Assembly (NCBI GenBank): GCA_009746045.1
Contig: RPFO01000103.1
Span: forward strand, 1,523,121 to 1,587,120
Length of the DNA: 64,000 nt
Reading direction: 5' to 3'
DNA from: Mesostigma viride
Lineage: Eukaryota > Streptophyta > Mesostigmatophyceae > Mesostigmatales > Mesostigmataceae
This document shows positions 1 through 64,000 of this stretch, in pieces (positions within the stretch are counted from its first letter, which is position 1; each line of letters opens with the position of its first letter). The translations under genes were made by a program, and so were the position numbers. A model generated the notes under the pieces. It did not search any database and had not been told where the DNA came from. It worked only from the letters and a program-made list of their open reading frames with translations.

Positions 1-1
1 T

Positions 2-982
2 GGTAAAGAGGGGGTTAGGTATGGCCGCATCACACACATTCTGCATAGTTTCCTCCGTGCCCCGACGGAAGGATGGAGTAGGCAAGTTCTTTTAAAGGTC
101 GCTCTGTTTGATGTCGGTTCTGTGAAAGAGCTCCCTTTAGAGGGATTGACGCTTATACCTTTAGGGGAGCGAGCGCCCAAGCAGGATGCTTTAGTCCTTC
201 CCGGGAGTGTATGTTCAGTTGGTTTTGTAGTTGATCCAGAGTATGCACCTGAGATAGCCATCGTGCACTGTAAATTGCCGTGGCAAATGGTAAAGGAAAC
301 GTGTAGTGCAGCCCAGCATGTATTATCCCGTGCTGCAGGTGCTCAGCTGAGAACCACAGACGTGTATGCTGATATGAACCTGCAGCGCAAGGTGACACTG
401 TGTGTTAAGCGAAGAGACATGACAACACGAGGTCGTTCACAAGGTAATCGCACTGCACCCATAGATCCACAAGCAACCACTGCACGCATGGCTGCGGAGC
501 CACAAGCAACCACTGCACCTAATCGCTCACGTGGCAAGCGCACTGTTGGCACATTGGTAGAGCCACAAGCAACCACTGCACCAAGTCGCTCACGTGGCAA
601 GCGCACTGTTGGCACATTGGTAGAGCCACAAGCAACCACTGCACCAAGTCGCTCACGTGGCAAGCGCACTGTTGGCACATTGGTAGAACCACAAGCAACC
701 ACTGCACCAAGCCGCTCGCGTGGCAAGCGCACTGCGGACACATTGGTAGAAACACACACAGCCGCTGCACCAAACCGCTCGCGTGGCAAGAGCATTGCTG
801 GCAAGTCCATGGCAGCGGCTAGTGGCAGCGCATCAAGCCCTGATGACATTGCTAGTGATTTGTCGCTGAGCAGCGACGGTGAGGCATGCATTCCCACACA
901 AAGGAGAAGTGAGAGGCAACGTGTGGTAGTAAATTATGCGGACTCTGACAGTGCTGCATACACTGATGAGGAGTGGGATTGA
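2..982 (+). CDS. C-terminal part of a transposon-encoded protein with 21-residue repeats
   Basis: The frame is open from the first base of the window, so this is the 3' end of a longer gene; the GTG at 122 is not a real start. The first ~90 residues contain a YGRI..I...F segment followed by a hydrophobic strand. This loosely recalls the small beta-rich domain (DUF4216-like) near the C-terminus of plant CACTA proteins; that is inference only. The middle carries four to five copies of a 21-residue repeat beginning PQATTAPSRSRGKR. The tail is acidic and serine-rich (roughly residues 275-325 of the visible frame). The repeats are basic and disordered-looking, plausibly DNA-binding. The gene ends 580 bases before the CACTA terminus, which supports it being the element's own protein. 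Confidence 0.5.
   Translation, partial: GKEGVRYGRITHILHSFLRAPTEGWSRQVLLKVALFDVGSVKELPLEGLTLIPLGERAPKQDALVLPGSVCSVGFVVDPEYAPEIAIVHCKLPWQMVKETCSAAQHVLSRAAGAQLRTTDVYADMNLQRKVTLCVKRRDMTTRGRSQGNRTAPIDPQATTARMAAEPQATTAPNRSRGKRTVGTLVEPQATTAPSRSRGKRTVGTLVEPQATTAPSRSRGKRTVGTLVEPQATTAPSRSRGKRTADTLVETHTAAAPNRSRGKSIAGKSMAAASGSASSPDDIASDLSLSSDGEACIPTQRRSERQRVVVNYADSDSAAYTDEEWD
499..765 (+). repeat. 63-bp in-frame tandem repeat
   Basis: About four copies of a 63-bp unit starting CCACAAGCAACCACTGCACC lie inside the left-edge ORF. Copies are nearly identical and keep the frame, each encoding 21 residues. The last copy is more diverged. Confidence 0.85.
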
Positions 983-1138
983 TTATATTCCTAATATAAT
1001 GTAATGATGGATTGATGTAACTTTTTGTGTGCTTGTCACACTTATATTCATTTATTTCCAATGAACATGTGTGTCAACTGCATCATTTCTGCATCCACAT
1101 ATAATGCATAAGTGTCCTGTCTTCATGCACTTGAGAGT

Positions 1139-1555
1139 TCTCAAGTGTCATGCTCAGTGTCCTGATTTTCCTGATTTTTTGTGCCATGCTAAGTGTCCTG
1201 ATTTTCCTGATTTTTTGTGCCATGCTAAGTGTCCTGATTTTCCTGATTTTTTTCTGATTCAGCGGGAAAATCTCAAGATCTTGAGATTTTTTGTGTTGTT
1301 TCGACATTTTTCTCAGGATCTCAGGATTTTCTCAGGATTCTCAGTGTTTCTCAGTGTCTCGCGAGACGCATCTCAGGCACTTCTCAGGACTCTCAGGAGG
1401 AAGTCCTGATATAATATCAGGATTCCTGAGAAAATCTCAGTTTTTCTCAGGATTTCTCAGGACATCTTGAGAAAAAAAATCAGGATATCTCAGGAAATCC
1501 TGAGAAAATCTCAGGAAATCTCAGGATTCCTGAGAAAAATCTCAGAACCCGACTT
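1139..1555. repeat. CACTA subterminal repeat array
   Basis: Three 36-bp units (AAGTGTCCTGATTTTCCTGA core) at about 1147-1255 are followed by about 20 short direct and inverted TCTCAGGA/TCCTGAGA motifs up to the CACTA terminus. The region has no coding character. Confidence 0.75.
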
Positions 1556-1565
1556 CCTAGTGCTG

Positions 1566-3599
1566 TGGATGCATTGATGCACTGTTATAGGTAACCACAT
1601 TCCCGCGAATTGACCCTTTGCAGGGCCCGCCACCGACCCCAAAGAAGGCCTCCCCTCTGATCGGCAACAGGAGTTGTTGTTGTTGCGAAGACAAAGCAGA
1701 AGACACAGCGATCAAGCAATTACCGAAACCCCAAGTTTCGTTTCTCACTATATTTCGCCACGACCCCTTTAGGAGAGCATCGTCCTTGACAGGGGGCACA
1801 CCCCCGCACCTACCATGCTAACAGATTTACCGTTAGGCATATAATCAAGGCCGCATATCAGCCCTCACCCCCAGCGCCGAGACCGCGCGCCAAACAACGG
1901 TGTGAGTGAAAATATTTTTAAATTTATTAAAATTATCGCCACGACCTCAACTAGTCCAACCCGGAGCGCAAGCATCCCCAGGTACGAACCAGCCCAAGGC
2001 AGGCCAGCCAACGTCACAGAACCTTAACCCGAAGCGCAAGCATCCTCAGGTACAAGGCTGCCACGCAGGCCAGCCCTTCCGTTTCGACAAGCAGATCTTC
2101 CCCTTCATATTCGATCTGAATATTGCACTAGCGCAGCCCAACCTCCTGCGCAGATTCCCAACCATCCGGACCCAGTACCAAAGTGAGAATCAGTCCGGAC
2201 ACTTGGCAGCCGCTGTGACTTCCGTGAAACCGGAAGCTCAGGGGCTGCCGCCCGTTTGTTAATTTAATTAAGCCCTGCGCCCGAGCGGGCACAAGGCCGG
2301 GGAGGCGTCGGCATTCCTTGCATCACCATAGCCTCGGCCAACGCGTGCCCAGCGTCATGCAAGAAAAAAGACCTTCCCCTTCCTCGCAAGGTCCCTAGAA
2401 AGACGACACAACACGCTACATGGCAACGCCCCTAAAAAAATCCCAGCCTTACTGACACAACTAATGTCAGACCGGCAACTACGAAATGTCAGCAAAATGA
2501 TTCGAGTCAGAACTTTTAACTACACTAGTCGCCAATCAAAGGCAGTTTCAGGCCAGCATACAAAATTAAAAGGCCTTATAAATACGACCTTTTTAACCGC
2601 CTGAACAACAACGAAAACTGCCCGTAACTAATCACCCAGTTACAAAATCCAAACTGATTATCATCCGCTAAAAACGGCCCTAGTCGCCGGCCATGCCAGC
2701 GAAACTGGAACCCCAAGAGCGTGCCACGTAATCTTTGCCGCCGTCAGGATTACTTCGATTGCGGCGTTCGTTCTCGCCCATTATAAGAAACTATTTTCAG
2801 AGAAATCCGATTTTATAATATATATCAGTCAGTACAGTTTAAGGGTTAAAACCTCACCCTATGCATCCATCCATCCATCGGGGTTAATGCTCCGTGACTC
2901 CCCAACGGGAGCACGAGTCTGATTAATTAATTAATTAATACCTATGCATGTGCTATAAATCCAATGATGATTGGGGACCATACATATGATTAAAAAAAAT
3001 TTTCCAGCCATTTGGGGGGGGGACTCATAGCCCCCACCAAACACCGGTAACGCGCTAAAAATAGAAAAGACGCTAGTTTAGTCTTGATCATTAGTCACAT
3101 TTTTCCTAGGGCAGTGGGCAAACATATTGCATGGGACCAAATCACTTATTTCCATATAGTTCCCTGACTTTTGAGAAAGTCTACCTAATTGGGACCAAGA
3201 AATAAGCATGGATGCACCAGTTATTATTTTTCCCGCAAAAAGGGTCCATTTTTTCACACAAAATGATAAACACTTCCAAAAATGTCATACCACATCTTTT
3301 CAAATACTAGAGGTTGGGGGACAGTCATGCAACCCAAAATTTTGAGGTCATTCCAGATAAATAGGTGTACGTTTATTCCAAATATATCCAATCGTTAATC
3401 CCTGCTAAGCCTAGGGTATCAAGATGTCAGTGGCTAAAACGGAGCCTTGCTACAGTACTGTAGACCACGGAAGCCACTGGACTTCTAATGGGTTGAAATT
3501 TTCCGGGTAAATGGGTATTTTTTATTAACCAATAGGAATGTCGTTAGGTTAAGAGGTACCACGTATCGACCAGCTGGTTACCCACTGAGGGTAGTGTGA
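1566..3599. other. Noncoding stretch with repeat debris
   Basis: I see no convincing gene. At 1955-1985 and 2030-2055 there are two copies of GCAAGCATCC(C/T)CAGGTAC, a string also found in the long units of dimers D2a and D2b (near 40950 and 45060), so 1800-2300 may be an old relative of those elements. A CATC microsatellite lies at 2866-2880 and TTAA repeats at 2922-2940. The 118-codon ORF at 1906-2262 has no recognisable features. Confidence 0.5.
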
Positions 3600-4431
3600 T
3601 AGGTGAAAGGTTTAGAAAGGAGCATTATGTGACCAGGGGAGCCAAGTGACGCGCGTAAGGTCACCGTGAGGAATGCAAGTAAACACCCTGTTGCGTCCCA
3701 GGAGAGCATGGAAGAGCTCCAAGGGGCTGGGCCTGTCATTGTTGGGCCCGGGGTCCCACACCTTGTATTGTTCTTGCGCCAAGAGCCAAGCGCGACGCAT
3801 TGCTGAGTTCCAGAGGAAGATAAACCGCCTCACCACGGCGGCTTTGGTGTACTCGTGCCGCACTTTGAAAACCGTCTCGTTCCGGATAGTCCAGATCACA
3901 TATAGCATTAATTAGTGCGTAGCCATACCCAGGCTAGTTGACTGTAGGACAACTCATCCCCTGGGGTCCCCGCCATACCGAATATGATACAACACACGGA
4001 TAGCGCTAATGTGGACTGTGGTAGCGCGGTCCATGCGGACCATACGTTAAACAACCATTGCCACACCCCCCTCACTTGGCAGTAGAGAAAGCGGTGCTCA
4101 ATTGTTTCCGAGGGGAAGGTGCACAGGCATGTCGCATCGTGGTGAAACCGACAGCTGAGGGTCGCGTTTACCCCGATTGCCCTGTGCAGTAAAAGATGTT
4201 GAATGTCGGTCGCTCTGCAGTCCACCAAGGGGTGATCGACCGCCAGGGTGATAAGTATAATCCAACTGTATCCAGGCCATTGAAAGCCCCATCGTGGGCG
4301 GCCAGGGACCGTGGAGCTTATGGTTCTCGTGCAATAAGATGTCATAACCCCATTCTGCCGTGTACTCGTAAAGACATTTGCTGATCCTAGACATCCCCTT
4401 GTTCAGGGTCCAGCTAAATTCCAGGGGGTCC
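3600..4431 (-). mobile_element. LINE (non-LTR retrotransposon), 3' portion
   Basis: This is the downstream half of the minus-strand LINE whose upstream half is at 59948 to about 63.4 kb. The Gyp1 retrotransposon separates them. The last five bases, 4427-4431 (GGTCC), are duplicated at 59943-59947. Removing Gyp1 and one GGTCC joins the frame ending at 59948 to the frame starting at 4431 without a stop. The 3' end of the LINE on the low-coordinate side is not clear; I see no poly(A) tail. Confidence 0.8.
3612..4431 (-). pseudogene. LINE ORF2 C-terminus with RT zinc-binding domain
   Basis: On the minus strand the frame entering from the Gyp1 junction reads into residues around MSRISKCLYEYTAEWGYD (4394 downward), then shifts frame by about 4340. 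It continues through a zf-RVT-like domain: a C-x-C pair, then ETIEH, a further Cys and a VW about 30 residues later (around 4000-4150). A second shift near 3908 leads to a final segment with WTIRNE, typical of the end of plant-type L1 LINE polyproteins. This domain binds zinc and nucleic acid downstream of the reverse transcriptase. The frameshifts and the Gyp1 insertion mean the gene is dead. Confidence 0.75.
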
Positions 4432-4996
4432 TGTTACGTCGCGTAACAATTCGTTGTAGTTACGGACGTAAATTAGGTCCTTTGCCTCGGTTGTTCCTAG
4501 GTTTACGTGTAGTTCCAACTGGGACACTATTGTCCTCGTAACAGTACTGTGGTACAGTGGGTGCTTTTGGGGCGCCGCGCCGCGTACTTTATAAGTGGTC
4601 CTTATCCTTTGGTAGAATGTAGTGGACCAGCGTGCATCTGTGCATCTGCCTGTGTATCTGTATGCGAGGGCCAGGTCGGCCCGAGCATGTTGGACCGTTG
4701 GTGACCATTTATGCACGTTCCACCCCTCGTGTGGTCACTCGGCGTGTGTTAAATGAATTAACACATATAGGCTTGGGTCACGGCAGTGTAGTGTGTTTCC
4801 TTCCTCTATTCCTGGAATAAACGGGTTCGGGTAAATGGTTGTATGGCGTATTATAGCAACACATACGTGAGTGCATTGAGATCAGCTCCGTCTCGTTCGT
4901 CTTTCGCTAGGGGTTTGAGTAGAGGAGGCCTGACTAATTTAGGTTGGGTTAGGCCTGGTAGAGGTAGAGGTGGAGGTAGAAGTTTAGGACGTAACA
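4432..4996 (+). repeat. Gyp1 5' LTR
   Basis: 565 bp, beginning TGTTACGTCGCG and ending TTAGGACGTAACA, so it has the usual TG...CA ends. It is nearly identical to 59378-59942. A TATA-like TACTTTATAAG lies near 4590 and an AATAAA near 4816, placing the likely U3/R/U5 features. Confidence 0.95.
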
Positions 4997-4997
4997 A

Positions 4998-5013
4998 TGG
5001 TTCCGGAGGAACT
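4998..5013 (+). promoter_or_regulatory. Gyp1 tRNA primer-binding site
   Basis: TGGTTCCGGAGGAACT starts two bases after the LTR. TGG pairs with the CCA tail of a tRNA, and the rest would pair with an acceptor stem. I do not assign a specific tRNA. Confidence 0.7.
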
Positions 5014-5538
5014 TTCGTAGGTAGAGAACGAGACGACGGTCCTTTGTCACATACGCCTTTGCAAGAACCCTTCCGCGTCCAGGGATACGAAGACGACACT
5101 TTCTTGACAGGTAATGCATGGGCGGGTCGCCGTCAAGCTGGGAGAGTAGTGCTGCCCGGTTCAGGACACGATCTGCCTAGATGCTAGACCTGCTCGTAGC
5201 GGATAAACCCTTTCGTAGATAGCTCCTTCGCCTTGTTTTCCTGCGCAAGTTTTCTTCCTTTCGTAGATAGAGGATAATTGTCTTCCTGTCGTAGATAGAG
5301 GATAATTGCTTGGTTCGGCAACAGTGAGACGAGTAGCGTCGTGGTAGACTATACCTTTTCCTTCGTGCTGCTGTTTTATTAGACGGCCGCACCCGCAGAG
5401 GGACTGGTCGCTGATTTTAGGACGAGAGCTGGACTATTGCCGCCCTCGTGCTGCTTTCGGTGCTCCAGATCAACCAGATAAGTCGCCTACTCCTCCTACT
5501 GCTAGCGTGACGTCACAAGACCCACCAGGTGCGTTACC
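5014..5538 (+). other. Gyp1 untranslated leader
   Basis: No convincing ORF. It contains two direct copies of GTCGTAGATAGAGGATAATTG-like sequence (about 5262 and 5289), which may be a leader structure or a packaging signal; this is inference from position only. Confidence 0.5.
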
Positions 5539-5931
5539 ATGAGCCAGCGTCGTGCTTTTACTGCTCCTTCCCATTCTTCCAGCGATAATAGCTTAGCCAA
5601 ATATTACGTAGTGATTACGCCTCAATGGTCCGCCATTTTCCTTTCTTGGTCCGACGCTAGGAAGATAGTTCAGAACCGTGTATACAACGTAATTAGGTAT
5701 AAGAAATTTGTAACCTTTGAAGAAGCTCAGCAGTTCCTTATAGACCATAGTGAATCAGATTTAGGCCTACACGTACGCTCTATCCCTCTTGGTCGTCCTC
5801 CAGTGGAATCTCTAGTCTTTGCTACTCCTCCTTCTTCTCCCCCTAAACGGGCTGCATCCTCATCTAGCTCAGATACTCCTCTCACCTTAGAGTTTGGTTC
5901 CCTATCCATTACTGTGGTTAAAAAGGATTGA
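5539..5931 (+). CDS. Small ORF with RNase H1 N-terminal / caulimovirus VI-like domain
   Basis: 130 codons from an ATG at 5539. Residues about 21-68 match the hybrid-binding fold found at the N-terminus of eukaryotic RNase H1 and in caulimovirus protein VI: KYYVV at the start, IFLSW with DARKIV, then YKKFVTFEEAQQFL. That domain binds RNA-DNA hybrid or double-stranded RNA. The rest is serine- and proline-rich. It sits between the primer-binding site and Gag and is intact, in contrast to the broken Gag-Pol. It could help reverse transcription or virus-like particle assembly; this is inferred from the domain, not shown. It is not a usual chromovirus gene. Confidence 0.65.
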   Translation: MSQRRAFTAPSHSSSDNSLAKYYVVITPQWSAIFLSWSDARKIVQNRVYNVIRYKKFVTFEEAQQFLIDHSESDLGLHVRSIPLGRPPVESLVFATPPSSPPKRAASSSSSDTPLTLEFGSLSITVVKKD

Positions 5932-6054
5932 TTTTAATTGTTTCTTTGCTTAAGACATTCAAGGTTTTTCCTTTTTCCTTTATTGCTTCCTTTTTGATTC
6001 CTGTTCCTTTCGTAAGGCAACGTTTGTTGTCTTCTTTCCTTTACTTAATTAAAG

Positions 6055-7151
6055 ATGGATCCAGTGGGTGGAGATATGTCGCCTATACCTACCAATACTA
6101 CTATACTACTAATAATAATACTACTAATAACAATAACAATACTCGTGGTAACCGACGGGACTCCTTGGAAACGGTGCACCATCTCACTCCTCAAGGTAAT
6201 CTGCGTACCTCACCTCCTTCTCCTGTTACTGGTGGTCGCCGTCGTCCCTCAATTACCCCACCTACCTTTGAACAACGTGTCAGATATAGTGATGAACCCT
6301 CTTTTGCTATGAACCAGGCCCCTGCCCCTCCTGCAGCCTTGGCTCAACCTTCAATTAGGTCCTCACTCCCTGACAATGCTTCTAGACCTCCTCCCCACCC
6401 TATGCCTTCCATCCCTGCTTTTAACACGGGTCGTACCTCTGCCCCTGTCGGCCCTTCTGGGCGCCCTAGTGCAGTTCCCTTTTATCCACCTGCTTCTTGG
6501 TCCTACCCTGATACGGCCTACGAGGCTGCCCAGGTCCCTACCCGTGTGGCTGATTTAGAAGTTAATAGTGATTTCAGCACCATGCCTCTAGATGACAGAA
6601 ACTATGATCATTTTGCCTACTCCTCCCTTCGTGAGCAATATACTGTTCCCTTCTCCTATGGGCACCATCCTGAAACGGTGGCCCCTTCTAGACCCCTATC
6701 CAAAACCTTTCCTCTTCCTTCTTTCTATCCCTCGTATGTAGCAGTGGAAGACAGTGGCCCTATGGGTAAATCTGACCCTTCTAATCCCCCTAAGCCCCGG
6801 CCCTGCTCTTCCCCTCTTTGCTAACCTACCCAAGCTGGATGTTAAGTCTACCCCTCAACAGTTTTTCACTTTTATTATGTTGCTTACCCAAAATACAGAG
6901 TCGTGGCAAAATCATAATAGATGGCGTCTCTCTGATGCTGTACTAGTCCCTCACTATCTTACTACCTGTATTACTCCTGAGCTTGCTAACCTCATCCAGT
7001 GTGAGTCTTTGGCCTCTCATGCCTACCCTAACTCAGTAGCAGAATTGTTTAAGCGTTTAGAGAACCATTTAGTCCCTCCTGATGCAGATTGGCAGGATAG
7101 ATTAGCCTTTGGTACCTTGCAGCAGGGTACTAAATCGTTTAAGGAGTATAT
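6055..7151 (+). pseudogene. Gyp1 Gag, N-terminal part, broken
   Basis: A likely start is the ATG at 6055 (MDPVGGDMSP). The coding frame moves within the ACT/AAT microsatellite at about 6095-6140 into a long proline-rich frame (to 6824). It shifts again near 6790 into a frame carrying the capsid-like segment (residues around LPKLDVKSTPQQFFTF through LAFGTLQQGTKSFKEY). The latter resembles retrotransposon Gag capsid helices. At 7151 it is cut by dimeric element D1 and resumes in frame at 9467. Gag forms the virus-like particle. Two frameshifts plus the insertion make it non-functional as assembled, unless the microsatellite shift is an assembly error. Confidence 0.7.
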
Positions 7152-8959
7152 TTTCTGAGCTATCTGCTCATTTTATAGTTATGTTGCGGCGGGCTCAAAG
7201 GGGGCCGATCTGCCGCCTGTAGCGTAGCTCTACCGTACGTCACCTACACCATGTTAGGTGTTTGTTGTTACTTAGGACTAGAGAGAGAAAGGGACCGGCG
7301 GTGCGCCGGTACTAGTGCCTACTGGCAACCGTGCCCGCCCTTGATTGAGGGGGGCGCGGCGCCTTGAGACATGTGCTTTGTTTTCCATTTTCACACCGTA
7401 CTTAGAGTGGTGTGGTGAACGTAGGGAGGCCTTTTTGCAGCTTCGCAACTTGATCCCAGCATTTGCTGGCAAGGTCGGCTAGCCGCTATGGCGGCTGCGC
7501 TGAATGTAAGACGATGCTATCGGCCTCTCCGGGCGTGGAGAGGCCTGGAATAAAAGTCTTTATGATCGCCACCTACCGTTACAGGCCACGGTAATGGTTG
7601 TTGGGTGGGGGGCTCTACGATTTGAGTAAAAGGGTGTGATTTCCGGCGCTGGGCCCACTGACGATTCCCCTCTACCCCTGGGTGCGGCAAGCAGCTTCCT
7701 GACACTGGGGAAGCTGCGTTTTTAGTCGGACAACGTCAGGGAAGGAGCCATACAGGCCAGGGCCAGCGGCTACGGTGGACAGAATCACAGGTGGAGGCGA
7801 ATCTGCCTTAAACGTGGAGATGGCTAGCGTGGGGTGCCAGGGTAGCCCATAACTACCAGGAGCCTGACAGCGGACCCGATCTTTCGGCCTGTGGCCAGAC
7901 GGGAGTTTCGGGGAGGATGCGGGGCTGGAGCGAATCTTGGTGGGAGGAGCGCGCTATTCATAATTGCCCAGTTTTTCAGCAAAGGCAGCGGCTGCCGTGG
8001 GTCGGGGGGGGGTCCTGTCGGCATGGGTAGGTCGGCAGGCACTCTGTACCCTCTCGGCGCTCCGGCGAGCAGGCCCCTTCTGCCCTTGGCGATAAGGGAG
8101 AGGTGGGAAGCTGCGGAAAACCGTGGGTATTCATGCGCACTTACAAAAAATCTGGTTAAGAAATTCTACAGCGCCTGGCAAGCCTGGAAAAAAATTTTCC
8201 CCTCGCGGGGGGCGCGTGAAAGCTCCGCTACGCCCGCCCAAAGGCGGCGGGCTCCGCTTTGCCTTTGCCGTTTTCACGCGCCCCCCACGAGGGGGGGTGC
8301 GTGTGGAACCCGGCAGTGCGGTCCGGCTTTGTTTTAAGAAAATGCATTATATACCATAATAAAGCTCCACTCGGCTGCGGCTGCGCCAAGGCTCGTGACA
8401 CCATGGCGATGGTGAGCCTTGGCGCTAGGAGGTCCGCAGCCATCATTATCAACACGATGGGGGGTAATGGAGCCAGTGGCAGTGGCTCTACCCTCGGGAA
8501 ATCCCAGCGGCTTTGCCGGTGGGCTGGTGATGGTGGTTGGGTGAGCTGGAGACGTTCCCAGGTGGCATAAGTCCTAAAGCGGCAGCACTGGGATGCGCCC
8601 CTCTAAGAAGGGGAACGCATGTGGCTCCGCCCTGCGTCCGCCGGGAGACCGTAGCGGCCACACGGGGGCGGGAAGGGGGGCATCATCATGCCAACAAGAG
8701 CCCAGCATTCCAAGTGGTTGCGTTCCTACCACCAGGGCTGGAAACGGCCTGGGTGGCCAGAGATGGTGATGTGGGACAAGATTGGACCAAGGGGGCATGT
8801 GCTGGGCCCCAGCATGGTGAACTGGCCTAACTTGACAATGACTTGTACAATGATTTTGAGGGTGTGGCTAGGCTCAACTGTTAAAGCCTGCACACACTTA
8901 TTGTAATAAACTTGTTTCTCTGGTAGGAAGGCACTCCAATGGACCTTAGCTTCAGCACC
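7152..8959 (-). repeat. D1 long unit
   Basis: 1808 bp. It shares ends with the short unit and has about 1.3 kb of unique GC-rich centre, including a strong hairpin at 8199-8295. ORFs within it (for example 7891-8337) look like chance frames. An AATAAA occurs at about 8906 on the plus strand. Confidence 0.75.
8199..8295. repeat. Large GC-rich hairpin in D1
   Basis: CCCCTCGCGGGGGGCGCGTG followed by AAA at about 8199-8221 is matched by the inverted TTTTCACGCGCCCCCCACGA plus GGGG at about 8271-8295. The arms are about 23 bp around a ~50-base GC-rich loop that has its own smaller inverted repeat. Confidence 0.8.
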
Positions 8960-8962
8960 TAT

Positions 8963-9463
8963 TTTCCGAGCTATCTGCTCATTTTATAGTTATGTTGCGG
9001 CGGGCTCAAAGGGGGCCGATCTGCCGCCTGTAGCGTAGCTCTACCGTACGTCACCTACACCATGTTAGGTGTTTGTTGTTACTTAGGACTAGAGAGAGAA
9101 AGGGACCGGCGGTGCGCCGGTACTAGTGCCTACTGGCAACCGTGCCCGCCCTTGATTGAGGGGGGCGCGGCGCCTTGAGACATGTGCTTTGTTTTCCATT
9201 TTCACACCGTACTTAGAGTGGTGTGGTGAACGTAGGGAGGCCTTTTTGCAGCTCCCACCCACCCACCCTCGCTGCTGGGACAAGATTGGACCAAGGGGGC
9301 ATGTGCTGGGCCCCAGCATGGTGAACTGGCCTAACTTGACAATGACTTGTACAATGATTTTGAGGGTGTGGCTAGGCTCAACTGTTAAAGCCTGCACACA
9401 CTTATTGTAATAAACTTGTTTCTCTGGTAGGAAGGCACTCCAATGGACCTTAGCTTCAGCACC
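8963..9463 (-). repeat. D1 short unit with G-quadruplex motif
   Basis: 501 bp. An internally reduced copy of the long unit. The centre at 9254-9268 is CCCACCCACCCACCC on the plus strand, so the minus strand carries four GGG runs with single-T spacers, a strong G-quadruplex candidate. Confidence 0.8.
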
Positions 9464-9466
9464 TAT

Positions 9467-10097
9467 GAAAGAATTTGATGCACAGATGGTACGAATTAGG
9501 GATTTGTCGGGCGCAGAAGTACGTGCTCGCTTCCTACAAGGCCTCAGTAGACCCTTATTACGTGAGGTAAAGCGCCAGTTCTCTGCCTACCGTTTTACTG
9601 ATCTACCCCTCAAGCATGTGCGTCAGCATCTCTTACGAGTAGCAGATTTCTTCACCACTCCTTCTCTTCCTACCCGTTCCCGTATTAATAACATTAGCCT
9701 TACCCCTGAGGAGGAGAACTCCTATATAGAAGAATTAGATATTTGCGTTACTGACCTTTCAGCTCAGGATGTCTCTCATATCACATGCTATCATTGTAAG
9801 GAAGTAGGTCATCTTAAACGTGAGTGCCCCAAGTTCCTTTCGGGTGCTCCCCCTCATCCCGACGCTCGCCCTCCTCGTACCCCTCAGCGTGCTCCTATTC
9901 GTCCCACTCCAGGACGCATTCCCTCAGCTACCCCTAGTAGGCTGAATGCTGTGCAGACAGGACCCCCAGGGTTCCCCTATGATAATCAGGCTCCCGCACC
10001 CTCTTCGCTCCCTCGTGACCCTCCAGCAGTGGCTTTTTCGCCAGGGTCTTCTTCGGGGTTAGTTCCTATGGATTTGGGGGGGGAGGGGGAACAGTAG
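9467..10097 (+). pseudogene. Gyp1 Gag, C-terminal part with zinc knuckle
   Basis: This continues the Gag frame after D1. Around residue 105 of this segment there is a CCHC zinc knuckle, CYHCKEVGHLKRECP, which binds genomic RNA during packaging. It is followed by a proline-rich tail ending in MDLGGEGEQ and a stop at 10095-10097. The protease frame begins upstream of this stop in the -1 frame (see the G-run at 10076). Alone this segment is intact; as part of Gag it is separated from the capsid domain by D1. Confidence 0.8.
10073..10083 (+). promoter_or_regulatory. Candidate -1 frameshift site between Gag and Pol
   Basis: In the Gag frame the codons are GAT TTG GGG GGG GAG. The G-GGG-GGG heptamer permits -1 slippage, and the -1 frame stays open from here through the protease domain. 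This would make a Gag-Pol fusion. The same could arise from transcriptional slippage or an assembly error in the G8 run. Confidence 0.45.
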
Positions 10098-10790
10098 GCC
10101 TGTCAGCCGGGGGTAACCTGGACAGGTCCTTAGATAGTACCCCAGATAATAATTTTTGCCTGCCTGTTTTTATAACCTCTGTAGGAGCTGAATCATCCCT
10201 ACCACTACGTGTCCGTCCTCTTATGTTTTTGAATGGTGGCTTAACCATTCCCCATACTGTTGTAGACCTCTTCTTGCATGCTGATGAACTTTTGAATGTC
10301 TCTGTGTTGGTGGATAGCGGTGCGGCTAGCTCCTTTGTGAGCGAGGCCCTAGTTAGGCGTTTAGGACTAGTCCCTATCCCTCACACCAAAACTGTCACTG
10401 TCCATTATGCTGACGGTCGCACCAGTCATTCCCCGGGTACGGTGTCCCTTCCCCTGGTCATACAAGGACGTACTGTCAACCTGACGGCCACTATAGGCCC
10501 TATCACTACCGCTGATGTATTACTAGGATTAGATTGGCACCAGGATAATAAGATTACTATTAATTATGATACCATGGTCATTTGGTTTCCAGATAGCTCT
10601 TACTGGGTACCGGAACGTCATTATAGATTAGAAAATTTATCCTTGGTAGATATTACTCCTCCTACACCTGTTGATCCTCCTGTAAGACCTATACCTGAAG
10701 TATTAATGTCCAATGATGAATTGCGATCTGAACTAAAGGAATATGGATACCTATTATGTATGTTCCTTCAGTTAGAAGTACAGGAGATAC
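10084..10790 (+). pseudogene. Gyp1 protease and start of Pol, cut by CopB
   Basis: The open frame downstream of the G run carries a retropepsin domain. The active-site motif is VDSGAASSF (around 10309-10335) and the flap/second motif is VLLGLDW (around 10520-10545). This aspartic protease cleaves Gag-Pol. The frame is truncated at about 10790 by the 5' LTR of CopB; apparent codons beyond this belong to the LTR. The protein resumes as RT at about 42774. Confidence 0.85.
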
Positions 10791-11418
10791 AGTTAATATT
10801 GCCTGGCAAGCAATATTATTCGACTAAGCTACTTGGCTTGTAGAGATTCTACTTCCGGTTACTACAATCCAGAAACGGGTTCATTCTGATGAGTATTGCT
10901 CGAGATATGAGCAAGATACTGTTCTACTACATTCTACTTGGATTCGGTGATTCTACGGTGGTTCTTCAAGTGACGCGTGGCATACGACGTCTTGTCACAG
11001 TGTACGATAGGACATTTAGTCTCCGACACTGCGGTCTATTCAATGCTATTGATTAGACGTAACAAATAGTGACAGGACTTGTGCGACAGGACACTGATGT
11101 GACTATTTATGGATAACGAGTCGAGATCTGCTGGTCCAGAGTGAAGGACAGCAATATTGTGAGATGATCTGTCCTATCAGTCATCTGGATGTGACTGCGT
11201 CACAATTAGTATATAACGAGCAGGACGCTGCCACTTGGTAGCACCACTTTCCCTGCACCTGTGTCCTCGCACCTTTGGCGACGGTTCTCACGTGCCTCGT
11301 GCGTTCTGTGCTGGTAGCCATAACCAGCAACGTAAACCTATTGATTAATATAACTACTTCCTCTGTAGATATTGATCAGTGCAGGCTGAACCACAGTTCA
11401 GCCACAGTTTCGTTAACT
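10791..11418 (+). repeat. CopB 5' LTR
   Basis: Starts AGTTAATATTGCCTGGC and ends TTTCGTTAACT, so the termini are AGTTAA/TTAACT rather than TG/CA. It matches the second LTR apart from insertions there and a 4-base difference near 11176 (CCTATC versus CCTACATATC). Confidence 0.85.
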
Positions 11419-11499
11419 CGAATTACAAGCGAGTTCGTAATCTACTGATTACGGCATTGATATCTGGTGTCGGCAATTTTTACGGTGGTTTTCCATTAT

Positions 11500-12063
11500 A
11501 TGGGAAACACGCGTGAATATCGTGAGCCATCTCCCGAGCGTGCGTCGGCTCCATCGTCTTCAGGCTTTAATTTCAACGTTCAACGTACGGCATCAACTGC
11601 TGCGCTGCATTCGCGTGCTGTTCAACCTTCGCTGTCTCAAGCGCTCGTCAGCAGGCCGCCAGTTTCTAACGATCTGCATCAGTTCGTCGACGACCTTACT
11701 CAAGATTTGGAAATCCTGTCGGAAAATTCCCATATTTTCCGAAGGCTTGCAGCGTCGGGATCGGACGAACAAGCTCAAGTAATTTCGGCGCTTCGCACCT
11801 ACGGCTTGGGTGTTCTGGCGTTGGCGACAGCGTGGTCTGGAATTTCGGCGACTCTTCCGGCTGTCGCAGTTCCGATTAGCAACAACGGGTGGGCGTCGTC
11901 AGTCGACGGTATCATAAACGTCGCTGCTTCGATTCAGCGGCAATCAAACGCTGAGGAGCCAGGTGAAAACAGCGAGGGGCTTCCTGATTTATATCCGAGT
12001 ATTGTGCAGCAGATTTTGGATAACGTATTGCAGCCTCCGCGCGACGATATGCGGCTGGATTAA
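11500..12063 (+). CDS. CopB extra 5' ORF, unknown
   Basis: 187 codons from the ATG at 11500, which begins 82 bases after the LTR; an in-frame GTG at 11467 is also possible. The N-terminal third is serine-rich and low in structure. The remainder looks helical, with a hydrophobic stretch at about residues 100-125 (YGLGVLALATAWSGISATL) that could be a buried helix or a weak membrane segment. It is not recognised. A non-homologous-looking ORF occupies the same place in CopA and CopC, so an accessory 5' gene seems to be a trait of this copia group. Function unknown. Confidence 0.55.
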   Translation: MGNTREYREPSPERASAPSSSGFNFNVQRTASTAALHSRAVQPSLSQALVSRPPVSNDLHQFVDDLTQDLEILSENSHIFRRLAASGSDEQAQVISALRTYGLGVLALATAWSGISATLPAVAVPISNNGWASSVDGIINVAASIQRQSNAEEPGENSEGLPDLYPSIVQQILDNVLQPPRDDMRLD

Positions 12064-12212
12064 ATTTTCTGTTATAATTAACAGTGAATTAATTCAGGAA
12101 AATTTTGTCTTGGTTCCAGAGCTTAAGGGATTAATTTATTAATTCCCCAGCAGTATTCTTTATTCAGCATCGGCATCGGCATCGACAGTTGTCATCGGCA
12201 TTCGCAGCGACC

Positions 12213-13233
12213 ATGCAGGGTTTGGAAGACGGCGAGATACGCGGCGAACAAATGCTGCGGGGTCAGAATTTTAATCAGAATTTTAATCGTCCAGCAGCAG
12301 CAGCAGCAGAGCAACCCCGCAGAGCCAAGGCCCAGGAGGGCTTTGCTATTCTTAACCAGCTTCCCAGTCTCAAGGAGCACTGGACTGTTAAGGATAAGGA
12401 TATTACCATTAGGCACCTTAAGGGATATAAGGGCTTGTATAATGGTAACAATCCTCTGCAGGTGCTGTGTATGTCACAGTCCCAAGAGGGTGCAGAAGTA
12501 TGTAAATGACAAGTTTGAGGATGGAGATTCCTGGGAGGTTTTTCTAGCTGAGTTTGAGGTGTTCCTAGATGATAAGAGGGCTAGTGATGGCTCCTTTTGG
12601 AAGAAGGAGTACATTGATTTCAAAGCTGAGGGTCTGATTCTGCAGGCATTTGAGGATTTTCAGGAGCTCAGGCACAATTGTGCTGGCAAGGGGTATGTAG
12701 TGTCAGATGAGATTGCCATGGATGATTTCCTAGGTAGCCTGGGATTGGATGAGGTCACCTTGGATAACCTGCAGGTGCACATGCGTACATGCACCACCTG
12801 GGCTGCTATGGTGGCCAAGATCAAGGATTATTTCAGGGGCAAGTATGTGGGAGGCAAGAAGGAGGCAGACAAGGCCAGGGAGAAGCAGAAGGAGAAGGAT
12901 AAGGTGGACGTGGCAGCTGCAGCAGGGGTCAGTGTTCCCAAGGTCAAGGGCAACCAATGGGGGGGGCAGCCCTCCAACGGTTATGGCCCACCAAGGTCAG
13001 GGCCTTCCAAGCGGGGGGGCTTCCAGGCCAAGGGCTTCAGTGGCTTCAAGCGTCGTGGAGGTCCTTCCCAGGAGCAGCCAGCGGCTCAGCGTCCCAGATT
13101 TGATTTCAACAGGGTGGGGTCCCAGCGGGGACCACCTGGGGTGGGGACACCTCGTATCACATGTTATTTCTGTCACCAGCAGGGCCACATCCGTAAGGAC
13201 TGCCCTAGCTGGCGTAAGCAAAGGGGCCAAGGT
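12213..13233 (+). pseudogene. CopB Gag with zinc knuckle, frame-broken, cut by CopA
   Basis: The ATG at 12213 opens a frame (MQGLEDGEIRG...) that stops at 12509. The coding signal continues in the overlapping frame from about 12480 (KRVQKYVNDKF onward), so there is a shift near 12480. The second part has a helical capsid-like region, a basic glycine-rich stretch, and a CCHC knuckle CYFCHQQGHIRKDCP near 13158-13205. CopA inserts at 13233. After removing CopA and one AAGGT, Gag continues with GYNNPT and stops at about 21010. Gag forms the particle and binds RNA. Confidence 0.75.
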
Positions 13234-13755
13234 AGTTATTCTAGGGCTTCAGGCCTAGACTATCAGTACACGTGGCGGTGTCCCCGTCTCCCAAGTGGGA
13301 TACGGACATGGACGGTAGTGTAGTACACTGGACATATCTCTACTAGGATTTAGATCCGCACGTGCCAGGATGGGCACGTGGGTGCTAGATATTAGCACTG
13401 AGATATGTAGTGCACACGCACGTGGGTATTCACGTGGTAGGGTTTATGAGCTGTGATGCAGACCACAAGGTGGTTGCAGTGCTAGTCCTGTACGGAGGTC
13501 CTAGGGGAGGTCCAGGACCGTCCACGTAGTGCTGTTAGGCAGTCGTTGCCTGTGGGCATCGTATCAGTCCTAGCTGGAGTAGATCTAGCTGGACGGAGCC
13601 AGCACCTCATTGGTTAGCACTAGTACAGGATAGCTAGGTTACCCTAACCTACGTGCCCATGCAATCCAGCTTGGCAAGCTTGCATGGGTTGATATTATGC
13701 CAGCCATTGCATAATCCAACACACGTTCGCATCCATTTGCACGAGTGCATTAACT
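13234..13755 (+). repeat. CopA 5' LTR
   Basis: 522 bp, ends AGTTA...TAACT. It contains CACGTG-type motifs repeated near 13358, 13374, 13420 and 13430. Confidence 0.92.
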
Positions 13756-13799
13756 TGCATTTATAAAACTCTCACAGTTTTCATCTTTATCATTCCAAA

Positions 13800-15074
13800 A
13801 TGTCGAACGTTTCTGATCGTGAGGGCTCTTCGGAGTCAAGCCTGTCCCCATCGTCCGAGGATTTGGACTACCGGGCGGCAGTGCGGGGCCGGCAGGGGAG
13901 GGATGATCACGCTGGCAGCGATGCCGGCAGTGGTCGCTCGTCTTCGGACGAGGACCCGCGGTTCCTGGATCAGTTGGCGGCAAGGCCGCTGCTGTACAAT
14001 GTATGGCGTCCCAACGCACCACCGGCGGAGGGGCAGCCCACGGCACCCGAGCTGGTTACGGGGCCGGGGAGGGTGGTGCCGATAGTGGGGGACATCCCGT
14101 CAGACGGCTACGACGAGGACGAGGACCTCGTGGACCTCGAGCTGCCGGAGGACAAGGCGAAACGCGAGGAGCTGCTCCGCCGAGAGGCAGAGCGCATTCG
14201 GCAGGAGGCCCAGCTTCGCAAGGAGCTGGAGCAGCAGCGCGAGCTGGAGGCTCAGCGCGAGGCTCAGCTGCGGGCGGAGACTGAGATTGACAGAATAGCC
14301 CGGGAGCTCGCGGAGCGGCAGCTGGAGAGGGATCGAGTGGCGAGGGCGGGGCTGCGCGCGGGGCCGACAGGCGCGCGAGAGGCGCCCCCATACGTTCTCC
14401 GCAAGAAGAACGAGCTGTACACCTTTGCGCACAGGCGCACAGCGCGCTCCTTCAGGCGCATGGCTGGAGATGTGCTGCAGGAGACCGACTCGTCGGTGGA
14501 AATGCAGCCAGGAGCGCGTGGAGAGGAGCTTGTTTTGATGGACCCGGCCATGGTGGAGGCAGAGCGTCTGGCCAAGATAGAGTACGCCAGGCATTGCCAG
14601 CGGAAGGCCAAGAGGGCAATGGTGCGGTCCATGGCGGAGAACAGTCTGGCCAGGGAGCGCGCAGCACGGGAGGCGCAGCATCGGGAGATGAAGCGACTCC
14701 GTGCGAAGGCGCACGACGCAGCAGAGAAGACCCGGCGTCACCAGGCGAGGCTGGACGCGGCGATGAAGAGGTCAGAGGCGACACTGGCAACAATGGTGGG
14801 CCCGGCGAGGCGTGAGCAGGAGGCTCGGTTGGCAAGGAAGAGCAGGAGGAATGCTCGTGCCTTAGACAGGCGCATGCGCAAGGAGGAGCGGGCTCTGCGC
14901 AGGTATCAGGAGGCGGCCAGGACCTGGGCTCTGCAGGGAGAATTCGGAGATGCAATCCGGTTTGAGCGTGGTCTGGCGCCACATGAGCCGCTGCCGGAGG
15001 ACGCGGTATGGACTTTATGCGTGCCCCACAGCCAGCAAGGGCCCAGCGAGGAACGGCTTGTTAAACGCGCGTGA
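13800..15074 (+). CDS. CopA accessory 5' ORF, coiled coil, unknown
   Basis: 424 codons from the ATG at 13800, 45 bases past the LTR. Residues 1-110 are acidic and serine-rich. Residues about 115-190 and 250-380 are dense in E, R, A and Q with heptad-like spacing, indicating long coiled coils. No enzyme motif is visible. It is intact while the rest of CopA is frame-broken. Its position matches the unrelated-looking 5' ORFs in CopB and CopC. Possible roles are a structural Gag-like or RNA-binding protein; this is not established. The GC-rich opposite-strand frames here are shadows. Confidence 0.6.
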   Translation: MSNVSDREGSSESSLSPSSEDLDYRAAVRGRQGRDDHAGSDAGSGRSSSDEDPRFLDQLAARPLLYNVWRPNAPPAEGQPTAPELVTGPGRVVPIVGDIPSDGYDEDEDLVDLELPEDKAKREELLRREAERIRQEAQLRKELEQQRELEAQREAQLRAETEIDRIARELAERQLERDRVARAGLRAGPTGAREAPPYVLRKKNELYTFAHRRTARSFRRMAGDVLQETDSSVEMQPGARGEELVLMDPAMVEAERLAKIEYARHCQRKAKRAMVRSMAENSLARERAAREAQHREMKRLRAKAHDAAEKTRRHQARLDAAMKRSEATLATMVGPARREQEARLARKSRRNARALDRRMRKEERALRRYQEAARTWALQGEFGDAIRFERGLAPHEPLPEDAVWTLCVPHSQQGPSEERLVKRA

Positions 15075-15133
15075 GCGTGTTCGTGCTGGCGCAGACACAC
15101 CCCACCCCCCACCCCCCACACCCAAACACACCA

Positions 15134-16460
15134 TGCAGACCGACACGGACCTGGAGCTGGACCGCATCGCTGCACTACTCCACCAGGAGCTGGACGCAGC
15201 GGAGGCCAACCCGACCAAGCGGGCGCGGGCAGCAGAGGCAATCGAGCAACTGCTGAGGGCCGCCAAGCGGGTCCGCCAAGGAAAGTGGCAGGAGGGGTGT
15301 GGACCATCGTCTACGCCCCAGCGGTCGCATCCAGAGGAGGATGGTGATGAGGGGAAGGACGGGGGAGCACCAGGGGGGGGGCACCAGCAAGCACCGGGGG
15401 TATGGCGGGCGGCAGCAGCGCTGGAGCGACAACCCAGCAGCAGCAGCAGCAGCAGCCACAGCATCAGCAGCAGCAGCAGCAGCAGCCGCGGCAGCAACAG
15501 CAACAGCAACCGCAGCAGCAGCAGCAGCAGCAGCAACCTCAACCACAAGCGACTGTCGCTGTACCACAGCGACCCAGGTTTGATGCATCCCGTAGGGAAG
15601 ATAGGATTACCTTCCCAGGTCTAGCTGAGGGATTTGTGCAGGAGGATGCACTTGAGTTTCTTTTCAAGATAGAACACTCATGGTCCCATGATAATATCCG
15701 TGATTGGTTTCCTGCTCTTAGGGTGTCTAACACGATCCACCAATCTGCACCTAGCATAAAACAAATGGTGCAGATGTATGAGAGGAGGGCAAGCACGCCT
15801 GGGGCAGATGAGGTGCAAATCTTCACAGAATTCATAGCAGACCTAAAAGGGCTCTTGACCAAGGGGGAACACCTGCAGGCTCTCAAGGGGTTCACATGGT
15901 TGGCTTCATACAAAGTCAACAAGTCTGACTACGTACGGGACAACAAACAGTATGTCCTGTACATAGACAGGGACGAAGAGTTGAAGAAGCTCAACTCTAA
16001 GTACCTGATCCATCAGTGGCTCACCAAAGCCGAGTTAGACAAGAACACCAACGCAGTTCTGCTGGCTGGCCTTAAAGACAAGTGGGATGATTTTAGGGGG
16101 GCCATGTTGTTCATTCAGCAGAGCCTAGAACCCTTCTCCACTGTCAAGGAACCCAAGGTTAACAAAGTCCAAGGGGGGGTAGTCAGGACGGTGCAGGGCC
16201 TAGCAGGAAGAAGCTCATCAAGGAGGTGGTAGCTCAGGTCAAGGCGGTGTTCAAGGGTCCCCAGCAAGGTAAGAAGGCAGGGGGGTCATCCAAGCAGCAG
16301 GGGAAATCAGACAAGGGGGGAAAGGGGAACACAGGCAGTAAGGCAGGGCCCTCTCAGGGGCCTAGTCAAAAAGGTAAGCCTCACGACTCCACCCTTACTG
16401 CACCAGGTGCTCATGCAAGGGGCATGAGAGGGATGATTGCTGGAAGGGCAAACCCGAACT
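15134..16460 (+). pseudogene. CopA Gag, frame-broken at a G9 run
   Basis: The ATG at 15134 (MQTDTDLELDRIAALLHQEL) opens a frame that loses sense after the G9 run at 15373-15381. The coding signal continues in the frame seen from about 15402, through a glutamine tract encoded by CAG repeats. A capsid-like region follows (about 15570-16130; ITFPGLAEGFVQEDALEFLF near its start). After further shifts a CCHC knuckle, CTRCSCKGHERDDC, is encoded at about 16395-16437. A second Cys/His-rich stretch follows around 16480-16540. Gag coats and packages the RNA. Confidence 0.7.
15433..15535 (+). repeat. CAG/CAA microsatellite
   Basis: About 100 bases of interrupted CAG repeats with CAA and CCG variants, encoding polyglutamine in the Gag frame. 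Confidence 0.9.
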
Positions 16461-16639
16461 TGGATCTGATGTGGATGTGTGCCCAGGTTGCTGGGAGCCC
16501 CGCCACCCGTTACCTGCAGGGGGACGCTGCAACAAGCCCAGGAAGGGAGCCTCGACGGGGCGCACCCCAAAACAAGCCAGCACTCAGGACGACTGTAAGT
16601 CTCCTGTACCCTGGTTTCTTAATGGCCGTGTACCCTCTA

Positions 16640-17600
16640 TTTGCTCTGTATTGCCTGACAGTGAGGACGTGGATTGGGACCTGGCTTATGACATGACGTT
16701 AGCACAGGTGGCCCAAGATCCCACTATAGCCTCCTTAGATGCAGCAGCAGATAAGGTTATATCCTATGCCAGGTTAGCCCAGCAGCTACACAAGGCAATG
16801 GGGCATGAGGCAGTGGCAGAAAGGCTGGCCAATAAAATTGATGGCCGTGACCTGGAACAGATGTGCAGGCATGTCAGGAAGCACTGTGAAGCGTGCCAAC
16901 TGCATGCACCTAAACCCAAGAGATGGCATGTGGCCACCCCACCACTGGCTAGAGGAAAGCTAGTAGGGGATGTGATACACCTGGTGAAGGACACGGTGTA
17001 TTACTTGGTCCTAAAAGATGCCTGGTCTAGGTTTGTGTGATAGAACCCTTGCCAGGCATGGCCAATGAACAACTGCACAGAGCCCTGCTGATTGCACTAG
17101 CACGGTATCATCCTCAGGAAAAACTAATGCTGGATCAGCAGTTCACGTGGATACAAGATTATCCTGATCTGCCCAAGATAGACATTGCTGGGGCTCAAGA
17201 TCATGAACGCCAGGGGATGATTGAACGTACCATGCGTGCTATCAGGGACCTCATAAAGAAAAATGAGTCCAGGACAGCAGAGTCTGGGAGCTATGCTGAT
17301 AGGACAGCGTGGGCAGCTGAGGTGTGCAGAACTCTGAACACCAAACCCTCATGTCTTCTCCTTTTGGTGAAATCACACCAATTGGCCTGCAATCAGGTAG
17401 CTACTCTCAGGAGGTACTAGACCACTACAACACGCAAAGGCAACACTTGGCCAAGTTGCTGGCAAAAAAGGATAAAAGTAATGCCAGGCCTGTGTTTGAA
17501 GTGGGGGATCAGGTACTCTACTATAGGGAGGGGAAGGGAACAAAGCCCACTCTGGTAGATGGCATGGTCCAGCTGAAATCATCAGGTTGTCAGAAACAGG
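16640..17600 (+). pseudogene. CopA integrase, frame-broken
   Basis: The zinc-binding HHCC motif is visible as LHKAMGH, with CEACQLH about 36 residues later (16785-16910). The catalytic core follows with GDVIHLV. A frame change at about 17037 leads to a second part with MLDQQFTWI and ERQGMIERTMRAI, giving candidate D, D and E residues. The C-terminal part (from about 17340, a third frame) has FEVGDQVLYYREG, an SH3-like DNA-binding segment. The enzyme would insert the cDNA, but at least two frameshifts disable this copy. Confidence 0.75.
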
Positions 17601-19440
17601 TGACACGGTGACTATTCAGCATCACAGAGAGCGAATGGTTGGCAAGCATAGACTGAAGCTTTATTACCCTCCTTTGGCAGACGTGTCAGGGGTAGAATTC
17701 TTGGACATGGATTCAGAGCCTCAGTCTGGTGGGTTGGTCTCACCCAGTGAACTGGCCAGGGACATAGCTGATGCAAGCAACACAACCATAGACGCTCCTG
17801 TGTTCCTCAGTGGTGCAGCCCCACCACAGCCCAATGGTCCAACTGGGCAGGAGGAACGTGCACTGGATGAGCAGCAGGTCGCTCCTCCCTCATCTCAGGA
17901 ACAGCCACAAGTAGCAGCAGATCCTGTTGTCCCCAGGAATAAATTTGCTGAGGCTCTAAAAGCTCTACATAGAGCACACACTGCCAAGGCACAAATGGCA
18001 GCAGGTGCAGCACAAGTCAATGCTGTGGGTGAATCTAACCAGGATCCCAGTATTCTGGCAGTAGACACACAGGCACAGGTGAGCATCATCAGTGCACAAG
18101 CTGTATCTGGCCTAAGTCTGCAACGCTCGCCCTGGGCTAGAGTGTCAGATTTTTCAGGCAAAACAAAAATGGCAGTCAAAGGCCAAGTGCTAATTCCCAT
18201 TCTGGGTGTGCCCACTCCCTTCCAGGTAGTAGAGGGCTACAAGGGGAATGCACTGCTGGGGGAACCATTTGTCTCATACCCTGGAGTAGTCATCTCAGCT
18301 GGGAGGTTGAGTGTGACTGGGGTGGGGCAGGTCACCCTGGACCATTTTAAAATTCCTTTAACACAGATCAGTGATGGCCTGGAAGCAGCCATCAATGCTG
18401 TCAACATAAAATACCTCCCAGGTCAGGAACCCTGTGTTGATTCCCTCATTCATTCTCAGAAGCTACACCCCTCTGCGTTTGGGCTTGGTAGATGGGACAT
18501 AGCGTCCATGTCTCCCTTGTCCTATGATGATGTGGTCAAAGACTGTCAAACGCAGATTGGTTTTCTGAAATGGATGGAAGCCTTTAACAGGGCTAGAGAG
18601 GAATGGGTTTGTCCTGATCCACGTAGCAAGTCCCAGGTACCACCTGTAACACCGATTGAGGCACTGCCACAAGGGGCCAGAAAGCTCAGACTGAAGTTTG
18701 TCTGCAAGCATAAACCCCAGGCAGATGGGACACCTCCCATTTTTCATGCCAGACCTTGTGTCACGGAGTTCAGGGGCTCCACTGAGCTAACAGAGGCTGA
18801 ACTGTATACCCCTGGTATTCAGCAGACGTCTCTTAAGGTCCTGTTGGCCACTTTCCTTCACCATCTGAATGCTGGTAAGGACTACGTGTGTAAAGCCACT
18901 GACATTAAACGAGCCTTCCTTAAAGGCAACCCTGACATAGCCCAAAAGGTGTGGAGGGGTCAAGTCTATGTGGTAAACACTCCCAAAGTCTGGTCTGGGG
19001 ACATCAAGGAACCTCATTTAAGGCCTAACTTGGGGGTAGAAGGGCTTCAGTCAGCACCTAAAATTTTCAGGCTGTCTGCCCAAGAGGTCTTCCTGAAGCT
19101 GGGGGCCCAGTATGATGATATTGACCCTTGTTTCTTCACCATCCCTCATCCTGCTGGTATGATGATGTTTGTGTGGCATGGGGATGATCAGCTCATTACT
19201 GGTCCCAGGGCAGCTGTGGAGGATTTCATTGCTCAAGTGTCTGCTAGCTTTGAATTAGGCAAGCAGCTGGAGCTGGGGAAAGATCCTGTCAAGTTCTGTG
19301 GCATCATTCTGAACCTGTTTAAGGAGCAGAAGGAGTGGGTGTGTTCTCTCAAAGCATCCCCTGAGTATGTCATGTCTTGCAAGATGTTCTTCCCTCTGAC
19401 ATCACTCCTGATCTCTGTCCCACTATTAGGGGTAAGCTAG
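17587..19440 (+). pseudogene. CopA retropepsin-like domain and reverse transcriptase
   Basis: 617-codon open frame. After an integrase tail and a linker (residues 1-150), residues about 155-240 form a retropepsin-like domain: AVDTQAQVSII (DTQ instead of DTG), then PILGVP, then the ALLGEPF motif. RT follows: LRLKFVCKHK (fingers), TDIKRAFLKGN with the first catalytic Asp, and WHGDDQLITG with the catalytic pair as GDD near 19173. The frame runs out at 19440. The RT continues in a neighbouring frame to an RNase H. The placement of the protease-like domain after integrase is unusual for copia elements. Confidence 0.75.
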
Positions 19441-20089
19441 GTTGGCTGTGTGCCACTTGTGCTCCTCATCTGGCCGTGGTCAGCAGAGTGGATGATGATG
19501 TCTCATGGAGGTAGGGTCTAGGGCTATTAAACAGGTGTTACATGATGGCCCTCCCCTTATTCTTCATGCCTTGGATCTGTTCCAACCCATTCACATCACA
19601 TGCATGATGGACAGTTCCATGGAGTCACGGGTAGTCACTAAGGTACAAGCCAGAGAGGCAGGTCTCTTTATGTTGTCTAACCCCACTGGCAAGCAGTCTT
19701 TGGTTTCCTGGTTCAGCAGACTCCACAAGCGCAAGGCAGTCAGCAGCAATGTAGCTGAATGCCGTGCTGTGGTATCTGCTGTGTTACATGCCAGGTACTT
19801 GAACCATCTGCTGGTGTGGTTGCAGCATCAGGCTGGTAGTTATGCTGGTGTCAAATCCCATCTGCTGACTGACAGTCAATCCCTTCTCTCTTTCCTGGAC
19901 AACCCCTTGGCTGTGCACACCGATTTGGACTGGATTGTCCTCAAGCAGGAGTGTACCTATCTGGAGTCCAAGACTCACATCCGAGACCCTGACAATGCAG
20001 CAGACGCACTCACAAAAGTGCCACAGGCTGCAGGGCCTCAGTACAGAGTCCTATACACGCTGATGAACCCATACAATGGCAGAGGGTGA
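19441..20089 (+). pseudogene. CopA RT C-terminus and RNase H
   Basis: After a frame change at about 19430 the sequence GKLGWLCATCAPHL matches the end of RT in CopB and CopC. A stop at about 19515 breaks it, and the frame from 19505 carries the RNase H: MMDSSMESRVVTKV, WFSRLHKRKAVSSNVAECRAV, LTDSQS, and a terminal NAADALTKVP, the standard end of copia polyproteins. The enzyme removes RNA from the hybrid during cDNA synthesis. Confidence 0.8.
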
Positions 20090-20463
20090 AGTGCCTCAGC
20101 CTAGGGCTATTAGCACCAGATAGGAGGGTGGTCATGGGGTGCAGGGTCTGAAGTGTCCCACCCGTAAGGCTCTCTTTGCGTCATTAAAGCTTGAGGTCAG
20201 AAGGGTCCTCCTTTATTGATGGCTTGTTCTTTGTCAATAAAACGTGTGGTCATATTTTTCTGGCAATGGTTTTTCCCAACACAGGCACCCAACCAGTGGG
20301 GATGTTGTATCCAACACGGAGGAGCTATGGGCGCTTTTATAAATGCATCTCTTTCAGTGTCCTGGTTGTCCCTGTGGGAACCTTGCTTATCAGTAGTGGT
20401 TGGCATATGAGTGGGTTGTGGGAAGAGTCTTCCCCTCACTCCCCAAAGAAAAGTAATAATGGG
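20090..20463 (+). other. CopA 3' untranslated region
   Basis: 374 bases between RNase H and the 3' LTR. No gene. A purine-rich AAAGAAAAGTAATAATGGG lies directly before the LTR and is the likely plus-strand primer. Confidence 0.6.
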
Positions 20464-20985
20464 AGTTATTCTAGGGCTTCAGGCCTAGACTATCAGTACA
20501 CGTGGCGTTGTCCCCGTCTCCCAAGTGGGATACGGACATGGACGGTAGTGTAGTACACTGGACATATCTCTACTAGGATTTAGATCCGCACGTGCCAGGA
20601 TGGGCACGTGGGTGCTAGATATTAGCACTGAGATATGTAGTGCACACGCACGTGGGTATTCACGTGGTAGGGTTTATGAGCTGTGATGCAGACCACAAGG
20701 TGGTTGCAGTGCTAGTCCTGTACGGAGGTCCTAGGGGAGGTCCAGGACCGTCCACGTAGTGCTGTTAGGCAGTCGTTGCCTGTGGGCATCGTATCAGTCC
20801 TAGCTGGAGTAGATCTAGCTGGACGGAGCCAGCACCTCATTGGTTAGCACTAGTACAGGATAGCTAGGTTACCCTAACCTACGTGCCCATGCAATCCAGC
20901 TTGGCAAGCTTGCATGGGTTGATATTATGCCAGCCATTGCATAATCCAACAGACGTTCGCATCCATTTGCACGAGTGCATTAACT
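20464..20985 (+). repeat. CopA 3' LTR
   Basis: 522 bp, nearly identical to 13234-13755, followed by the AAGGT duplication. Confidence 0.93.
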
Positions 20986-21032
20986 AAGGTGGGTATAACA
21001 ACCCAACCTGACAGGCTCAGCCTTCCCTGGGC

Positions 21033-23519
21033 TTGCTAGGGTCCGCCAGGGAGGGGGCTAAGAGTGACCCCCCCATTACTCTGGATGAAGTTGATTTGCT
21101 CCCTGCACAGGTTGAGAGTCTCCCACTTAAGGTTGAGAGTCCCCCTGCACAGGTTGAGGGTGCATCCATGGAGGAAGAACACAATGGGGTAGTGACTGGG
21201 TCTTCCCACGTCACCATGGTGAAAGCAGTTACCACAAGGCAACAACGTTCCCACATGGCTCTTGGAGGTAGTTTGCGTACTCCTTCAATGTTGGAGCGTG
21301 GAAGTCCTGCCTTAGGGCAGGAAGCTCCTTTAGAGGAGGAGGATGAGGCTGATGGCCTGAATGATGCAATGGGGAGCTTGGTTGTAAGAGAGAGTGCTGT
21401 TCCAAGCACCTCACCTGTATTTAATAAAATGTCTCTTGTGTCAAACATTGCATTGAGATTGCATCATATGTTTGGTCATGCTGCCCAGGCACTCCAGTTT
21501 GCAAGGAGGCTGGGAGGGACATCTTTGTTTAATGCAGTAAAGCAGGTTGCTGAGGCTTGTTCCTGTAGGCTGGTTGCTCCCAAGCCTAAGAAGTCTCATG
21601 TCAGACAACCTGTGTTGCAGCCTGGATATGTACAATGTGATATCCAAGAAATCAGGAAACTGATTTTGTTGGTGGGTGTTGACAGATACACCAAGTACAA
21701 GGTGCTGGAGCTGTTGCAAGACAAATCTAAGCCATGTTTGGTGGCTGGGCTCCAGGCTATCAGATCCAGAATGAAACCAGTGATCCAGCTGCAGTGTGAT
21801 TTAGAATTTGAGTGCTGCATGGGGCATGAAGACCTCCCTGAGTTATTTGTTGTACACAGGGAGTCCCATGGCAGTCAAGGCGTGGTGGAGAGGACAATCA
21901 GAGAACTCAAGACTATTCTGCTGACGGAGAAGAAGATTCCAAGATTGGTTCCAGCTATTATCAAGACGGCCTGGTTAAGGTCAGTTGAGGACAGATTGAA
22001 TGTCAGGGCATCCATGTATGTTGGAGAGGTCCCTGTGACTCCATTATCATTGCATCTTCGGGAGCTCCCTACTGAGGTTGAGCAAGCCTGGAAAGATAGC
22101 CTTATGTTCAAGTTTGCCAAGTTGAGGCAGAAAGACAAGGGCTGGAGTGTTCTGAAACCTGTTGTTGGCCAGAGGGTAATTGTGTGGAAAGAGCCCAAGC
22201 TTGCAGGCAAGCGTGGTAGCTGGCACCCTGGAGTAGTGACCAGGGTGGAACTAGCTGGGCACAAGTGCTGGGTGAAGATGGAGGATCCTCCCCAGAATGT
22301 GCACCGTCTGTCGTGGTCATATGTACGTCTAAGGGGTGCTGAAGCAGAGGCAGTATCTCCTGATGTGACAACCTTGCCAGTTGGTCATGACGTCATCCCT
22401 GATCATCACGTTCAAAGTGGAGGTAATCCCCGGGCAAGTCCTGGCCAGACCCCTGGACCGGTTAGCTCTCCAGTCATTGGACAGGCAGATGTGGTCCCCT
22501 CTAGCCTCACTAAGCATAGAGGTGTGGGCCTGAAAGATGTGGTGCTGGCTATGCAAAAAGCCAAGCAAGGACCTCGGGTGTCCAAGCTCAGCCAGTTGGA
22601 GGAGTCCGAGGATGCTGTCCTAGAGGTAGATACCAATGCTGAGGTTTCTGTTATGGGATCTCAACATACAGGTCAACGGCAGGTGCTTTCGCCTAGTTGT
22701 GCTTGGGTGTCTGACTTTAGTGGCAGGACACACATTATGGTATTGGGAGAGGTGCTGGTACCCTTCATGGGTGAGGATGTCACATTTCTTGTGCTTGAAG
22801 ATTATGATGGCCCTATCATCTTGGGTCAAAATTTTCTGAGCTCTCCTGGAATTGTTGTGGCACATAATAAGCTGAGAAAGTTTGGCTGGGGCAGTATCCC
22901 ATTGGTCAACTTCAAAGCCTCCCTTACCAGTGTATTTAAGCCTGTGAAAGCGATCAGGAATGTGCAGTGGCCTGAGGATCAGATTCCTGTGGCTTCCAGT
23001 CTTGTGATGCCAGCTGCTCTCCATCCTAGCAGTATTGATATTACTAAGAGATCACTGGCTGCTCATTCTCCTCTTAGCTATGATCAGCTTGTCCAGGAAA
23101 TGAGTTCTCCTCTGATGTTTGAGGCCTGGAGGCTAGCATTTGCCAAGGCCCTAGAGGAGTGGTTGCAGTTTGACTGCTGTCAGCCTGTGAATGAAGTTCC
23201 TCCATACAGTACACGGTTGAAGCTCAGATTCGTCATCAAGCGGAAGGAGGTGGAGGGGGTGTCTGTTCCCCATGTGCGTCCAGTTCTTAATGAATACCGT
23301 GGTACTGGGGATCTTCTGGGCGAGGAGTTGTATAAACCTGGGATGCTACATGATACATGGCGTATTTTATTGTGCCTGTATGTCGGTATGCTGAACCAGG
23401 GTGCTGATATGTCTTCAGTTCTGCTAGATTTCAAGAGAGCATTTCTGAAGGGTGATCCCAGTGTGGCTCAGCAGGTGTGGCACTGTGAAACTCCATTTCA
23501 TGTGCCAGTTCCTGTAGCC
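21033..23519 (+). pseudogene. CopB integrase, retropepsin-like domain and RT N-terminus
   Basis: One long frame up to the gene-island junction. Integrase comes first: LHHMFGHAAQ with CSCRL downstream (zinc motif, about 21460-21570), VQCDIQEI and LQCDLEFEC as candidate Asp residues, and GSQGVVERTIRELK with the Glu. The SH3-like tail has GKRGSWHPGVVTRVE. The protease-like domain comes next: EVDTNAEVSVM (DTN, about 22624-22656) and IILGQNFL. RT then starts (LRLRFVIKRKE, LLDFKRAFLKGDP). At 23519 the RT is interrupted between Val-Ala codons by the 13.6-kb island and continues at 37098 in frame. Apparent codons from 23520 to 23708 belong to the island. Confidence 0.85.
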
Positions 23520-23797
23520 CTACAAAAACCCAAGGTGACCCCAGGGGTGGGCACCTGGGACACATGGATCCACGGGAAAATCATCACAAGTGGCCAGGGT
23601 GTGACAGTAGCCAGCATATCATCACAATCCCGTGGGGTGCATGGACACGTGTACAATACATCCATTATTATTCATAATAAAATCCAATTACACATTGTGA
23701 TGCCATGAAATGACTCAATAATGCAAACAGTGTCCATTGCTTTATTCATTTATTCAAAAACAGCTGTCCTTCATGAACTGTCAAGCCACCAAATGTC

Positions 23798-24794
23798 TAC
23801 GTCTTCTTCTGGGCGGCCTGGGCGGCCATGCTCTCTGCGATTTGAGCGGGTGTGAACCCCATAGTCGCCATGTGGTTCAGCATCCTTTGCAGGGTGTCTA
23901 GTCCAGCAGCAACTTGAGCGTCACTAGGGACAGGCTTGCTCCCTGAACCCTGCCCAGCTGCTGGCTTCTCCTGCCCAGCTGCTGGCTTCTCCCCAGGAGT
24001 GACAGGTGCAGGCTTCTCCTCCTCGCTGGCGGGTGCAGGCTTGTTTCCAGCACTGGGTGCAGGCTTCTCCTCAGCACCGGCTGCAGTCTTCTGGGAAGGG
24101 ACGGGGGTCTTCTTGATGGCGAATGACCTGTCTGCCGGGCTCGGCGTGATCTTTGTTAGCTTTACGCGTCGTCCCACCGGTGGCGACTTCCTTGCCCTCT
24201 TGGAGGAGGGAGTGGATCCCTCCTCCTTCTTTACCACAACCTCCCACTGCATGGGCGGGGGGTCGTTGGTTCCGGTAACGTCGACCTCCTGCGCTGCGAG
24301 GATTTCCTCCTGCTGCATGCGTTCAGTCCACGCATCTCTCGCCATCTTGGCTGTGACACGATTCCCTGGAGCCACGTTCGCCGTCCCCCTAAAGTTCTTG
24401 AGAAAGTCACGCATACGTGCGTCGTACTGGCTGTCAATCTTTGACAATGGCAACCATGCAAGCGTGAGGTCAGAAAACCTCGTCCTCACGTGCATGACCC
24501 CGCCTTCCAGCTTAACGCTGTCAAATTTGTACACCTTTCCGTCGTCGTTGTATGCTGGCTCCTCCTCCTCCTCGTCTTCCTCATCTGATGACGAGGAGGA
24601 GGAGACAATGTCGGCATTTGCCGGCCCCCCTGGATGGCCTTGCCCCTAGAGTTACGCTTTGAAATGTCGTCGACTGTCTCTTGGAGTATATCTCCTACAG
24701 CGTGAAATAAAGCGGCGATTGGCAGCCGCTTCGCCTGCCTCACGTTGTCCTTCATAATATCGCTATCCTTCATCATACCTGGGCTATCGTTCAT
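23798..24794 (-). CDS. Island gene 1: lysine/proline-rich protein, possibly frame-broken, unknown
   Basis: The ATG at 24794 starts a short helical segment (MNDSPGMMKDSDIMKDNVRQ to about SRGKAIQG). At the six-base G run (24625-24630, C on the plus strand) the coding signal moves to another frame: an acidic serine stretch, then YKFDSVKLEGG, RTRFSDLTLAWLP and DFLKNFRG. This is a compact ~60-residue domain that loosely recalls chromodomain-type beta strands (weak inference). It is followed by a basic region with KRARKSPP and a long EKPAP repeat tail. The C-terminal 40 residues look helical. About 300 residues in total if the frames are joined. An AATAAA on the minus strand lies at about 23738. 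The G run may be a sequence error or a real slippage site. Confidence 0.5.
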
Positions 24795-24799
24795 TGTGT

Positions 24800-25340
24800 C
24801 ACTTCTCTTCTCGTTGCTTGATTAATTAATTCATTGCACGCATTCACGCCGCCTTTGATTCATTTTGTATATGTTTACCACCCCCAAAATTCGATAATTT
24901 GCCAAGTGGGCCGCCAGCCACCCCCTTACAATTCGTTCCAAGTTCAGAATGTACATTATATACGATTCTGATGCGTGATACTGCATTCGTACGGTGCAAG
25001 TACCATATTCTGGCGTCGTACGATGCAGTATAGGCGCGGCTCTGAATTCGGTGGTCCCGGACTTGAGAAAATTGCCTAAGTCCCAAACACTAAGGCGTAT
25101 GGGCCTGCTACCTAAGTGCACAGGCCAAAGTACTTGTCCAAATTGTAATTAAATTATATATCCATGCAAGGCTTGATAAGCACATTGTTCGTGAATGTTT
25201 GCATGCAAGAAACTTTTATTATTTCAATAAAATCATGAGTAAATATATGAAAATGCACAAGGTCCCACGGGACTTGTCCTATACTGACTACCATGCGTGC
25301 TAGTGTACATCACAAATGACAAAGTCCTAGGGACTTGTCT
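24800..25340. other. Island intergenic region
   Basis: No gene seen. AT-rich, with poly(A)-signal-like AATAAA near 25224 and a CCACGGGA motif at 25265-25272. Confidence 0.5.
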
Positions 25341-26502
25341 CTAGTCCCCCTTCATGGAGCAGGGCCTCATGGAGGGGTTGGAGCCAGACGGGCCAGCTCG
25401 AAAACGCTGGGAGGGGTTGGCACCACGGAAGACCTTCTCCTTCTTCACGACTGGCTCCTCAGAGGTGGGGGGGGAGTCAGCAGGGCGCTTTCCCTTGAGG
25501 AAGTCGCTCTTGGGGACCTCCACAACGTCGTCATCGTCATCCTCCACCTCGATGACCTTGGGGGCCATCTTGGAAGGCGTGGTCTTCATCCTCCTGCAGG
25601 TGTTGCCCCTGAGGAACTTGGGCTCCTCCTCCTCCTCCTCATCCTCCTCCTCCTTGACCACAGCCTCCTGGGGCTGCTGCTCCTCCTCCTGCTCCTGCTG
25701 CTCCTCCTCCTCCTCCTCCTCGGGATCCCGCTTGAACTGGTACCACGGGTCCTCCGCGTCGTCCAACGGCTCCTCGTCGTCCTCGTCCTTCTCAGACTCG
25801 AGGGCCCCCTCCTCAGCGTCAGACTCGTCCTGGATTTCCTGGAGGCGCCTGCGTGCCTCCTCCTGGATCGCCTTCCTCCTCTCGTCCCTGTCCGCCTTCC
25901 TCACTTGCCACTTGAGTGGCATGTTGTAGCGAGGGTCGGACTCGCAGGGGTCCACGGGCCTGGGGATGTTCGGAGCAGTGAAGACGTTCTCCTCCTTGGA
26001 GAAGAAGCAATTGACGCAGAGCTCGCGCTTCCAGTTGGCGTTGGGGAAGAAAGCCCACGGAGCGGTCTCATCCCCGCACTCTGGGCACTCGGGGGGGAAA
26101 ATCGGCTTGTGGTCGATCTCGTTGTTCTGCAAAGTGGGGCGGGCAGCACAAAAAATGACAAGGGGTAGTGCGTCTTGTTAGAATCCACAGGAGGAGTGCA
26201 AAAATGCAGCCAAAGTCAGCAAAAAAACGCAAGGAAAGGAAGTTTACCTCGAGCTTGTGCTCGCAGAGGATGCATTCCGTGTGGTAGCCACCGATATCCT
26301 CGGGGACCTTGCGAAACTTGTCAATGGGGAGCAAGGTATCGCAACAAATGCAAATGGACAGCACTTCTGCGACTGGCTTGTTTTCCTTGTTCCTTTTTGC
26401 GAGAGCTGCGTCAAAAGCGTCGTGGAGCTTGTCTGTCATATCGTGGACTTTGACTCCATTGCCTGGGTAAGCACGGACTGGGAAACGCTTAGTGCGGGCC
26501 AT
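25341..26502 (-). CDS. Island gene 2: spliced double zinc-ribbon protein with acidic tail
   Basis: Two exons: 26502-26248 (ATG, 85 codons) and 26126-25341. The 121-bp intron starts GTAAAC, ends CTTTGCAG, and removing it joins phase 0, giving 346 residues. Exon 1 ends with a CxxC...CxxC unit (CICC...HTECILCE). Exon 2 opens with a second unit (CPECG...ELCVNC). These are likely two zinc ribbons. After these come a charged helical region, a long Glu-rich tract and a basic C-terminus (KGKRPADSPP, VKKEKVF). It looks like a nuclear zinc-binding regulator; function unknown. A TATAAAAC box lies at 26594-26601 and a leader motif shared with genes 3 and 8 at 26536-26554. It is divergently arranged with gene 3. 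Confidence 0.8.
26127..26247 (-). other. Spliceosomal intron of island gene 2
   Basis: 121 bp on the minus strand, GTAAAC...CTTTGCAG with a pyrimidine-rich end. Splicing restores a zinc-ribbon protein in frame. Confidence 0.85.
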
Positions 26503-26535
26503 TGTGTTTTGGTGCTAAGGGGTTGGTTTTGCTGA

Positions 26536-26601
26536 GAGCTTTTTGGCTATGGCGGTTTGGCTTGCAGAATGCCCTTGGATGCAAAGGGGAAGTGTTTTAT
26601 A
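26536..26601 (-). promoter_or_regulatory. Island gene 2 promoter and leader motif
   Basis: On the minus strand TATAAAAC (26601-26594) is followed about 40 bases later by CCGCCATAGCCAAAAAGCTC (26555-26536), which recurs almost exactly in the leader of gene 3 at 27192-27212. Confidence 0.7.
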
Positions 26602-26750
26602 CCTTCCCCGTGGATGACGCATGGGACTTGTGAAAAATCCTGTGGTCGCCGCTGTGACAGGCTGGTAACGGCAAAACGGCCGTGGAAATCCACGCGGTGA
26701 AGGCCGCGGGCCGCGTAAATCCACGGGAAATCTGATACGAAACCGTCTTT

Positions 26751-26935
26751 CACGCGGCACGCCACGCTGGACTGGCATGTAACCGCCGTTTCCCGCGGCA
26801 CTCCACGCTGGACAAGTTCAGAAAACGCCGTTTCCCGCGGCACGCCACGCTGGACTGGCATGTAACCGCCGTTTCCCGCGGCACGCCACGCTGGACCGGT
26901 ACGTAACGGCCGTTTCCCGCGGCACGCCACGCTAA
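26751..26935. repeat. 41-43-bp tandem repeat between divergent genes 2 and 3
   Basis: Five copies of GCGGCACGCCACGCTGGACT-type units separated by TTTCCCGC-containing spacers. They sit between the two divergent promoters, so they may be shared regulatory or replication-related sites. Confidence 0.8.
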
Positions 26936-27191
26936 AATCGTGAAGTAACCGCCACGCCAACTTGTCAGTCCCGAGCCGCGGCACGAGAAAACGGAGATCC
27001 CGAGATCTTCCAGCGGATTTTTTGGCGTGATTCCTTGTACGGCGTGCTGTCTCACGGGAAATCTCCTGCAAAACGCCTGTTCAGGCCAATCGCACGGTCA
27101 CAAATCGCCCAAAAACTTTGAGGCGGAGAAGGGTCTTCGAAGTGTATATGTGCCCAACCACCACGCCTCCACGAGCACTCACCACTACACA

Positions 27192-27212
27192 CCGCCATAG
27201 CCAAGAAAGCTC
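27192..27212 (+). promoter_or_regulatory. Island gene 3 leader motif
   Basis: CCGCCATAGCCAAG plus AAAGCTC, matching the gene 2 leader apart from one inserted base, 20 bases before the start codon. A TATA-like GTGTATATG lies at about 27142. Confidence 0.65.
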
Positions 27213-27232
27213 ACTACATCTCTCAGAACACG

Positions 27233-28449
27233 ATGCCTAGGACTGGATTCGCTTCTAACTCTCATGGTAGCCAGGGCGTGAGGGGGGGAATGAGGCCTGT
27301 GCCTCGCCCACTTCCAAGGGAAGGAACTCGCGACAGGCCATACGACGCTGAGCAGGAGCAAGAGACGGGTAATGTTCCTTTTCCTGTCCTTTTCCGCCCT
27401 TTCCCGTGGAGAGCTGTCGTTTGCAAGTGGTTTTGCCCCAAAAGCTCACTCCTCGTGTGGTTTTCCGTGGCTTATAAATTTGTTTTTTTTTCAATGCTTG
27501 CGTTTTTTTTTTTTGCTTTTTTGTTTTGCTTGCAGAAGAAAGCCGTGACGCCAAACGGCTGAAGGAGATGCCTATGAGGCAGAAGGTCTCCACTCCCGCC
27601 GGCATCCGCGAACGCTCTTGGCAGGAGAAATACGAAGGGCTGTCCTGCAACGTCAAAAACGCAGTCGTTATCAAGTTGCCGCAGTGCCCCTTCTGCCTGG
27701 CCCCCAGCAAGACGGGGAAGTACGCGAGGCTCGTCGCCCTCATCGACCATCCCCACATCCACGAGTGCAACTGCGTGATGTGCCCCGAGTGCGTGGAGAA
27801 GATGAAGGCGTTCCATCTCACCAAGCCGAACGGCAAGACCACCAACATGAAGTGCCCCATGTGCAGCTGCGAAGTCCTCACGCACTACCACAAGTTCTAC
27901 CAGATGGACCACGCCCTCAACGAGCTGGTGGCCTCCCTCCCCTACGGCTTCTGCGACTACGGCTGCGGAATGTTCCTTCACAGGGAGGACGTCGACGAGC
28001 ACTTCGCCACCTGCGAGAAGAACCGCTTCGAGTGCGGTTTCTCCGTCGATATCAAGAGGCAGGACGGCTCCAAGTCCAAGACCGGCTGTTCTTACACTGG
28101 CAGGAAGGCGGACGTGGAGGCTCACATGAAGAGGTGCGCCTACTACCACGAGGCCTGCGCTGTGCTGGAGCTGAAGGAGAAGGCCAAGCAGGCAGATGCT
28201 GTGAAGGAGCGCCTGATGAAGGAAGGCCACGGCGCCAGGGAGGACTTGAGGATGCTCCTCGGCTTTACGGCTGAGGAGATGGACAATGTAATGGAGCGGC
28301 TGGTGGTGAAGGAGTTGGACCGCGTGGGGCAGCTCCCGTGTGCCAGCTCGCTGCCTGATGGAGGCCAGGCGTTCCCAACAGATAGCGAGATACAAAACGC
28401 CTCATTCCCAGTCCTTGAGGTGTCACAGGGCCCCAGTCTGCAAGGATAG
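27233..28449 (+). CDS. Island gene 3: spliced RING/TRAF-type zinc finger protein
   Basis: Exon 1 is 27233-27368 and exon 2 is 27536-28449. The 167-bp intron (GTAATG...GCTTGCAG, with long T tracts) splits a Glu codon and splicing keeps the frame, giving 349 residues. After a basic, disordered N-terminus there is a RING-like cluster, CPFC...HECNCVMCPEC...MKCPMC. Next comes a TRAF/SIAH-type finger, CDYGCGMFLHREDVDEHFATC, then a further Cys/His pair (CSYTG...HMKRC) and a helical C-terminus. Proteins of this design are usually ubiquitin ligases or their adaptors, which is a reasonable inference here; no substrate is suggested by the sequence. An ORF on the opposite strand is a shadow. Confidence 0.8.
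27369..27535 (+). other. Spliceosomal intron of island gene 3
   Basis: 167 bp, GTAATG...TTGCTTGCAG with poly-T tracts before the acceptor. It contains one TCCCGTGG motif at 27402-27409. Confidence 0.85.
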
Positions 28450-29270
28450 TGTAGGTGCAGGATGCCAGCATAAGATGTGGGTGTTTTCAGCACTAGGCTG
28501 TTGGAGATAGGATGCCAGCATAGGATGTAGATGTTTGCCAGAATTAGGCCAGTAGATATGCGAATGCCAGCATAACACAACGATGTTTTTTAATGACTTG
28601 GAAAAGATGTGAATGTTCTGGCCCAAACGTAAAAAATATCTAAGTGCCATAGTATATTTTAGTATCTGTAGTTAGGAACAGGCCACGTGGCAGCCACAAA
28701 GCCCGAGGGTAGCCAGCCGAATCTGTAGTACGAGAACCGACGGTTACGGAACGGACGGGTACGGACGAGTACGGACGGGTACGGACGGGTACGGCCAGTA
28801 CGGAACGGACGCGGCACGCGGAATCCCGTGGACCACCGCGGGGCCCCCGTGGGTCCCGGCGGTTTTTAGGTTCCAGGGTTAGTATTACGGGCGCCCCCTG
28901 ACGCACAAGTGACAACGAGTCGTTAGGATGGCCGAGTAGAGCACGGCAATGGGGGAGATTCCTTCTGGACGGAACGCAGGGCCGAGGCGTACTCGGCGCA
29001 CAATTGAGCTCCCTCCGTGCTCATTCGCACCGTCGACCCTATATCTTTATCGTCGCTCGTGGCAGTTTCTACGCTATAACAACAACCCATGGGCGTGCAC
29101 ACATTGTGAATGCGAAAAGGTTTTTTCATTGATTATCGTAAATAATGCATGAATTGCACGGACAGACGCCGTCCATGTACGCTCAAGATTCGCAGGCACA
29201 AGAGGCCCGCGCGCATCGTATCCTTTCGCGACTGTTTCAAAACCCCCGTCCTCTCTAGGACCAAGGAGGA
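28450..29270. other. Island intergenic region with two short repeat sets
   Basis: No convincing gene. Three copies of ATGCCAGCATA lie at about 28463, 28512 and 28564. At 28747-28810 there are about five copies of ACGGACGGGT-like units. A TCCCGTGG motif lies at 28824-28831. Confidence 0.6.
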
Positions 29271-29273
29271 GAA

Positions 29274-29930
29274 CTATTGAAGCACGGTGGTGTTCGAATA
29301 TTGGTCCACGTGTCGCTTCGTAGCGCTCGACCACCACCCGGAACGTTCCCAATGAAATCCGGTCGTACTTCTTCCCGCCATGATTTCTTGACGCTCTAGC
29401 TGGTTGAACGTCTTGAACACGAAACTGTGCGCGCGTTCTTGCAAAGTCCAGTTCCTCCCGGCGACGTCGTACAGCCGCTCCTCCACTCTGCGCCTCATGC
29501 TGTTAGACACCCTCAGCTCCATCACGTGCACGATGCCTTCCTCCAACTCCTCCCAAAGGGCCCACATCTTGTGGATTTTGTCGCCCCGGGGCGTGAAAAC
29601 GGCGTCCTCGCACTCTTGGAGCCTTTCGGGCGTGAGGGCGGCCATCACCCCTCGCAATTGTTCGTCCGTCCTCTGTTGGAGAAGGGGGTCGATGCGGTCG
29701 ATCTCGGCTTCTTGACGAAACGCCAGTTCTTTGGAAATGGCGAGCTCCAAGTTCACGTACCGCCTTTTGAGATATTCCTCTTCCAACTTCTCTCGTTTCA
29801 CCTCCTCGTACGCTTTCTGCGTGGCCTTGTTGATGCCATCGCCGAACGGCCAAGACTTTTCCACGATCTTTTTGATGAGTTCCGGGGGGAGGGACTCGTA
29901 GCAAGCGGGCTCTCCTTCGCCGTTCTCCAT
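29274..29930 (-). CDS. Island gene 4: helical protein, unknown
   Basis: 218 codons from the ATG at 29930 (MENGEGEPACYESLPPELIKK); the in-frame GTG at 29963 is less likely. The first 30 residues contain LPPELIKKIVEKSW, which resembles the start of an F-box, but the rest of that motif is not clear, so I do not call it. Residues 45-170 are charged and predicted helical, with coiled-coil character. The C-terminus is Ser/Trp-rich. No catalytic motif. It is transcribed away from gene 5, sharing an upstream region at 29931-30113. Confidence 0.55.
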   Translation of the reverse strand: MENGEGEPACYESLPPELIKKIVEKSWPFGDGINKATQKAYEEVKREKLEEEYLKRRYVNLELAISKELAFRQEAEIDRIDPLLQQRTDEQLRGVMAALTPERLQECEDAVFTPRGDKIHKMWALWEELEEGIVHVMELRVSNSMRRRVEERLYDVAGRNWTLQERAHSFVFKTFNQLERQEIMAGRSTTGFHWERSGWWSSATKRHVDQYSNTTVLQ

Positions 29931-30113
29931 CACTGCGAGAATGGCGTGCGAGGACGGGGACACCTTTCGTCAGAGAGCGGGTGACAATTTCAAATAAGCA
30001 ACGAACGCTCCTGAACTCTGAATTACTCTAGTACGGGCTTCTAGAAGGGTGGAAAGTGAATGGACGGCCAGATACTCAGACACTCCACGTGGCATTCGTA
30101 GGACGGTCCACGT

Positions 30114-30944
30114 ATGATACGCCGTTTGGGGACCGGTGACGTGGTTTTCGAAGGTGGCGGACGTTTAGACCTCCCTCAAATGATATGTAAAAGCAAACAA
30201 CCGATCAAGAAATACGGAGCCATGGAGGCAAACAAGATCATGGAGAGGTACCTCTGCCCCTCTCGTCCTTTCAGTGACGACGAGGATGACCCGTTCGAGG
30301 GGAAGATCCGCGTAAACGTCGACGGCCAAATATCGGTCATCGACGTAATAAAGGTTATGCTGTTCATGACTGATGACGGGGCTTTCACAAAGAACTCCGG
30401 TGTCCACGCCAATAACACGTTCGCAAGGCTTGCCAAAGTCCACAAAGAGGTTTACTCTCTTTGTGTAAACTTCAAATTCCCCGGTCCCGGGCAGCGAGAG
30501 ACTCCGGTCACGGACCGAGCTGGGATCTTGAACATCATTCAGTTGCTTCCAGGCAAAAAGGCCGCGGTTTGTCGCCGTGCCATCACCGTGTTGTTGGAGA
30601 GGTACCTCGACGCAGACCCTAGTCTCATCCAGGACCTCCATGATAGGTATCGTGACAAAACCGGCGAGGAATTCGTCCCGTTGTCTCGTTCCGCTCTGGC
30701 CGAGACCCCTCGTATCAAGGCGGCAGAGGCTGTAAAGTCAGACATGTTGGCAATCAAGAACAGCTCGAAGGAGAAGGTGCCTCCTCGCGTGTACGCATTC
30801 GTGAACGACGTGAGCAACAAACTCGTCACGGGAGACCACACGGCCAAGTACCGCGAGAATCAAAAGCTGGTGAAGAGGAGTCAGGCGACCAGAAACACAT
30901 TTACGGACGCCATCAGAGCTCATTGGCAGAATTCTTCCATCTGA
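30114..30944 (+). CDS. Island gene 5: KilA/BRO-like family protein (GQR-TPV type)
   Basis: 276 codons; later ATGs at about 30181 and 30222 are possible starts. Residues about 115-185 carry a signature I associate with a domain of large DNA viruses and protists: FKFPGPGQRETPVTD, then LLPGKKAAVCRR and LERYLDADPSLI. Related virus proteins are often DNA-binding or of unknown role (KilA-N/BRO neighbourhood). The exact family is from memory and needs a profile search. The C-terminal 90 residues are basic and helical. The frame stops just before a second open frame at 30924-31159. Fragments of the DNA encoding the FPGPGQRE segment recur as noncoding repeats at 31330-32025. Confidence 0.6.
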   Translation: MIRRLGTGDVVFEGGGRLDLPQMICKSKQPIKKYGAMEANKIMERYLCPSRPFSDDEDDPFEGKIRVNVDGQISVIDVIKVMLFMTDDGAFTKNSGVHANNTFARLAKVHKEVYSLCVNFKFPGPGQRETPVTDRAGILNIIQLLPGKKAAVCRRAITVLLERYLDADPSLIQDLHDRYRDKTGEEFVPLSRSALAETPRIKAAEAVKSDMLAIKNSSKEKVPPRVYAFVNDVSNKLVTGDHTAKYRENQKLVKRSQATRNTFTDAIRAHWQNSSI

Positions 30945-31159
30945 GCCACCAAGGCATGGTATCAAAGGGTGGGGACCCGAAGAAGGTTGCTGTGGATATA
31001 GAGGAGGCACTGGCACCCGGGCTAGAGAGAATGGGTCACTATGAGGAGGCTCGCAAGTACCGTGGTCCTGAGTTCGCAGAGAAGAACAGGATTCTGATGC
31101 AGCAGAACCGACTTCTTATCAAAGAGGAGCAGCAGGCAAAGAGGATCAAAACGGAGTAG
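30924..31159 (+). CDS. Island ORF overlapping the end of gene 5, possible continuation
   Basis: About 78 codons in another frame with no good ATG until MVSKGGDPKKVAVDIEEAL (about 30957). It is charged and helical with a lysine-rich end (AKRIKTE). It could be the C-terminus of gene 5 reached by frameshift or splicing, or a small separate gene. Confidence is low on which. Confidence 0.35.
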
Positions 31160-31194
31160 CTTTCTCACACCGAAGTGACCACGTGTGGTCTCTG

Positions 31195-32030
31195 GAACTT
31201 CCCTGGCGCCAAGCAGCGTCCTTTATTGTTCACACACTCCGAGGTTCACTATGGCGTAGTCAACCTCTGTTCGAGCCACAAGGAGGTTCAAACGCCACAA
31301 CAATGTTTTCATCACGTGCCCTGACGGTCGGTCACGGGGGTGTCTCGCTGCCCCTGACCGGGAAAACGGAAGTTGTCGGCCAGGCCGACAACTTCGGGGG
31401 TTTCAACTTCCAATTCCCGGTCCCGGGCAGTGAGAGCCCTTGAATATTCACTGATCCATTCACAAAGTCCTTTATTATTAACACATGCGTCCTTACGTGT
31501 ACTTATAATATCCGAATTGCGTGTCAAATTGCGCCTCCCCTTTTTCTACCAGCTCTTTCCAATAAGTCGGTACACGTTCAGGGGCCGAGAACGGCTTCAT
31601 TGACGGTATCCCCCATGAGATCAGTTTGTGTATCCCGAAAAGGATAGGTGGGAGTACGGATACTGCTACGAGTACGATGGCGATATACAGAAATTTATCG
31701 GTGACGTGAGATTGTTTGAGCCACTGATGATACTGCTTATCAGCGTCATAGGGGTTTCGAGATCTGAGCCATACCGGTATGGACCCCCCCACGAATATTA
31801 GAAACCACACGACGAAAAATATTATAATCTTTGCGGTCCTGTCAACCATCGGGTGTCATAGTGGGTACGTAAAAAAAAAATAATTCTGCCACCGGGGTAC
31901 GCTAGCTTCCGTAACCTCTGGAATTCCCCAGTCCCGGGCATCGAGAATCTTTATTATTTACACATGCCGAGGTTGTATACCCCAGAGACAACTTCAAATT
32001 CCCCAGTCCCGGGAAGCGAGAGGCCTTTTT
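31195..32030. repeat. Dispersed copies of a gene 5 fragment plus 3'-end modules
   Basis: The string TTCCC(C)(G/A)GTCCCGGGCA plus GCGAGAG, part of gene 5 at 30475-30510, recurs in degenerate form at about 31331-31378 (inverted), 31401-31436, 31921-31952 and 31987-32022. A second module, CTTTATTNTTNACACA, recurs at about 31218, 31464 and 31948. The inverted and direct pair at 31331-31436 can fold into a hairpin. Confidence 0.7.
31493..31849 (-). CDS. Island gene 6: small two-span membrane protein
   Basis: 118 codons from the ATG at 31849. Residues 7-27 (AKIIIFFVVWFLIFVGGSIP) and about 53-75 (FLYIAIVLVAVSVLPPILFG) are clear membrane segments, with a charged loop between and a polar C-terminal tail. 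No family recognised. The gene overlaps the repeat module region at its 3' side. Small membrane proteins of this shape are common in DNA viruses and organelles; that is context, not an identification. Confidence 0.65.
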   Translation of the reverse strand: MVDRTAKIIIFFVVWFLIFVGGSIPVWLRSRNPYDADKQYHQWLKQSHVTDKFLYIAIVLVAVSVLPPILFGIHKLISWGIPSMKPFSAPERVPTYWKELVEKGEAQFDTQFGYYKYT

Positions 32031-32126
32031 GCTAGCTAGTGGGTCCACTCATTGAAGCACTTCATGGCTCATGGGTCCACTCATCCCTAAACTAGGTAGT
32101 CGAATCGGAAAATATCCCACCGTACA

Positions 32127-32390
32127 ATGGTGAATATGTGGGGTCTTTCGAACAAAGCCACGTGGGCTATAATGATCCTTTGTTTCATGATGTTCCTAGC
32201 CGGATTGGGAATGGTTCTATATGGCGGATTAGATAGACCGAATCACGGACCCGGCGAGAAAGATTATAAGGAAAAACAGAAGAGATTGACAAGGATATTG
32301 TATAGTGGCGTTGGCGTTGCAATTGTCGGGCTTGTGCCGCTCTTCGCCGCCATTTTGACGAATTTTAATGAATTCTTAGATGATGATTGA
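32127..32390 (+). CDS. Island gene 7: small two-span membrane protein
   Basis: 87 codons from the ATG at 32127. Residues 12-34 (AIMILCFMMFLAGLGMVLYG) and about 60-80 (YSGVGVAIVGLVPLFAAILT) are hydrophobic spans. The loop between is lysine-rich and the tail acidic. The orientation (a two-span hairpin with a charged loop) resembles gene 6, with which it is divergently arranged across 31850-32126. An AATAAA follows at 32424. No family recognised. Confidence 0.65.
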   Translation: MVNMWGLSNKATWAIMILCFMMFLAGLGMVLYGGLDRPNHGPGEKDYKEKQKRLTRILYSGVGVAIVGLVPLFAAILTNFNEFLDDD

Positions 32391-32513
32391 TCCACTCATT
32401 GAAACACTTTATTATTCATTCATCAATAAAGTTCTTTATTACTCATTACATTTCATCCATCAAGTCCAATTCCCCAAGTCCCCAAGTATCCCCAAGTCCC
32501 CCAGTATCCCCAT

Positions 32514-34028
32514 CTAGAGCTCGCCCACGGGCGTGTACGAGAACAGCGCCGTAGCCTTGTCCCGCAAGTTAGCCACCCTATTCTGAATAGCAGCCGCCCC
32601 CGAACGACCCGCGGAAGCGCAAGCCCGCACCACAGTGCTCCTCGCGAAGAAGCTGAACTCCCTCGCCATCATTGCGTAGTCCCGCCTGCGGTCCTCGGGC
32701 ACCAGAGGAAGCAAGTCCCTCAAGATGTGCTCGTTCAGAGTCGCCAGAGCCAGCGCCTGCGTGCGCAACGCCGCGCGCTGGTCGATGCGAGCCGCCATCT
32801 CCGGAGACGAGGGCGCGATCTTGGCCAGGCAGGCGTCCACCGCGTCCCTCTCGGCCCTGACCGCCTTGCATGTCCCCTGCAGCACGCACGGCTGCCTCCA
32901 CCCCTCCTCGATCTGGGCGTTGCGGATGTTCCTCCAGATGGCCTCCTGCTCCTTGTCCTCCGCCTTGTCGAGCGGCACCTTGGTGGGCATCTGCCCCCAG
33001 CACTTGGCGGGCGTGACCACCACGAGGGGGTAGACGAGCTTGGCCTCCTGCTCCGGGTCGATGTTCTCGACGCGCGCGGGCTTCCTGTCCTCCCCGGGCA
33101 GCAGGAGGAGCCTGTCTACCTTGTGCTGCTCGCCCGCCGGCGTGGGGAAGACCCTGGCTGCCGGGTTCCTTGTGAGCAGCGCCCTGACCTGCGCGGAGTG
33201 CTGCCTGGGCGCGTGAACGGGCACGTCCCTGTTGATGAGCACGTGGTTGGGGAGGATCTGCCTTGGCTGCTGCGGCTGCTGCGGCTGCGGCTGCGGCTGT
33301 GCGAGGACGGGGCTTCTGGCGGCCATGGCGGTCGCGGCGACTTGCATCCTGGCGAGGTTCTGCATCCCCTGCGCGAAGAGCTTGACGGGCGGCAGGAGCG
33401 GGGGCCCCGCGGGCCTGGGCACGACTTGGGGCAGCTTGGGCACGCCCACGACGGTCTGCGGGTTGCAGGGCACGCCCACGGCGACGGAGATGACCGTCTT
33501 GGCTCTCTTTGCCGCCGCGGCCGCCGCCACCGCGGGCACGATGCGGTAAACGAGCTCCTTCCTCCCGTCCGGGTGCACGACCTCCATGGTGACGGCTCCC
33601 TCGGGCAGCGAGAGGATGGGCGTGGGCGCAGGGGCCTGCGAAAGGGCTGGAGAAAGGGCCGGGGCGGGCAAAGGCGCGGGCGCCATCTCCAGGGGTCGTT
33701 TTGGCCTCTGCGCGTTGAGGTTGGCGTTGGCGTTTGCCTGCGTCTGCGGCTGCGTCTGCGTCTGCGTGGGCGCGGGCGTGGGCGCTGGCGTGGGCGCGGG
33801 CGTCTGCTTGTTGTTGTTGTTGTTTGCAGCCCCCGTGCCCGCCTGGACCGCCTTGATGACCTCGGGCACGATTTTGAGCGTGGCGAGCGCGGTGGCGGCC
33901 TCCTTCTCGTCGTCAGAGAGGTTCAGAGAGTGCATTTCCGGGATTGCAAGGAGTGCCTGATCCTTAGCCTTAGTCTGAGCCTGAGCCTGAGCCTGAGCGG
34001 CCTCGCACAAAACGGAGAAGGCGTCCAT
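32514..34028 (-). CDS. Island gene 8: Ala/Pro/Gln-rich protein with helical C-terminal domain, unknown
   Basis: 504 codons from the ATG at 34028. Residues 1-75 are helical. Residues 80-250 are low-complexity (APTP, QTQ, AAAA) and include a nuclear-signal-like AKRAK. The C-terminal ~200 residues are more ordered, with WGQMPTKVPLDKAEDKEQEA, WRQPCVLQGTCKAVRAERDA and an all-helical end. No catalytic motif is recognised. The leader 19 bases before the start contains GCCATAGCCAA (34057-34047), shared with genes 2 and 3, which supports this strand. The 446-codon opposite frame (32727-34067) is Arg/Leu/Gly-rich and looks like a shadow. Confidence 0.65.
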   Translation of the reverse strand: MDAFSVLCEAAQAQAQAQTKAKDQALLAIPEMHSLNLSDDEKEAATALATLKIVPEVIKAVQAGTGAANNNNNKQTPAPTPAPTPAPTQTQTQPQTQANANANLNAQRPKRPLEMAPAPLPAPALSPALSQAPAPTPILSLPEGAVTMEVVHPDGRKELVYRIVPAVAAAAAAKRAKTVISVAVGVPCNPQTVVGVPKLPQVVPRPAGPPLLPPVKLFAQGMQNLARMQVAATAMAARSPVLAQPQPQPQQPQQPRQILPNHVLINRDVPVHAPRQHSAQVRALLTRNPAARVFPTPAGEQHKVDRLLLLPGEDRKPARVENIDPEQEAKLVYPLVVVTPAKCWGQMPTKVPLDKAEDKEQEAIWRNIRNAQIEEGWRQPCVLQGTCKAVRAERDAVDACLAKIAPSSPEMAARIDQRAALRTQALALATLNEHILRDLLPLVPEDRRRDYAMMAREFSFFARSTVVRACASAGRSGAAAIQNRVANLRDKATALFSYTPVGEL

Positions 34029-34059
34029 GTCTGTTGTGTAGGAGTGTTGGCTATGGCTG

Positions 34060-34545
34060 TTCGTTAGCTAGCTAGCTTGTGTGTGCGTGTGCGTCTGTGC
34101 GTGTTCCTTGCGCGTTGGAGTGCCTTTGTCCTTTCCCGTGGGTCTCGCGTGTGGTGGCTGGACCAATGGGCGCTCGGCGCGCGGTGGTCGTAACGGTCTT
34201 TCTGCCCCGCGCCCCGGTCTGTCCAATGGGCGTGCACGGGATCTCGTAACCGCCTGCGCGTGTCGTGTTCGTTCCGTCCTTCTCAGTCTACGAGTGGCGG
34301 CTGGCGGCCGGTGGTGACGCACGGGATCTCTTCCCGGATCCGCTGACAAGATCTCGTGGCGGGCCGCGGGAATCTTCTAGAAGTTTCCAGCCGGCGCGAC
34401 GCCATCCGTTTTCGTCCAATGGGAGCGCACGGGAATCGAGGCCGGTCCGCGTAGAAAGTGCGTGGTCCCCTCGGACTTGGCCATCTCACTCACGCATCCC
34501 GCGCTATCGTCTATCTCGGCAATCTTCCTTGCTTTCTTTCTGGCT
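34060..34545. promoter_or_regulatory. Divergent promoter region between genes 8 and 9
   Basis: Contains three CCAATGGG boxes (about 34167, 34222 and 34416), two of them followed within ten bases by CACGGGA, plus TCCCGTGG at 34134-34141. This suggests CCAAT-type activation with an island-specific motif. Confidence 0.6.
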
Positions 34546-35436
34546 ATGGCTTCCTCCGCCCGTTTCCTGTCTTGCAACAAGTGCAAGCGGGCGTTCCCCG
34601 AGTCCCACTTCCTGTCCGCCCGCTTGGCGAACGGGTTCACGCTGGCGTGCCTTTCTTGCCGCGAAACTCAGAACAAGCAGGCCCGCCTTCGCAAGGCCCG
34701 CGCGAAGGAGATGCAGCAGGACGAGGAGGAGGACTACGAGAACGTGCCCTCCTTCAGCTACAGCTCCTCTGAGGGCGTCTCCTCCGAGATTTCCTCAACT
34801 TCCTCTGGTGTGGCCGCTGACGCCGTTTCCGAGTCGTCTTCTGACGCTGAGTCGGAGCCGGATCGCCTCCCTTCTCCTCGCACTCCGTGCGCCCCTTGCA
34901 TGCCGGCTCCTTTCCGCCGCTGCCTTCGCGTGAAGGGCAAGAACCCGCACCTGCGCCCTCACGACGGGATGGGCGCTCGCGTGAAGGACAGCTCTCGCCG
35001 CGAGTTGCGCGGCTGCCGTCGCCGTCTGTCTCCCTACTTCCGCGGTTCTCCTCCCAAGTCTTCGGAGGCGCACGTGCAGGACGACGAGGTGCTCGGTTGG
35101 GGCGCCTTCGAGGGCCCCGTGAAGGATCTTTTGAGCGAGTCCCGCATCCAGCGGAGCGACCGCGAGATCCGCGAGGCGATCGATCTGATGGCCGCCGAGG
35201 AGGAGAAGTCTCTCGCTCCCGCCCCCGCTCCTTGCGCTCTGGAGGAGGAGGAGGACGTGTTTTCGGCGATGGGCCCCTTCCGCGTGGAGGACATGGACCT
35301 GGACCTGGACTTGGAGCGTCTGGGCGAGGACCTTTTCTGCGACTTCCGTTTGGGCGCTCTTTCCTTGGAGGACATTGCTGGGCTCGAGAAGGTGGAGAAG
35401 GAGCGTTGGTTCCTCCCCTTCGAGCTGAAGAATTGA
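34546..35436 (+). CDS. Island gene 9: zinc-ribbon protein with acidic, disordered body
   Basis: 296 codons from the ATG at 34546; the upstream in-frame extension to 34462 is less likely because it lies in the promoter. Residues 9-40 form one CxxC...CxxC unit (CNKCKRAFPESHF ... ACLSCRE), the same pattern as in genes 2 and 10. Then come a charged helix, a Ser/Glu-rich stretch, a Cys/Pro patch (PCAPCMPAP), a basic block and acidic amphipathic segments (MDLDLDLERLGEDLF) that look like transcriptional activation sequences. An AATAAA lies at 35495. A transcription-regulator role is inference from composition. Confidence 0.7.
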   Translation: MASSARFLSCNKCKRAFPESHFLSARLANGFTLACLSCRETQNKQARLRKARAKEMQQDEEEDYENVPSFSYSSSEGVSSEISSTSSGVAADAVSESSSDAESEPDRLPSPRTPCAPCMPAPFRRCLRVKGKNPHLRPHDGMGARVKDSSRRELRGCRRRLSPYFRGSPPKSSEAHVQDDEVLGWGAFEGPVKDLLSESRIQRSDREIREAIDLMAAEEEKSLAPAPAPCALEEEEDVFSAMGPFRVEDMDLDLDLERLGEDLFCDFRLGALSLEDIAGLEKVEKERWFLPFELKN

Positions 35437-35800
35437 AGTCCTCGGGCCGTTGTTTTGCCCTTTTCCACGGGGCTTGCTTGCCCCCATGTATGATAATAAA
35501 GTACATTTCCTCCCATTTGATTGGCTCCAACTCATGTGCACTAGGTAGTTCCGCGGCCTCGCGTATCTGTACTAGGAACTTGCTACACCCGCCGAATCCG
35601 AGCGATCCGATTGGCCGCTAGTAGACGTACTTGGAGTATCGACCAGTAGGGGTAGCATAACCACGCTCCTCCATTTTGGACCCGTTTCCCACGGGATGGT
35701 GATGGTAAAGGTGACTCTGCTGATTTTTTCGCTTTTGGAAAACGAAAAATTTAGTTTTGCTGGACAAGGTAAATCGGGCATATCGCGGTCCGTGGTCCGG
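35437..35800. other. Island intergenic region
   Basis: The 3' end of gene 9 (AATAAA at 35495) and a CCACGGGA motif at 35689-35696. No gene seen. Confidence 0.5.
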
Positions 35801-35898
35801 CACATGTCAATATTTTATGGTCAGTGATGGAGTATATTAATAATGCTGGCACATGTCAATATTTTATGGTCAGCGATGGAGTATATTATAAGCAAGCG
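35800..35898 (+). repeat. 49-bp tandem duplication at the start of gene 10
   Basis: GGCACATGTCAATATTTTAT and the following GGTCAGYGATGGAGTATATTA occur twice in a row (from about 35800 and 35849). Only the second copy reads on into TATAAGCAAGCG. Confidence 0.85.
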
Positions 35899-36898
35899 CC
35901 CCTCCGCAAGCGCAAAGCCGTCAAGGGATGCCGCCTCCGCTGCTGCGACCCCAACGCCGTCCTCTGCCCCCCCTCGCCTTGCGCTGTCGACGACGAGCCG
36001 GAGGTGCGCGAGTACGGCATCACCGACCTGGTCCCCGACCCTGACGAGTCCGTGGCCCCCTTCGACTACGAGCAGGCCGTCAGAGACCACTACCCCTGCG
36101 ACAAGTGCCACCAAAAGGGCCCGGACAGCATCTTGATGCGACACAACCCCAGGAACAAGATGGGCTCCATGGACGACATCCTCTGCGAGGAGTGCCTCGT
36201 CTCCTGCATCAGCATCATCATGGACGAGGGCAGGGACTCCGAGTACCGCAAGAAGTACATGTCCCAGTGGATCAGGGTGCCCGTGCCCAAGCCTGAAACC
36301 AGCCGCCCGCTCGTCCCGCTGGAACAAGGGGGCAGTATAGGTGCCGCGAGTGCAAGACCATGCCAAACAAGGTCGCCTTCCGCGTCCTGCACAAGGAGGG
36401 GGACACCGAGCCAGGGATCTACTGCGAGCCCTGCGTCAACAGGCAGGTCGTGGCCATCATGCGCAAAGGAAACCACCAGGACTTCGGCCCCATGGTCGCC
36501 AGCTGCGAGGACGTCCTGCGCCGCTTCAAGCTGGACGAGGACTTGGCGCGCATCTGCTCCTCCCTCGCCCCCTCCTACAACTTCCCCTACTACGACCAGT
36601 GGCCGCCCGCGAGGTGCGAGAGCTGCAAGCGCGAGTTCGAGCACCACGCCATGTCCGCCTACATGATGTACATCCCTCAGGAGGGCACCATGGGCGTGGC
36701 CTGCCACTTCTGCGCCAGGAACGTGCACAGGAAGGCCCTCATCAAGTTCGACGGATACAGCTTCGACAACCGCTTCAAGGCGTGGTACCAGGACGGAGAA
36801 AACAACAAGCTATCCGGGCACGTAGCGCCCCTCACGGACATCACCACCCTCCTGGGCGTGCACGCCATCGGCGCCCCTGTGCCGGTTGACTACGATTA
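35824..36898 (+). pseudogene. Island gene 10: triple zinc-ribbon protein, frame-broken at a G run
   Basis: Frame one (35824 to about 36330) has a basic start, a Cys-rich patch (GCRLRCCDPNAVLC) and the first zinc ribbon (CDKCHQKG...DILCEEC). At the G5 run 36328-36332 the coding signal moves to the frame that reads RCRECKTMPNK...YCEPC (second ribbon), CESCKREF...ACHFC (third ribbon) and ends GAPVPVDYD before a stop at about 36898. Joined, it is about 355 residues. The start codon is uncertain because it lies in a 49-bp duplication. The G-run shift may be an assembly error, in which case the gene is intact. Likely nucleic-acid or protein-binding; function unknown. Confidence 0.65.
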
Positions 36899-37025
36899 AA
36901 CAGCCTCATGGGATCAGTAGCCACAAGTGCACACCTAGCCCAGCCCTCATCAATAGACAAGTCTCTGCCTGTAAATTATTAACTTGTAATGAAAAAACAA
37001 TTCGTGCATGCCCACATCTCATGCA

Positions 37026-37057
37026 GTGCCACGGGACTTAGAAAAATCCCGTGGCAC
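37026..37057. repeat. Perfect hairpin near the right end of the island
   Basis: GTGCCACGGGA and TCCCGTGGCAC, 11-bp arms around a 10-base loop, 40 bases from the island terminus. The left end has the same CCACGGGA/TCCCGTGG pair at 23570-23577 and 23628-23635. Confidence 0.85.
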
Positions 37058-37097
37058 ACAAAAGATAGGGGGGAACATGGGGTCACCCTCGCGGAGC

Positions 37098-38158
37098 GTA
37101 GCCTGGCAGGCAGAGCTCCAGTCTAGCTACCTGCTGATTCTGAAGGGTCTAGAAGGTCTCAGGTCCAGTCCCATCATTTGGAGGCTCACCTTGGAAGACT
37201 TCTTGACTAAACACTGTGGGTTGAAGGTGTCATCTGTGGACCCATGTTTATTGCTGGGTAGGTGGCATGATTTACCTGTGTATGCTAGCCTGCATGGTGA
37301 TGACTTGCACTTGATTGCTCCCACTAAGTGGTTGAGTCAGTTTGTGCCCATCATTAATGATGCATTTCCTTTGGGAAAAGAATTGTGGCGGAAGCCTGGA
37401 GAGGCTGTCACGTTCTGTGGAATGCAGGCTACATTGGTTCAGGAGGGGAGTCAGTGGCTGATTAAGCTGCAGGCGGGCAATGACTACAAGAGTACCATTC
37501 TTCAATCTGTTCCAGAGGTCATGACGTCATCCATTGCACCTGAGCTGAAAGGCAAGTTGGCCTGGTATGGCAGCATTTGTGGGCCTGACATGATGGTCCA
37601 TAGCAGATCCCCTGATGATGTGCTAATTCTGGAGGAGCCTTCCCAGATTATTGCACATGTTAACAAGTCTCCTGGTATTACTTTAGCTGGGATTGATTTG
37701 TCTTTGCCATTTTCCTTGGATATCTATGTTGATAGCTCCATGGATAGCAGGCAAGTTTCTAAGGTCAGAGGCAGGTCAGCTGGCTTGTTTGTGCTTCAGC
37801 AACATAGGCCTAGTCTTGTGGCCTGGTACAGTCGTCTTCAAAGAAGGGTTGCTGTGAGTTCAGATGTCTCTGAGTGCAGAGCCATTTGTGAAGGGATTCA
37901 GTCCAGTTTGTACATCAAGGAGCTGTTGCTAGCTATGGCTTCAGTGACTCCTCATACTCTTCAGCTGGAGACCTTGATCCTTTCAGATAACATGGGTATG
38001 GTCCAGTTTGTGCACAAGCAATTGGCCAGAAGCAGAGATCTGGATTATCTCCTGTTGAAGGAGTTGGCAGGTCTGGTGGATATTCAACATCTTCCAGGTT
38101 CTGAGAATCCTGCTGATGCCTTGACCAAGTTGCCTCACAAGTCTGCTGAGCAATATTA
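37098..38158 (+). pseudogene. CopB RT C-terminus and RNase H
   Basis: Continues the CopB RT after the island. It includes LKGLEGLRSSPIIW, the catalytic LHGDDLHL (about 37291-37315) and FCGMQATL. RNase H follows with VDSSMDSRQVSKVRG, WYSRLQRRVAVSSDVSECRAI, LSDNMGMVQF and the closing NPADALTKLP. This part is a single open frame with no damage, so CopB was probably intact before the island arrived. Confidence 0.88.
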
Positions 38159-39674
38159 GCTTCTTTACAAGCTGATGAGCTCCTCTGTGTGAGTTGAGCA
38201 ATTCCAGTTGGAGCTTTGAGCTTGGTGACTGATTGGGTGAGAAGAGCTAACATAGAGCTGGGCTCTGTTATGCTGAGAGCTGTGATGCTCTGAGGGCAGT
38301 AATGCTCTGTGTACATATGTGTATAATACTGTATTCTATGTAATGCTCAGTCATGGAGCATGATGTTGGTTGGGGGTTTGTCCTCAGTTTGAGGTTTGTC
38401 TCAACCAAAGGGATTTTATATAGGGCAGGGTTCGATTCCCTGGGGCTGCTTAGGCGGATTTTCCCGGATTGGCTGACCCATCAACCTTGCTGGTGAGATG
38501 GCGACAGGTCTGTCAGGAAAAATGACCAAAAACTTCTCCTAGCTTGCACAATAAATGCTGGCTATCGGAGGAAAGTTCCGGTGCTTGAAGACCTTTGACT
38601 TATGGACAAAAATGAGGCGAATTCATTGGTAATATTCGTTTAATCATTCATCCAACATAGTCTAGGCTGCGGCCATGGGGCGGCCAGCTGCCATAGCTTA
38701 GCATGTCAAGGCTTACAGGACAAATTGCCAGAGCAACATTATGTGGAAAAGGCACACCGTCCCTATAGCCGTCGATTTAGTAAAAATCTACGGCACAGTT
38801 AGGGTGCAGGCCAGCCGCCACACAAAACGTGGGTGGCTTGCATCAACACACATGATGCGTTGGGTCACTAGTATGCAAGTACAAGGACATTGCGCCTCCA
38901 GGGCAGCACTTAGTGAAAAAAAGGGTCGGCGCGAAGCGCGGATCCTGCCAAATTTGTACGACGGCTACAGTACCGGCAGGACAGTGCTCGGTACGTTACG
39001 GATGACAGCAAACAGTGCTGGAAATATATTGAGTGCCGATTTATACTACATCGGACTTTGACCAAGTGGACTGAAAATGTAGGTACGCCTGAAAAAGATT
39101 CCGTCACACTAGTACAGATTCATTCACGCGTAAGCGTCTCGGCCATATATTGTAAATCGGCCGTAACTGTTCAGCGTAAGAAAGCCATCGGACAGAATAT
39201 AATTCTAACAAGGTCCCCCTAGTTTTGTCCCAGACAGAGGAAGGTAGTTTGTCATGTGCTTAGTATATTTTGTGATGTGCTATTTCTCAGTCCATGGTGG
39301 GCGCCAGTTCTGATAACTATCAATGTCTACCTGATAAGGTCTTGTGGGTAACTTGTGGGGTTCCAATCAGGAGCCATTATGGTGGTGATTCCATTTTGGT
39401 CATTATTCTGGTTAGCCACAAGCTGCTACTCCAAACACTTGGCTTTCTACTTCCAGTGGATAGGGAATTCATTGTAATTCGTCATGGCTGAGATGTGTTG
39501 TGATTTGGTGCTTGATTAATCCCGAGCAGATACTACAGAGAGCTGGGAGGGATATCAAGTGCTATGCATGTTGTTTCTATATATGTGTTGCCAAGCCTAA
39601 CAGCTCTAAAAGAAAGAAAGGGCTGGAGTTAATATGGCTGTTATGTCCAAGCTCCAAAAGAGAAGAAAGGGCTG
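38159..39674 (+). other. CopB 3' untranslated region
   Basis: No convincing gene. The purine-rich AAAAGAGAAGAAAGGGCTGG directly before the second LTR (ending 39674) is the likely plus-strand primer. A second copy with AGTTAATAT follows at about 39607-39635, a local duplication of the LTR junction. Confidence 0.6.
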
Positions 39675-39685
39675 GAGTTAATATT

Positions 39686-41652
39686 CATGTCCCACGTAGC
39701 TCCCACAAAAACCAGCATCTTCATTAAAACAATAAGTGGAAGCATACATGTGACACTAATTGACATGCCCGGAGGCACGCCGTTCAAGGCCCTTCATGAA
39801 GTACGTTGCCCTAGAGGCAACCAAGACAAGGGTGGGTGGGTGGGGAGCAAAGAAAGAGGCCGACAAAACCAGCCAGAGCGGCTTTTAGTCGCAAAACCTC
39901 CCTTATCCCTAGCTAACTGACGTCATTAAACCCTTATGTTTAGTGGATGCTAGTAAGACGCTAACCGTACAGACCGGGGGTAGAATATCCCGAATCTGCA
40001 CGGCTAGTATTAAATAATGCGTAGGTTGTTCTTTTCAGGGGCACTGCACCTCACGCCCCGTTCCGCCCGGGTATAATCAACCCAAGCGCGGAACGCACAT
40101 TTTATTTAATTCATTTTTCAACCATGCACTATATTGCATCTACTAATCACAAAAGCTCTACCCAAACAGCTACGAGTAAACACTGCGACCTATAAGCCGC
40201 TCATCCAGCGGCCTCTTGTTCCCGCATTCACGTATAGAAGAAACTCCGTTCAAAGAACCCCGATTCATGTCCCACGTAGCTCCCACAAAAACCAGCATCT
40301 TCATTAAAACAATAAGTGGAAGCATACATGTGACACTAATTGACATGCCCGGAGGCACGCCGTTCAAGGCCCTTCATGAAGTACGTTGCCCAATCACCCC
40401 CGCCCTGGCTTTCCCTTGAAGCCGCACTCCACCTTGCTCGTTGTCACAAGTGACCGCCCTGCCGCAAAACGGGAGCCCCCCCACATCGGGAGGCGTGTGC
40501 CCGGCGGCTGTGGATGCATGGCCAGGCCCAAAAAGGCCCAGCGCATTTGCACTGCGATTGCGCACGGCCAGCCTATCATGACCCAGGCTCTCGGGGCCCC
40601 GAGTCGGTACCGCTATGGCCGTCTCCCCATAGACCCGGGGTGCTTCGAGAAAAAACGTGGACCTAGCCCAGGCCCCGCCAGCCCGGATGCCCGAGGCCAC
40701 AGCCCCAGGCACCTGGCTGAACGAGAGTCCGTTCAGCCAAGACCGCATTCCCCCCCGAGGTTTCTATGCGTGGGGAAAAAATTTCTAGCTTAGGCGCTTT
40801 TCCCATCGCCGTCCCCAGCCCCAACCACCCCCCCCCCTCGGCGGAAGGCAATTGCAAAGTTTGCTGGCCAGCAGCAATTTCCGAAGAAAAAGCCGCAGGC
40901 CGCGGACCGAGACACGGGTCGCCAGTGCCAGCCATCCGGCTCCAACCCGGGGTGCAAGCATCCCCAGGTACGGAGCACCAGCTCGCGCACTGGGCCGACC
41001 AAGCGACAGTTGAGCACCTGTCACGGCATCCGGCCCACCAAAGACCCCAAGCTGGGGAAAAGGTGCGGACCGGAGGTAATCTTTTTCTTTTCTTTTAGTT
41101 AACCGGGCGAGGAACTACGCCTGGCCGGTTAACAACTGGAAGTCTCACCACTGGCCAAGTGGCCAGTGCAACCAGTGCTTTTGGGATTTTGCTCCGCAGC
41201 ACCCATAGCTGCGGCTGCCGCCGCAACGACAACGAGCAAAGAAAGAGGCCGACAAAACCAGCCAGAGCGGCTTTTAGTCGCAAAACCTCCCTTATCCCTA
41301 GCTAACTGACGTCATTAAACCCTTATGTTTAGTGGATGCTAGTAAGACGCTAACCGTACAGACCGGGGGTAGAATATCCCGAATCTGCACGGCTAGTATT
41401 AAATAATGCGTAGGTTGTTCTTTTCAGGGGCACTGCACCTCACGCCCCGTTCCGCCCGGGTATAATCAACCCAAGCGTGGAACGCACATTTTATTTAATT
41501 CATTTTTCAACCATGCACTATATTGCATCTACTAATCACAAAAGCTCTACCCAAACAGCTACGAGTAAACACTGCGACCTATAAGCCGCTCATCCAGCGG
41601 CCTCTTGTTCCCGCATTCACGTATAGAAGAAACTCCGTTCAAAGAACCCCGA
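39686..41652 (+). mobile_element. D2a: dimeric noncoding element (short + long copy)
   Basis: Short unit 39686-40263 (578 bp) and long unit 40266-41652 (1387 bp), head to tail. Both begin CATGTCCCACGTAGC and end AAAGAACCCCGA, with TT before, between and after. The units share about 125 bases at the start and about 430 at the end. The short unit has only ~35 bases between, with GGGTGGGTGGGTGGGG at 39830-39845. The long unit has ~830 bases of unique GC-rich sequence. Nearly identical to D2b. No TIRs, no coding sequence recognised. Confidence 0.85.
39830..39845 (+). other. G-quadruplex motif in D2a short unit
   Basis: GGGTGGGTGGGTGGGG, four G runs with single-base loops, among the most stable intramolecular G-quadruplex designs. 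Confidence 0.85.
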
Positions 41653-41703
41653 TTGCCTGGCAAGCAATATTATTCTACTAAGCTACTTGGCTTGTAGAGA
41701 TTC

Positions 41704-42196
41704 GGCCGGGCCCACTTCAAATGTTCCGCCGTCCAAGCCAAGTGTGTGACACTTTTTCGCTATTTTCGCAAAAAAAAAATAAAATTTCGCACGAGTTCGC
41801 GTGATTTTCGCGTGATTTTCGCAAAATTTTCACACATTTTCGCACGATTTCGCACGATTTCGCACAATTTTGCATGATTTCGCACGATTTCGCACGGATT
41901 TCAACCAAGGGTCGTTTTGGGGAGTGACGTTTGACAAAATTTCGCATGAATTCACACACGTTGTGCACATCAAAATTTTTTACCGTCGACATTTTTCACA
42001 TGAAATTTCGCACGATTTCAGCAAATTTCGCACAAATTCGCACAATTTCAGCAAATTTCACACGATTTCAGCAAATTTCGCACAATTTCGCACGATTTTG
42101 CACGACGAATCACTCTGCAGAGTGACGATCGTCGAAAAAGTCAAAAAAACGACAAAAAGTGTCACACTTTTCGGAACATTTGAAGTGGGCCCGGCC
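41704..42196. mobile_element. 493-bp non-autonomous TIR DNA transposon (MITE-like)
   Basis: Perfect inverted ends of 25 bp starting GGCCGGGCCCACTTC, with further matching AAGTGTG/GACACTT palindromes just inside. ATTC is duplicated at 41700-41703 and 42197-42200, and the uninterrupted site is visible in the other LTR near 10842. The interior is a run of TTCGCACGA-like repeats. 4-bp duplications occur in a few DNA transposon superfamilies, so I do not assign one. Confidence 0.9.
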
Positions 42197-42773
42197 ATTC
42201 TACTTCCGGTTACTACAATCCAGAAACGGGTTCATTCTGATGAGTATTGCTCGAGATATGAGCAAGATACTGTTCTACTACATTCTACTTGGATTCGGTG
42301 ATTCTACGGTGGTTCTTCAAGTGACGCGTGGCATACGACGTCTTGTCACAGTGTACGATAGGACATTTAGTCTCCGACACTGCGGTCTATTCAATGCTAT
42401 TGATTAGACGTAACAAATAGTGACAGGACTTGTGCGACAGGACACTGATGTGACTATTTATGGATAACGAGTCGAGATCTGCTGGTCCAGAGTGAAGGAC
42501 AGCAATATTGTGAGATGATCTGTCCTACATATCAGTCATCTGGATGTGACTGCGTCACAATTAGTATATAACGAGCAGGACGCTGCCACTTGGTAGCACC
42601 ACTTTCCCTGCACCTGTGTCCTCGCACCTTTGGCGACGGTTCTCACGTGCCTCGTGCGTTCTGTGCTGGTAGCCATAACCAGCAACGTAAACCTATTGAT
42701 TAATATAACTACTTCCTCTGTAGATATTGATCAGTGCAGGCTGAACCACAGTTCAGCCACAGTTTCGTTAACT

Positions 42774-43799
42774 TCAATACCTATCACTAATAATAGTGTG
42801 GATGTAGATGTAAATACAGTGGTTACAATAGGAGTGGGATTTACTGAAAATGAAATAGTAAGATACATGGCTGTGATAGATTCCTCAAAAGTTTTTGAAG
42901 AAAAGACGCCTTCTTACCCTCCTCCTCGTTCTGTTTTACACCGTGTAGTTATCAAGGACGGTGCAGTTCCTACGCACTCTCCGATGTATAGAATGGGCCC
43001 TACCGAATTAAAGGAACTAAAACAGATTTTAGTGTCACTATTAGAAGCAGGATTGATAGAGCCTAGTAACTCCCCCTACTCAGCTGGTGTCCTGTTAGTT
43101 CCTAAGCCAAATGGCAAGTTTCGCCTAGTTACTGATTATAGGAAGTTAAATGATATTACTGTGAAGTCTAAATACCCTCTACCTCGTATTGATGATATAT
43201 TTAATAAGGTTACAGGTTCCACCTGTTTCACAGTACTGGATTGTGCGGATGGTTTTTGGCAGCTGCGTATAGCGCCTGAGGATTGCCATAAAACCGCCTT
43301 TGCTACCCCTTTTTCACTCTCCTGCCTCTTTTCAAATGTTATGAATGAAGTGCTTAGACCTGTTATGGGTAATTCTCACCTTCCTCAAGTGTCATCTGAT
43401 TTAAAGGATCCTTCCTTCTCCTCTGTTTCCTTATCTGAGCACGATCGTTCTTGTGCTCAAGCTTACTTAGATGATATCCTTATTTACTCCCCTGATTTTG
43501 AAACGCACCTACGTGATTTAAAGAAAGTCTTAGAAATAATGGCTGAAAATTCTTTGTGGGCTCGCCGTGCTAAAGTTCGTTCTGGTAGGAGTGTACCATT
43601 TTTAGGACACGTCTTGTCAGATGCCGGGGTTGCTACCGACCCGGATAAAACTAAGTCAATTCAGGAATGGCCTACCCCTACCGACGTTAAAGGTGTACGT
43701 AGTTTCCTAGGGATTGCCTCTTACTATAGGCGTTTTATCCCGCGTTTCGCAACTATAGCAGCCCCTATCAATCATTTATTAAAGAAAGATATCCCCTTT
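42774..43799 (+). pseudogene. Gyp1 reverse transcriptase, cut by D2b
   Basis: The frame resumes after CopB (ITNNSVDVDVN...). RT motifs in order: PKPNGKFRLVTDYRKLN, FTVLDCADGFWQLRI with the first Asp, AYLDDILIYS with the catalytic DD, FLGHVLS, and SFLGIASYYRRFIPRFA of the thumb. It lacks the usual PFGL-APATFQ wording (has PFSLSCLFSNVMNEVL), so that motif is altered. At 43799 D2b interrupts after DIPF, and the RNase H start VWSSECQSAFQ follows at 45763. Codons from 42630 to 42773 belong to the CopB LTR. Confidence 0.88.
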
Positions 43800-45760
43800 C
43801 ATGTCCCACGTAGCTCCCACAAAAACCAGCATCTTCATTAAAACAATAAGTGGAAGCATACATGTGACACTAATTGACATGCCCGGAGGCACGCCGTTCA
43901 AGGCCCTTCATGAAGTACGTTGCCCTAGAGGCAACCAAGACACGGGTGGGTGGGTGGGGAGCAAAGAAAGAGGCCGACAAAACCAGCCAGAGCGGCTTTT
44001 AGTCGCAAAACCTCCCTTATCCCTAGCTAACTGACGTCATTAAACCCTTATGTTTAGTGGATGCTAGTAAGACGCTAACCGTACAAACCGGGGGTAGAAT
44101 ATCCCGAATCTGCACGGCTAGTATTAAATAATGCGTAGGTTGTTCTTTTCAGGGGCACTGCACCTCACGCCCCGTTCCGCCCGGGTATAATCAACCCAAG
44201 CGCGGAACGCACATTTTATTTAATTCATTTTTCAACCATGCACTATATTGCATCTACTAATCACAAAAGCTCTAGCCAAACAGCTACGAGTAAACACTAC
44301 GACCTATAAGCCGCTCATCCAGCGGCCTCTTGTTCCCGCATTCACGTATAGAAGAAACTCCGTTCAAAGAACCCCGATTCATGTCCCACGTAGCTCCCAC
44401 AAAAACCAGCATCTTCATTAAAACAATAAGTGGAAGCATACATGTGACACTAATTGACATGCCCGGAGGCACGCCGTTCAAGGCCCTTCATGAAGTACGT
44501 TGCCCAATCACCCCCGCCCTGGCTTTCCCTTGAAGCCGCACTCCACCTTGCTCGTTGTCACAAGTGACCGCCCTGCCGCAAAACGGGAGCCCCCCCACAT
44601 CGGGAGGCGTGTGCCCGGCGGCTGTGGATGCATGGCCAGGCCCAAAAAGGCCCAGCGCATTTGCACTGCGATTGCGCACGGCCAGCCTATCATGACCCCT
44701 CTCGGGGCCCCGAGTCGGTACCGCTATGGCCGTCTCCCCATAGACCCGGGGTGCTTCGAGAAAAAACGTGGACCTAGCCCAGGCCCCGCCAGCCCGGATG
44801 CCCGAGGCCACAGCCCCAGGCACCTGGCTGAACGAGAGTCCGTTCAGCCAAGACCGCATTCCCCCCCGAGGTTTCTATGCGTGGGGAAAAAATTTCTAGC
44901 TTAGGCGCTTTTCCCATCGCCGTCCCCAGCCCCAACCACCCCCCCTCGGCGGAAGGCAATTGCAAAGTTTGCTGGCCAGCAGCAATTTCCGAAGAAAAAG
45001 CCGCAGGCCGCGGACCGAGACACGGGTCGCCAGTGCCAGCCATCCGGCTCCAACCCGGGGTGCAAGCATCCCCAGGTACGGAGCACCAGCTCGCGCACTG
45101 GGCCGACCAAGCGACAGTTGAGCACCTGTCACGGCATCCGGCCCACCAAAGACCCCAAGCTGGGGAAAAGGTGCGGACCGGAGGTAATCATTTTCTTTTC
45201 TTTTAGTTAACCGAGCGAGGAACTACGCCTGGCCGGTTAACAACTGGAAGTCTCACCACTGGCCAAGTGGCCAGTGCAACCAGTGCTTTTGGGATTTTGC
45301 TCCGCAGCACCCATAGCTGCGGCTGCCGCCGCAACGACAACGAGCAAAGAAAGAGGCCGACAAAACCAGCCAGAGCGGCTTTTAGTCGCAAAACCTCCCT
45401 TATCCCTAGCTAACTGACGTCATTAAACCCTTATGTTTAGTGGATGCTAGTAAGACGCTAACCGTACAAACCGGGGGTAGAATATCCCGAATCTGCACGG
45501 CTAGTATTAAATAATGCGTAGGTTGTTCTTTTCAGGGGCACTGCACCTCACGCCCCGTTCCGCCCGGGTATAATCAACCCAAGCGCGGAACGCACATTTT
45601 ATTTAATTCATTTTTCAACCATGCACTATATTGCATCTACTAATCACAAAAGCTCTAGCCAAACAGCTACGAGTAAACACTACGACCTATAAGCCGCTCA
45701 TCCAGCGGCCTCTTGTTCCCGCATTCACGTATAGAAGAAACTCCGTTCAAAGAACCCCGA
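43800..45760 (+). mobile_element. D2b: second copy of the D2 dimer
   Basis: Short unit 43800-44377 and long unit 44380-45760, with TT at 43798-43799, 44378-44379 and 45761-45762. Same ends, order and G-quadruplex (43944-43959) as D2a, with only scattered differences (for example CAGACC/CAAACC and a 4-base indel at GACCCAGGCTC/GACCCCTC). Its removal restores the Gyp1 RT/RNase H frame. Confidence 0.85.
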
Positions 45761-46601
45761 TTGTTTGGAGTAGTGAGTGTCAGTCGGCTTTTCAGTGTTA
45801 AAAATCCCTACTCCTCTCTCCTCCCGTACTCATCCTACCTGATACTACTAAACCCTTTGTGGTAGCTACAGACGCTAGTAAGGTAGCTATAGGGGGCGTC
45901 CTTCTCCAGGATCAGGGTCAGGGCTTACAGCCAATTGAGTATATCTCTAGGACAATGCTCCCTGCGGAGCGTAACTATCCCGTACACCATGCAGCAGGAA
46001 CTCTTAGCGGTGGTGTATTGTTGCCACGCGTGGCAGCACTTTCTTAAAGGTGCCCAATTTGATGTTTGCCTGAATGAACCCTGTGAGATAGATAGATCCT
46101 TATAGATTAGTTATCCAAACGGATCACCGTCCCCTTACCCATCTTCTCTCTCAACCCAACCTTACCCCTCGTCAAGCGCGCTGGATGGAGTTTTTAGCAC
46201 AGTTTTCCCCTTTTAAACTTCAGTATGTTAAGGGTGTAGATAACATCGTACCAGACGCACTCTCCCGTCGCGCAGATTACTCCTTTTTCGAGGACTTGGA
46301 CGTTCTCAATACTACTCTAGTTCCTACTACTATGGGTGTAACCCCTTATGGTGAACTACCTGATGATGAATCCTATGCCTATCTCTTTCATACAGCTGTT
46401 CGCATGCCTGATCTCCTTTCTCACGTAGGACTCTCTCTCCCGTGTGAGGCCCTTCCTGTGGTCTCGGTGGGGGGGGAGGGGAAAAATAAAATTTCTATAC
46501 CGCTTAGCCATATAGCGACTAGGTCAGGAAAGTCTTATGATAACATAGTCCCTCTAGGACCTCCCCTTCTCTTTGGCAAGGCGGTAGGAGACCTCTTTAA
46601 A
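45761..46601 (+). pseudogene. Gyp1 RNase H and connection domain, frame-broken
   Basis: VVATDASKVAIGGVLLQDQ marks the RNase H start and EYISRTMLPAERNYPV follows. A one-base shift near 45990 moves the frame to QQELLAVVYCCHAWQHFL. About 30 extra bases with GATA repeats near 46085 precede IQTDHRPL and WMEFLAQFSPFKLQYVKG, then DALSRR. The rest is the linker to integrase. CopC is inserted after GDLFK at 46601, and PVLD resumes at 55055. Confidence 0.8.
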
Positions 46602-47249
46602 AGTTAGCGAACAGCCAGAACTGTGAGTTCCTGGTCTCTCGCGCCACACAACGGGATGAGCCAAAGTTGCAAAGGCAGCAACCTTTTAACCCGTGCACCA
46701 AGCCACGACCACGGTGAGCGGTTCCACGTCCAATGTGGGAGCCTCGGTTCGTGCTTGCCAAGATAGCTGGTCATCCCCCATGACCAAGCTATATCCTTTG
46801 CGTTGTTCCTCGTTCCCATCGGCGTGACGAAGCACGTGCAGGCATGCAAGCAAATCCCCAACGTCCACTGGCATCAGTGCAGAGCCAGGACGAACTGGAT
46901 TTGCCTAGACTCTGCAACCTAGGAAGTACAGGACCTGTCACAAGCCTGCAAGGCCTAGTATCCTTGCAGACCTGTGCCAGTCCTGTATTCCACCAGCCAC
47001 AGGCTGCTGCTCCTCTGGTCTACGTGGACCACAGTCACGTGATAGTCAGGCTAAGCCTGTGCAGGCACGGCCTGCCACGTGTCCTGTCCACTATACCAGA
47101 GGACTGTACCCTAGTCGGCCACGGACGGCTAGGACTTCGGGACCTCATATCTTTCTCGTCCCTTGTCTGTTTCAGGCGGTCAGCACGGCGTTGGAAAGGT
47201 CTTTCCAAACTGCATCCACTTAGCATATTGGTTGCCCAAAATGCTAACT
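46602..47249 (-). repeat. CopC 3' LTR
   Basis: 648 bp, AGTTA...TAACT ends. ORFs reading through it on either strand are not real genes. Confidence 0.92.
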
Positions 47250-48260
47250 CCAACCCTTTCTTCTTTTGGAGCTGGACCAGCTTGAAACAAGCCTAACCTT
47301 GCTTGTGCCCACTCAGCCACAGACCGCTTGGTCCCTTGAGGTTGATCAGACCTTTGAGGGCCCAGGTTCCTGCCTCCTTTGGGTAACAACATATCTGCCC
47401 TTGGACCAGGCTAGGTGTACTGGCCAGTGAATCAGAGGTCACCCCAGGTTATCCCCTGACCCCTTGGTCAGCTCCCAACCTTTCCTTGGGAACTTGGTGC
47501 TAGATTAAAGTCAAGGCACATTACCTAGTCCAATGGCTGGGATTACAGGATGCCAAGAACGTACTATTGTGAGTTCCTGATCTTTCACAGTTATCACAGG
47601 CGCCCGTTCTTATGGCGCCCGCCTTGGCCAGCCTTTCCCTTTTATGCTCAAAGAGACTCAGGTAGCACCTGTACAAATACTGCCTCATTGGGGAGCCCAT
47701 GTCTTCACTGGGTGTTAAGCCCAGGAATCACTCATGCCAGGCTGTGGCTCTGCTGGGGAATTGAACCCCACCCCAACCTCCAGGTTTATAGGTGACCTGG
47801 AACTTTACACAAGAGAAACATTACAACCATGAGAACAACATGAGAATGACATGACATGATTATGTTTTATTCAAGCATTATATAACCCAGAATGTGGCCC
47901 CCTGGCAACCATGTTCCACATGGTCACACAACCAGGTTCTTTATTAGCAACAGGTTGGAAACAAGCACTAGAAAACATATATACAGCAACCTGTAAGAAC
48001 CAACATTCGGGTTGCCCTTGCATGGCCTAACTGTTTGAGGCCAAAGGCGTCGACTTAAGTCCTGGCGACTCTTCTGAACCCCATGGGGAGGGCCAGGCAT
48101 GATTCTCAGCTGGTAGGAGTGACATTCCACACCAACTCCTGTCCAGGAGGGTGTACCTAACCCTGAAGGACCGGCTGTCAACCAGTAAGCACCAGTCACC
48201 ACTTGGTACTTTGGTCAAGCAGCCCACTGGGGACACCCAAGCTGAAGCAAGGCCTGGTCT
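47250..48260 (-). other. CopC 3' untranslated region
   Basis: About 1 kb between RNase H and the 3' LTR, no gene seen. A purine-rich AAAGAAGAAAGGGTTGG (minus strand, about 47266-47250) abuts the LTR as likely plus-strand primer. Confidence 0.6.
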
Positions 48261-48924
48261 CTATGGCCGCCCGTGTAAGGGGTCCATGAGCCCACGGAGC
48301 AGGGGGTACTGCCTCTCCGCCTTCTCCTCCAGCTTGGTGAGGGCATCTGCAGGGTTGTCCACACCAGGCACATGTTCAATGTGAGCTAGGTAGGACATCT
48401 CCTTGAGCAACAAGTAGTCAAGGTCCCTGCTCCTGGCCAGCTGCCTGTGCACAAATTGCACCATGCCCATGCTATCAGTCCTCACCAGTGTGTGCAGCTG
48501 CAACCTACAGGAAGCCACTTGACATAGCTGGTAGAAGAGCTCCCTCAAGTAAAGAGCAGTATGCAGCCCTTCACAGATTGCCCTGCACTCAGCAATATCA
48601 CTGCTGGGTGTAACCCTGTTCTGCAACCGACTGTACCAGGTAACAAGTGAGGTGTGATCTTGCTCCAGGGTAACTAATGCTGCTGCCCCCCCTGACCTCT
48701 GTGACCTTCCTATTATCCATAGAACTGTCCACATAGAGAACCATGTCAAGGGGCTTGTACAAATCCACAGGACCCAGTATGAGAGGGGGAGACATCATGA
48801 CAGCCTGCACCACACTCTCAGCACCCACCTCAACCAGCTGGGAATCAGTAAGTCGACTCAGAACCAGCAAGTCAGGGGCACATATACTTGCAAGCCATGC
48901 CAGCATGCCCTGATGGTAGCACAC
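48261..48924 (-). pseudogene. CopC RT end and RNase H, frame-broken
   Basis: On the minus strand, MLAWLASICAPDLLVLSRL ends the RT and VDSSMDNRKVTEVRGG starts RNase H. At the G7 run (C7 at 48686-48692) the frame shifts to AAALVTLEQDHTSLVTWYSRLQ, followed by SSDIAECRAICEG, RTDSMGMVQF and NPADALTKLEE. Same enzyme as in CopA and CopB. Confidence 0.82.
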
Positions 48925-51223
48925 CTAGCCTGCGTGATGGGCTCCTGCAATGCATCACAATCTGCTGTGGGTAGTCCTTACCACCCTCCATCCTGATGAA
49001 CCACGAGCCCTTGGCTTGGAACAACGTAGCCTGCATGCCACAGAAGACCATAGGCTCATTCTCCACCATGTGCTGTATCTTACCCAGCTCAAACCGCTTC
49101 TGGATCTTAGCCAAGACAGCCTCAACCCAGTCTGGTGGACCTATGAGATGCAGGTCATCACCATGCAGTGAGGCAAAGACAGGAAGGCCATTGTGGGACC
49201 CTTGGAACAAACAGGGATCCACTGGAGACACAGAAAACCCACAAGTACTCTTCAAGAACTTCTCTAGGCTCTTTCTCCAGATAATGGGACTGGACCTGAG
49301 ACCTTCCAACCCTTTCAGAATTCTCAGGTACCTGGCCTTTATCTCTGCTCTCCATACAGCAGGTACAGTCACAAAGAAAGGAGGGATATCTCTCCAAGTC
49401 TGCCTAGCCTGATCTTGGTCACCCTTGAGAAAAGCCCTCTTGAAATCAATCAGCACAGAGCTATAGGGCACACCCTTAACCAGAAAAGACAGAAATATAC
49501 ACAGCAGAATCCTCCACGTGTCATGCAGCATCCCTGGAGTATAGAGCTCCTCATCTAACAACTGGCCAGTGCCATGATACTCGGTTACAACTGGTCTGAC
49601 ATGTGGCACCTGGACACCATCAACCTCCTTGAGCTTGAGGACAAACATCAATCTGAGCAGCTGGTGAACTTCTGGCAGCTCATCCACAGGTTCTGCACAG
49701 TTGGAAACTATCCACTCATGCCCAGAAGCAACAAAGCCAAGAGTCCATGCCTTAGCCATCTTGGGGCTCTGCATCATCTCGACTAGCTGGCGCCAGGGAA
49801 TAGGACTGTGAGCAGCTATCTGGTACCTGTTTACCCCTAACTGCCTTGGATCAAAGGTGGTTGGGATTATCAACAAGTCCTCAGCTATGGGCTCCTGACT
49901 CTGAGGACCCTCAGCTGGCTGACTCCTAACAGCCTTCACCGCCACTGCAAGACCCTGGGAATAGTGATATCTTTCAAGGGGGAGGCTGCCCCTGCCTTCT
50001 AGTGCCAACTCATCAGAGGTCAAAGTAACCCCTGGCATGCACAAGAAGTTCTGTCCCAGAATGGCAGGCCCCTTATAGCCCTCTACCACACAGAACGTGG
50101 TGGGCACCCCTAAGATAGGCACACTCACTTCCCCAAGGATCTTCATGGACACCTTTCCTGAGAAATCAGACACAGCAAGGCAACTGGGATGGGACATCTG
50201 TAAGCCTACAGCATCCTCTTCCCTGATGACAGACACCTGTGAGTTGGTATCTACCTCCATTGTAGCTGCCCAGCACGACCCCCACCCCGTGAGCTTGGAT
50301 ACCTTGGGATCATGTTTGCTGCGCATGAGTGCTCGGATGACGTCCGCCATGAGAGGCCCCCGGGCCTTAGGTGGCTGCCCCGTCCCCTCTGGCCTTGTGA
50401 CAGTTGCTTCAGCAGCCTCCTCCTGCTCGTCATCTTCCAGCAGGGACAGACCATCATCCACCACCAGAGGATTGTTAGCTGCTGCTGCCTGGCTCTGGCC
50501 TGGCTCCTCAACCCAGCTGGGAGGGCCTGGCCCGTCTGCAGGCCAGATTGCATGTGGCCTTCTTTCCTTGACATGAGCCCAGGACAACCTGTACACGTGC
50601 CTTGGATCCTTTTCCAAAGCCACCAGGCAAGATCTGTTAGCTTCTTCCACACGAGTGACAACCCCATCCTGCCACTTCCCCCGCTTGCCTGGAATAGATG
50701 GTTCCTTCCACATCCTGACCTTCAGCCCCACCTGAGGCCTCAGCACATTCCAGTTCTTGTCCTTACGTCTCAGCTGGGCAAATAACCTATCTGCCTTCCT
50801 AAGACTGGCCTGCACCACGTTCTCAGGCAACAAGCTATACTGCAGGGCCAGGGGAGAGACAGCCACACCATCAAAGTAATAGTTAACCCTGTGGTTCAGC
50901 TGCTCTTCTATCCCCTTACACCAGGCTGCCCTCTCTAAGGCAGATGCCACAAGTGGCACTGACTCTGCTGCTAGCACCACTGTCTTCACTTCACGTATGG
51001 ATCTCTCTACAGCCCCTTGCTGCCCATGACTCTCCCTGGGGACTACTACCAGCTTACAAGGCAGCTGGTCCTGATGCTTGAGCAAACAGTCAAACTGCAA
51101 GTCTGCCTGCACACTCTTGCACACCCCAAAGCCTGGGATCAGGGCCTTCATACCCAACAACAAGTGGTGCTCCTGCATACCAGGCAGAACGTCTATCAGC
51201 CTGTATCTACTGAACCTGTCCAC
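48872..51223 (-). pseudogene. CopC integrase core, retropepsin-like domain and RT
   Basis: 783-codon frame. The integrase core (VDRFSRYRLIDVL, QADLQFDCLL, ESHGQQGAVERSIREV) is followed by the SH3-like GKRGKWQDGVVTRVEE. The retropepsin-like domain has MEVDTNSQVSVI (about 50258-50225) and AILGQNFL. RT has LRLMFVLKLKEV, LIDFKRAFLKGD, LKGLEGLRSSPIIW and LHGDDLHLIGP (about 49165). The zinc-binding HHCC part lies in another frame at about 51440-51340 (LHHMFGHSGQ). A late frame change at about 48920 leads to the RNase H. Confidence 0.82.
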
Positions 51224-51823
51224 CCCACCAATATATACAAGCCCCTGATATGCTGGATATCCATCTGGATGTCGCCACGCTCCCTAGCAGGCTCCCTAGC
51301 ATGGGACTGAGGTGGGTGAACAGCATTCTCCTGGCAACCACAGTTCTCAGCAGCAGCCTGGCAGCCTCCCACAAAGGCTCCCTACCTAGCTTCCAAGCAA
51401 ACATTGCTGCCTGCCCAGAATGCCCAAACATGTGATGCAACTATGGCCAGCCTCAGCATAGCTCAGCACTCTGTCAGTACTGACCTGGCGAGACGTCTGA
51501 ACCGTGTGTGGGGACACATGATCCACTCCTGAGGTTCCAGGGCTTCCCTGCAGGCCATCCTGACGCCCCAAGTCAGGTCCTGCACCCTGGACCGCTCCAG
51601 GCCCTTCCAGCAAGGTCCCTTGGCCCTCCAGGCCAGCACCTGCTGGAGACCCACCACCTGCATGAGGCATAGGGAATTCAGCTGCAGCATTGTTATTGCA
51701 ATCCAGTGGAAGAACAACATCTTTACACCCTTGGTGCTGCACAAGGGGCACACCCCCATCCTTATGTACATCCAGCACACCTTCCCCAAGGGGTGATTGA
51801 CTATTTACAGGGGATGATGCTAG

Positions 51824-53170
51824 TCACTGCTGCCCAGACTGGCCCCCTGCCCCAGCAGGCTTGGCCTTCCTGTCAGGACACTCACGACGCCAGTGACCTT
51901 CCTTGCCACACACAAAGCATGCCCACCCTTCTTCCCAGACCCAGCCCCACCCTTGCCAGGCTTCCCTGGCCTCCCTGAGACTGTCCACCCTGCTTGCCCT
52001 GGTTGCCTTGAGCTTGGCCCTTGCCTTGCCCTTGGCCACCCTTACCCTGCTGACCACCAGCTTGCTGGCTCCCAACCCCTCCTTGGGAACCTGCACCCTT
52101 GCCACCCTGAGCCCCCTGCCTCTGGCGCCTGAAGCGCTTACGCTTGTTGGGCCTTGCCCCATCACGGGCTGGGTACCCGGGGACATCACCTTGGCCCTGC
52201 ACAGCGGAGGTGGCATTGCTGCCATGGGACTGGATAGCTTTGCAGGCAGGATCTGGCTTCCTTATGCTGAGGATTACAAGCTCCAGAGCACGCAAGGAGC
52301 CATCAGTCTGGTTAAGAAACATGCGGGCACCGTTCCTCCCATCCACACTCAAACCCATACGGTCCAGGAAATAGTCTGCCAAGGCCCTATCTGTGACCAG
52401 GAAGCCATACTTGGCCCCCTTGTCCCTGATACGGTTGAGCCTAGCCCATTCCTCTGCCACAGGGCCCACTATCTCAAAGGTGTCATACTGATGCTTGTAA
52501 TAGTTGGTGAGGTTGAGAACCTTGTCAGAGAACTCCTCCCTCAACCCTTCCAGGAACTGTGCCCAGGTTAGCTTATCCTTGACAGCAGTCCTAGCCTTTC
52601 CCTGACACGCTCTGACGAGTCCCTGTTGCACGTGGACGAGTGAAACACTTGCACTAGGTTGACAGTGGGGTCCACGGAGCACACAACAAGCTCCATGTCC
52701 TCAAGCCACTTGTCCAAAGCTTCCTGTGCTAGTGGTGGGTTAAGAGGCTTTTGACCATTCATAACAGTGACAGCACTCATGTGAGGTCTCGACCCTGGCA
52801 GCGCCTTCACTGGCTCCACCACAGCGGGTGTCACAACAACAGCACCACTTGGTCCAGCAGGCACAGGGGAGAGCACATCCACGTGAGGCCTCTTACCATT
52901 GCCGTCAGCGGAGGGTCCCTCTTACGCTTCTCCACGGCAGGTTGCCCATTGCCACCGTTATTGCATCGTTGCCCTGTTGCCCGCACCTTGCGCGCCTCCT
53001 CCACCGCGTCTTCATGCCGTCTCTTGCGCCTGGTCTCTTTCCCCCATCGCCGTCGCTGGCTGGGATCGCCTCCCCACCAGCTGCTCCTTGTCTTGCCGAG
53101 GCTCCTGGCTTGCTCCAGCCGGTGCCTCCATCTCGCCCTTGTCGCCGTCTCCCGGTTTGCCACGAGGCAT
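51824..53170 (-). pseudogene. CopC Gag with zinc knuckle, frame-broken
   Basis: A probable start is MPRGKPGDGDKGEMEAP (ATG near 53170), then at least two frame changes. MDVLSPVPAGPSGAVVV and WLEDMELVVCSVD lie at 52882-52650. The capsid-like part (DKLTWAQFLEGLREEFSDKV) is in the frame 52682-51882. The last piece, in yet another frame, has the CCHC knuckle CFVCGKEGHWRRECP (about 51905-51860), preceded by a Gly/Gln-rich basic stretch. Binds RNA in the particle. Confidence 0.72.
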
Positions 53171-53677
53171 TATATACAGTGGGATGGCAAAACAAAACAG
53201 GCGACAGACAAGGAAAACTGGCTCAAGCGCTGGTGCTGCCTGAAGAAGCCGCTGGCGTTCCTCAGCTATGGCCTCCTCCTCACGCTCCTGCGCTGTGCGT
53301 GCCACCGGTGTCCCCACGCGCGGAACTGAGCGGACCTCCTCCGCGTTGTAAGGACCTAATACCCGGCTCACCGGCCTCCCGGCTGGTGTCTGCTCACCGG
53401 CAGCCTAGGCGCACTACCACGGCGATACCACTGCAGGTTCCTGACCCACCGACTGCCACCACCCCGCCTGTCGTTCCGTGACCCCCGACCAATCTCAGCG
53501 AAGTCGTGTTCCGGCTCAAACGGGATATGCAACTCCGCCCTACGCCGAGCTGAGTAGCCTCGTTTGTGCCGTCCCCTTCGTCAATCTGCTGTGACGAACG
53601 AGCTATGATGCCCGTGGGGCGATCCACGAACTCGCTGTGAAAATCCTCGTCGGTGACGTCCCGACCGGTGATGACTG

Positions 53678-54367
53678 TCACCGTTGGCCCACACGCCCCC
53701 GGCCTGCTTTGCAACCTCGGTGTATCCAAGGTCGACCAAATGCCGGCTGGTCGTGTGTGATCACCCAGTGATCGGCGTGACCACGCGCCTCTTGGGTCAA
53801 GATATTGACCAGGTGCTCACACGTCTGAGCCACCACTTCAGCCGAATCCCACGGACTGTCGGCTTCACGCGTCTGCGCGTCCCGTATAATATGTGACGCG
53901 TCGGTCCCCTCCCCCAGCGAGCTTGTCGCCACCCAGTGGTTATACAATCTGGTACCACCTAAACAAATGGCCACCAGCTGGCCCAGCGTTTCACGCGCTA
54001 AGTCCAGCGCCTGAATGGTGACGTGCCCGCCCTGGTACGCGACCTCCAAACTGTAGATCAACGAAGCTATTTCGTCGCGAATAGCGACGAGCCGCTCCGT
54101 GCAGACCCGACCCGTCTCCCCTGGCGACGTCGTCGCCCTTATCCTCATCACCACTGGGTCGTTTGCCGACGGCCCTGCTGCGTTTCCAAACACAGCAACC
54201 CAACCTCCTTCCGCAAGACCCCTCGCAACGTAGGCGGCCTGCACAAACGTAGAAGCGTTGGATGGGTGGGAATAGGGGAAAAACGCGTTCTCGCGCGCTG
54301 GCGCCTCGGGAGCTGCTTCGTGCCCTGGGGATGACTCAGGTGTCTCGACCCGAGCCTCGGCCGACAT
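53678..54367 (-). CDS. CopC accessory 5' ORF, unknown
   Basis: 229 codons from the ATG at 54367 (MSAEARVETPESSPGHEA), 35 bases inside the 5' LTR. Residues 1-35 are disordered. Residues about 45-200 look like a compact helical domain (ASTFVQAAYVARGLAEGGWVAVFGNAAG near its start; RLVAIRDEIASLIYSLEVAY later). No family recognised. It holds the same position as the unrelated-looking ORFs at 11500 in CopB and 13800 in CopA. Confidence 0.55.
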   Translation of the reverse strand: MSAEARVETPESSPGHEAAPEAPARENAFFPYSHPSNASTFVQAAYVARGLAEGGWVAVFGNAAGPSANDPVVMRIRATTSPGETGRVCTERLVAIRDEIASLIYSLEVAYQGGHVTIQALDLARETLGQLVAICLGGTRLYNHWVATSSLGEGTDASHIIRDAQTREADSPWDSAEVVAQTCEHLVNILTQEARGHADHWVITHDQPAFGRPWIHRGCKAGRGRVGQR

Positions 54368-54401
54368 GAAAAACCTTGCACAACAGAAATGCAATAGTAC
54401 G

Positions 54402-55049
54402 AGTTAGCGAACAGCCAGAACTGTGAGTTCCTGGTCTCTCGCGCCACACAACGGGATGAGCCAAAGTTGCAAAGGCAGCAACCTTTTAACCCGTGCACCA
54501 AGCCACGACCACGGTGAGCGGTTCCACGTCCAATGTGGGAGCCTCGGTTCGTGCTTGCCAAGATAGCTGGTCATCCCCCATGACCAAGCTATATCCTTTG
54601 CGTTGTTCCTCGTTCCCATCGGCGTGACGAAGCACGTGCAGGCATGCAAGCAAATCCCCAACGTCCACTGGCATCAGTGCAGAGCCAGGACGAACTGGAT
54701 TTGCCTAGACTCTGCAACCTAGGAAGTACAGGACCTGTCACAAGCCTGCAAGGCCTAGTATCCTTGCAGACCTGTGCCAGTCCTGTATTCCACCAGCCAC
54801 AGGCTGCTGCTCCTCTGGCCTACGTGGACCACAGTCACGTGATAGTCAGGCTAAGCCTGTGCAGGCACGGCCTGCCACGTGTCCTGTCCACTATACCAGA
54901 GGACTGTACCCTAGTCGGCCACGGACGGCTAGGACTTCGGGACCTCATATCTTTCTCGTCCCTTGTCTGTTTCAGGCGGTCAGCACGGCGTTGGAAAGGT
55001 CTTTTCAAACTGCATCCACTTAGCATATTGGTTGCCCAAAATGCTAACT
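54402..55049 (-). repeat. CopC 5' LTR
   Basis: 648 bp, copy of 46602-47249, flanked outside by TTAAA. Confidence 0.92.
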
Positions 55050-55054
55050 TTAAA

Positions 55055-56605
55055 CCTGTTCTGGATACCTCTGTAGCGATGCCTACCTCTGATCTTGAAC
55101 GCCTTATTAGTAGATTTACGGCCACTGAGCCGGAAGCTTTAGCTGCCATTGCCGCCCATCCCCAACAATTAGGCAAGCACCCTTGTAAATTTGTAGGTGG
55201 GTTTTTATATGTGCAGATAGCAGATTCTCCCCCTCAATGGCGCCTGTATGTCCCTCCTATCTGTCGCTCCTCCTTGCTCTTTGAGTTGCATGACTTAGCT
55301 GCTCATCAGGGTGGTAAACGGGTACGGGACCTAGTACCCCGCTATTACTACTGGCCTTCCCTTTTGAAGGATGTAGATGAGTATGTTAGAACCTGTCAAT
55401 CTTGCCAGGAGATGAAACCCAACAATGTAGGACAGATAGCAGAACCTAGGACCCTACCTGATCCCATCATGCCGTGGGACTCCATTATGATGGATTTTGT
55501 AGGACCTTTTAGGAAGAATGATAGAGGTAACGCCCAGATCCTTGTTTTCGTAGATCGTTTTACTCGTATGTGTCATCTCGTGCCGTGTCCCTTAGAACTC
55601 ACCGCACGCGATTGCGCACGCCTATACCTTAATAACGTCTATAGATATCATGGTTTGAGTAGGCAGTTTATTAGTGATAAAGATAAGCTATTTACCTCTG
55701 ACTTTTGGCAGCAGTTTTTCGCTGCTATGGGTACCAAGGTTACGTTCGGTACTGCCTATCACTCCTCCTCCTCTCATCTAGTAGAACGTCTTAATAGGGT
55801 AGTGGAAGAAGCGCTGAGGCACTATGTTAACGGCTCTGGTAGTGATTGGGAGGATTATCTATGCTTGGTAGAGTTCTCCCTTAACAATTGCCCTCAGGCT
55901 GCGCATGGCTATACGCCTTTCTTCCTAGATACTGGTAGACAGCCTCTTACTCCTACCTCTCTCTTAGCTAGTCCTTTACGGGACAGGGACGATGTGTCCC
56001 GGGATACCGTAGAAGGTGTGCAGGCCTTGCTAGATAAAATGAAAAATGCACATGATCACGCAATTTCAGGGTACCAAAAGGCTCAGGCCAAGTACCTTGC
56101 TAGGTTGCGTGCCTCCTTAGATAGAAGAGCGCCTGAAATAGATATAGGAGATTTAGTCTTAGTAGAAGGCCCCCGTGTTGGCCGTTTTGCTCACAAGTTC
56201 GAAGCAGAACTTAAAGTGAAACTTAGGCCCGCCTTCTTAGGACCCTTCCGTGTGTTGTCTAGAGTAGGTAATTTCTTATATAAAATAGATATCCCTACCT
56301 CTTGGCAGACACATTCTAACACCTTCCATAGAAGCCAGCTGAAGCTTTATCACCAAAGCACGTTCGCTGGTAGAGAACTAGCTCCTGCCCCTTTAGAGCA
56401 TAACCCCGACACTGGTGAGGTAGAAGACGAGGTAGAGAGTATCGTGGCCCATAGAGATATTAAAAAGGGCCGCGGTACCCAGCGCCAGTATAAGGTGAAA
56501 TGGATGTATGCTCGTAGTGAGGTAGATAAAGTATGGTACACGGAGAGTGAGTTAGATGGTTGTAGCCGCTTGTTGCAGGACTACAAAACCCTACACCAGC
56601 TCTAG
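55055..56605 (+). CDS. Gyp1 integrase with chromodomain
   Basis: About 516 codons after CopC, open to the stop at 56605. The zinc-binding H2C2 domain reads HDLAAHQGGKRV, then YYYWPSLL and CQSCQEMKP. The catalytic core has MMDFVGPF (Asp), FISDKDKLF (Asp) and HLVERLNRVVEE (Glu). The IDIGDLVLVE segment starts the GPY/F-type C-terminal domain. The last ~60 residues are a chromodomain (VESIVAHRD, YKVKWMYARSE, VWYTESEL), which in chromoviruses directs insertion to chromatin marked by histone methylation. The core tail reads HSSSSHLVE instead of the usual HPQTDGQ, a notable change. Codons read from 54644 to 55049 are CopC LTR. Confidence 0.92.
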   Translation, partial: PVLDTSVAMPTSDLERLISRFTATEPEALAAIAAHPQQLGKHPCKFVGGFLYVQIADSPPQWRLYVPPICRSSLLFELHDLAAHQGGKRVRDLVPRYYYWPSLLKDVDEYVRTCQSCQEMKPNNVGQIAEPRTLPDPIMPWDSIMMDFVGPFRKNDRGNAQILVFVDRFTRMCHLVPCPLELTARDCARLYLNNVYRYHGLSRQFISDKDKLFTSDFWQQFFAAMGTKVTFGTAYHSSSSHLVERLNRVVEEALRHYVNGSGSDWEDYLCLVEFSLNNCPQAAHGYTPFFLDTGRQPLTPTSLLASPLRDRDDVSRDTVEGVQALLDKMKNAHDHAISGYQKAQAKYLARLRASLDRRAPEIDIGDLVLVEGPRVGRFAHKFEAELKVKLRPAFLGPFRVLSRVGNFLYKIDIPTSWQTHSNTFHRSQLKLYHQSTFAGRELAPAPLEHNPDTGEVEDEVESIVAHRDIKKGRGTQRQYKVKWMYARSEVDKVWYTESELDGCSRLLQDYKTLHQL

Positions 56606-56681
56606 CTGGCAACCTGCCCCTCCCTTATCGTATTCCTGCTGTTGGTGGGTGGTTGGTTGTCCCCTCCCCTCCGCAGCCATC

Positions 56682-59009
56682 ATGGCTGATCCTACCCCTC
56701 CGTCGGAGAGCCGGCCGCCTTCCCCTCCACCACCGGACCCAGAGCTCTACTTAGAGGCCCTTCCGGGCCGATGGGTGTCACGTTCCATTTATCCGGGTGG
56801 CCTCGTTCAGCCTGCCCTCCAGGCTCATCATGCGGCTTTAGTCAGGGCTGCCCTCTTTGGGGTCTCGTGGTTCGGCCCAGACCCCGAAGAGCCGCAAAAG
56901 CTAGTCGTGCATGGGTTCGACGATGCCGGGCATTGTCTTTTAGGATGTGGCTCCCGCTGCCCTGCCTTGGGGCAGATAGCCGCTGTCCTTCAGTGCCCCC
57001 GGGTGTTTTCCTACCTGTCTACCCCTGTGGGCCGCTCCTGCCTACTACGGGAGGTGTTCCCTTGGCTTCCAGGCGAGGGCGAGGCAGATGTAGATGAACA
57101 CCCCTGTGACCTCCTACGGGCGGTCGAGTTCATGGAGATCGCGGACCAGTCAGCTGGGGTAGCAGTTGGCGACCCTTCCCCTACGGACGCACCAGTCGAG
57201 GCGCAGTACACGCCAGAGTATTCTGCCTCAGTTGCAGCGTCCTCCTCCTCCGTGTCGGCTCCTTCCCCTGTCCCGTCTTCACCACGGTCGACCCGGCGCG
57301 TGTCTGTGGAGCCTACCCCTTTGGGCTTGGATCGCGAGCCTGATCATCTCTCGGCGACTGTTTCTGCGATGCAGGCCCAGATCCAGTCCCTGACCTCGGC
57401 ATTCGGGGCCTTCTTGGCGGCCCAGGCGCAGGCTCCAGCCACGCCAGGTGGGGTGTCTGTGGTATCTGTGCCCCCTACCCCTTCGGTTGCCTCGGCGCCT
57501 ACGGTTTCGCCTGCGCTGTGCGAGCCCTCGGTAGCTGCGGTTTCCTCTGTTGCTGCGGCTCCTACGCCTCCGGCTGCCTCTGCGCCTGCGATCGACGTAC
57601 CTGCGCCTTTGCGCGAGTCGCCCACCCCAGCGGCCGCGCCCGCCGTCGCCGCTTCCGGGTCGCCCGCAGCGCCATCGCCGCCATCGCGGGGTTTCTTCAG
57701 CGACACGGGCGGTCTTCCCAGGCTTTGGGAGGGTGGTCCCCCGCAGAGGATTCCGGTGCCCGACTGGAGCTTGGATGGTAACCAGTCTTATGCCGGATTG
57801 CCTGTCCCTACGGGCCCTGTTTTCAACATGTGGCCTGAGGGTGCGCCGCCACCGGAGACCGGAGCGCCAGCTGCGGTGGCGGGTCCGTCGCGACCCCCTT
57901 CGGCAGCGGGCCCGGCGCGACCTCCTGTTGTACCGGCGCCGTCTGCGTCTGTGCCGGTTCCTACCCCTGCTTCGGCCCCTACCCCTTCGTCCTCGCGGTC
58001 TTTGGCTGCGGTTGTTCGGGCCAGCGGCCCCGATCCTTGCGCCACGCGCGCTGCTGATTCCCTCCGGGAGTTGTCCCAGGGCGATCGGGACCGGGCCCCT
58101 TCTGTGGTGCATGCGACGCCGGAGTCGCGCGACACGCCCGTCCCTGGGTACGGTATGTCTGCGCTCGCCTGCCGACAGTGTGACCTGCCGCGCGCCTCCG
58201 CCGAGCTTGCTATTTCGTCCATGTCCTACGGGTTCTCCCAGGTGTGTCGGGCGCCGCGGGACCGTGGCCTACCCATTGAGACTGATCGGCCTCCTTTCGA
58301 TATGGTTATTTTAGCTGATCCTGTGTTCCAGGGCGAGATCCTGGTTCGGCGCGTTCTGTATCGCTGGGCTAGGCGTCACAACGACTTGGACACCTACGGT
58401 GGGTTCCAGTGGGCTTACCCTCCGCCTCTGGGCATTATGGCCTCAGATGCCCTTACGGTAGAGTTTCCTGTGGTGCCGGGTGCTACGTACAGCACGGTTC
58501 TCCAGCCCTTCCTGGAGTGGGATGCCCGTCGTCCAGCGCCCATCCCGGGCCAGGGTCTGGACTCCCGTGACCATCCTCCTCCTCGGGCTAGCGACTACCT
58601 CGAGACGTTCGGGTCGCGACAGTGTGCTCGTCGGTGGCGCTCCCGTGAGGTTCGGCACATCCGGATGTGGCCGTCTAACGTGGAGCCCCTGGTAGATCTG
58701 TTCTTCCCGACGGGCTTGCGCCCTCGGATCCGGTACCATCGCCTACTCCTGCGGGCTCTCTGTTTGATCGCGGTCGAGCCTTTCCTACGCCTCTTTGCCT
58801 GTGGTTTCCTGGACTGGGCCCGTGGCCAGGTCGTTCTTACGCAGCATAGGTATTACTGGGCCTTTCTGGGCCTTTTTCCTGATGGCGTGTGGGCCGATGT
58901 TTTCCTCACTGTAGATAGGCATGACAATGCCGATGATGTGGCCCACTACCAGGCGTACCTGGATGTTCTGCTGGCCTCTCGTGGCACTTACCAGACGGAT
59001 GGCAACTAG
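56682..59009 (+). CDS. Gyp1 extra ORF downstream of integrase, unknown
   Basis: 775 codons from the ATG at 56682; the frame is open back to 56556, overlapping the integrase end. Residues 1-135 form a compact domain (WVSRSIYPGGLVQPALQAHH...). Residues 150-520 are Ala/Pro/Ser-rich and disordered. Residues 540-775 form a second ordered domain with several Trp and Cys residues (ALACRQCDLPRASAEL; RQCARRWRSREVRHIRMWPSN). No signal peptide, membrane span or enzyme motif is seen, so it is not an obvious env. It is intact, unlike most of Gyp1 Pol. Position matches the third ORF of some plant LTR elements. Function unknown. Confidence 0.7.
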   Translation: MADPTPPSESRPPSPPPPDPELYLEALPGRWVSRSIYPGGLVQPALQAHHAALVRAALFGVSWFGPDPEEPQKLVVHGFDDAGHCLLGCGSRCPALGQIAAVLQCPRVFSYLSTPVGRSCLLREVFPWLPGEGEADVDEHPCDLLRAVEFMEIADQSAGVAVGDPSPTDAPVEAQYTPEYSASVAASSSSVSAPSPVPSSPRSTRRVSVEPTPLGLDREPDHLSATVSAMQAQIQSLTSAFGAFLAAQAQAPATPGGVSVVSVPPTPSVASAPTVSPALCEPSVAAVSSVAAAPTPPAASAPAIDVPAPLRESPTPAAAPAVAASGSPAAPSPPSRGFFSDTGGLPRLWEGGPPQRIPVPDWSLDGNQSYAGLPVPTGPVFNMWPEGAPPPETGAPAAVAGPSRPPSAAGPARPPVVPAPSASVPVPTPASAPTPSSSRSLAAVVRASGPDPCATRAADSLRELSQGDRDRAPSVVHATPESRDTPVPGYGMSALACRQCDLPRASAELAISSMSYGFSQVCRAPRDRGLPIETDRPPFDMVILADPVFQGEILVRRVLYRWARRHNDLDTYGGFQWAYPPPLGIMASDALTVEFPVVPGATYSTVLQPFLEWDARRPAPIPGQGLDSRDHPPPRASDYLETFGSRQCARRWRSREVRHIRMWPSNVEPLVDLFFPTGLRPRIRYHRLLLRALCLIAVEPFLRLFACGFLDWARGQVVLTQHRYYWAFLGLFPDGVWADVFLTVDRHDNADDVAHYQAYLDVLLASRGTYQTDGN

Positions 59010-59377
59010 ATAGAGGGCCTTAGGCCCGACCTGAGGGTGTTGTCCCTCCGGTATATAGAGTCGCCCTCATATTCTGGCCAGTTGACTGGTCGTTCTTGGT
59101 CCTTGGTACTGATTTGTTTACTCTGTGTGTCCTGCCCAGTGCCGTCCCCCCGGCAAGGACTCTGTTCCAGGCAGTTAGGGGAACCTACCACCAGGCTTGG
59201 TGCTGGCTAACCCTACACCACCCGGCGTGGTGGTGGAACCGAGTAACACGATTGGTGCTTTGTATCTTGGATGGCCTGCCGATTGTGTTGGTGTGTGCTG
59301 GGTGCATAAGGTTTCCTACCCCTTGGTTGCCTCCCTGTGCGTAGGGAGAGGGCTCCCTACCTTTGTGGGGGGGGAGG
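59010..59377 (+). promoter_or_regulatory. Gyp1 3' untranslated region with polypurine tract
   Basis: No gene. It ends in GTGGGGGGGGAGGTG (59363-59377), directly against the 3' LTR; this is the primer for plus-strand DNA synthesis. Confidence 0.75.
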
Positions 59378-59942
59378 TGTTACGTCGCGTAACAATTCGT
59401 TGTAGTTACGGACGTAAATTAGGTCCTTTGCCTCGGTTGTTCCTAGGTTTACGTGTAGTTCCAACTGGGACACTATTGTCCTCGTAACAGTACTGTGGTA
59501 CAGTGGGTGCTTTTGGGGCGCCGCGCCGCGTACTTTATAAGTGGTCCTTATCCTTTGGTAGAATGTAGTGGACCAGCGTGCATCTGTGCATCTGCCTGTG
59601 TATCTGTATGCGAGGGCCAGGTCGGCCCGAGCATGTTGGACCGTTGGTGACCATTTATGCACGTTCCACCCCTCGTGTGGTCACTCGGCGTGTGTTAAAT
59701 GAATTAACACATATAGGCTTGGGTCACGGCAGTGTAGTGTGTTTCCTTCCTCTATTCCTGGAATAAACGGGTTCGGGTAAATGGTTGTATGGCGTATTAT
59801 AGCAACACATACGTGAATGCATTGAGATCAGCTCCGTCTCGTTCGTCTTTCGCTAGGGGTTTGAGTAGAGGAGGCCTGACTAATTTAGGTTGGGTTAGGC
59901 CTGGTAGAGGTAGAGGTGGAGGTAGAAGTTTAGGACGTAACA
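59378..59942 (+). repeat. Gyp1 3' LTR
   Basis: 565 bp, near-identical to 4432-4996. Followed by GGTCC (59943-59947), the target duplication. Confidence 0.95.
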
Positions 59943-59947
59943 GGTCC

Positions 59948-62600
59948 AATGGTAAAGTATCCAACCTCGTATTGCCTACGTGTAACCAAGTGATGGCCTC
60001 CGCCGGGGTCGTGGGGTCCGGCTGGAACATGCAGGACCTTGATACTAACCACGGGACCATCCGGATACAGTGACATTGGTGGGCTGGAAGACATACACAT
60101 AATGTCGCCAACTGATTGAGGCAACCATTGTGGCCTGGAAGGATGTCGGCCACTTGTACTTGAATTCCGGCCGGAGGTAACACTCCCCGGACCAGACCTT
60201 TGCATGTGGGTGTGATCCCGTCTGGGTAAAAACTGATCCAATCACCCGGTTGGAGGGCCATCATCAGAGCATGCCATGTAGCTGGGATGGCCTGGATGAG
60301 GGTGTTCCAAGCGTGTAGCGATGGCATGTTTTGCACCCAAGCATTAACTTCAGTATATGCCAGTAACCGATATCTGTCCCCCTGCCAGGCGTAGAGATCG
60401 AGCACTCTCAGAACAGGGGGTGATGCGCACAGGAAGCCAGCATAAGGGTTGTGCCCATGTAACGTGCCCAAGGGCTTGCGCGCATTGTCCACAATCAAAT
60501 CATTGAAATAAAGGATCTGTCGTGCAAGGTCTCCTCACGAGTGGTGGGAAAAACGAGGCGCCCAGGTTTGAGCTTGTGATAACCTAACCATACCTAGGCG
60601 CGACCAGTACCAGGGGAGCCCCTTGTATGATATCAGTGTGCAGCCAAGTACTCCAACGTCAAGGTGCCATGATGTGCCATTAGCATGGGTGTAAATAGCT
60701 GAGAGGGACTCTTTTGCCAATATGCAGCCAGGGTGCGTATTCACTTCCATGTACACGCTGATCACTTGTTTAGCATACATCGACCACAATCGCCATTGTA
60801 TGTTGTGTAGCCCTAGACCACCGTGCAACCATGACATAAAGGACATTATTATCCCGGCTGATCCAGCCATGTACCGTGTGAGATATCAAACCTTTCTGTT
60901 TCCAAACAAAATTGCTGCCTATGCGTTGGATAAGCTGTATGGTATGATCGTTGGGAGGGTGTGCCAGACAGTAGTATAAAACCTTGGAGAACAAGAGTTG
61001 GTTGACGATCAGTGATTTTCCTCGTAAGCTCATCCGCTGGACGCCACCCCACCGCCCTGCCGTGAGGAGCACATTCCTGCAAGTTTGCCCACGTGGTTGG
61101 TTTCGTCATATAAAAACGCACGATGTTCAGCCAAACGTCCCTCTGGCGTGCAGCCAATGGGGCAGTTGTGCAAAAGATGGTGTTCACCTGGTTTGAGCCA
61201 TGTCATGGCCAGGTGAGAGGGGGTTATCCGAGATGGGTTGGGTTTGCCGATGTGCAGTCCCGTGGACTTTTGCACATTACATCGTTGTTGTGAGGCCACA
61301 GAGTACGTGTTGATATTTTCCAAGACAGCATTCACTTCCTGTAGAGAGATGCAAACATTGGTGGTGTCATCCACATAGGCTATCTGTACAATACCTTTGG
61401 CATTGCCTGCAAGCGGGAAGCCCTGCAGACGAGGGTCGTGCTGGTGGAGCCAAAACAATCCTGCGTGTGCCAGTATAGGAACAAGATGGGGGACATACAA
61501 CCTCCTTGGGGGAGGGATCTTGAGCTGTGGCCAAGTGCAGATTTGTGACCGTTTATAAGGATGTACCAGGTTAGCGATTTGATCATTCCCATGATGACCG
61601 TTAGGATGCGTGGGCCAAACCCTACGCCGATCAATATGTGTCGGAGGTACGCCCAGCACATGCGGTCAAACGCTTTTTCAAAGTCCTATGCAAAAGAGGA
61701 TAAAGCCAGCGATGTCGTCGCGCCATGCCTTCTCTACTAATAATGTCCATTATGAGGGTGATGCTATCGTTGATATGGAGGTTAGCACGGAAGCCTGCTT
61801 GTTCTGGGCCTATAAGGCAGTCTAGAACAGAGTATAGCCTTTGCTGAATCATCTTGCTAATGATTTTGTACGCAACCGTAAGGAGGCGTATTGGCCGGTA
61901 ATTTTTCCATTGTGTTTTGTCACCCTTTTTGAACAATAAAATGAGGGCTGTTTCGGCCCATTGACCCGTAATCTGTCCATGTTGCCAGATTTCTAGTATG
62001 CATTGATAGAGATCTACGTGTAAAAGGGACCAAAAAGTTTTCCGAAACTCGATGGGAAGCCCATCCACCCCTGGGGCACTACCGGTCCGGATGTTTTGCA
62101 TGGCATTAGTGGCCTCCTCTATGGAGGGGGTTTGGTCTAGTTGGTGTTGTTGCGCAAGTGTGAGGCGGCGTGGGATAGCTTGTAAAATTTTTGCTATGGC
62201 CGCGTCGGCTTCGGGGTGGGGTTCATTTTGGAACATGCAGCGAGGTGTAGAAACGACTTTCTAGGATGGGGGTTGTGGCCGTGTGTGTGCCTTGTTCATC
62301 CTGGATTTCTGAGATGATTGAGTTGGATTTTAGTGGTGGAATAAGTGCGAAAAAATCTTTTGTCATGCGTTCGCCTACCTGATATTGCCACCACCGACAG
62401 ATTTTAAGAGTCTAAAGCTAAGGCGTGTCTTTCAAAACGGAGTTTGTCGAGTTCAGTGTGTGAACTTTGAAGTCGGCTTGTTCGTAGTGGTTTAGGTGGG
62501 GTTTCAGCTGTAGCTTGTTGACTAAGCGTTGGTGAATTCGGTATGCGCGTCCTTTCTCGCAACGTACGTTTAGGGAGTAGGTATGTGAATATACGAGCAT
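59948..62600 (-). pseudogene. LINE ORF2 reverse transcriptase region
   Basis: Minus strand, several frames. From 62600 down: a linker rich in charged helices, then KDFFALIPP and SRFYTSL. The RT starts at about 62150 (EATNAMQNIRTGSAPGVDGLP; ALILLFKKGDKTQWKNYRPI; QRLYSVLDCLIGPEQAGFR). After a frame change near 61640 come PQGGCMSPILF (61500) and the catalytic IAYVDDTTN (about 61385). The thumb and post-RT region continue through SLRGKSLIVNQLLFSKVLYY (about 61020), WLHGGLGLHNIQWRL (60830) and a further region to 59948. It continues at 4431 after Gyp1. Copying by target-primed reverse transcription is the known mechanism; this copy is dead. Confidence 0.85.
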
Positions 62601-62608
62601 TTAATTGG

Positions 62609-63010
62609 CTAGGCCTTCCTGCATCCACGTGCAGCAGTGATCAGTGTATCTATCCTTGTGAGTTCGCCAATTGCTCCAACGCTGCATGATCTCAAAATAA
62701 AACTGATCGTCTTGTAGAAGAATTTATTGAGGCGAGGTATGCCTGGCCCCCGTGGTGCCTGGGTGTGGTGGGCAAGCGTGACAATGCATGGGTAGTGGTC
62801 TGAGAAGGCTGTGGAGCGTTCTACGCTTGCGTGGCAGACTAAATCGGCCCATTTGGGCGTGATATATATTTTATCCAAACGACGGGTTGTGCGAACGCCC
62901 GGACGAGTGGCCAGCCAAGTGTGCTCCTGATCCCGTGACCGAATGACATCCTGCAAATTCAGGTCTAGAACTAGTGTCACCCGCTGGCTTCGCCCAGCCA
63001 AAAAAAGCAC
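62609..63010 (-). pseudogene. LINE AP-endonuclease, C-terminal half
   Basis: LVLDLNLQDVIRSRDQEHTW, then TRRLDKIYITPKWADL and AFSDHYPCIVTL are the closing motifs of the APE-type endonuclease: the RLD...Y strand and the SDH catalytic triad. The upstream GDFN-type motif is missing; it would lie where foreign sequence (63010-63190) interrupts. Confidence 0.8.
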
Positions 63011-63195
63011 TTTGGGGCGGTTCAGGGCCTGCCCGCTGCCCGCTCACTGCGTAGTACGTGGTCCTTCACTGCGCTCCGGAGAGGGGAACAGTACGGTGCT
63101 CGCTTCGCTGGCGGATTGGTGCGCAGTACGCTGCCCGCTGCCCGCTGGAATAGTACGGTGCTCGCTTCGCTGGCGGATTGGTAGAATGTGTTGGT
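63010..63195. repeat. Repeat-rich insertion in the LINE endonuclease
   Basis: About 185 bases with two copies each of TGCCCGCTGCCCGCT and ACGGTGCTCGCTTCGCTGGC. It separates the N-terminal endonuclease fragment (63195-63290, minus strand) from the C-terminal half. Boundaries are approximate. Confidence 0.5.
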
Positions 63196-63290
63196 AAAAG
63201 GAGGCTGTGCGGTGGGCAGGGTGCTCGTTTAGATCAATGTGAAAATCAACTACTCTATTACGATCGTGTTGCGCAAAGGAGAACCCCGAA
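63195..63290 (-). pseudogene. LINE AP-endonuclease, small N-terminal fragment
   Basis: VVDFHIDLNEHPAHRTASF and QHIL resemble the NIYAP...R..F...L strand-helix of APE endonucleases. The fragment is short, so the call rests mainly on its position in the LINE. Confidence 0.45.
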
Positions 63291-63962
63291 CATCCTGACA
63301 TCGCCGCGGGCGCCGTACCGTACGGCCTGATCGCACCCCCACGAGCGAGGGCCATCCCTGAAATCCTGCGGAGCCGCGAGTTCCGGCGCCCGTAACCGCC
63401 GGCCTGAACGCCGTCACACCCGCGTAAGATCGAGTCTGAGGTGTTCTGAACGGAAACTGAATTCAGCAAAATGCGCGAGAAATGCCGGGGGGCATATACG
63501 GCTGGGGGGAAGAATGTTTCACGAAGCAGCTTAGCCCAAACATCCTACTCGATTTACTAGAAGGCTGAACGAGAACTGTCCCGCGGCTGAACGTACTGTT
63601 CGTTTTCTGACTTTTCTGAACGTGTTTTTGGGTAAATTTTCGGTTCGGCCTACTTCCCACGCAATTTCCGTGCCAATTTTTGCGAGATGACTGAACTGAA
63701 CGTGTTCAGACGGGGAGCGTGGCAAAAAACGGCTCGAATCTGTGAAAAGCAGGGGGCTCCGCCCAAAAAACGGCCGTACGAAACCGAAATTTTTTGGCTC
63801 CCGCTGGCCCGCCCCGGCCTCGGCGCCCTCGGCCACTGCCCCTTCGCACTGCGCGCCCCGCGTGGCGCCGGCGTTCCCGAGGACGCACCCCGCGGGTGTA
63901 CGCGCCAATCGCCCGCTCAGGCGCCAAAAAGTCTGGGCCCCGAAGGGGCCCCCAACTTGCCA
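63285..63962. mobile_element. Unclassified insertion with CTGAACG repeat cluster
   Basis: Flanked by a ~40-base direct repeat (CAACTACTCTATTACGATCG and the following GTGTTGCGCAAAGGAGAACC) at about 63247-63284 and 63963-64000, the second copy with one extra T and running off the window. CTGAACG or its complement CGTTCAG occurs about six times between 63405 and 63715, resembling a subterminal array. No gene recognised. Confidence 0.45.
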
Positions 63963-64000
63963 ACTACTTCTATTACGATCGTGTTGCGCAAAGGAGAACC

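Follow-up and report, generated by a model that had tools for sequence, protein, structure and literature searches.

A probable shortened copy of a large, virus-like mobile DNA element in the genome of the streptophyte alga Mesostigma viride

A block of DNA that interrupts a copia RT gene in Mesostigma viride is, in the reading we favor, a copy, shortened to 13,582 bp and probably non-autonomous, of a large DNA element that is mobile and virus-like and has spread through the genome by way of a hairpin/end-joining cycle. The block lies in a window of 64,000 nucleotides (contig RPFO01000103.1, positions 1,523,121 to 1,587,120), this being the whole stretch of DNA that was analyzed; coordinates below are those of the window. 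The original prediction, made from the sequence of the window, had described an insertion of 13,578 bp ending at 37097 and flanked by a 6-bp duplication, GTAGCC. Comparison with other copies redraws the right edge and the duplication as follows.

23514..23519, unstranded: left target DNA, GTAGCC; the duplicated target is confined to its final 2 bases, CC
23520..23543, plus strand: left end L, made up of CTAC, 10 bases and then GGTGACCCCA; its edge is sharp against 15 distinct flanks in 30 loci
37078..37101, minus strand: right end R, inverted GGTGACCCCA with terminal GTAG
37102..37103, unstranded: 2-bp target duplication CC, from flank comparison

The element spans 23520-37101 and has the termini CTAC...GTAG, with L and inverted R matching by eye at 16 of 24 positions. 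Its insertion into the copia RT gene was predicted correctly: the RT frame is broken by the element and restored when 23519 is joined to 37104. All 18 of the R loci read (from among at least 40 R matches) end in GCGGAGCGTAG. Because GTAG terminates every one of these right ends, 37098-37101 is element sequence, and the edge moves to 37101. In each of the 7 L-R pairs read, window copy included, the longest match between the suffix of one flank and the prefix of the other came to exactly 2 bp, so that looking for the 6-bp duplication at other copies, as had been suggested, returned a shorter one of constant length, as in DNA transposons. The duplicated dinucleotides (CC, CG, CT, GA, CA, AA, and AA) comprised six different sequences, while host-flank dinucleotides agreed in only 27 of 240 combinations, true pairs counted in. 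The GTAG ahead of CC in the window target is a coincidence, as the other six left flanks lack it.

A search for further copies with the same ends, also proposed originally, found dozens, which disposes of the scenario in which no other copy exists anywhere. The 440-Mb genome contained at least 40 L matches (40 scored of 54 candidates) and at least 40 R matches (40 scored of 53). Distinct host flanks numbered 15 among 30 L loci and 16 among 18 R loci, the remaining 2 R loci carrying a linker described below. As with DNA transposons, fixed ends thus occur at many unrelated sites. Distances between L and R ranged from 13.6 to 68 kb across copies. Among the longer ones, C1579:9110874-9171156 covers 60 kb, with L, R, and a 2-bp duplication, and C1:13355621-13392096 covers 36.5 kb. 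A marker showed 100% identity over 300 bp in 14 places, which suggests recent spread, unless these places are partly assembly duplicates. One near-identical 16.3-kb copy, in C1413, was produced by duplication.

Comparison of the copies revealed that the window copy consists of two modules fused at a recurrent break point.

23520..28892, plus strand: module A, 5.4 kb, followed by its mirror image in four other loci
28889..28896, unstranded: axis GGGC/GCCC, the end point of module A, joined to module B in the window copy
28892..37101, plus strand: module B, whose start follows other sequence in C1032
35799..35889, unstranded: two 41-bp direct repeats, at the window junction 35889/35890

Module A stopped at the GGGC/GCCC axis in 10 of 10 loci where this was read, comprising six joins to other DNA and four palindromes. 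Mirror tails of 1, 4, 4, 5, 18, and 33 nt were present at the six joins, and tails of at least 60 nt extended from the same axis in the four palindrome loci. Read from junctions and not from free DNA, these tails are what hairpin DNA ends would leave. Where compared, the two arms of a palindrome agreed at 99.0-100%, versus 91-97% between arms and the window copy. A random read-through artifact is disfavored as the origin of the palindromes, since their center is identical in four loci. A palindrome breaking at its center could yield similar tails, an argument against hairpin ends, and the shortest mirror tails may reflect microhomology.

In 13 loci (11 of 30 L loci and 2 of 18 R loci), L and R faced one another across a 49-bp linker; these are copies uncut at that site. 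One further R-L fusion lacked the linker and both tips. Larger copies carried about 13 kb or more of extra DNA, which included an OTU domain (E 9.5e-5, exactly at the cut-off), a MYND domain (E 4e-7), an F-box domain (E 3e-5), and a second BRO-like protein with 38% identity to P5 of the window copy. Approximately 1.6 kb containing the MYND-finger gene, present in C1801 at the position of 35889/35890, was missing from the window copy.

From features read directly in the genome (ends, 2-bp duplication, copies, axis, mirror forms, and linker) we infer a cycle through a free form. The free form would be a linear molecule in which one or more ends, located at the axis, are covalently closed hairpins, and R-49bp-L would lie inside it as the attachment site. 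Opened ends could be joined to one another to give circles, or head to head to another molecule to give dimers. A recombinase would then cut at R and L, discard the linker, and insert what remains at a host site, with a stagger of 2 bp. The uninterrupted form is estimated at approximately 43 kb. For the window copy, the hairpin end would have been fused with the beginning of module B, with loss of the intervening DNA, and a further, smaller deletion would have taken out the MYND gene. The proposed cycle has a parallel, because an Ectocarpus giant virus described in PMC13236599 combines a circular attachment site with a hairpin site in its interior.

These results bear on the three identities first offered for the block. 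That of an integrated virus-like element fits in part, for the larger, multi-copy element from which the window copy probably derives, the window copy itself being shortened. That of a non-autonomous giant transposon likewise fits in part, in that the block appears to be a shortened copy of an element which inserts with a short duplication. That of an autonomous element with unrecognized mobility genes is unsupported for the window copy, and is a possibility for the larger forms.

The cargo of the window copy is as follows.

23797..24794, minus strand: P1, ORFs, frame-interrupted here at a G run
25341..26502, minus strand: P2, zinc-ribbon-like, CxxC pairs by eye, two exons
27233..28449, plus strand: P3, RING/TRAF-like cysteine-rich, two exons
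29274..29930, minus strand: P4, ORF of 218 aa, no assigned function
30222..30944, plus strand: P5, BRO/DdrC-like, frame-interrupted near its 3' end
31493..31849, minus strand: P6, ORF for a small hydrophobic protein, membrane segments by eye
32127..32390, plus strand: P7, small hydrophobic protein from sequence, membrane segments by eye
32514..34028, minus strand: P8, ORF of 504 aa, no assigned function
34546..35436, plus strand: P9, ORF with an N-terminal zinc-ribbon-like motif by eye
35827..36899, plus strand: P10, several zinc ribbons by eye, frame-interrupted at a G run

The predicted set of about ten closely packed genes was about right in number, with the qualification that three are frame-interrupted (23797-24794, 30222-30944, and 35827-36899). 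Two genes have gt-ag introns and exons that read through, as predicted: P2 (exons 25341-26126 and 26248-26502, 121-bp intron 26127-26247) and P3 (exons 27233-27368 and 27536-28449, intron 27369-27535). P5-related coding sequence continues beyond the frame break to approximately 31159, and the N-terminus of P10 is changed by the 35889/35890 join. The length of the G runs at the P1 and P10 frame breaks varies between copies, and even between the arms of one palindrome, such that programmed frameshifting at these runs was rejected. Five genes or parts had dN/dS values mostly of 0.1-0.4, well below 1. These included P1 (0.21-0.39, larger part), P4 (0.13 against C1032, the single copy compared), P8 (0.14-0.24), and P9 (0.26-0.42 at full length and 0.06 for one part). 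The motif CCACGGGA occurred 10 times in the element (within 23570..37054) versus 2 in the remaining window, and GCCATAGCCA 4 times versus 0. By eye, three of the four GCCATAGCCA copies lie no more than about 60 bp ahead of start codons.

Profile comparison supported the prediction of a KilA/BRO-like protein. The P5 family matched DdrC with E 5.2e-16 using a 10-sequence profile and 1.1e-7 using six sequences, and this similarity underlies its BRO/DdrC-like assignment. Searched as a single sequence without a profile, the P5 protein of the window had no match in the PDB, and a second single sequence gave E 0.04. P5 relatives occurred in 12 contigs of IMG/VR that look phage-like by eye. DdrC acts in the DNA damage response of the bacterium Deinococcus, whereas P5 is borne by an element in an alga.

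Other searches yielded little. None of 10 cargo ORFs or parts scanned against Pfam attained the cut-off, the Sina/TRAF matches of P3 fell far under it, and the single NCBIfam match was likewise far under its cut-off. For the window proteins, PHROGs gave nothing but weak matches; the best for relatives was phrog_15286 (function not assigned), with E 2.3e-6 for P0012. Viral contigs searched with P3, P10, the OTU ORF, and a 371-aa ORF held no close relatives, and nothing useful came from P0012 alone against viral contigs, from P8 and P0012 against phages, or from Rfam and tRNA searches. P3 and the OTU ORF, used as protein queries, matched only Mesostigma proteins, and the P3 exon-2 ORF was 100% identical to the Mesvir1 Mv09422 cluster (14 members). 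We found no report of the element in the published literature searched, in which the Mesostigma genome papers were covered by word search.

In agreement with the original prediction, no transposase, integrase, or polymerase was recognized in the ORFs scanned from the window and the larger forms, nor was a capsid, packaging ATPase, or recombinase; the larger forms were read in part, with some 15-18 kb between module A and the larger-form marker read in no copy. The Nucleocytoviricota core genes (capsid, PolB, A32 ATPase, VLTF3, and D5) were likewise not recognized in the scanned ORFs. Scanning the ORFs from five loci and from the window element for HUH and tyrosine-recombinase motifs, a crude test, produced nothing convincing.

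A large ordinary DNA transposon of an unrecognized DDE superfamily, with captured genes and neither viral phase nor hairpin, is a less probable reading that nonetheless deserves weight. Its palindromes and axis joins would stem from aberrant transposition and palindrome instability. Short inverted ends, a 2-bp duplication of varying sequence, many copies, the existence of internally deleted copies, and the lack of a recognized virion gene in the ORFs scanned would all suit such a transposon. It accounts poorly for a break point that falls on one axis in six joins to other DNA as well as in four palindromes, and for L and R opposed across a constant linker. The cargo also argues against it, as BRO, OTU, F-box, MYND, and CxxH proteins are gene content of the kind met in large DNA viruses.

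That same gene content would suit the degraded remnants of a known giant virus that the host had duplicated, the common ends then belonging to a passenger transposon. Near-identical copies could arise by duplication, as did the one in C1413, but the distinct L and R flanks strain this account; together with exact ends and 2-bp duplications, they need insertion rather than duplication, and we regard it as improbable. A derivative of a Polinton, Polinton-like virus, or virophage, to which the size, the multi-copy integration in a protist, and the virus-like genes would point, is more improbable still. Polintons make target duplications of 5-6 bp, against 2 bp here, and Pfam scans of the submitted ORFs revealed no Polinton-type PolB, integrase, capsid, or packaging ATPase; PF03175 had no match in the Mesostigma genome, with controls equally silent. 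Homopolymer-length differences show that the assembly may hold small errors, but an assembly join or one-off segmental transfer is refuted because the RT frame is restored, dozens of copies share the same ends, and 2-bp duplications flank 7 of 7 pairs.

The virus-like element that we favor resembles the latent phaeovirus EVEs of Ectocarpus. As PMC13236599 describes them, viral DNA is integrated in an alga with a junction dinucleotide, its circular form has an attachment site where the left and right ends come together, another, palindromic site in the interior is read as a hairpin telomere (telRL), and viral genes have introns. The Mesostigma element shares integration in algal DNA, a junction dinucleotide, ends that meet, and introns, and its fixed axis with mirror tails, seen at junctions, may correspond to the palindromic hairpin site. 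In contrast, the Ectocarpus dinucleotide is given there as fixed and common to the virus (CC, or GC in FsV-158), whereas ours varies as a target duplication, with six different among seven pairs. The EVEs, one listed at 346 kb, have core genes in common and encode a tyrosine recombinase and telomere resolvase according to the same sections; neither enzyme was recognized in our scanned ORFs, and the Mesostigma element drops a 49-bp linker.

Three other systems can be compared. Teratorn of medaka, a 180-kb fusion of a piggyBac-type transposon with herpesvirus genes (PMC5601938, PMC10175614), likewise places a virus-like genome within transposon-type ends, whereas the Mesostigma element has no recognized transposase or known virus family. 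The punuiviruses of Chlamydomonas (PMC13236599) are also endogenous in a green alga and have target duplications; their terminal inverted repeats are large and they are supposed to have a retroviral-like integrase, while the ends of our element are short and imperfect. Mriyaviruses (PMC11253617), virus-like dsDNAs of 35-45 kb without a DNA polymerase, are similar in size to the presumed uninterrupted form. All encode an HUH endonuclease and were discovered through their capsid protein, and neither protein was found in the Mesostigma sequence read.

More tentatively, and with appreciable doubt, we propose that the element represents a new algal mobile-element lineage, in which hairpin-ended linear virus- or plasmid-like DNA would alternate with an integrated form. 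An enzyme of no recognized family would cut and insert at R-49bp-L with a 2-bp stagger, and incomplete end-joining would continually yield shortened copies like that of the window. If so, hairpin-type DNA ends, transposon-like insertion, and cargo of the large-DNA-virus type, a trio seldom met together, would be united in an alga that stands at the base of the streptophytes, the land plant lineage. Intermediates (circle, head-to-head dimer, and end-joined deletion) would be preserved in the copies, and the cycle would therefore be readable from genome sequence and testable. The element would also show a route by which non-autonomous giant elements may arise.

A copia-type polyprotein gene in the window is broken by a 13.6-kb block, and its RT region regains a continuous reading frame when position 23519 is joined to 37104, which bears out the original prediction of an insertion into a copia RT gene. 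That prediction had also taken a 6-bp repeat, GTAGCC, as the target duplication. The repeat is present (23514-23519 and 37098-37103), but the target duplication is CC only. Because the GTAG at the right belongs to the element, the element spans 23520-37101 (13,582 bp) and runs CTAC...GTAG. Its ends carry a short, imperfect inverted repeat containing GGTGACCCCA. The rest of the window holds the following features.

Other features of the window, all outside the element
434-811: tandem array of 63-bp units
13203-20732 and 48261-52700: two more copia-type elements, recognized by eye; one has repeats at 13203 and 20433 (95% identical)
39679-45641: direct duplication with ~4.1 kb spacing, 97-100% identical, with shorter repeats nested
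41799-42124: tandem array of roughly 10-bp TTCGCACGAT-like units

Further copies with the same ends were sought in the window's own assembly (440 Mb, 2,243 contigs) and found. The left 240 bp and right 218 bp of the element each gave at least 40 matches at 95-100% identity (40 scored among 54 and 53 candidates, respectively). The best 30 left-end (L) loci comprised 15 distinct host flanks, 3 repeats of those, 11 with a linker, and 1 fusion of a right end (R) to L. All 18 R ends read, among the at least 40 R matches, finished in GCGGAGCGTAG followed by other DNA, which was distinct host flank in 16 and linker in 2. L and R ends were paired by position and orientation. In each of the seven pairs read, the two flanks had a longest common match of exactly 2 bp, not 6 bp. 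As a control, 27 of 240 L × R combinations of host-flank dinucleotides agreed, true pairs counted in.

Matching dinucleotide and L-R distance (from positions) per pair, by contig
Window: CC, 13.6 kb
C1457: CG, ~16.0 kb
C14: CT, 16.1 kb
C1495: AA, 18.6 kb
C1: GA, 36.5 kb
C1579: CA, 60.3 kb
C1413 (left part duplicated there): AA, 68 kb

Variation of the dinucleotide between copies favors a staggered cut over recombination at a fixed dinucleotide. The C1 copy likewise lies inside a copia RNase H stretch, as judged by eye.

Compared with six contigs, taken as 20 overlapping 10-kb stretches, the window element divides into two modules.

Modules of the window element (basis: copy comparison)
23520 to 28892|28893: module A, ending at the axis GGGC|GCCC
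28892-37101: module B

At all 10 loci in which its end was read, module A stopped at this one axis; C1 is not counted, as the stretch taken there falls short of the axis.

Sequence joined to the axis, and length of the mirror tail
Window: start of module B; 4 nt
C1457: no match among the loci compared; 1 nt
C14: no match among the loci compared; 4 nt
C1579 (9.17 Mb): no match among the loci compared; 5 nt
C1579 (6.64 Mb): mirror tail, then other DNA; 18 nt
C1413: mirror tail, then other DNA; 33 nt (present twice)
C1625, C1032, C1758 and C1801: mirror image of module A (palindromes)

All four palindromes are centered on GGGC|GCCC. Arms of the same locus were 99.0-100% alike over the stretches compared, versus 91-97% against the window copy. 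Palindromes border host DNA at CTAC on one side, and on the other a 49-bp linker followed by the R end of module B. This linker was complete in six loci, with its last 41 bp in seven further loci (C1546 and C1547 could be duplicate assemblies of a single locus). Past module B, C1625 and C1801 share ~12.8 kb at 99-100% identity, and C1579 has ~9 kb in common with them at 80-98%. A 300-bp marker from this region occurred at 16 places (14 at 100% identity, 2 at 73-74%). At the 12 places with a known R end, the marker preceded R by 18-22 kb with matching orientation in 10; the distances in the other two were 37 and 41 kb. From these distances we infer an uninterrupted form of ~43 kb.

Two loci show further arrangements. 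At C1413:2393116-2414801 (L050-L052), module A (99.8% identical to the window copy) and its 33-nt tail are present twice within a 16.3-kb tandem duplication, with an R end bearing the matching AA 68 kb further on. At C1579:6642349 (L024, L055), R is joined straight to L, head-to-tail and without the linker, both ends being ~6 bases short.

Mirror tails would be the expected leftovers if a covalently closed hairpin end opened at varying distances from its tip, and can be likened to the P nucleotides of V(D)J joining. The shortest could equally be chance or microhomology. TAGTATTAC, the nonanucleotide nicked by circovirus and nanovirus replication proteins, occurs once in the window, at 28880-28888, 4 bases ahead of the axis. 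This placement may be chance. A crude motif scan of ORFs from the window element and five loci found no HUH protein.

In the cycle we infer from the observed ends, duplication, axis joins and mirror forms, the free form would be a linear molecule closed by a hairpin at the axis, ordered axis - A - L - 49 bp - R - B - further genes - other end. Were its two ends joined, a circle would result, whereas two molecules joined at the axis would form a mirror-image dimer. Cuts at R and L by a putative enzyme, with loss of the linker and insertion with a 2-bp stagger, would yield host|L-A-axis-x...B-R|host, as observed. The window copy would be a circle closed with a large loss that brought the axis directly against the beginning of B.

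Among the genes of the element (P1-P10, left to right), P2 and P3 of the window copy contain gt-ag introns whose spliced frames read through, confirming the predicted cargo introns for these two. The 293 aa encoded by exon 2 of the RING/TRAF-like P3 are 100% identical to a predicted protein labelled Mesvir1 (taken to mean Mesostigma viride), whose cluster has 14 members. Seven more Mesvir1 clusters were 50-97% identical, and the protein search with this exon gave no match outside Mesvir1 clusters.

dN/dS of window genes against other copies, which are not independent
P1, larger part: 0.21-0.39
P3: 0.11-0.23
P4: 0.13 (one copy)
P8: 0.14-0.24
P9: 0.26-0.42 (one part 0.06)
P10, second half: 0.26-0.80 (few changes there)

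Because these values are low, most proteins of the element family seem to be under constraint. P3 and P1 were identical between two loci of one duplication. Three genes are interrupted in the window copy (P1, P5 and P10). The P1 and P10 breaks fall in a G run whose length differs among copies, so that either assembly error or slippage may have caused them.

P5 had been predicted as KilA/BRO-like, and its BRO-like character held. Relatives were found in Mesvir1 (44-63% identity), along with one metagenomic (40%) and one marine (38%) relative. In addition, 12 IMG/VR contigs that appear phage-like by eye encode related proteins. A 10-sequence family profile matched DdrC (E 5e-16); P5 as a single sequence gave no match to solved structures. 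A 33-bp piece of the BRO-like coding sequence (30468-30500) recurs three times in adjoining intergenic DNA (31404-31436, 31915-31947 and 31990-32022; 73-94% alike), as candidate gene remnants or binding sites. Proteins that the larger copies add include ones with OTU, MYND and F-box domains, another BRO-like protein sharing 38% identity with P5, and four whose start is of CxxxT...C...CxxH type by eye. No polymerase, capsid or integrase was recognizable among the ORFs scanned, which lie outside the ~15-18 kb that separate module A from the marker. PF03175, the one hallmark family sought across the genome, gave no match, and neither did its controls.

Polintons have a standard target duplication of 5-6 bp, which the 2 bp here does not fit, making membership very unlikely. 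Mriyaviruses are similar in size to the putative ~43-kb uninterrupted form (PMC11253617). Teratorn offers an earlier example of virus and transposon fused into one (PMC5601938, PMC10175614). The nearest published life cycle found is that of the Ectocarpus phaeoviruses, with a circular attachment site, a junction dinucleotide and an internal hairpin site (PMC13236599). The element differs in its variable 2-bp duplication, loss of the linker and size, and is without a recognized recombinase or core genes among the ORFs scanned. We therefore class it as a virus-like integrating element; that it represents a separate lineage is a serious possibility.
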